Shown: one piece after another, positions 1-29,762 of the stretch | Position numbering within the stretch: the stretch's first letter is position 1 | Layout of the letters: each line of letters opens with the position of its first letter | Source: a virus | Direction: 5' to 3' (one strand) | DNA length: 29,762 nucleotides | IMG/VR virus record: IMGVR_UViG_3300018036_000044 | Coordinates: 1 to 29,762 of that record | Position numbers and translations under genes: made by a program | The notes under the pieces: generated by a model | Seen by the model: only the letters and a program-made list of their open reading frames with translations | The model's database searches: none | Told to the model about the DNA's origin: nothing

Positions 1-282
1 CGATGTCGACGTAGGTTGGGAAAGGTCAGAGCCCATTGTACTTTGTGTATAAACAATTACCTACTTCCAAGTCTCGGCTGTGACGAACTCACATGAAGTT
101 TTGAGATTAGATGGAACCGTAACAGGTTCCGTCTGACTGAAACAATCTACATGAAGCAATTACATTATTGCTATCGCAATAATGCTTTAATTCATATCTA
201 TTACTTCTATCAACAAACGAAGTGTTATAGTTTGAGCGTTAGCGAAAACAAAATGAGCGTTAGCTCATTTCAATCATATAGA
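1..282. other. Gene-poor start of window with four hairpins
   Basis: I see no convincing gene here. A short open frame enters from the left edge on the plus strand and stops at 50-52 (17 codons including the stop, ending EPIVLCV); it may be the tail of an upstream gene but is too short to judge. The rest has four perfect or near-perfect inverted repeats: 79-83/89-93, 111-118/125-132, 163-171/176-184 and 251-258/263-270. The left half is richer in G and C than the genes around it. An 11-bp direct repeat, TGAGCGTTAGC, occurs at 233-243 and 254-264. No tRNA fold could be made from these arms. An uncharacterised structured RNA is possible. Confidence 0.4.
241..270 (-). terminator. Rho-independent terminator (minus strand)
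   Basis: Read on the minus strand, AAATGAGC (270-263) pairs with GCTCATTT (258-251) around the loop TAAC, and the stem runs straight into a T-rich tail, TTGTTTTCGC. It sits 12 bases beyond the stop of the minus-strand gene ending at 283, where a terminator for that gene would be expected. The T-tract is interrupted by one G and a final CGC, so efficiency may be moderate. Confidence 0.65.
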
Positions 283-468
283 TTAATGTAAATCAGGATC
301 TCTTCCAAAACCTGGCTTTACTAAACTAATCTTGACTTCCTGATATGACAAAACTACTTCGGGTATTACAGATAGCATATGACAAATATATTCATTTGCT
401 TCATCTAATGAGTTGACAGTTTCGTATATGTGATCATTTTGATCAACAATATTATATCTTGTAATCAT
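283..468 (-). CDS. Small hypothetical protein (61 aa)
   Basis: I do not recognise this protein. It is 61 residues long, acidic in the middle and without membrane segments or cysteine clusters; the one cysteine is in EYICHML. The ATG at 468 has no clear Shine-Dalgarno sequence. It lies downstream of the oxygenase-like gene on the same strand, 43 bases after that gene's stop, and ends just before a terminator-like hairpin, so the two are probably co-transcribed as a two-gene unit. The length, consistent position and terminator support a real gene, but no function can be assigned. Confidence 0.55.
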   Translation of the reverse strand: MITRYNIVDQNDHIYETVNSLDEANEYICHMLSVIPEVVLSYQEVKISLVKPGFGRDPDLH

Positions 469-511
469 AGTTGATTATTTAATATCATATAAAGTTTGAA
501 AAAATACAAAC

Positions 512-1129
512 TTAATGATTAATGAAATCTCCAGTTTTTATTCTTTGTACACATTGATCATAATCGTCATAGATACTAAACTGTAATTGTACTCTTATAT
601 CATCTGTGTCATTTCTAACACCATGGGGAACTTCTGTGTTTGTAATTGTAGGATGCTTTAAAGAATAAAAATGTGATCCTAAATAAAGATTTTCATTATG
701 ATCAGCATCATTGCCGTGGATATCTAGACCTTCTAAAATTTTATTTTCGTAAAAATCAATAGGAGCATCTTTACCTGCTGGGTGAATAGGAAACATAATA
801 CAAGCCTTACGAGAAAAGTCGATATGCGGCCTAAAAACAAATCCTGGTTTGTATACAACTATTGCAATATTTCCGCTTCCAATTTTTTTAGTAATTGGGT
901 TAAACATTTTTACTAATTTTTTAATAACAGGATAGGTTAGATAGTTATCTGACTTAATTGAACTAAACAGTCCGTGCGTGGCACGATCACGTATTGTACT
1001 ATAATCAACTTCTTGATCCTTAATTTCGCTATAGAGTTGTTGTAATTCTTGTAAAGGATATTCGATATCTGTAATAGTATATGCGTATTTTTCTACGTTA
1101 GATGTTAGTTCTCTTCTATCAGTGAACAT
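512..1129 (-). CDS. 2-oxoglutarate/Fe(II)-dependent oxygenase-like protein
   Basis: The predicted protein (205 aa) has the signature of the double-stranded beta-helix oxygenases that bind iron through HxD...H: FRPHIDFSR gives H102 and D104, VPHGVRND gives the distal H169, and R179 in IRVQLQFSIYDD could bind 2-oxoglutarate. The nearest recognisable type is the aspartyl/asparaginyl beta-hydroxylase or prolyl-hydroxylase-like group, common in marine T4-like phages; the substrate is unknown. I chose the ATG at 1129 because GGAGAG lies just upstream of it; longer forms starting as far as 1321 would run through the divergent promoter region and into the gene at 1224. A 7-bp inverted repeat (492-498/507-513) overlaps the stop codon. 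The gene is transcribed away from the basic protein gene at 1224. Confidence 0.7.
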   Translation of the reverse strand: MFTDRRELTSNVEKYAYTITDIEYPLQELQQLYSEIKDQEVDYSTIRDRATHGLFSSIKSDNYLTYPVIKKLVKMFNPITKKIGSGNIAIVVYKPGFVFRPHIDFSRKACIMFPIHPAGKDAPIDFYENKILEGLDIHGNDADHNENLYLGSHFYSLKHPTITNTEVPHGVRNDTDDIRVQLQFSIYDDYDQCVQRIKTGDFINH

Positions 1130-1155
1130 CTTCTCTCCAATCATCATTATATAGG

Positions 1156-1163
1156 TATTTATT
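1156..1163 (-). promoter_or_regulatory. Late-promoter-like octamer AATAAATA
   Basis: Read on the minus strand this is AATAAATA, fitting the NATAAATA form of T4-like late promoters in marine phages. It is 27 bases upstream of the oxygenase-like ATG at 1129. With the plus-strand octamer at 1195 it would make a divergent late promoter pair. Confidence 0.5.
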
Positions 1164-1194
1164 AAGAGGTAAATAAGTAAAATTGTTTTAAGAG

Positions 1195-1202
1195 TATAAA
1201 TA
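1195..1202 (+). promoter_or_regulatory. T4-type late promoter TATAAATA
   Basis: An exact match to the T4 late consensus TATAAATA, recognised in T4 by the phage sigma factor gp55 with gp33. It lies 21 bases before the ATG of the basic protein gene, leaving room for the AGGAG ribosome site at about 1211. Confidence 0.75.
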
Positions 1203-1223
1203 TTACTGACAGGAGTATACAAT

Positions 1224-1991
1224 ATGAAAGTATTTGACATTTTAACAGAATCTAAGCAAGTTGATGAAGGTCCTATTAGATTTTTAAAGAGAACATTAGG
1301 AAAAAACACAGCTATGGGCAAAGCGGCTCAGCTTGATGTAGAAATTGAACAAGAAGCTAAAAATATCTTTAAAGATTTTTACGCTGTTGCTAAAAATTCT
1401 CCTAATGGTACAATGACAGCTAAAGGTTTAGCTGATTATCTAGTTGCTAAAGGATTTGTAAGCAAGCCTAGTGCAGTAATGTCTTATATTAATGCTGATC
1501 CTAGTATGGGTCGCAAAGTTGCTAAAGGTGCTAAAGCAGTTAATAAAGCAGTTAAAACCGGAGCAGACAAAGTAGGACAAGCGGCTAGAAGCATTAAGAA
1601 AAAACTTTCTCCTGAACCAACAAAACTTACTCCAGATCCTCGTCAGGCTGAATTAGATCTACAAAGTATGTACAATGAAATGACCGAATCTCAACTAATG
1701 GAAGTTGATGCACAAATTAATAAAGCAACTGCAATGAAAGCTATCAAAAAATTCGTGCAACAAGGTATGGCCGCTGGTGTTAAGTCTGGCAGAACACCAA
1801 CTCAAAAGAGTAGATTTGGTGATGCACCTACAACTTCTCCTGATCCAAAAGATAAAAAAACTAAAACTAAATCTTCAGGCGGTAATAAACTAGCAGATAT
1901 GGGTGTTACCGTAGAAATTCAACAAGCTGTTGATGTTTTACGTAAAGCAGGATATGAAGTTATTGCACCAAAAGAAAAAGTAAACAGATAA
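1224..1991 (+). CDS. Basic protein, candidate capsid-targeted internal head protein
   Basis: A 255-residue lysine-rich protein of no family I can name. The N-terminus MKVFDILTES resembles the capsid-targeting peptide of T4 internal proteins (IPI begins MKTYQEFIAEA): an amphipathic decapeptide ending in the gp21 cleavage form (L/I)xE, here L7-T8-E9 before S10. The body is alanine/lysine-rich and helical (residues 95-130), followed by a low-complexity basic linker (about 190-225) and a short C-terminal helix. A small basic protein carrying such a tag would suit a DNA-associated protein packaged in the head and perhaps injected. It has its own exact T4 late promoter and an AGGAG ribosome site. 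The tag reading is inference; the gene itself is secure. Confidence 0.75.
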   Translation: MKVFDILTESKQVDEGPIRFLKRTLGKNTAMGKAAQLDVEIEQEAKNIFKDFYAVAKNSPNGTMTAKGLADYLVAKGFVSKPSAVMSYINADPSMGRKVAKGAKAVNKAVKTGADKVGQAARSIKKKLSPEPTKLTPDPRQAELDLQSMYNEMTESQLMEVDAQINKATAMKAIKKFVQQGMAAGVKSGRTPTQKSRFGDAPTTSPDPKDKKTKTKSSGGNKLADMGVTVEIQQAVDVLRKAGYEVIAPKEKVNR

Positions 1992-1997
1992 ACGCTT

Positions 1998-2213
1998 TTA
2001 CCAAAAATCTTTTCCAGTTTTTTTAGATTGTTCTAAGTTGTCTTTGATAACGTTGTTAATAATCTGACGATCTTCAACAGTTAATTCGTATGCTTCGATA
2101 AGAGAAACTGCTCCTCGCATCCACCAGCAAGTTTTTACTAGCTCAGTTTTAATTTCCGTTACCTGTTTTTCTAGGATTTTAACCTCGGTTTGGATTTTAT
2201 CGAGGTCCCACGT
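1998..2213 (-). CDS. 71-aa conserved-looking protein with probable ACG start
   Basis: Directly behind gp26 on the minus strand there is an open frame of 71 codons ending at TAA (2000-1998). The translation looks like a real protein: a short heptad-like stretch (WDLDKIQTEVKILEKQ), then TCWWMRGAVSLIEAYEL, then a charged helix ending KKTGKDFW. From memory, marine T4-like phages carry a small protein of this general shape near gp26, but I cannot name it. There is no ATG, GTG or TTG start in frame near the front; AAGGA overlapping the gp26 stop (2223-2219) is five bases from an ACG (2213-2211), which is the best start. An internal ATG would give only about 42 residues. Translation is probably coupled to gp26. 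Confidence 0.6.
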   Translation of the reverse strand, partial: TWDLDKIQTEVKILEKQVTEIKTELVKTCWWMRGAVSLIEAYELTVEDRQIINNVIKDNLEQSKKTGKDFW

Positions 2214-2221
2214 TAAAATCC

Positions 2222-3106
2222 TTAGCCGAAAAAATTGCTTTGGTCAAACGTAACCGGAATTGAATATACTTTAGGTGCACCGGCAGCAATTTCTTCTTCG
2301 GTCGCTTCAACATCAACAGGTGCTTGTGTAAACTTTGCTCTTTGATCTTTAATATGTTCTTGAATTTGATTAAAAGTTTTTGCTTCACAGTTTGATAAGA
2401 ATTCAGTTAAATGTATTCTGTTAGTTACTGCAACGTCATCCCCGTCGGGCTGTATTGCTGTAACACTTTCAATCATAACATTAAGATTAATATCTGTTAG
2501 TTTTCTAAAACTATCTTGAAATTGTTTAAGTTTTTGCCCGTCATCAAGTGAATTATCATTAACAATATTAAAAATTCTTTGTTGTTCAAATGCTTTAATA
2601 CTTTGTTCAGTAGATGTTTTATATGATACTGGTTTAATTTCTACAGCAAACCCTTCAATTTGAAATGTATCTTCAAAAGTAGTATTTGTATATTTGTCAT
2701 AAAGATTTTGCAGATTAAATTGAAAATCTTTAGTAATTTCAGTATTAGGAATCTGCGTAGTCATATCAATAGTTTCGCCAAAGCTAGCCATTCTGATTGC
2801 AATTAATATTGTATCTAAATCAATTGACGGTGTTTGCCATGCATCTTTAATAGCAGGAACACAACTCTGAATAACATCAACAGTTGCTTGACCGTTTAAC
2901 AACGCATCAGGCGTTTTAAATGCAATTTCATCTCTTGCGGTCATTGCGTATACAGCAAACTCTCCTGATTCAGGAATTTCAATAGAGCCAACTGGCCAAT
3001 ATTTTCCTTTACTTGGAAGTCTGATGTAAATTTTTGGTTGTCTTAAGTGTTTTGCTAGTGGATTTCCACCAACGATCCCCGGTTTAGGGATATTATTATC
3101 TACCAT
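2222..3106 (-). CDS. 26: Baseplate hub subunit, gp26-like
   Basis: A 294-residue protein matching the marine T4-like gp26 pattern: PLAKHLRQPKIYIRLPSKGKYWP near the N-terminus, then TARDEIAFKTPDALLNGQ and VIQSCVPAIKDAW, then an alpha-helical second half. In T4, gp26 takes part in assembling the central hub of the baseplate; the gene there is 208 codons, and the marine versions are longer. The cysteine pair seen in some relatives' zinc-like insert is not obvious here. The start at 3106 has AGGAG on the minus strand nine bases upstream, and a CATAAATA late-promoter octamer lies further up. A small gene follows with its ribosome site overlapping this stop. Opposite orientation to the tape-measure/head operon. 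Confidence 0.75.
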   Translation of the reverse strand: MVDNNIPKPGIVGGNPLAKHLRQPKIYIRLPSKGKYWPVGSIEIPESGEFAVYAMTARDEIAFKTPDALLNGQATVDVIQSCVPAIKDAWQTPSIDLDTILIAIRMASFGETIDMTTQIPNTEITKDFQFNLQNLYDKYTNTTFEDTFQIEGFAVEIKPVSYKTSTEQSIKAFEQQRIFNIVNDNSLDDGQKLKQFQDSFRKLTDINLNVMIESVTAIQPDGDDVAVTNRIHLTEFLSNCEAKTFNQIQEHIKDQRAKFTQAPVDVEATEEEIAAGAPKVYSIPVTFDQSNFFG

Positions 3107-3147
3107 GTTTATTACTCCTGCTAAATAATGTTATAGCCATGTTAAAC

Positions 3148-3155
3148 TATTTATG
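3148..3155 (-). promoter_or_regulatory. Late promoter CATAAATA (minus strand)
   Basis: On the minus strand this reads CATAAATA, 41 bases before the gp26 ATG. It lies within a 6-bp inverted repeat (3135-3140/3153-3158). No equally good plus-strand octamer serves the gene at 3183; GCTAAATA at 3120-3127 is one base off. Confidence 0.6.
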
Positions 3156-3182
3156 GCTTCTTATTATGTGAGTACTTAATAT

Positions 3183-5486
3183 ATGGCAGTAAAAATTGAT
3201 ATCCCCGGAGTAGGCGAAGTTACAGCAGAAAATGCGGCTTCAGAAGCTACTTTACGTGAAATACTTAAAACATTAGGTGGGAAATCTTACGGCATGGACG
3301 GTGGTGGCGGCATGTCTGGTACTGGCACTAATGCAGAAGAAGCTGCCAAACAAGTTAAAAAACACGGTGACGCTAGTGAAGAAGCTGGTGTTCAAGTAGA
3401 AGGCTTTGGAGCAAAATTAGACGGATTTGTAGGAGGTATATGGAATACTTTTACAGCCGCAATTGGCGCCGTTGTTGGTTCTACTGTAGGATTAGGCTTT
3501 GAATTATTAAAAGGCGGAAATCAACTTAGTGATTTTGCTCAACATTTACCTATTCCAGGATTAACAGCATTTTCTGGATTAATCGACGGACAAATAAATT
3601 TATTTAGAGAGTTATCTCAGTCAGGTGCAAGTTTTGGCAACAATATGTTTGAAATTACACGCATCGCAGGTAATGCGGCAATACCACAAGAAGAATTTGC
3701 TGAATTATTGCGAACACAATCATCAAGTTTAAGACTTTTTGGAAATAGTGTTAATGATGGTGCTCGAAATTTTGCTTCTATGTCAAAAGAAATGCGTCAA
3801 GGCGGAATTGGTCCTCGCTTAATGGCAATGGGATTTACCTCGCAAGAATTAAATGAAAACTTTATTGCATACAATGAAATGATGACAGTTTCTGGGCGTC
3901 GCCAGTTTATGACTAATGCCCAGCTTATTGAAGGATCACAGAACTATTCATTAGAACTAGATAAAATATCCAAACTTACTGGTAAATCTAGAGAGCAACT
4001 TCAAGAAGAAATGCGTCAAAAGAATATGGACATTAGACGCCAAATGGCAATTGCAAAATATGGAGAAGAATATGCTCTTAGATTACAACAAGCGGCTGAA
4101 GTAGGCGGCCCAGCGTTTGAAGCAGCCATTCTTGATATGGCTGACGGTGTTGAAAACGATCCTTTGACACGACAGTTGATGGCAAACAACGAAGCATTTC
4201 GAAATGGCATTAATGACGTTCAGAATATGACTGCTGAAGAGTTTACTAACTTTGCCGCTAGTGTTAGACAATCAGGTATGGACTATGCCAATAGTATGGG
4301 CGAGAACGCAGTCCAAGCTTCTATTGCAAACGGAACTGCGGTTGGAGAACTATTTCAGTTAACAGGTGCACTTGGTAGAGCAACTGGAACAGTTGAAGGA
4401 GGAGTATCAGCTGAACAGCAAGCACGAGACGATGCTACTGCGGCTGTTGCAACTTTTGCTGAAACTATTAACGATGTAAGAGGAAGACTTCAAGTTGATC
4501 TATTAGACAGTAATATCTTCCAAGATCTTAAAAACGGCCTAGCAAGTATAATTCCTTCTATCGGCGAAGCTAACAGTATGTATGATGATATGAAGGGCTT
4601 TTTTATGTCTAATATTTTTCCTGCACTAGACGATATGTGGACTTGGCTTAAAACTGACGGCCTAAATATGTTACAAGAGAGTATGGAATCAGCATGGAAC
4701 TGGTTAAAGACTGACGGCGTTGAACTAATGGACAGTGCATTTACTAAAATGACAGAAGCATGGAATTGGTTAAGTTCAGGCGAAGGTTATACTATGATGC
4801 AAAATGCCATAACTGGATTAACAGAGCTATGGGATTCGTGGAAGCCATCGATTATGGGATTCTTTGAAAACTTAACAAGTGCTGAAGGTAGAGCAGAAAT
4901 ATGGCAAAGTATTGTTGATGGTGCAAAAAGTGCCCTTTCGGCAATATTTACAGGCGTTGTATCTATGTTAGGATGGGATCAAATTGGACCTACTTATGAA
5001 GATTTAAAACAATCAGTTATTGATACTTTAGTTGATTGGAAAAACAAGTTTGTAGAAATGTTTACTTGGGAAAATATACGAAGTACATTTACTATTGAAA
5101 ACATTGGTACAGCATTAGGAAATGCTGTTAGAGGTGTTTATAACTGGATTACAGGGTTGTTTGATTTTGATTTTGGTGGAATGATAAGTTCTGTAATACC
5201 AGACTGGGCAAAACGTTGGTTACCAGACAGCTGGTTTGGTGGGCCTTCTTCTAATCCTAGTGGATCACCCTCACCTAGTCCTAGTAGTGCAATACCAGAA
5301 GCTGACACATCGTCAAGTTCTGCTCCTTCACCAACTAATGATCCAGCAATGCGAACTGCTACCAATGCCACATCTCCATCTAATAATCCTGTAAGTGACT
5401 TAAATACTAATACTGCAAGGATGGTAGCATTATTAGAACAGCAAAATAGACTATTGCAGAGAATGGACGGTAACTTATATGGTTAA
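3183..5486 (+). CDS. Probable tail tape measure protein
   Basis: A 767-residue protein that I read as the tail tape measure (role of T4 gp29): it is long, mostly helical and placed beside gp26 and gp20. Visible features: a glycine-rich segment (about residues 32-50); a hydrophobic stretch GGIWNTFTAAIGAVVGS (about 84-105) of the kind that can insert in membranes; a long helical body; imperfect Trp repeats (MWTWLKTDG, AWNWLKTDG, AWNWLSSGE) at about 485-535; a Pro/Ser linker at 686-740; and a helical C-terminus ARMVALLEQQNRLLQRMDG. It is longer than T4 gp29 (590 aa), which would predict a longer tail if the ruler rule holds. The ribosome site is weak. A baseplate or other large structural protein is the alternative. 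Confidence 0.6.
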   Translation: MAVKIDIPGVGEVTAENAASEATLREILKTLGGKSYGMDGGGGMSGTGTNAEEAAKQVKKHGDASEEAGVQVEGFGAKLDGFVGGIWNTFTAAIGAVVGSTVGLGFELLKGGNQLSDFAQHLPIPGLTAFSGLIDGQINLFRELSQSGASFGNNMFEITRIAGNAAIPQEEFAELLRTQSSSLRLFGNSVNDGARNFASMSKEMRQGGIGPRLMAMGFTSQELNENFIAYNEMMTVSGRRQFMTNAQLIEGSQNYSLELDKISKLTGKSREQLQEEMRQKNMDIRRQMAIAKYGEEYALRLQQAAEVGGPAFEAAILDMADGVENDPLTRQLMANNEAFRNGINDVQNMTAEEFTNFAASVRQSGMDYANSMGENAVQASIANGTAVGELFQLTGALGRATGTVEGGVSAEQQARDDATAAVATFAETINDVRGRLQVDLLDSNIFQDLKNGLASIIPSIGEANSMYDDMKGFFMSNIFPALDDMWTWLKTDGLNMLQESMESAWNWLKTDGVELMDSAFTKMTEAWNWLSSGEGYTMMQNAITGLTELWDSWKPSIMGFFENLTSAEGRAEIWQSIVDGAKSALSAIFTGVVSMLGWDQIGPTYEDLKQSVIDTLVDWKNKFVEMFTWENIRSTFTIENIGTALGNAVRGVYNWITGLFDFDFGGMISSVIPDWAKRWLPDSWFGGPSSNPSGSPSPSPSSAIPEADTSSSSAPSPTNDPAMRTATNATSPSNNPVSDLNTNTARMVALLEQQNRLLQRMDGNLYG

Positions 5487-5498
5487 GGAAACAAATAA

Positions 5499-7214
5499 AT
5501 GAGTTGGAAAAGATATTTTACACCGGTAGAAACTGGTAATGTAAGCCCATTCTCGTCAGCAAGTAGTGGACAGCCTGGACCGGCAAAATCAAATTATAGT
5601 AGTTTCCTTCCTGATGTCTATAGCGGAGCTCCAAATAGAGCAGAACGTTATGGACAATATAATGTTATGGATATGGATAGTGAAGTTAATGCGGCACTAG
5701 ATATTCTTGCTGAATTTTGTACACAGCAAAATCCACAAAATAAAACCAGTTTTAGTTTAGACTTTAAACAAAAAGCTACTAATAGCGAAATTAAAGTACT
5801 CGAAAACTACTTGCAACAATGGACTAGACTTAATAGTTTTAATACGAGAATGTTTCGTATTATTAGAAATGTGTTTAAATTTGGTGATGCATTTTTTATT
5901 AGAGATCCAGAAACTAAAAAATGGCATCACGTTGATCCTGCAAAAGTTTCAAGTATCATTGTTAACGAAAGCACAGGAAAAACTCCTGAGCAATATATTG
6001 TAAAAGACATTAACTTAAATTTTGTTGATAAAGTAGCAACTACACCTTATACAACTAACGGCAACGTAACTGGAGGCGGTGACGGCTATTTAACTGGCGG
6101 TGTTAGAGGAATGGTCGGTAACACATCAACACAGAGTTCAAGTTCAAGATTTGGTCACGATAAACAAAAAGAATTTGCTGTTGATGCTGAACATATGGTA
6201 CATTTAAGTCTAAGTGAAGGCTTAGATAATAACGCTCCATTTGGTAACAGTCTATTAGAAACTATTTTTAAAGTTTATAAACAAAAAGAATTGCTTGAAG
6301 ATGCGATTATTATCTATCGCGTACAAAGAGCTCCAGAAAGAAGAGTATTTTATGTTGATGTGGGTAACATGCCTTCACACCTTGCTATGCAATTTGTGGA
6401 GCGTGTAAAAACGGAAATCCATCAAAGAAGGATCCCATCAAAGACAGGAGGCGGAACTAATGTCATAGACTCAGCTTATAATCCTCTGTCAACCAACGAA
6501 GATTACTTCTTCCCACAAACTGCTGAAGGTAGAGGATCTAAAGTTGATACACTACCAGGCGGTACAAACCTTGGTGAGATTGACGACTTAAAATACTTTA
6601 CTAATAAACTTATTAGAGGTTTACGTATTCCAAGTTCATATTTGCCAAGTGCGGCACAAGATGAAGGACAAGGCCAATTTAACGATGGTAGAGTTGGAAC
6701 AGCATATATTCAAGAATTGCGTTTTAACAAATATTGCGAGCGTTTACAAAATTTAGTTACAGAAGTTTTTAATTTAGAATTTAAACGTTATCTAGTAGAA
6801 AAAGGAATTAACATTGATGTTGCGATGTTTGACCTTGTGTTTCAACCACCACAAAACTTTGCAAGTTATAGACAATCAGAACTTGATAATCAAAGGATTG
6901 GTACGTTTGCACAAATACAAGCTATTCCGTTTATTAGTAATAGATATGCATTAAAGCGTTTCTTAGGAATGAGCGATGCAGAAGTTGCAGAAAACGAACG
7001 TTTATGGAAAGAAGAAAACGACGAATTAGTAGTTAGTCCAACAGATGCAAGTGCAGAAATGCGAGGAGCAGGAATTAGTGGAGCAGGTATTGAAGGTGAT
7101 TTAGGAAGCGCAGTTGATACAGCAGACGATGCAGAAGAACCTACAGTAACAGGTACCGACGAAGGTCCTGAAAGTGCTACTACACCAGCACCAGAACCTA
7201 CGCCAGAGGCATAA
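5499..7214 (+). CDS. 20: Portal vertex protein gp20
   Basis: The dodecameric portal through which DNA is packaged and on which the prohead core is built. At 571 residues it is near the T4 length (524). The marine gp20 pattern is clear: YNVMDMDSEVNAALDILAE early on, FKFGDAFFIRDPE, then KQKELLEDAIIIYRVQRAPERRVFYVDVGNMP, the PSKTGGGTNVIDSAYNP loop and FPQTAEGRGSKVDTLPGG. A glycine-rich loop (about 186-205) and an acidic, proline-rich tail (about 520-571) are less conserved. The start is 12 bases after the tape-measure stop, with AAGGA upstream. The stop codon at 7212-7214 lies inside a late promoter octamer for the next gene. Confidence 0.95.
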   Translation: MSWKRYFTPVETGNVSPFSSASSGQPGPAKSNYSSFLPDVYSGAPNRAERYGQYNVMDMDSEVNAALDILAEFCTQQNPQNKTSFSLDFKQKATNSEIKVLENYLQQWTRLNSFNTRMFRIIRNVFKFGDAFFIRDPETKKWHHVDPAKVSSIIVNESTGKTPEQYIVKDINLNFVDKVATTPYTTNGNVTGGGDGYLTGGVRGMVGNTSTQSSSSRFGHDKQKEFAVDAEHMVHLSLSEGLDNNAPFGNSLLETIFKVYKQKELLEDAIIIYRVQRAPERRVFYVDVGNMPSHLAMQFVERVKTEIHQRRIPSKTGGGTNVIDSAYNPLSTNEDYFFPQTAEGRGSKVDTLPGGTNLGEIDDLKYFTNKLIRGLRIPSSYLPSAAQDEGQGQFNDGRVGTAYIQELRFNKYCERLQNLVTEVFNLEFKRYLVEKGINIDVAMFDLVFQPPQNFASYRQSELDNQRIGTFAQIQAIPFISNRYALKRFLGMSDAEVAENERLWKEENDELVVSPTDASAEMRGAGISGAGIEGDLGSAVDTADDAEEPTVTGTDEGPESATTPAPEPTPEA

Positions 7215-7217
7215 ATA
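7210..7217 (+). promoter_or_regulatory. Late promoter CATAAATA over the gp20 stop
   Basis: CATAAATA overlaps the gp20 stop codon. By T4 spacing (start about six bases past the octamer), RNA would begin at or very near the ATG at 7223, giving an almost leaderless message for the first gene; the real purpose may be to boost gp21-gp23. Confidence 0.6.
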
Positions 7218-7222
7218 CTATT

Positions 7223-7462
7223 ATGATATTACGTGAATTATTTTATTTTGACAAAGAAACTATTGAACCTGTTGAAGATAAAGGTTATGATGCTACGGAT
7301 GACGATAGCATTGTAAAGCGCGACGACACACGTAAAACTCGACTTACGCTAAGACAAATTAACAAAGCCCGTAAAGCATCCGAACTTCATGTAGAAGAAA
7401 CAGAAAAAGAATTAGGTTTCGTACGTCAAATGTACGGAATACAAGCACAACCTGAAATATAG
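7223..7462 (+). CDS. Conserved small protein between gp20 and gp21 (79 aa)
   Basis: A charged 79-residue protein (MILRELFYFDKETIEPVED..., RKTRLTLRQINKARKASE, ELGFVRQMYG). Proteins of this shape sit right after gp20 in many marine T4-like phages as far as I recall, always unnamed. T4 has the small core protein gp67 (80 aa) at this place, but the match is in size and position only, not in visible sequence. The second half is probably one long helix. AGAGG is 13 bases before the ATG, a long spacing. Confidence 0.7.
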   Translation: MILRELFYFDKETIEPVEDKGYDATDDDSIVKRDDTRKTRLTLRQINKARKASELHVEETEKELGFVRQMYGIQAQPEI

Positions 7463-7474
7463 GACTTTTTGTTA

Positions 7475-8074
7475 ATGACGGTAGCATTCGTACTTGGCAA
7501 CGGCGAAAGTCGTAGAGACATTGATATAAATTCATTAAAACAATACGGTAAAGTGTACGCATGTAATGCAGTCTTTAGAAAGCACGAACCTGACTATCTA
7601 GTTGCAGTTGATGTTAAAATGATCTTAGAGATTAATCAACAAAAATGGCAAATGAGTCACGAAGTTTGGACCAATCCTAATAAACAATTTCACGGAATGC
7701 AAGGATTTAATTTCTTTCAACCTAGTAAAGGATGGAGTAGTGGTCCAACAGCATTATGGCTTGCAAGTACACACGGACATGATACAATATACATATTAGG
7801 GTTTGATTTTCACGGAGCACCTGATAAGTATGGACAGCGTACAAAGGTAAATAATTTATACGCAGGAACACAGAATTATAAACGTGAAGGTGATCCTGCT
7901 ACGTATTTTGGCAATTGGGAGAGACAAACATCATCGACATGTGACGCACATCAAGGTACACAATATATTAGAGTTAGAGAAGACAATGACGACTTTGTAC
8001 CTAAACAATTAAAAAAATGTAAGAATTTGTCACACATAAATTTAAGCGAATTTAAAAGATATTACGATTTTTAA
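7475..8074 (+). CDS. Conserved hypothetical protein, possible glycosyltransferase-like fold
   Basis: A 199-residue protein starting MTVAFVLGNGESRRDID; the ATG at 7475 is preferred over the TTG at 7469 because AGGAC lies ten bases upstream. The N-terminal beta-strand plus GNGxSR loop recalls the nucleotide-sugar-binding start of DUF115-like and sialyltransferase-like enzymes, and the middle has SSGPTALWLASTHGHDTIYILGFDF, also seen in that broad group. Proteins like this occur between gp20 and gp21 in marine T4-like phages. If it is a transferase it could modify a virion protein or host glycan, but no catalytic residue is clear. Its place within the head operon is unusual for an enzyme. Confidence 0.6.
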   Translation: MTVAFVLGNGESRRDIDINSLKQYGKVYACNAVFRKHEPDYLVAVDVKMILEINQQKWQMSHEVWTNPNKQFHGMQGFNFFQPSKGWSSGPTALWLASTHGHDTIYILGFDFHGAPDKYGQRTKVNNLYAGTQNYKREGDPATYFGNWERQTSSTCDAHQGTQYIRVREDNDDFVPKQLKKCKNLSHINLSEFKRYYDF

Positions 8075-8084
8075 ACACTTTTTT

Positions 8085-8103
8085 TCAAAACGAGTCGTTT
8101 TGA
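8085..8103. repeat. Perfect inverted repeat in the 8075-8184 gap
   Basis: TCAAAACG (8085-8092) and CGTTTTGA (8096-8103) form an 8-bp perfect stem with a 3-base centre. No T-tract follows it on either strand, so it is not a standard terminator. It lies between the stop at 8074 and a one-mismatch late octamer at 8134, so it may insulate the two genes or bind a protein. Confidence 0.55.
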
Positions 8104-8133
8104 CACCATTTACCACCGCTTTTTTAAGGTATG

Positions 8134-8141
8134 TGTAAATA
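8134..8141 (+). promoter_or_regulatory. Possible late promoter TGTAAATA
   Basis: One base away from NATAAATA (G for A at position two), 43 bases before the ATG of the acidic core protein. The 110-base gap here is otherwise unexplained, which makes a promoter plausible. Confidence 0.4.
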
Positions 8142-8184
8142 ATAGTAGACAGCCTTACCAATAAACTTATTATAGGAGAAAACA

Positions 8185-9096
8185 ATGGCAGACACAACAA
8201 AGCTAGAGCAAATGCTCGAAAAATTAGTTAACAACGATCGCGATGGAGCTGATCAGTTGTTTCATGAATTTGTGATTGAAAAATCACGTAGCATCTACGA
8301 AAAAATGATCGAATCTGATCTAGAAGATCTAGAAGTAGATGAAGCTACAGATGAAGAAGTAGATGAAGCTACAGATGAAGAAGTAGATGAAGCTACAGAC
8401 GACGAAGATTTAGAAGAATCAGACGACGAAGAAGTCGATGAAAACTTTGACGAATTTACACCAGAAGCTGACCCAATGGGCGGCGAGCCAGGCCCAGACA
8501 TGTTAAAAGACATTGAAGCCGATGGCGACGACGAAGACGGTGTAATGGATATGGGCGACGAAGGTGAAGAAGGCGAAGAAGAGCTAGAAGACCGTGTAGT
8601 TGACCTAGAAGATGCACTTGATGACCTAAAGGCAGAATTTGAAAAAATGATGTCTGGAGAAGAAGGCGACATGGACGATGAAGGCGACGAAGATGGCGAC
8701 GAAATGGACATGGACGACGAAGGTGATGAAGAAGCAGAAGAAGAGTCATATGACCCTTCAACACTTGGCATGCCAGCTTATGAAGGTAAAAAATCACAAG
8801 CAGAGCAAATGAGAGAGTATGTTGAAAAAGTTGCCGCACCAAAAGGTGAAGACAACAAAGCAAAATCTCCAGTTGCTGGCAAAAACGACATGGGCGGAAC
8901 TACTGCAAATATTGCTAAAGGTTCAGCTGAAGAAAAAGGTGGAAGCGTAAGTACTCCAAATGTAGAAGACTTTAATCAAGTTAATGTATCTGGTAACAAA
9001 AAAGCACCTGCAATGTCAAATGCCAAAGGCCACGGCGCAGAGAAAAAAGGCGCAGGCGAAACTGGAACAAATAGTAAAAGTACTATTGGTTCTTAA
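8185..9096 (+). CDS. Acidic prohead core protein (gp67/gp68-like position)
   Basis: A 303-residue, extremely acidic protein placed just before gp21, where T4 has its small core proteins gp67 and gp68. The N-terminal 45 residues (LEQMLEKLVNNDRDGADQLFHEFVIEKS...) form a helical domain like the front of marine gp68-type core proteins. Then come Glu/Asp-rich stretches, including three copies of EVDEATDE, a helical VVDLEDALDDLKAEFEKMM, more acidic repeats, and a Lys/Gly-rich tail. The likely role is filler of the scaffold core, cleaved by gp21; the acid charge would mimic DNA or be exchanged for it. It is twice the length of T4 gp68 (141 aa). TAGGAGAA precedes the ATG. The match to gp68 is by place and front domain, not strong sequence. 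Confidence 0.65.
   Translation: MADTTKLEQMLEKLVNNDRDGADQLFHEFVIEKSRSIYEKMIESDLEDLEVDEATDEEVDEATDEEVDEATDDEDLEESDDEEVDENFDEFTPEADPMGGEPGPDMLKDIEADGDDEDGVMDMGDEGEEGEEELEDRVVDLEDALDDLKAEFEKMMSGEEGDMDDEGDEDGDEMDMDDEGDEEAEEESYDPSTLGMPAYEGKKSQAEQMREYVEKVAAPKGEDNKAKSPVAGKNDMGGTTANIAKGSAEEKGGSVSTPNVEDFNQVNVSGNKKAPAMSNAKGHGAEKKGAGETGTNSKSTIGS
8332..8400 (+). repeat. 24-bp in-frame tandem repeat (2.9 copies)
   Basis: Units start at 8332, 8356 and 8380; each encodes EVDEATDE. The first two copies are identical and the third drifts only at its end, so the expansion is recent. Copy number can change without breaking the frame. Confidence 0.9.
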
Positions 9097-9111
9097 TTGA
9101 GGATTATGGGG

Positions 9112-9744
9112 ATGCATAACTTAACCGAAACACTATCATTCGACCAAGCTAAAATGGTCGTTGAGACTACTGAAAATAGTGCAGGTGGTAAGGACTTGTA
9201 CTTAAAAGGTATCTGCATTCAAGGTGGTGTTCGTAACGCAAACCAGCGTGTATATCCTGTAAGTGAGATCAGTAGGGCTGTCAACACGCTCAACGATCAA
9301 ATTCAAGGCGGGTATAGTGTATTAGGCGAAGTTGATCATCCTGAAGGACTCAATATTAACTTAGATCGTGTAAGCCATATGATCACAGAAATGTGGATGG
9401 ATGGTCCAAACGGTTATGGAAAACTAAAAATTATTCCAACCCCGATGGGACAACTAGTTCAAACCATGATTCAAAATGGTGTAAAACTAGGTGTTTCATC
9501 AAGGGGATCGGGTAATGTAAAAGATGATGGTAGCGGGGAAGTCAGCGAATTTGAAATAATCACTGTCGATGCCGTTGCCCAACCAAGTGCTCCTGGGGCT
9601 TATCCAACGCCTATTTACGAGCACCTAATGAATACTCGTGGTGGGTATAAGGCATACAATTTGGCTCGCGAACTTAATGGCGATGAAAAGGCACAGAAGT
9701 ATTTAAAGGAGTCGTTGATAAACATTATCAGCGGACTCAAATAG
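9112..9744 (+). CDS. 21: Prohead core protease gp21
   Basis: The serine protease that matures the prohead by cutting scaffold and gp23 after (L/I)xE. The herpes-assemblin-like catalytic set is visible: H76 in GEVDHPEGL, the GVSSRGSG loop with S129 or S130, and D153 in IITVDAVAQPSAP. I chose the ATG at 9112 since GAGG (9099-9102) is nine bases upstream; the ATG at 9106 would leave only three bases. This gives 210 residues, close to T4 gp21 (212). The front MHNLTETLSF replaces the longer start some relatives have. The frame follows the acidic core protein with only 15 bases between. Confidence 0.95.
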   Translation: MHNLTETLSFDQAKMVVETTENSAGGKDLYLKGICIQGGVRNANQRVYPVSEISRAVNTLNDQIQGGYSVLGEVDHPEGLNINLDRVSHMITEMWMDGPNGYGKLKIIPTPMGQLVQTMIQNGVKLGVSSRGSGNVKDDGSGEVSEFEIITVDAVAQPSAPGAYPTPIYEHLMNTRGGYKAYNLARELNGDEKAQKYLKESLINIISGLK

Positions 9745-9758
9745 ACTAGGAGAAACAA

Positions 9759-10859
9759 ATGTTAGATGCACTGAAAGCACTCTTTGAAAACAATGTAGTT
9801 TCAGAAGACATCAAACTAGAGATCGAAGAAGCATGGAATGCAAAAATTCGCGAGAATAAGATGCAAGCTACAGCTGAACTTCGCGAAGAGTTTGCTCAAA
9901 AGTATGAGCACGACAAGCAAACAATGGTAGAAGCTATTGACGCAATGCTTGCCGATAAACTAAGCGAAGAAATTACTGAGTTCCAAGATGATCGCCAAAA
10001 ATTAGCTGAAGCAAGAGCAAAATATGCCGTAGCAATGCGTGAAAACGCAAACCTAATGCAAAAATTTGTTGTACAGCAGTTAGGTAAAGAAATTGGCGAA
10101 TTACACGAAGATCAGAAATTAATGGCTGACAAGTTCCATACATTGGAGAACTTTATTGTTGATGCACTTTCTAAAGAAATTGCAGAATTTTATGAAGATA
10201 AAAAAGATTTAGCTGAAACAAAGGTACGTTTAGTACGTGAAGCTAAAGATCATCTAGCCAAGGTTAAATCCAAGTTTATCCAAGACGCAACACATGTTGT
10301 CGCAGAAACCGTTGACAAAGGTCTAAAGTCAGAAATTAGTCAATTAAAAGAAGACATTGATGCGGCTCGCAGAAATGACTTTGGTCGTAAGTTGTTTGAA
10401 TCATTCGCTAGCGAATATCAATCAAGTTACTTAAATGAGAAGTCTGAGACTGCAAAACTATTAAAAGTAGTTGAGTTAAAAGATAAGCAATTAGCCGAAG
10501 CTAAAGCGCAGGCAGCAGAAAAAGCAAAACTAGTAGAAAGCAAAGACGCTGAAATTAAAGTTGCTAAAAATACTGCACAGCGTAAAGAAATTATGAATGA
10601 ATTACTCGGTCCTTTAAACAAAGGTCAAAGAGAAATCATGTCAGACTTACTGGAATCTGTACAAACCGAAAAACTGCACAAGTCTTTCGATAAGTACATG
10701 CCAAGCGTTATCGCAGGGAACACACCAGTGAAGGAAACCAAGGCAACACTTACAGAAGGCACACATATTACAGGCAATAAGACAAATAATGACACTAATG
10801 CAAGCGTAGATTCAGCAAATAACGTTGTTGAACTCAAAAGACTTGCAGGATTGAAATAA
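9759..10859 (+). CDS. 22: Prohead core scaffold gp22
   Basis: The major scaffold protein, between gp21 and gp23 as in T4. It is 366 residues (T4: 269), almost wholly helical and highly charged. Three related blocks are seen: LSEEITEFQDDRQKLAEA, LGKEIGELHEDQKLMAD and LSKEIAEFYEDKKDLAET, about 40 residues apart, a tandem coiled-coil repeat that may explain the extra length. Further heptads follow (KLLKVVELKDKQLAEAKAQ). The end contains NELLGPLNKGQREIMSDLLESV and a Thr/Asn-rich tail. Likely cleaved to peptides by gp21. TAGGAG precedes the ATG. Confidence 0.92.
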   Translation: MLDALKALFENNVVSEDIKLEIEEAWNAKIRENKMQATAELREEFAQKYEHDKQTMVEAIDAMLADKLSEEITEFQDDRQKLAEARAKYAVAMRENANLMQKFVVQQLGKEIGELHEDQKLMADKFHTLENFIVDALSKEIAEFYEDKKDLAETKVRLVREAKDHLAKVKSKFIQDATHVVAETVDKGLKSEISQLKEDIDAARRNDFGRKLFESFASEYQSSYLNEKSETAKLLKVVELKDKQLAEAKAQAAEKAKLVESKDAEIKVAKNTAQRKEIMNELLGPLNKGQREIMSDLLESVQTEKLHKSFDKYMPSVIAGNTPVKETKATLTEGTHITGNKTNNDTNASVDSANNVVELKRLAGLK

Positions 10860-10869
10860 GGAGAAAATA

Positions 10870-12033
10870 ATGTCAGAACTATTTGAGAGTCGCTGGCAGG
10901 ATACCAAAAATGCACTTCTTGAAGGCCTTGAAGGCAACAAGAAAGCTGTAATGGGTGTTACTCTAGAAAATACTAAAAGGTATTTGGCAGAGAATGCGAC
11001 AGCAGGTGCAACTTCTGCAGGTAATGTTGCTACACTAAACAGAGTTATCCTTCCGGTAATTAGACGAGTTATGCCAACTGTTATCGCCAACGAATTAGTT
11101 GGTGTACAGCCCATGACAGGTCCAGTGGGTCAAATCCACACACTAAGAGTACGCTACGCAGATTCATTTGATGATGTAACTGCTGGTGAAGAAGCTCTAT
11201 CACCATTCAAAATTGGTGTTGGCTACAGTGGCGGCGGTTCTACCGACAAAGCTGATGCAACAGCAACACTTGAAGGTGCCGCTGGTAAGAGAATGTCTAT
11301 CCAGATCTTAAAGCAAACAGTAGAAGCAAAAACCAGAAAGCTATCAGCTCGCTGGACTTTTGAATCTGCTCAAGATGCACAAGCCCAACAAGGCATTGAC
11401 ATCGAAGCTGAGATCATGGCAGCTCTTGCACAGGAGATTACAGCTGAAATCGATCAAGAAGTACTTGCTTCTTTACGTTCACTAGCTGGAACTGCTGAAT
11501 CAGACGTACAATACGATCAGTCATCTGTAAGTGGTACTGCCACTTTCGTTGGCGATGAGCATGCGGCACTAGCTGTTATGATCAACCGTGTTGCAAACAA
11601 GATTGCCGCTCGTACACGTCGTGGCGCAGGTAACTATGCAGTGGTTTCACCATATGCATTGACTATCCTACAGTCCGCAACAACTTCTGCGTTCGCAAGA
11701 ACAACTGAAGGTACATTCGAAGCACCAACTAACACTAAGATGGTTGGTACATTGAACGGCGCGATGAAAGTCTACGTTGATGCATACGCATCAGACGCAA
11801 CTGACGTACTAGTTGGATACAAAGGATCAAGCGAATCAGACGCACCAGCGTTCTACGCTCCTTACATTCCTCTAATGTCAAGTGGTGTTGTGTTAGACCC
11901 AGCATCATTCGAGCCTGTCGTATCATTTATGACACGTTACGGATATGTTGAGCTATCAAACGTTGCTTCTTCACTTGGTAATGCCGCTGACTACTTAGGT
12001 AGAATCAGTATTGCCAATGTAAGCTTCAGCTAA
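10870..12033 (+). CDS. 23: Major capsid protein gp23 (compact form)
   Basis: The main shell protein. Conserved gp23 landmarks: VILPVIRRVMPTVIANELVGVQPMTGPVG, QTVEAKTRKLSARWTFESAQD, IDIEAEIMAALAQEITAEIDQEV, and the C-terminal GYVELSN...LGRISIANVSF. The gp21 cleavage site is probably YLAE41/N42, a shorter propeptide than T4's 65 residues. At 387 residues it is well under T4 gp23 (521): only about 50 residues separate the EEALSPF and VEAKTRKL landmarks against about 130 in T4, so the T4 insertion domain is missing. Codons are less AT-biased than neighbours, as fits high expression. AAGGAG precedes the ATG and a strong terminator follows. Confidence 0.95.
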   Translation: MSELFESRWQDTKNALLEGLEGNKKAVMGVTLENTKRYLAENATAGATSAGNVATLNRVILPVIRRVMPTVIANELVGVQPMTGPVGQIHTLRVRYADSFDDVTAGEEALSPFKIGVGYSGGGSTDKADATATLEGAAGKRMSIQILKQTVEAKTRKLSARWTFESAQDAQAQQGIDIEAEIMAALAQEITAEIDQEVLASLRSLAGTAESDVQYDQSSVSGTATFVGDEHAALAVMINRVANKIAARTRRGAGNYAVVSPYALTILQSATTSAFARTTEGTFEAPTNTKMVGTLNGAMKVYVDAYASDATDVLVGYKGSSESDAPAFYAPYIPLMSSGVVLDPASFEPVVSFMTRYGYVELSNVASSLGNAADYLGRISIANVSFS

Positions 12034-12053
12034 GTTTAAAACTTACTAAAACG

Positions 12054-12080
12054 AAAAAAGGCCCTTCGGGGCCTTTTTTT
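12054..12080 (+). terminator. Strong rho-independent terminator after gp23
   Basis: An 11-bp stem (A6-GGCCC paired with GGGCC-T6) closed by the very stable C(UUCG)G tetraloop and followed by a run of Ts. It ends the head operon that started upstream. Because of the A-tract before it, it may work on both strands. Confidence 0.95.
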
Positions 12081-12098
12081 ATGACTTGAGTAAACTTT

Positions 12099-12106
12099 GA
12101 TAAATA
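12099..12106 (+). promoter_or_regulatory. Late promoter GATAAATA
   Basis: GATAAATA just after the gp23 terminator, 89 bases before the next ATG. It restarts late transcription for the small structural genes. The 90-base leader is longer than at most octamers here. Confidence 0.7.
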
Positions 12107-12195
12107 CTTGTGTCGTAAATCGTGCTATCAAATAGATAGACTTATGCAGAATTGACCCACTGCGTAGACCTAGAACGTTTTATAAGGAGAAACAA

Positions 12196-12570
12196 ATGGG
12201 ACGTCCATTAAATAAAAGAAACTTTGGTGTATTAGCAGACGGTACTAACTTAACAATTAACTGTAAAGTTGGAGCAAACTCAGCTACAGAACAAGGTATG
12301 ATCATTTCACAAAGATCACAAAATAAATTTAAAGTTGATGATTCAAAACTTGGATCAGGTAACGAAGGTGTATGTACACTAGTTGCTAAAGCAAGCGGTT
12401 CATTAGCTGACAATGAAATGTCAATTAACGGCATCATTACAGCAGATGGTTCGAGTGTATGGGTTACTAAAATTTACAACAGAACTTGTAGAGATGAAAA
12501 CAATAATCGTTACAAGTGGACTGTTGAAGATGATTCAACAGTGTCATACATGGCACTAGTTGCCATCTAA
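12196..12570 (+). CDS. Conserved virion protein (124 aa)
   Basis: A 124-residue protein, MGRPLNKRNFG..., mostly beta-strand by eye (CKVGANSATEQGMIISQRSQNKF, KIYNRTCRDENNNRYKW). I recall proteins with the MGRPLNKR front in marine T4-like phages as unnamed structural proteins. Being expressed right after gp23 under its own late promoter with AAGGAGAAACA fits an abundant capsid decoration or tail component. No enzyme motif. The function is open. Confidence 0.65.
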   Translation: MGRPLNKRNFGVLADGTNLTINCKVGANSATEQGMIISQRSQNKFKVDDSKLGSGNEGVCTLVAKASGSLADNEMSINGIITADGSSVWVTKIYNRTCRDENNNRYKWTVEDDSTVSYMALVAI

Positions 12571-12576
12571 GGATTA

Positions 12577-12600
12577 GTGTGGGGGAGAAATTCCCCACAC
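12577..12600 (+). promoter_or_regulatory. GNRA-capped hairpin between two late genes
   Basis: GTGTGGGG (12577-12584) pairs with CCCCACAC (12593-12600), extended by one G-U and one A-U pair to a GAAA tetraloop: a ten-pair stem. No T-run follows, so it is not a classical terminator; it may protect the upstream message from 3' decay or tune the downstream gene, whose AAGGA site is eight bases on. Confidence 0.7.
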
Positions 12601-12618
12601 ACATACAAGGAATTTTAG

Positions 12619-13584
12619 ATGTCAAAGACTTTAAATGTAAACAGCGGAAATTACACAGTACGAGTACCACAGGGTAATCGAATTACTCTTGATACTGGCG
12701 CAGAATTAGGAGAAGTTAGAATAACAGGAGACCTAGTTGTTGACGGTAATACTGTAACTGTTAATTCTGAAGATTTAAGTCTTAAAGATAATATTATTAT
12801 ACTTAATGCTGGAGAAGAAGGTTCTACAGGTATTACACTTGATCAGTCTGGTATACGAATTGAAAGAGGTACTAGTTCAAGTTATCCAGATGTATTTTTT
12901 GTATTTGATGAAAATACAACACATAATGATCCAATTTCACAAACTGTTAAAGGCGGAACTTTTACTTTTAAAGACGAAAACAACGCACTGATTGGTATTA
13001 GAACTAATAGCATTTCAACCGGTGGCGGCGATTTATACTTAATTAATTCAGGTACAGGAGTTCTTAGTGTTAGCGGAACAAACAATTATGAAGCACAAGT
13101 TACCGATGATGACGATGTACCTAATAAAAAATATGTAGACGATGCTATTACAACAGGTATTCAAACAATTACAATTCAGAGTATTCAAAGAGGTGACTCT
13201 GCGCTTAATCTTTTTGATCAAAGTTTAGATCCAGGTGTTAGCGGATTTAAAGTTACAATTGACGGATACGAAGTAGCATTATTTAGACAAGACAGCACAG
13301 AGATTGAACAACTTATTTTTAATGATGCAACAATTTCTACTACAGCAAGCGGCGACGATTTGACACTTAGTAGTAACGGATCACCTTTTGTAAAAATTGA
13401 CAGTGTTTTAAGAATGCCTATACAGAGCGATGCAACTGTAATTGCTAGTAGTGCTAATGACATTGGAATTTATGCAAAGAATCCCGGCTTTGGTAATTCA
13501 GGAGTATGGTATAAAAACAAAAACAACTATGAAGATGAATTGATAAGTACTAATAAATCATTGTTATATAGTATGTTATTTTAA
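12619..13584 (+). CDS. Virion structural protein, fibre/wedge-like beta protein (321 aa)
   Basis: A 321-residue beta-rich protein. The front (NYTVRVPQGNRITLDTGAELG, EVRITGDLVVDGNTVTVNSEDL) is the standard N-terminal adhesin-like repeat of marine T4-like tail fibres. VTDDDDVPNKKYVDDAI is the usual 'DDxVPNKKYVD' hinge seen in long-fibre and baseplate-wedge proteins. The C-terminus has no chaperone-like domain. A distal fibre or baseplate attachment protein seems likely. The gene is preceded by a GNRA hairpin rather than a late octamer and is followed by AAAGGAAA for the next gene. Confidence 0.65.
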   Translation: MSKTLNVNSGNYTVRVPQGNRITLDTGAELGEVRITGDLVVDGNTVTVNSEDLSLKDNIIILNAGEEGSTGITLDQSGIRIERGTSSSYPDVFFVFDENTTHNDPISQTVKGGTFTFKDENNALIGIRTNSISTGGGDLYLINSGTGVLSVSGTNNYEAQVTDDDDVPNKKYVDDAITTGIQTITIQSIQRGDSALNLFDQSLDPGVSGFKVTIDGYEVALFRQDSTEIEQLIFNDATISTTASGDDLTLSSNGSPFVKIDSVLRMPIQSDATVIASSANDIGIYAKNPGFGNSGVWYKNKNNYEDELISTNKSLLYSMLF

Positions 13585-13595
13585 AGGAAAAACAA

Positions 13596-13943
13596 ATGGC
13601 AATTACAAATAAAAAAATTACTTCTTCAGATACAACGTTGTTAACAGTTCCAGCAGGTAAAAGATATGCTATTACTACTATTATGGTTTGCAATTCACAA
13701 CCTGCAGATACAGGCGGCGGCAATGATGCAACTTTTGATCTACATTTTATTCCAAGCGGCCAAACAAAAGGATATGCAGATCCAAACTCTAATCAAATAT
13801 TAAATGATTTAAAAGTAGCAGGTGCTGATACATTTTCTTTTGATACAGAAAAGATTGTATTGGAAGAAGGAGACAGTATTGTAGCTATGGGACAAGCAGG
13901 TAAAGAATATTTACTTGCTACAGTTAGTTATTTGGAAGTATAA
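13596..13943 (+). CDS. Small beta-sandwich-like virion protein (115 aa), paralogue of 23585-23914
   Basis: A 115-residue protein with TVPAGKRYAITTIMVCN near the front and KIVLEEGDSIVAMG, LATVSYLEV at the end, a pattern typical of small beta-sandwich phage decoration or fibre-cap proteins. The 109-residue protein at 23585 has the same order (VYTVPPATSTTVIGMNLAN; GEKIILDANNVLYVTS; ILSIVEIV). Its TAA overlaps the ATG of the next gene (TAATG), so the two are translationally coupled. Confidence 0.65.
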   Translation: MAITNKKITSSDTTLLTVPAGKRYAITTIMVCNSQPADTGGGNDATFDLHFIPSGQTKGYADPNSNQILNDLKVAGADTFSFDTEKIVLEEGDSIVAMGQAGKEYLLATVSYLEV

Positions 13944-14446
13944 TGCGATTTATTAAAGCACAAACAACATCTAGAGGAATTAATGCCGACACAAAAGGAG
14001 TAAACGTAGACTCTCTTGGTTTAATCACAATGAATACTAATTCAGCTGTGATTGTTCCTAAAGGAACGCAAAACGACAGACCGTTTATTCCAACAGAAGG
14101 TATGGTTAGATATAATACTGATACCGGAGACTTTGAAGTAAGACAAAATGCGGCATGGAAACCTATTAGATTTAGAGAACCTACTGTTATTCATCAACAA
14201 AATTTAGGAAACGGTGACGGAGTTGAAACATTATTTGGACCACTAGATTCAAACGATAGTTACTATCCTATACCGGTATCTGAAAATAACATTTTAGTAA
14301 CTATTGAAAACGTTTTTCAGTTAGCAAACACTAACTATTCTCTTGTGCAAAATCCAGCAGGAAAAACTCCAGGAACATATCTATCATTTGGTTCAGCTGT
14401 CCCTACTGGTAAGGTTGTCCAAGTACTACATAACTTCGACAAGTAA
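13943..14446 (+). CDS. Small virion protein with an RPxxPxxGxxRYN module (167 aa)
   Basis: A 167-residue protein whose first third contains VPKGTQNDRPFIP followed by TEGMVRYNTDTGDFEV and a Trp (residues 38-70), the same module that recurs in the giant fibre genes of this window. The back half (LGNGDGVETLFGPLD, NNILVTIENVFQLANTNYSL) is a beta-domain frequent in T4-like tail proteins. The start overlaps the previous stop by one base. The role is probably attachment or capping of a fibre. I cannot name it. Confidence 0.6.
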   Translation: MRFIKAQTTSRGINADTKGVNVDSLGLITMNTNSAVIVPKGTQNDRPFIPTEGMVRYNTDTGDFEVRQNAAWKPIRFREPTVIHQQNLGNGDGVETLFGPLDSNDSYYPIPVSENNILVTIENVFQLANTNYSLVQNPAGKTPGTYLSFGSAVPTGKVVQVLHNFDK

Positions 14447-14454
14447 AATAAATA
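14447..14454 (+). promoter_or_regulatory. Late promoter AATAAATA
   Basis: AATAAATA right after the stop at 14446, 27 bases before the ATG of the first giant fibre gene; GAGAGGG lies between. Confidence 0.65.
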
Positions 14455-14481
14455 CAAGTAAGAAGTTAGAGAGGGAACCTA

Positions 14482-17400
14482 ATGGCACAAGTCGCTCGCA
14501 TAGGCGGTCAATTACTACAAGATAACTTATTACGAGAACTTTCGGATCTTAAGTTTGACAATGACCTTTTAGTTGTAAAAAGAGATAATACTCTTGGTAT
14601 TAATACAACTACAACTCCTAGAAACTTAACTATTAACGGTACATTACGTACATCATCAGGTACTAGTGAGCCTGATATTATTTTTGATAATAGTTTAAAA
14701 ATTGGCGACCTTACTCTTGCTACTACCGGTATTAGTACATCAAGCGGAAACATTAATATTAAATCAACACATCCCGAAGGTTATATTGTTACTAACGGTA
14801 TTGGTAGTTATAATTTTGCTGTTAAGGGCGACGGTCTTATAGCATTAGGAACTAATGATAGTGTTGGTTTAAGATCAGAAGTCTATGATGGCCAAACAGT
14901 TGCCTGGAATTATAACGGTAATTATGGTAATTATTGGTACCCTGGACCAAAGATTAGTGCAGATTCTCCTCCTAACGATGGCGATAGACTTTATGACGAC
15001 GCAATAGCAAGAGCACAGGCAGGTACCTGGACTGCTGAAGAATTAGTTGCATTTGACTTTGATGGTGATGGAGATATTCAAGTAGATGATGCTTTAAAAA
15101 TTCTTACAATGAATACACAGTTCATTAACGGAACTGCATTTCCAGCATCAAGAACACTAGCAGATCACCCAAATCCTGAAGCATTTAAAGCATATGTAAA
15201 AAAATATTATCCGCGAAGTGCTCCAAGAGAATTACAAATCCAATCAGGCGGAACTGTTACAGTAACAGGTAATTTACACGCTACTGGTGATATTACATAC
15301 GGTGCAGAACAAATATTCGAAGGATATTCTTTATGGTATACTGTAAATAATCCGAATGCCTACGGAACTGATGCTAATGATCATTTTGGTCAAACAGTAG
15401 CAGTTGCCGGTAACTTTGGTATTATCGGTGCACCAGATGAAGATTCAGCATCGTTTAGTAGTGAAGGTAAAGCGTATATCTATAATATCACTACTGGACA
15501 ATTATTACATACTTTATCAAATCCTGATGCAGGAGCATCAAATACACAATTTGGTGATTCCGTGCATATTAGCGGCAACTATGCAATCGTTGGTGCAAGT
15601 ACATACGGAAATAATGAAGGTAGGGCATACATATTTGATGTAACTACTGGATCGTTATTACATACGTTATCAAATCCAAATAACTACGGAACATCGCAAG
15701 ATGACTATTTTGGACAATCAGTATCTATTAGTGGGACTTTTTGTGCTGTAGGTGCAAGATTTGAAGATGAAGCAACAGGTAATAACTCGGGAATAATTTA
15801 TGTATTTAATAATAGTACTGGTGTATTAGAAGAAACAATTAATAATCCTAACGTATACGGAACAAAAACAAATGACTATTTTGGTACTGTTGTATCTATT
15901 GATGGAAATAATGTTGCGGCAAGTGCATTAGGAGAAGATACTGCTACTGATACAGAAGTTGGCGTTGTTTACATTTTTAATGCATCTACAGGAGCACTAT
16001 CTAGAACTTTACAAAATCCAAATACATTTAGCACAAGTACCGATGATAGATTTGGTGAAGCAATATCTTTAAGTGGAAATAAAATTATTGTTGGTGCACC
16101 TGGTGAAGATGAGCCTAGCAATAGTAATGCAGGTAAGGCATATATTTTTAACGTAACTACGGGAGCATTGCTATTAACATTAACAAACCCTAATGATTTT
16201 GGAACCAGTCAAGATGATCAGTTTGGATCAAGTGTAGATATTTCAGGAACATGGGCAATTGTTGGAACTCCTGGAGAAGATACTGCTAGTTTTAACAGTA
16301 GTGGTATTGCATATGTGTTTAATACAAATACCGGACTAATGGTTTCGAAGGTTACTAATCCTAATCCCGGAACTGATCATAAATTTGCATTTAATGTAGG
16401 AATTAATGACGATGCTCATACAATTATTGGAGCACCTCTTGAAACTGTAGACGGATCAACTGAAGCTGGTCGAGTTTATATACACCAAGCAACAATCAGC
16501 GGTAATGAAAGTTCATTAATCATAGGCGACGATAGTACTGATACTGCATCGTTTTTTGCAGATTTTAAATCTGATATTATTCCAGATCAAACAGATACGT
16601 TTACTATAGGTAATGTAGGTAAGAGATTTAAAATTGCAGTTGAAGAACTAACTGCTGACAGGGTTCAAGCTAACGGTATTGTTTATCAAGGAATTGAATT
16701 AACAAAAAATGTTGGTATTATTTTTGTTTCAACCAACAACGGTAATGATAATAACGAAGGAACAAACCCGGGCGGTCCGTTTGCAACAATTGCAAAGGCA
16801 CTTAGTACTGCAACAACAGGCGATTTAATTTATGTTTATCCAGGTCAATACCAAGAAGCATTTCCCTTAACTGTTCCTAAAGGAGTTACTATCCAAGGAG
16901 CATCTTTAAGAAGTGTAGAAATATCACCTACGTCGGCTACACAAAGTAACGATGCATTTTTAGTTAATAGTGATACTACGATTGAAAATATTACAATTAA
17001 AGATTTTTATTATAACAGTAGTAACGACACTGGATATGCTTTCCGTTTTGCTAATAATTTCTCAACAACTATATTTGAACAAACTCCCGGAAGAAGTCCT
17101 TATATCAGAAATGTAACAGTTATTACAAAAGGTACAACAACAAGTCCGAGCGATCCAAGAGGATTTGCAAGCGGCGATGCAGGTAAAGGTGCATTAGTTG
17201 ACGGAAGTGTTGTCTTACAAAATAGTAGATCTGCTAGTATACTTTTTCATAGTTGTACATTTATTACTCCAGGTGTTGATGCACTAACAGCAACAAACGG
17301 TGTAAGAATAGAATGGCTTAATAGTTTTACATATTTTGCTAATAGAGGACTTTATCTAACACAAGGTACCGGAAGATTACTACCGGATAGTACTATTGAA

Positions 17401-19719
17401 TATGGAGCAGAACTTAGAAGTATTTCAAGTGCATCTGTATACGGAAACAAAGGTATCGAAGCCGATGGCGAAAATTGTTTAGCATATCTAATTAACTATA
17501 ATTTTGCATACATTGGCGCAGGTAAAGATGTTACTAACGATAATACATTTACTCTACAAGAAAATGAAGTTATTGAACTAAACAATGCAAAGGTGTATTA
17601 TTCAAGCCAAGACCAACGAGGCAATTTTAGAGTTGGTGATAATTTCCTTGTTGATTTAGAAAATGAAAGAACTAGTTTTGATATTGAAAGCATTTTTGCT
17701 ACAAATGTAACAGCAATCTTAAGAAACGGTAACGATATAATTACAATTCAACCAAGTCAAATTAATTTAGATAACATTGTTATTGCAGGAAATACAATTG
17801 AAGCTACTAGATCAAATTTAAATATTGACAGCGTTGGAGTAATAAATTTACAAGGTAACGTAACAGCACCTTCTATGAATGTTTCAGGAAACTTAACAGT
17901 TGACGGTGCAATCAATAATATTGGTGATAGTCCTAATGATACTGTTGACTTTAATATGGCCATTACTCAAGATTTTCTTCCAGGAGATTCAGACGGATTA
18001 ACATTAGGAAATGAAACAAAACGTTGGAAAGAATTGTATACTGACTTGTTGGCAACAGACAGTATTAACATTACAACATCTGAAATTAGTACTAATGAAA
18101 CTAATGCTGATTTAAATATTTTAGCAACTGGCACAGGCGCTGTCTTCATTGATAATTTAAAATTTGAAGATAATAAAATTATAGGTAAATTTGATCCTGA
18201 AGGAGAGTTCGTAGTAAATTCATCTACTGATCCAGGATTTCCTAGCATCTTTAATGGATTTGATTCATTAAGATCGTTGCTACCAAAATGGACAACTATA
18301 TTTGGTATACCAGTTCTTGGTACAGCAACAGCATCTTTAGATGCAGTAAAGCATGCCGCTAATATTTTAGCAAGTTATCTTGATAATAACTTTGACGGAG
18401 TTGTAGATAATAATGATCTTTATGCAGAGTTTTCAGATGGATTGTTTGCTATAGTAGTTTATGCAAATGCTGCCGAAGAGTCTAGTTTAAGTACACAATT
18501 AGGAGCATTTAAAGTTAACAGAACATTTAGTGTTTTTGAAGATGAAATGAATAACTTCTTAGGAGACGGCGTCGGAAACCAACGAGATATTGCATCTGAA
18601 AAAATTCTAAAAGACTTATTAATTCCGAAAATATCTAGTTTACATATTCCGTTAAGTATTACACGACCGTCTACAGTTACTAACGCAATGGACGCGGCTC
18701 GAGGAGGCTTTCAAGCTGGCGGACAAGTTGGATATAATTATCCTCCCTTTGCATGGTACACTGATCCAACAGGATTATCATACACAAACTTAGTATATGA
18801 ATATTTGTATTTGTTAACAGCATCAGTAGCAGGAAGTTTAGAATGGCGTTCTGGAACAATTACTAGTTTATGGGATCCGTATAATGATGTATTATTGCAA
18901 TTGCAAGACGTAGCTGGTAGAAATATTATTATTAATAACACTTATGGTTTTCCTATAACAAATAGTCCGTCAATTGATTACTGGACTGAAGTTACAAATG
19001 TATTAGGCGGAACAAAACGAGATGTAGAATTTTCTCCAACAGATTCTTTAAGAATAAATGCTATTAGTGATTTGTCTTTACCAAAAGGATCACCGGCTGA
19101 AAGACCGTCAGTACAAGGCGGAATTAGATATAATACCACTTATAATACATTTGAAGGTACTGAAATTTTAGGTGCAGTTTCTTTAGACGGTATTTATGAT
19201 ACTGATAGAAACACATATTTAGACCTAAGTAATAACCAATTTAACTTTGTTACTAACGGACAAACAAATCACACGTTAAATGGTACACTACTTGAATCAT
19301 CTGGATTTAGTAGTGATCATAAATTTAGTATAGACGGAAATGTTGTTAGTAATGATGTAGAAGGTGGAAATAGTATATTAAGATCAAACGGTACTGGTTT
19401 CACTAAAATACAAGAAGTTCACTTTAGAGATAGTGAGTTAGTTAATGCTAGTGCTGCCAATTTTATCTTTAATTTAACAAATACTAATAACAGAGCTTTT
19501 CTAAAAATTGATAATGTAAGCGGTATGGTTATCCCGCAAGGTACTACAGCAGAACGTCCTGGAATACCTGAAGTTGGACATACAAGATACAACTTAGATC
19601 TAGAATACGTAGAAACTTGGAACGGTTCTGACTGGATTAATGCGGCAGGTGAAGTTGAAAGTATTGAAGCATCTGATGTTGAAAATTTAGCTTATATATT
19701 CAACCTTATCCTAGACTAA
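14482..19719 (+). CDS. Giant tail-fibre protein 1 (FG-GAP propeller, beta-helix; 1745 aa)
   Basis: A multidomain adhesin. In order: N-terminal region MAQVARIGGQLLQDNLLREL shared with the second fibre (MAIGRISGPLLKDNLLR); a dockerin/EF-hand-like loop DFDGDGDIQVDD (about 190-205); seven FG-GAP-like repeats of about 55 residues (284-670), each with NPN..FG...ISG...IVGAP...YIFN..TG; a right-handed beta-helix starting at about 742 (PFATIAKAL..YVYPGQYQEAFPL); SSQDQRGNFRVGDNF (about 1035-1050); a unique region (about 1240-1500) with a second EF-hand loop DNNFDGVVDNND; and two LPKG/IPQG..RPxxP..G.xRYN modules (about 1533 and 1683). The start has GAGAGGG upstream. Likely role: host surface recognition. 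No enzyme motif seen. Confidence 0.8.
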   Translation: MAQVARIGGQLLQDNLLRELSDLKFDNDLLVVKRDNTLGINTTTTPRNLTINGTLRTSSGTSEPDIIFDNSLKIGDLTLATTGISTSSGNINIKSTHPEGYIVTNGIGSYNFAVKGDGLIALGTNDSVGLRSEVYDGQTVAWNYNGNYGNYWYPGPKISADSPPNDGDRLYDDAIARAQAGTWTAEELVAFDFDGDGDIQVDDALKILTMNTQFINGTAFPASRTLADHPNPEAFKAYVKKYYPRSAPRELQIQSGGTVTVTGNLHATGDITYGAEQIFEGYSLWYTVNNPNAYGTDANDHFGQTVAVAGNFGIIGAPDEDSASFSSEGKAYIYNITTGQLLHTLSNPDAGASNTQFGDSVHISGNYAIVGASTYGNNEGRAYIFDVTTGSLLHTLSNPNNYGTSQDDYFGQSVSISGTFCAVGARFEDEATGNNSGIIYVFNNSTGVLEETINNPNVYGTKTNDYFGTVVSIDGNNVAASALGEDTATDTEVGVVYIFNASTGALSRTLQNPNTFSTSTDDRFGEAISLSGNKIIVGAPGEDEPSNSNAGKAYIFNVTTGALLLTLTNPNDFGTSQDDQFGSSVDISGTWAIVGTPGEDTASFNSSGIAYVFNTNTGLMVSKVTNPNPGTDHKFAFNVGINDDAHTIIGAPLETVDGSTEAGRVYIHQATISGNESSLIIGDDSTDTASFFADFKSDIIPDQTDTFTIGNVGKRFKIAVEELTADRVQANGIVYQGIELTKNVGIIFVSTNNGNDNNEGTNPGGPFATIAKALSTATTGDLIYVYPGQYQEAFPLTVPKGVTIQGASLRSVEISPTSATQSNDAFLVNSDTTIENITIKDFYYNSSNDTGYAFRFANNFSTTIFEQTPGRSPYIRNVTVITKGTTTSPSDPRGFASGDAGKGALVDGSVVLQNSRSASILFHSCTFITPGVDALTATNGVRIEWLNSFTYFANRGLYLTQGTGRLLPDSTIEYGAELRSISSASVYGNKGIEADGENCLAYLINYNFAYIGAGKDVTNDNTFTLQENEVIELNNAKVYYSSQDQRGNFRVGDNFLVDLENERTSFDIESIFATNVTAILRNGNDIITIQPSQINLDNIVIAGNTIEATRSNLNIDSVGVINLQGNVTAPSMNVSGNLTVDGAINNIGDSPNDTVDFNMAITQDFLPGDSDGLTLGNETKRWKELYTDLLATDSINITTSEISTNETNADLNILATGTGAVFIDNLKFEDNKIIGKFDPEGEFVVNSSTDPGFPSIFNGFDSLRSLLPKWTTIFGIPVLGTATASLDAVKHAANILASYLDNNFDGVVDNNDLYAEFSDGLFAIVVYANAAEESSLSTQLGAFKVNRTFSVFEDEMNNFLGDGVGNQRDIASEKILKDLLIPKISSLHIPLSITRPSTVTNAMDAARGGFQAGGQVGYNYPPFAWYTDPTGLSYTNLVYEYLYLLTASVAGSLEWRSGTITSLWDPYNDVLLQLQDVAGRNIIINNTYGFPITNSPSIDYWTEVTNVLGGTKRDVEFSPTDSLRINAISDLSLPKGSPAERPSVQGGIRYNTTYNTFEGTEILGAVSLDGIYDTDRNTYLDLSNNQFNFVTNGQTNHTLNGTLLESSGFSSDHKFSIDGNVVSNDVEGGNSILRSNGTGFTKIQEVHFRDSELVNASAANFIFNLTNTNNRAFLKIDNVSGMVIPQGTTAERPGIPEVGHTRYNLDLEYVETWNGSDWINAAGEVESIEASDVENLAYIFNLILD
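15337..16497 (+). repeat. Seven FG-GAP-like repeats in the fibre gene
   Basis: Seven imperfect repeats of about 50-58 codons, each opening with NP (SNPNNYGTSQDDYFGQ, QNPNTFSTSTDDRFGE, TNPNDFGTSQDDQFGS) and closing with a YIFN..TG strand. Seven copies is the usual blade number of an integrin-alpha-type beta-propeller. The fourth blade keeps VSIDGNNVAASALGED but has lost the IVGAP form; the last is the most divergent. Confidence 0.8.
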
Positions 19720-19856
19720 TTTCCCAAATCAGATAAATAATATTAATGCAACGAAGGGCAGACCAGGCCGTTGCTGACAAACTGTGGTTAGCCGGCAAAG
19801 AGCGAAAGCTGAAAATTTAGGCTAGAGGGACAGGATCCCCGTATTAAGGAGAGAAG
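19720..19856 (+). promoter_or_regulatory. Late promoter followed by a structured 5' leader
   Basis: GATAAATA at 19732-19739 should start a leader of about 110 bases. This leader is much richer in G and C than its surroundings and can fold into GCAACG/CGTTGC (19748-19753/19769-19774), TAGCC/GGCTA (19789-19793/19820-19824) enclosing AGC-GAAA-GCT (19801-19810, a GNRA loop), and GGGA/TCCC (19827-19830/19836-19839). AAGGAGAG, the ribosome site, follows at 19846-19853. It matches no riboswitch or ribozyme I know; it could be a regulatory leader, a small RNA source or a stability element. Confidence 0.6.
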
Positions 19857-22800
19857 ATGGCAATTGGTCGCATATCGGGTCCTCTCTTAAAGGATAACTT
19901 ACTCCGCAATGGAGCGAATTTAGCCTTCGAGACAGACCTTTTATACTTAGATGTAACAAACCGTCGGATCGGTGTAAAAACTACAAATCCTCAATACGCA
20001 TTAGACGTTGCAGGCATTGCCCGTGTAACAGATCTAGAAATTACAAATAACGTTTTTAATATTGGTAATGTTACAATTAATGGTGACACTGCTACTATTT
20101 CAACTTCTGCACAAGAATTTGCAATCGCAACAGCTGATAATACTATTGTAGGCAATAGAGTAGTAGTCGGCGACTTAGAAATTAATAATAACTTTTTAGA
20201 AAACACAAATACTAACAGTGATTTGTTTATTCGTGCAAACGGTACCGGAACCGTAAACATTGTAGGTAATACTGTAATTACTGGTAATTTACATGCTACA
20301 GGCAATATTAGTGCCGACGGCAACATTGTTATCGGCGACGACGACACTGATAACATTTATATTAACGCAGACATTGCAAGTAACATTTTACCTGATATTG
20401 ACGATACTTATAATATTGGATCAGCGAGTAAGCGTTGGGCAACTGGATTTTTTGGTAACGTTACAACAAATACATTAACAACAAATGATTTGGATTTTGG
20501 TAACATTGACCTAATTAGTATTCCAGGAAATATCATTTATGTTGCTACTAACGGCGGTGATAATCAAACAGGCACACACCCACAAGATCCTGTACTAACT
20601 ATTACAAAGGCATTAGAACTTGCTAGTTTAGGTGATACTGTTTACATTTATCCAGGACAATATCAAGAAGCATTTCCATTAACAGTACCGTTAGGAGTTA
20701 CAGTAAAAGGACATAGTATACGTTCAGTAGAAATTACTCCAACAAGTGGAACACAAAGTAATGATGCTTTTTTATTAAACGGTGACACAACAGTTGAAGA
20801 CATAACTGTTAAAGATTTTTATTACAATAGTGGTGCAAATACAGGATACGCTTTCCGTTTTGCAAATAATTTTAGAACATATGAAAGATCACCATACGTA
20901 AAAAACGTTAGTGTAATCACAAAAGGAACTACAACATCTAATGATGATCCAAGAGGATTTGCAAGTGGTGATGCAGGCCGAGGCGCATTAGTCGACGGCA
21001 GTATTGCTAATGCAGATTCTAAAGAAGCGTCGATATTATTCCATAGTGTAACATTTATTACACCTGGTGTTGGTGGTTTAAAAATTACTAACGGCGGTAG
21101 AGTCGAATGGTTAAGTTCATTCACATACTTTGCAGATAAAGGAATTGAAATTGTTGACGGCGTAGCAGGTCTAAAAGGCGACGGCAAAACAAAAATTAAA
21201 TATTCCGGATTTAGCGGATCAGCAGTAGCACCTGGTCAAACTATTACACTTAAAGATGCAAACGGTACAACACTTGCATCATCAACAATTGAAAGTGTAG
21301 ACACTGATACTGTAATAATTGATGGTAAGCCAAGCGGCTATATTCTACCATTAAGTAGAGCTAAGAAAACAGTTACAGCAGTTGGAAACGCACAAGCAGT
21401 AACATCTGCTCCTGTAAAATACGGAACAGGCATTGGTTTATTTGATGGTACAGATGATAGATTTACAATTACTACACAGTCTGACTTTGGTTTTGGCACT
21501 GGAGATTTTAGTGTAGAAGGATGGATTTATATTAGCGACGATCTTGGTACTGAATCAATTTTTGATTTTAGAGCAGGATCAGCAACTGATGATGCATTAC
21601 ATTTTTATACAGTTGACAGAGCACCTAAAGTTGACATTGGCAACACTACTTTAATTGCACCGGCTATTACATTAATCAACACTACGTTTTATCATATTAT
21701 GGTAACACGAGTTGGTACAACTTTAAGATTATTTGTTGACGGACTATTACAAGGTTCTGCAACTGTTAGTACAAATTTAGGAACAACAAAACCATTAATA
21801 ATTGGTAACGCATATGATGGATTAACTGGACATGCTGGACGTATTGACGACTTCCGTATAAGAAAAGGCATAGGAGAAAATGCAAACTTTCCAGCGCCAA
21901 CAGCGGCAACTGTAGTTGATCAATATACAGTATTAAAGTTAAACTTTGATAGTAATAACGGATCACAAATTATTACAGACGACGACACTTTCATTCAAAC
22001 TATTGAATTTAGTGGCGGTGGCACAGCAACAGCATTAACATTAATTGATCAAAGCGATTTTGGTGGCGAACTAAGATCTATTTCTAGTGCATGTATTTAC
22101 GGCAACTATGGAATATATGGTGATGGTCCAGGTAGTATAGTATATGCCATTGGTCAAAATTTAGCATATATAGGATCAGGTAAAGAAGTTACTAATGATC
22201 CAACAGAAGTTATACAGGATAACGAAGTAGTTGCACTTAATGATGCAAAAATTTACTTTAGTACAGTTGATCACAAAGGTGATTTTAGAGTTGGTGACTT
22301 ATTTAGAATTAATCAACAAACTGGCGAAGTATCATTTACTAATGCAGAATTCTTATTTAACAACAACCAAGGTATTACTTTCACTGACGGCGTTAACACA
22401 ACTATTATTGATGGTACAAAAATTGAAACTGGTAATATAAGAATTACAGGAAACACTATTTACAGTACTAGTGGTGATGTTAATATTAATACTACAACTG
22501 GTGAAATTAATTTAATTGATAATGTTAATATTACTGGTAACTTAGATGTTGCAGGAAATATTACTATTGGTGGAAATATTACACTTGGCGACGAAAATAC
22601 TGATGTAATTAATATTAATGCACAAATTGACAGTGATATTATTCCGGCAGCCGATGTTACTTATAAATTAGGTAATAACGGTCTTGCATGGTCAGAAGCA
22701 CACGTTGGAAAAGCAATTATTGACGATATTACAATTGACAACGATACAATTAGTTCTACTGGTAGTAATGGTAATATTAATATTATTCCTAATGGAGCGG

Positions 22801-23399
22801 GTAGTGTTATAATTGACCAACTTCAATTAAACGGTAATGCTATATCAAATTTAAGTGGTGATATTATTTTAGATCCAAGTAGTGAATCAGTAAAAATTAC
22901 TAGCACTGGAGCACTGGTACTACCAAAAGGTACTACAGCAGAACGTCCATTATCTCCTGTAACAGGTATGATTCGTTATAATACTGACGCAAATGTATTT
23001 GAAGCATACGACGGAGGCTGGATTAACTTAGGCGGCGTTTACTCAGATGATAGACAGACATATATTACTGCTGAATTAACACCGGGCGCAAACGACGATA
23101 CTATACGTTTTTATGCTAACGGAAGTATAGTAGCAGATGTAACTACTGAACGCTTTGATGTACAACGATTAGAAGTAGATGATATTGCAATTTCTGGAAA
23201 TATTTTAGAAACAATTACTACAAATGCTGATCTAAATTTAAGAGCAAACGGAACTGGATTAGTAACCATAGAGAACTTTAGTTTCAACGGAAATCAGATA
23301 ACTAATACTATAGATGGTGCTGTTACTACACTTAAACAAAACGGTTCGGGATATTTTAAAGTTGAAGGCACAGGCGGATTTTGTTATTCCAGTTGGTAA
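19857..23399 (+). CDS. Giant tail-fibre protein 2 (beta-helix with LamG-type lectin insert), frameshifted near 3' end
   Basis: Paralogue of fibre 1 with the same N-terminus (MAIGRISGPLLKDNLLRNG). Repeated ITGNLHATGNISADGN-type beta strands lead into the right-handed beta-helix (about 225-440: VYIYPGQYQEAFPLTVPLG, YAFRFANNF). A LamG/concanavalin-like domain (about 519-680: FDGTDDRFTI, FSVEGWIYI, LRLFVDGLLQGSA, GRIDDFRIRKG) is inserted in the helix; then SSACIYGNYGIYGDG, STVDHKGDFRVGDLFRI, and LPKGTTAERPLSPVTGMIRY (about 1022). The frame ends early as GGFCYSSW at 23399, but the next frame continues with IPVGNNANRHPTPETG: one extra T in a TTTT run (23379-23382) separates them. The intended product is about 1238 residues. 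AAGGAGAG precedes the ATG. Confidence 0.78.
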   Translation: MAIGRISGPLLKDNLLRNGANLAFETDLLYLDVTNRRIGVKTTNPQYALDVAGIARVTDLEITNNVFNIGNVTINGDTATISTSAQEFAIATADNTIVGNRVVVGDLEINNNFLENTNTNSDLFIRANGTGTVNIVGNTVITGNLHATGNISADGNIVIGDDDTDNIYINADIASNILPDIDDTYNIGSASKRWATGFFGNVTTNTLTTNDLDFGNIDLISIPGNIIYVATNGGDNQTGTHPQDPVLTITKALELASLGDTVYIYPGQYQEAFPLTVPLGVTVKGHSIRSVEITPTSGTQSNDAFLLNGDTTVEDITVKDFYYNSGANTGYAFRFANNFRTYERSPYVKNVSVITKGTTTSNDDPRGFASGDAGRGALVDGSIANADSKEASILFHSVTFITPGVGGLKITNGGRVEWLSSFTYFADKGIEIVDGVAGLKGDGKTKIKYSGFSGSAVAPGQTITLKDANGTTLASSTIESVDTDTVIIDGKPSGYILPLSRAKKTVTAVGNAQAVTSAPVKYGTGIGLFDGTDDRFTITTQSDFGFGTGDFSVEGWIYISDDLGTESIFDFRAGSATDDALHFYTVDRAPKVDIGNTTLIAPAITLINTTFYHIMVTRVGTTLRLFVDGLLQGSATVSTNLGTTKPLIIGNAYDGLTGHAGRIDDFRIRKGIGENANFPAPTAATVVDQYTVLKLNFDSNNGSQIITDDDTFIQTIEFSGGGTATALTLIDQSDFGGELRSISSACIYGNYGIYGDGPGSIVYAIGQNLAYIGSGKEVTNDPTEVIQDNEVVALNDAKIYFSTVDHKGDFRVGDLFRINQQTGEVSFTNAEFLFNNNQGITFTDGVNTTIIDGTKIETGNIRITGNTIYSTSGDVNINTTTGEINLIDNVNITGNLDVAGNITIGGNITLGDENTDVININAQIDSDIIPAADVTYKLGNNGLAWSEAHVGKAIIDDITIDNDTISSTGSNGNINIIPNGAGSVIIDQLQLNGNAISNLSGDIILDPSSESVKITSTGALVLPKGTTAERPLSPVTGMIRYNTDANVFEAYDGGWINLGGVYSDDRQTYITAELTPGANDDTIRFYANGSIVADVTTERFDVQRLEVDDIAISGNILETITTNADLNLRANGTGLVTIENFSFNGNQITNTIDGAVTTLKQNGSGYFKVEGTGGFCYSSW

Positions 23400-23574
23400 T
23401 AACGCTAATAGACACCCAACACCAGAAACAGGTATGATGAGGTACAACAGTGTTGAAGACAGAGTTGAAATTTATGATATTTCAAATAACTGGGTGTCAG
23501 TAGCAGGTGCAACAGGTGCTGTTACATTTAATGATGCAGAGGAGATTGCAATTAAACTTGCATTGACAATATAG
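23314..23574 (+). CDS. Out-of-frame C-terminal piece of fibre 2
   Basis: An open frame whose useful part starts at about 23383 and encodes VIPVGNNANRHPTPETGMMR, YNSVEDRVEIYD and WVSVAGATGAVTFNDAEEIA, the same final module that ends fibre 1 (VIPQGTTAERPGIPEVGHTR...WINAAGEVESIEASDVENLA). The first residues, before the junction, overlap fibre 2 in another frame and look meaningless, and the ATG at 23314 has no ribosome site, so it is not an independent gene. It is joined to 19857 by a +1 shift at the TTTT run. Whether this is a sequencing error, a mutation or programmed frameshifting cannot be told here. Confidence 0.75.
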   Translation: MVLLLHLNKTVRDILKLKAQADFVIPVGNNANRHPTPETGMMRYNSVEDRVEIYDISNNWVSVAGATGAVTFNDAEEIAIKLALTI

Positions 23575-23584
23575 GAAAAGAATA

Positions 23585-23914
23585 ATGGCAACTAATTTTA
23601 AAAACGTAATTGGAAAAGATATAGGTACACAGCGAGTCGCAGTATATACAGTTCCGCCCGCTACAAGTACAACAGTAATTGGTATGAACCTAGCTAATCT
23701 TACAGAGAGTATGGTAAACTGTACAATTGAAATTGGAGACGAAGCAAGTTCAATTGGAGTAATGGTTAAAAACATGCCTATTCCTCCAGGATCTAGTTTA
23801 AAACCAATTGGAAAAGGTGAAAAAATTATTCTTGATGCTAATAATGTATTATATGTAACATCAGATTCAACAGCATCAATTGATGTAATTTTAAGTATAG
23901 TGGAGATTGTATAA
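23585..23914 (+). CDS. Small beta-sandwich-like virion protein (109 aa)
   Basis: Paralogue in shape of the 115-residue protein at 13596: YTVPPATSTTVIGMNLANL in front, GEKIILDANNVLYVTS and ILSIVEIV at the end. It follows fibre 2 by ten bases with AGGAAAAG. Its TAA overlaps the next ATG (TAATG), as in the first cassette. Probably a decoration or fibre-associated protein. Confidence 0.65.
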   Translation: MATNFKNVIGKDIGTQRVAVYTVPPATSTTVIGMNLANLTESMVNCTIEIGDEASSIGVMVKNMPIPPGSSLKPIGKGEKIILDANNVLYVTSDSTASIDVILSIVEIV

Positions 23915-24276
23915 TGAGTGACGGAAACTTTATGGGCCAAAGCATTGGCGAAATGGTAAATCAAACAGATGCAAGATATTTTTATGGTCTTCGCAGAACA
24001 GATGACGGTGAATTATATGTTGTAAAAATTGATCAACTTAAAAGCAACGATAGTGTTCAAATAAACGCAGAAGGTGATCCGACTCATAATTATGAAGACT
24101 TTGTACAAGGCGAAGATTTCTTTGAAGGAAGAAATGTTAACCATGAAAGACTTTATGCTAATCTAAATTATGAGCAATTTAGATGGGATAATAGAAACAT
24201 TAATTACTACATTGACGAAAGTGGTAATCTTGTAGCTAGAATTAACGAAGGTTATGAATACCCAACTGGAGTATAA
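23914..24276 (+). CDS. Conserved marine T4-like virion protein (120 aa)
   Basis: A 120-residue protein, MSDGNFMGQSIGEMVNQTDARYFYGLRRTDDGELY, with QGEDFFEGRNVNHERLYANL and YEQFRWDNRNINYYIDESG. I recall close relatives of this pattern in marine cyanophages, unnamed but always near the large fibre genes; they are taken to be structural. There are no cysteines and the composition is acidic. It overlaps the previous stop by one base. A late octamer overlaps its stop codon. Confidence 0.7.
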   Translation: MSDGNFMGQSIGEMVNQTDARYFYGLRRTDDGELYVVKIDQLKSNDSVQINAEGDPTHNYEDFVQGEDFFEGRNVNHERLYANLNYEQFRWDNRNINYYIDESGNLVARINEGYEYPTGV

Positions 24277-24282
24277 TAAATA
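24275..24282 (+). promoter_or_regulatory. Late promoter AATAAATA
   Basis: AATAAATA begins within the stop of the previous gene and lies 17 bases before the ATG of the third giant gene, leaving a short leader with GGTAGAGA. Confidence 0.65.
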
Positions 24283-24299
24283 CGTAAAAGGTAGAGAAA

Positions 24300-27200
24300 A
24301 TGGCAGAATTTAAACTTAGTAGAATTAGATTTAACTGGAAGGGTGAATGGACCGGAGGGGTTGATTACATTGCTGACGATATGATTTCATATAAAGGTGC
24401 AACATATGTTGCATTGAGAACTCATACATCTGCAACGTTTTATAACGACTTAGCAGGTACAGACCTTACACCAGCAAAACCAAAATGGAAAAAACAGTCC
24501 GAAGGTAAAGTTTGGACTGGAGATTGGGCTGTTAGCACAATCTATGCTATTGGTAATATTGTAAAATACGGTGCTAGTATTTACGAATGTACAGAAGAAC
24601 ATACATCTGCCGCTACGTTTATTTCGGGTACAGACGGTCTAGTTGCTGATATTGGTAAATGGAAATTAGTTGCTGTTTCATCAGCTGATTGGAAATATAA
24701 CTGGACGCCAAATACACTTTATAGAACAAACGATCTTGTACGTTATAATGGTAAAGTTTATAAGGCAGTTAATCAGCACGTTTCTGCGGCAACATCAACA
24801 TTGGGATTGGAAGCAAATCAATTAGATTGGGCAATCCTAGCAGATAGTGATACCTGGAGAGCAAATTGGTCAATTGGTACACGCTATCGTGTTAACGATA
24901 TTGTTAAGTACGGTGGTATTGTTTACAAGTGTATCGTTGGACATACTTCAGCAGATAATGCTGTATTTGGTCTTGAAGAAGATCAATCAAAATGGGAAAT
25001 TGCAATCGACGGAATTGAATATGTTACAGCAACAGTTACAGATGATGACGATGTTGAAACTATTACAGGATTGTGGCAACAAGATTATAGATATAAAAAG
25101 AATGATATTGTAAGACGAGGCGGAAATTTGATGAGATGTCTAGTTGGACATACATCAGGTGAAGGATCAAACGCATTTAATATTGATTATGGTTCTTCGT
25201 ATTGGGCTACATTTTTACCTGGTTCAGAATACGAAAAGGTATGGGCACAAAACGTTTACTATCAACCTGGTGATACTGTACTATATGGTGGTTACATTTA
25301 TAAAGCAGTATCATTTAATACAGATTCAATACCGAGTTTAAGTCCGTTAGACTGGAACTTAACTTTTGAAGGTTATAAATTTAGATACGATTGGAACAAT
25401 CCAGGTGCCGTTGACGATAGTGCATTAGTTGATTATAAAACAGGTGATGTTGTAAGATTGTCGGGAAGTCTTTACATTGCTATCCAAGACAATACAAATT
25501 TACAACCTGATTTATATCCTACACATTGGGAAAAGATTTACGAAGGCAGACAGTTTAGAGACACTTGGGAAGATGATACAGAATATTTTCAAGGCGATAT
25601 TGTTACATGGCAAGGTACATCATACATTGCGTTAGGATACCATCGATCAACTGAGTCAGCTTCTAGACCCGATTTAGATATTAATCAACCAGATCAAAAT
25701 TATTGGAAAATAATGATTCTTGGAACACAAACTAATAAGTTAGCTAGAAGAGGCGACTTAAAAACATTTGAAGACCAAGATTCAACAGCAATTGATACAC
25801 AGAGATTAGCAATTGGAACAACTGGTCAAGCATTAAGATCTACAAATGGATTGCCTGCATGGGATAGTTTAGATTTACAAGAAAAATTATATTATGTTTC
25901 TCGTAACGGAGTTGATGATCGTCAACAAGGCGGAACACTCAACGCTCCTTTTAGAACTGTTAGATTTGCAATGAATTGGTTGCTTGAAGACGAAACAAAC
26001 AGAGTAGGCGATGGCGCCACAGTAAAAGTAATGGCTGGCGAATTTGCAGAAGTTCTACCTATTAGTATTCCATCTAAAGTTGCACTAGTTGGTTCAGAAT
26101 TAAGAACAACAACAATTAGAGCAGCCACACCTCAGGATGTTGTGTTAGATGAGAAATTAGCAGACGGAACACAAGAACAATTAACTATTCCTGACAGTAA
26201 TATTAGAAACAACATGTTTTATGTTAGAAACGGTTGCGGAATTAGAACTCTTACATTAAAAGGATTAGAAGGAGTTATAATTGGTCCAAACGATTTTGGA
26301 ACAAGTCGTCCGACTGCTGGCGCATATGTATCGCTAGATCCGGGCACAGGTCCAGATGATTCGAGTGTGTGGGTAACAAATAAATCAACCTACATACAAG
26401 GTGTTACTGCTATTGGAACAGGATGTGTCGGATTAAAAGTTGATGGTTCATTACATAATGGCGGAAACAAATCAATTGTTGCTAACGACTTTACGCAAGT
26501 ACTAAGTGATGGCATCGGATATTGGGCAACTAATCTAGGTCGTTCAGAACTAGTTAGTGTGTTTACATATTATGCACATATTGGATATTTGTCAGAAAAT
26601 GGCGGAATTTTACGTGCAACTAATGGTAACAATTCATACGGTACATTTGGTAGTGTTGCTGAAGGATTTGATAATAATGAAACACCACAGACTGTTTCTG
26701 TAAATAACCAAAACGGTGAAGCAAGTGTCGATGAAGTATTCACAAACGGATCAAACATTTTAGCACTAGCTTATAAAAACACTGGACAATCATATACAGG
26801 TGCAGTAGCAAGTACAACACAGGCAACCGGTACTGACCTTAATATGAAATATGACGAAATTAGAGTTAGTGCAGTGTCTAGAATTGATTTAGCTATTCCA
26901 GATGATAGTACAACTGTTGGTGGCGCTGGATTTAAAACTTTTACTAATAACTCTCAAGGTGGAGATTTAAGTAGTATTACTTTAGCGGCATCAGAAGTTA
27001 GAACAGCGGCACAGCTAGTAGGAATGAGAATTTTATTAACTGACGGTCCAGGTGCAGGTCAATATGGATATATTGACGGTTACAACCCAGATACAAAAGT
27101 AGCAACAGTGTTTAAAGAAAGTACTGGAACTCCAGGATGGGATAATATTGTTCCTGGAAAAATTAATGTAACCTCGTTTACTGCAACTACAAAATATGAA

Positions 27201-29228
27201 TATGAACCAAGAGTAACTATTAGTTCTCCTACATTTAATAAAACTAACAATAGTATACAAACAGGCGGACACGATATCGGTTACAGTGAAGAATTAGGTT
27301 TATGGTATTATGCTCCAACAGGTGGCGATGATTGGTATGTTTCATCAGATGCATCAGTTTGGACTCAAAGGTCGATTCCAGCATATAATTTAAGTTATAC
27401 TTCTTTTTCAAAATCAGGGCCTTTACTATTAGGCTTAGCAGATGCATCAGATAAATTAGTATTTTCAAATGATGGAATTAACTTTGATCATTCGACACTA
27501 CCTTCTGCAACAACTTGGAAAAAAGTAGCAGTCGGCGGTCCAGATAATGATACAATTATTTGTATTGCTACAGGTGACGGTAATGCATATGTAAATTCTA
27601 TTGTACAAGATGCAGGATCAACTACTGTTCCTGGCGCAGGATGGTCTACCAACGTAACTGGCGCAAGTAATACTACTTGGGTAGGTTTAGCATATGGAGC
27701 AGGTAAATGGATTGCACTAGCACAAGATGGTTCAACTGTAATATCAACAGATAACGGTGCAAACTGGACAACAGGTGCAGCCGTATCAACAGACGGTATT
27801 GAACTATATAGCGGTTTAGTATATGGTAACAATTGTTGGGTTGCAACTATGGACAATTCGGATAGAGTTATTCATAGTGATACTGGAACTGTTTGGAATG
27901 ATGCACAAATTGTTGGCGACTCAGGAAGAGAAGATTGGACTGTAGGATACTCAAATGGTGTATTTTTAGCATTAAGCGATACAGGTACAACTGCTAGTTC
28001 TGAAGATGCTCAAAATTGGACTATTAGAACTGCAAACGGTGCAATGACAAGTGTCGCAGGCGGCGTAAGAAATAGTTTGCCTACATTCGTTGCTATTAGT
28101 GAAACAATAGGAACAGGAAACGTTTACACAGGCGGTAGAACAGCATTTGCTCGTGCAGAAGTTGCAAACGGAAAATTAAGCCTAATTAAAATTTACGATC
28201 CAGGTTCAGGCTATGTAACTGCACCAACAGTAACAATTGAAGATCCTGAAGAATATAGTGAACCATATTTTACTGTTGATATTAACGACGGAGTACTTCC
28301 ACAACCTGCATTCTACAATAGAGGAACAGGATATCAAAGTGCTATTGTTACAATTACAGGTGACGGTTTTGGTGAAGAATTACAAATCGGTAACACAATG
28401 ATTGTTAGTGGTGTAGGCGTAACTCCTGGACCAGGAGCAAACGTAAGATTTGCAGGTAATCCAATAGTTTATAGACTAGTAAAAGTAACATCAGAATCTG
28501 GTGTTGCTCCTAACAAACAAATTACGTTCCAAATTAGTCCAGTATTATCTAGATCAACAGCACCAGTACATAATACTGTAGCAACCATTCGTGAAAGATA
28601 TTCACAAGTACGTCTAACAGGACACGATTTCTTAGACATCGGTACAGGTAACTTTGCAGATACTAATTATCCTTCGCTTTACGTGCAAGGACAAACAGCC
28701 GCAAATGACACAGTACAATCAAACGAAGTTGTTGAGTCAAACGGTGGACGAGTATTTTATACTAGTAGTGACCAAGATGGTAACTATAGAGTTGGTGAAT
28801 TGTTTAGAGTTTCACAGGCACAGGGCGGCGTTACACTAAATGCTGACTTCTTTGACTTAGAAGGTTTAGATGAACTAAGACTAGGCGGAATTAGAGTTGG
28901 TGGAACACAGGCTGTAATTAGAGAATTTAGTACAGATAATACGTTTGTTGCGAACTCGGATAATATTATTCCAACACAACGAGCATTAACATCGTATATC
29001 GAAAATAGATTTAACGGTGGTGGATCTAACTTGTTTACTAACACACTTGTAGCAGGTCAGTTAAAGTTTGAAGATAGAACATGGTCCAACACAGCAGGAT
29101 CAAATAATCCAGAAGCTATGGCAACAGTAGCGCCACAAATGATTATTAACGGTCCATTAGGCGGCGGGTTGCAAGCCTTAACGATGTTTCTAGGAGCTCG
29201 AATTGATCGAGACGACTTTAACGGATAA
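24300..29228 (+). CDS. Giant tail-fibre/baseplate protein 3 (CBM5/12-like repeats, beta-helix, Asp-box propeller; 1642 aa)
   Basis: Domains in order: MAEFKLSRIRFNWKGEW start; eight repeats of about 55-65 residues resembling chitin-binding CBM5/12 modules (about 8-480), each of the form W...Y..ND.V.Y.G..Y......T..........W; a beta-helix (from about 530: YYVSRNGVDDRQQGGTLNAPF, FAEVLPISIPSKVALVGSEL); an Asp-box propeller (about 985-1275: SSDASVW, SNDGINF, STDNGANW, HSDTGTVW, SSEDAQNW); GSGYVTAPTVTIEDP repeats; and the conserved end RYSQVRLTGHDFLDIGTGNF, SSDQDGNYRVGELF, GGTQAVIREFSTDN, NIIPTQRALTSYIENRF. I recall this C-terminus as a signature of large marine T4-like structural proteins. Role: host glycan recognition; the propeller could also be a sialidase-like fold, but the catalytic residues are not evident. 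Confidence 0.8.
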   Translation: MAEFKLSRIRFNWKGEWTGGVDYIADDMISYKGATYVALRTHTSATFYNDLAGTDLTPAKPKWKKQSEGKVWTGDWAVSTIYAIGNIVKYGASIYECTEEHTSAATFISGTDGLVADIGKWKLVAVSSADWKYNWTPNTLYRTNDLVRYNGKVYKAVNQHVSAATSTLGLEANQLDWAILADSDTWRANWSIGTRYRVNDIVKYGGIVYKCIVGHTSADNAVFGLEEDQSKWEIAIDGIEYVTATVTDDDDVETITGLWQQDYRYKKNDIVRRGGNLMRCLVGHTSGEGSNAFNIDYGSSYWATFLPGSEYEKVWAQNVYYQPGDTVLYGGYIYKAVSFNTDSIPSLSPLDWNLTFEGYKFRYDWNNPGAVDDSALVDYKTGDVVRLSGSLYIAIQDNTNLQPDLYPTHWEKIYEGRQFRDTWEDDTEYFQGDIVTWQGTSYIALGYHRSTESASRPDLDINQPDQNYWKIMILGTQTNKLARRGDLKTFEDQDSTAIDTQRLAIGTTGQALRSTNGLPAWDSLDLQEKLYYVSRNGVDDRQQGGTLNAPFRTVRFAMNWLLEDETNRVGDGATVKVMAGEFAEVLPISIPSKVALVGSELRTTTIRAATPQDVVLDEKLADGTQEQLTIPDSNIRNNMFYVRNGCGIRTLTLKGLEGVIIGPNDFGTSRPTAGAYVSLDPGTGPDDSSVWVTNKSTYIQGVTAIGTGCVGLKVDGSLHNGGNKSIVANDFTQVLSDGIGYWATNLGRSELVSVFTYYAHIGYLSENGGILRATNGNNSYGTFGSVAEGFDNNETPQTVSVNNQNGEASVDEVFTNGSNILALAYKNTGQSYTGAVASTTQATGTDLNMKYDEIRVSAVSRIDLAIPDDSTTVGGAGFKTFTNNSQGGDLSSITLAASEVRTAAQLVGMRILLTDGPGAGQYGYIDGYNPDTKVATVFKESTGTPGWDNIVPGKINVTSFTATTKYEYEPRVTISSPTFNKTNNSIQTGGHDIGYSEELGLWYYAPTGGDDWYVSSDASVWTQRSIPAYNLSYTSFSKSGPLLLGLADASDKLVFSNDGINFDHSTLPSATTWKKVAVGGPDNDTIICIATGDGNAYVNSIVQDAGSTTVPGAGWSTNVTGASNTTWVGLAYGAGKWIALAQDGSTVISTDNGANWTTGAAVSTDGIELYSGLVYGNNCWVATMDNSDRVIHSDTGTVWNDAQIVGDSGREDWTVGYSNGVFLALSDTGTTASSEDAQNWTIRTANGAMTSVAGGVRNSLPTFVAISETIGTGNVYTGGRTAFARAEVANGKLSLIKIYDPGSGYVTAPTVTIEDPEEYSEPYFTVDINDGVLPQPAFYNRGTGYQSAIVTITGDGFGEELQIGNTMIVSGVGVTPGPGANVRFAGNPIVYRLVKVTSESGVAPNKQITFQISPVLSRSTAPVHNTVATIRERYSQVRLTGHDFLDIGTGNFADTNYPSLYVQGQTAANDTVQSNEVVESNGGRVFYTSSDQDGNYRVGELFRVSQAQGGVTLNADFFDLEGLDELRLGGIRVGGTQAVIREFSTDNTFVANSDNIIPTQRALTSYIENRFNGGGSNLFTNTLVAGQLKFEDRTWSNTAGSNNPEAMATVAPQMIINGPLGGGLQALTMFLGARIDRDDFNG

Positions 29229-29229
29229 T

Positions 29230-29237
29230 GATAAATA
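29230..29237 (+). promoter_or_regulatory. Late promoter GATAAATA
   Basis: GATAAATA two bases after the previous stop and 27 bases before the next ATG, with CGGAG between. Confidence 0.65.
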
Positions 29238-29264
29238 TGTATAATACCAAGAACGGAGCAAACA

Positions 29265-29762
29265 ATGGCAGAATTTAAACTCGGTAGAATTAGATTTATA
29301 TGGAAAGATGCATGGGTAACTGGCACTACATATCTAAAAGACGATGTTATTAGATATGGTGGTAGAACCTATGTAGCAGTACAAGGTCATACTGCAAGTG
29401 CTAATTTCTACAATGACGAAGATCACTGGAATAAGTTTAGTGACGGTACTGACTGGAAGTCAGACTGGACAACAACTACATTCTACAAAATTAACGATAT
29501 CGTAAGATATGGTGGTATTATTTACATTTGTAATACCGGTCATACAGCACAAGCTGTACTTGAAGATGATCAATCAAAATGGGATCAGTTTGCTACCTCA
29601 ATTGACTGGAAAGACAATTGGACAGCTTCTACAGTTTACAAAGCAAACGACTTGGTAAAATATGGTGGAAACATTTATTTGTGTAACACTGGTCACACTG
29701 CCGCGGCCACAAATGCTTTAGGACTAGAAGCTGACATTTTAAAATGGGATATTTTCTCAGAA
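29265..29762 (+). CDS. CBM5/12-like fibre protein, 5' part (cut by window end)
   Basis: Begins MAEFKLGRIRFIWKDAW, almost the same as the third giant gene, and stays open to the edge (166 codons seen). At least three W...Y..ND.V.YGG..Y.C..GHT modules are present (DDVIRYGGRTYVAVQGHT, NDIVRYGGIIYICNTGHT, NDLVKYGGNIYLCNTGHT). It is a tandem paralogue of 24300-29228, so the fibre array goes on past this window. Ribosome site GGAG, eight bases before the ATG. Confidence 0.85.
   Translation, partial: MAEFKLGRIRFIWKDAWVTGTTYLKDDVIRYGGRTYVAVQGHTASANFYNDEDHWNKFSDGTDWKSDWTTTTFYKINDIVRYGGIIYICNTGHTAQAVLEDDQSKWDQFATSIDWKDNWTASTVYKANDLVKYGGNIYLCNTGHTAAATNALGLEADILKWDIFSE

Follow-up and report, generated by a model that had tools for sequence, protein, structure and literature searches.

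Four paralogous putative fibre genes of a T4-like phage carry different domains at fixed sockets of a common beta-helix

The window, i.e. the whole stretch of DNA that was analysed, is a virus record of 29,762 bases and probably contains a cluster of adsorption fibres from a marine T4-like phage, in which the paralogues A and B, followed by C and D, use a beta-helix as a chassis with domains at fixed sockets. The genes are paralogues, and they differ from each other and from their relatives by the presence or absence of whole blocks at these sockets. The locus would encode four paralogous fibres or tailspikes for adsorption, and the homologous beta-helix of each would be a rigid chassis. Folded domains would be inserted blockwise at a small number of set places, namely loops of the helix, an internal adaptor and shaft-unit junctions before and after the helix. 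Insertion at such sockets would preserve the register of the remaining protein while the displayed surfaces differ. The LamG, propeller, FG-GAP and CBM families are often glycan or protein binders. The modules presumably bind glycans of the host surface, the term glycan-binding being taken from family and fold only, and the proteins A to D would be trimeric fibres of the virion.

T4-like head genes are located upstream of the fibres (portal at 5499, protease at 9097, major capsid protein at 10870). The best 25 phage records for the major capsid protein belong to large phages (Phosso, Vibrio 2.275.O, CBB and PA5oct, for example), with 67-71% identity, and the contig of one relative has 261,806 bases. 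The source is a T4-like marine phage of bacteria, probably a jumbo phage. As relatives we used 78 metagenomic viral contigs. Several of these are near-identical and many are truncated; their counts are not counts of independent events. Downstream of the capsid gene the order is A, B, two small genes, C and D, and it was kept in the relatives inspected (L072, L070, L087, L061 and L064). The small genes encode proteins of 109 aa (23585-23914, plus strand; phrog_26609 and phrog_1276) and 120 aa (23914-24276, plus strand; phrog_8997) at conserved positions. With the helix of B as a query the A/B scaffold was confined to the fibre cluster in 7 records of searchable size, with 3-4 matches each; the weak matches were C- or D-like genes. 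As a sign of a cyanophage host psbA was looked for and found in 0/7 large, partial relatives. Small proteins of ~110 aa with a 'TVPA'-like segment lie beside fibre pairs at 13596-13943 and 23585-23914 of the window and at L070:19852-20178; the two of the window match phrog_1276 weakly and are possibly fibre-associated.

The open reading frames were found where a sequence-only reading had placed them, all on the plus strand: A at 14482-19719 (1745 aa), B at 19857-23399 (1180 aa), C at 24300-29228 (1642 aa) and D from 29265 to the end of the window. The same reading had called A, B and C giant fibre paralogues on a common scaffold, and pairwise and profile comparisons yielded similarities far above chance, in line with the Pfam and PHROG matches of A and C. 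A676-974 matched B154-449 with 57% identity (E 3e-94) and A973-1249 matched B734-1017 with 39% (E 1e-45). The N-termini of A and B are alike as claimed (A4-88 vs B3-85, 37%, E 8e-7), and A746-996 matched C530-789 with 26% (E 1e-8). D indeed starts like C (C1-182 vs D1-166, 46%, E 9e-47), and where D genes are complete they align with C. The scaffold profiles of A and C matched at 99.85% with an E of 1e-30 when the inserted block of C was removed, and at 98.8% with an E of 6e-17 when it was retained. Besides the beta-helix, A and B have the N-terminus and later segments in common; C and D have the CBM_5_12 repeats. In addition, A and B each contain two copies of a shaft unit, GD..TD...P...LG...[RW]; in A the FG-GAP socket is just ahead of one copy and the A1169 socket within the other.

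A segment 'DQxGNFRVGDLF' had been read in A, B and C. The literal form occurs in none of them, but a related segment D[QH]xG[ND][FY]RVG is present in all three and ends the helix scaffold in each: DQRGNFRVGDNF in A (A1044-1055), DHKGDFRVGDLF in B (B805-816) and DQDGNYRVGELF in C (C1491-1502, 28770-28805, plus strand, by motif pattern).

The right-handed beta-helix claimed for A, B and C was recovered with Z 16-21 in a model of B, and extends to A by the 57% identity to B and to C by profile comparison; C's own model is weak over the helix, with moderate to low confidence. A model of B205-865, predicted from an alignment of 41 rows, had a mean pLDDT of 88.3 and a pTM of 0.71. The structural alignments covered the top chains of Foldseek. 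Beta-helix chains aligned within residues 20-622 of the model, a range that gives the first and last aligned residues only: 5olq with Z 21.0, 255 aligned residues and 3.2 A, and the K2-2 tailspike 8iqe with Z 18.0, 249 aligned residues and 5.2 A. Of the phage beta-helix tailspikes and fibres, 8iqe, 7lzj, 7xy1 and 9rkv have the same scaffold fold and were matched through the helix. Could the proteins be enzymatic tailspikes? The helix itself would then cleave polysaccharide as a lyase or hydrolase, and accessory binding modules, the inserts, would hold it on its substrate. The nearest solved folds of the B model include a rhamnogalacturonan lyase, pectin methylesterases and phage depolymerase tailspikes, and the scaffold profile matched 5olq, a xylosidase and two phage tail spike or fibre chains. 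Yet these profile matches were short, about 46-60 residues with E 2e-4 to 1e-3, and a common fold is no proof of enzymatic activity. We regard an enzymatic function as possible, though somewhat unlikely.

In B the helix is predicted to run from B212-438 (20490-21170) to B735-840 (22059-22376, including DHKGDFRVGDLF), both on the plus strand. Between the two parts lies B439-733 (approximate edges; 21171-22055, plus strand), which consists of an adaptor of ~85 aa and a LamG jelly roll (Pfam 530-668). The LamG lectin that had been claimed was identified by Laminin_G_3 (E 7e-16, 59.1 bits vs a cut-off of 27.6), and the predicted models of B and C displayed the jelly-roll and propeller folds, respectively. 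The insert of B, residues 295-507 of the model, aligned with LamG/pentraxin-type jelly rolls, best illustrated by 8a7d with Z 18.8 over residues 319-504. Because helix chains align both before and after the insert, LamG is predicted to be placed within the helix rather than appended to it. That LamG in B and the propeller block in C interrupt the helix itself had escaped the earlier reading. In the A/B alignment the adaptor insert was seen in 21/21 slot-B rows, 20 of them with the jelly roll, and in 0/20 slot-A rows; the column is the same, A971/972. Slot B of L063, an 1838-aa protein that we moved there from slot A, has kept the adaptor of ~85 residues while the jelly roll is missing, and L064 has the same layout. 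Thus the lectin appears to sit in the adaptor and the adaptor in the helix. The frame of B is disrupted in the window near codon 1176 (window 23314-23574, 23399), while the near-identical L002, L003, L022 and L023 encode 1238 aa; the cause may be a sequencing error or a real break.

The cyanophage protein of P-HM1 and ACG-2014f, annotated as 'gp7 baseplate wedge initiator' (phrog_13163), has the same scaffold as B on either side of the LamG insert. The phrog_13163 profile matched B212-908 in one stretch, tblastn yielded 41% over B218-890, and BFVD contributed M4QDB5. If the annotation were correct, the genes would encode gp7-like baseplate wedge proteins decorated by lectin domains. The label 'baseplate wedge subunit' of phrog_13163 (E 2e-182 for B, 3e-101 for A and 1e-14 for C, there over C1469-1591 only) and the 'gp7' of P-HM1 speak for this, as the A/B scaffold is so labelled in PHROGs and GenBank. 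On the other hand, the available part of PMC7029224 reports that T4 gp7 is absent in cyano- and pelagimyophages and apparently replaced by VrlC. Furthermore, the 'gp7' of P-HM1 is a 7.3-kb gene adjoining genes annotated as VrlC, tail fibre and tail-fibre assembly. The scaffold profile listed 4 sequences among PDB chains at E<=0.01 and no gp7 was among them, which is indecisive by itself. We consider a baseplate wedge improbable and the 'baseplate' label doubtful, and favor adsorption fibres. In contrast to the P-HM1 gene, the window co-encodes four paralogues with additional sockets. In PHROGs 13163, 32294, 1469 and 19601 the term 'baseplate wedge subunit' on a fibre scaffold looks like propagated annotation.

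Gene C starts with CBM_5_12 repeats (C1-480, 24300-25739). CBM5/12-like repeats had been claimed, and Pfam predicts them in 7 stretches of C (155.2 bits) and 3 of D (84.8 bits; cut-off 26.2). The cut gene D (29265-29762) was assigned by these repeats and its similarity to C. The C/D alignment and profiles placed part of the beta-helix at C520-800 (25857-26699), with the sockets C571, C630 and C694 all empty in the window. It is followed by an inserted block, C801-1450 (26700-28649), which according to alignment and model comprises a flank, a seven-bladed propeller (C977-1306, 27228-28217) and a second flank; all these segments are on the plus strand. C977-1278 (residues 473-774 of the model) aligned with 2z2o, a seven-bladed propeller, with Z 27.9 over 277 residues and 2.8 A, and the Foldseek ranks 2-11 of the propeller were Ycf48. 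Of the Asp-box propeller claimed for C the propeller fold stood, and for the Asp boxes two matches to the strict pattern were found. The model of C, with a mean pLDDT of 75.0, is good near the propeller, while the end and parts of the helix are poorly modelled, and a profile search of PDB with the C alignment yielded no match. The block inserted in C begins past the residue equivalent to A999, 28 residues beyond the LamG socket at A971/972 and thus about one coil further on.

Complete ORFs were clustered at 95%, and the cluster representatives were used for the alignments. For C and D, 36/41 clusters were aligned with the window (26 C-set rows including the window and 11 D-set rows); those omitted were L002, which is the window's own, and L037, L039, L045 and L047, which all four carry propeller and repeat module. 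Blocks of 97-330 aa were found at C571, C630, C694, C977-1306 and C1466; past C520 the protein otherwise varied little in length. Inserts were 119-167 aa at C571, 123-131 aa at C630, 213-216 aa at C694 and, in L035, 318 aa at C694 and 97 aa at C1466. The C694 socket was filled in 15/25 C-set rows other than the window, in 14 by the 213-216-aa module and in L035 by the larger one. The propeller was present in 25/26 aligned C-set rows including the window and missing in 11/11 D rows; the one C-set row without it is an additional C-like paralogue (1446 aa) encoded by L087. Complete D proteins of relatives (11 clusters) have 1611-1618 aa. Related repeat modules occupy three sockets: C694, C1466 (in L035) and C571 (in D of L061). 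Modules related to the C694 repeat were also detected in 288 phage records with the names Synechococcus, Cyanophage, Prochlorococcus or Marine, at 698 places altogether. Tail fibres of phrog_9851 (S-CAM1, P-SSM2 and the Pelagibacter phage Mosig) are like C and D in that the CBM_5_12 N-terminus is joined to the C/D scaffold; yet a single place covering 80% of C was found in 0/57 matching phage records.

In A the putative FG-GAP propeller forms an insert of 401 aa with seven repeats (A276-676, 15307-16509, plus strand), flanked by ...HATGDITYG and SLIIGDDSTDT. The FG-GAP repeats claimed for A were predicted by FG-GAP_2 (E 8e-51, 170.4 bits vs a cut-off of 23); six stretches pass alone and seven are suggested by the repeat pattern. 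The beta-helix of A, its fold assigned by homology to B, covers A735-1060 (16684-17661, plus strand) and ends with DQRGNFRVGDNF; the LamG socket is empty. Two features were absent from the earlier reading. One is domain X (A1267-1510, 18280-19011, plus strand), related to a secreted bacterial lipoprotein: the sole cellular hit was a putative lipoprotein of a gammaproteobacterial MAG with 32%, and no match was found in isolated phages, PDB or Pfam. The relation to the lipoprotein was noted for domain X together with L098:2872-3684. The other is a dockerin-like or EF-hand-like stretch (A141-255, 14902-15246, plus strand), recognized by eye from its motif and by a profile of its own; it is conserved in slot-A relatives and matched nothing in Pfam. 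Its profile missed the EF-hand-like insert of the 1446-aa protein of L087, and we do not claim a link between the two. The slot-A alignment contained 19/24 clusters besides the window; L002 (the window's own), L055 and the two parts into which the L004 gene is split were omitted. The FG-GAP block was missing from the 18 aligned slot-A relatives and present only in the clade of the window. A block of 275 residues that holds X was missing in L010, L011, L014 and L021. The A1169 socket (17988-17989, plus strand) is empty in the window and filled by a module of 102-106 aa in four relatives, with +106 residues in L009, +102 in L021 and the same module in L110 and L120; L016 has a fragment. In L004:1551-6787 slot A is broken into ORFs of 773 and 950 aa, between FG-GAP block and helix.

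Among the 78 contigs slot B contained LamG in 58; in the alignments it was seen to be missing from a single lineage, that of L063/L064. Because slots B, C and D were scored by LamG, propeller and helical module, the tally cannot show the absence of these modules; that of LamG and propeller was read from the alignments instead. A dockerin-type A gene was found in 39 contigs, 6 with FG-GAP and 33 without. L004 is left out of the six due to its split gene, though the FG-GAP block is present. Slot A was complete in 35 contigs, and X was found in 28 and not found in 7 of these. Propeller-bearing C genes in 49 contigs had no scored insert (16), the repeat module (28) or the helical module (5). D-type genes were present in 44 contigs, and A, B, C and D together in 21/78, many of the others being fragments.

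The sequence-only reading had raised the possibility that modules swap while the beta-helix stays. Such variation was seen for the FG-GAP and X blocks, for the ~106-aa module and the repeat at C694, and for the propeller, which C has and D lacks; LamG and the propeller of the C set turned out to be fixed. LamG, propeller and CBM block showed no recent exchange, as no aligned pair was more alike there than in its best scaffold segment. The ~106-aa module behaved differently. In L009 and L120 its DNA was identical in 296/318 positions (93%), while the flanks agreed in 214/300 upstream and 190/279 downstream (68-71%); the proteins were 94% alike in the module and 69% and 54% in the flanks. The DNA-identity pattern fits transfer between lineages, and because DNA divergence is low between diverged flanks we favor recent transfer over selection on the protein. 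L110 and L120 are identical over 600 bases upstream and then diverge, with 93.1% in the module and 82.9% after it. The scaffold of L110 is nearest to L037-type phages (80-97% by segment). These nearest relatives of L110 and L120 are without the module, and so is L005, the sister of L009 on the B tree (36 rows, the module states of many lost at contig ends). Occurrence of the module in L009, L021, L110 and L120 makes chimaeric assembly of the metagenomic contigs less likely. In 3/6 pairs the module was not above its flanks, including L021 with L110 and L120 (63-64% vs 69% upstream), so that the case for transfer rests on L009 with L110 and L120. Judged from these alignments the module looks transferred between phage lineages, and exchange may proceed by homologous recombination via the conserved flanks of the sockets.

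Such transfer bears on the view that the architecture is old and has since changed by differential loss only, plug-in traffic having ended. In its favor LamG, propeller and CBM diverge along with the scaffold, and FG-GAP and X losses, where scored, occur in one clade each. The identity pattern of L009 and L120 contradicts loss as the only process unless the contigs are chimaeric, and related repeat modules at several sockets and in many phage records also argue against it. We consider loss alone quite unlikely. FG-GAP in one clade, and X-less genes of the tree in one clade, may each reflect a single event. The C694 repeat was below its more similar flank in 91/91 pairs; for 11 of them the similarity was 46-89% in the repeat, compared with 61-92% in the flank upstream and 88-98% in the one downstream. 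Since a node of the tree is unresolved, non-monophyly of the repeat-positive rows cannot be claimed. Modest excesses were seen elsewhere in slot A, where the best pair reached 67% in the dockerin-like stretch (flanks 53 and 55) and 81% in domain X (75 and 70); as the helix itself, taken as a control, reached 63 vs 51 and 54, no exchange is claimed for either.

Lectin-like fibre modules are typical targets of diversity-generating retroelements. A reverse transcriptase (PF00078) was not found in 7/7 large relatives, all partial genomes, and the variation observed is insertion of blocks, which makes a retroelement extremely improbable. Under the preferred reading of a socketed fibre cluster two time scales may be distinguished. 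B's LamG and C's propeller would be old, fixed specialisations; FG-GAP, X block, ~106-aa module and repeat module would be younger or more changeable plugs. The conserved gene order together with the co-occurrence of all four genes leads us to favor joint use over a silent store. Speculatively, and with considerable doubt, the four fibres might form a combinatorial glycan-reading array, in which the long-lived LamG and propeller set the host group and short-lived plugs (FG-GAP, X block, ~106-aa module and repeat), traded between phage lineages by recombination at conserved flanks of the sockets, tune the strain range.

Modularity of tail fibres is usually described as exchange of host-facing parts behind a shared N-terminus. 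Modular fibres, shuffled receptor-binding proteins (PMC10684548) and variable host-recognition islands (PMC7029224) are well known, as far as the available parts of these sources go. The former describes mosaic receptor-binding proteins with a conserved part and exchanged host-facing domains, and recent shuffling in tail fibres; its tail-fibre and neck-passage examples vary behind a shared N-terminus, in contrast to the internal fixed sockets of co-encoded paralogues in the window. The latter describes a host recognition cluster of pelagimyophages, which are marine and T4-like, i.e. a variable tail-fibre island with concanavalin-type domains between VrlC and gp14, whereas the cluster of the window follows the major capsid gene. 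What seems new is that homologous beta-helices carry a lectin and a propeller at sites separated by about one coil, with more sockets around and one plug apparently moving. A fixed multi-socket arrangement was not met in the literature surveyed, mostly titles and beginnings of abstracts, and may still be published. Natural variation marks sites in and around a phage beta-helix that accept domains of 100-400 aa with the remainder unchanged, including a LamG adaptor that also occurs empty, and the sockets thus indicate insert-tolerant places of a beta-helix fibre. The variation in modules is a natural experiment on which modules determine host range.

Some distance after the fibre cluster, L072:26531-27158 and L087:23505-25202 contain ORFs that by eye are carbamoyltransferase-like. 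At 512-1321 on the minus strand of the window an ORF has an H-x-D pattern that, by eye only, resembles 2OG-Fe(II) oxygenases.
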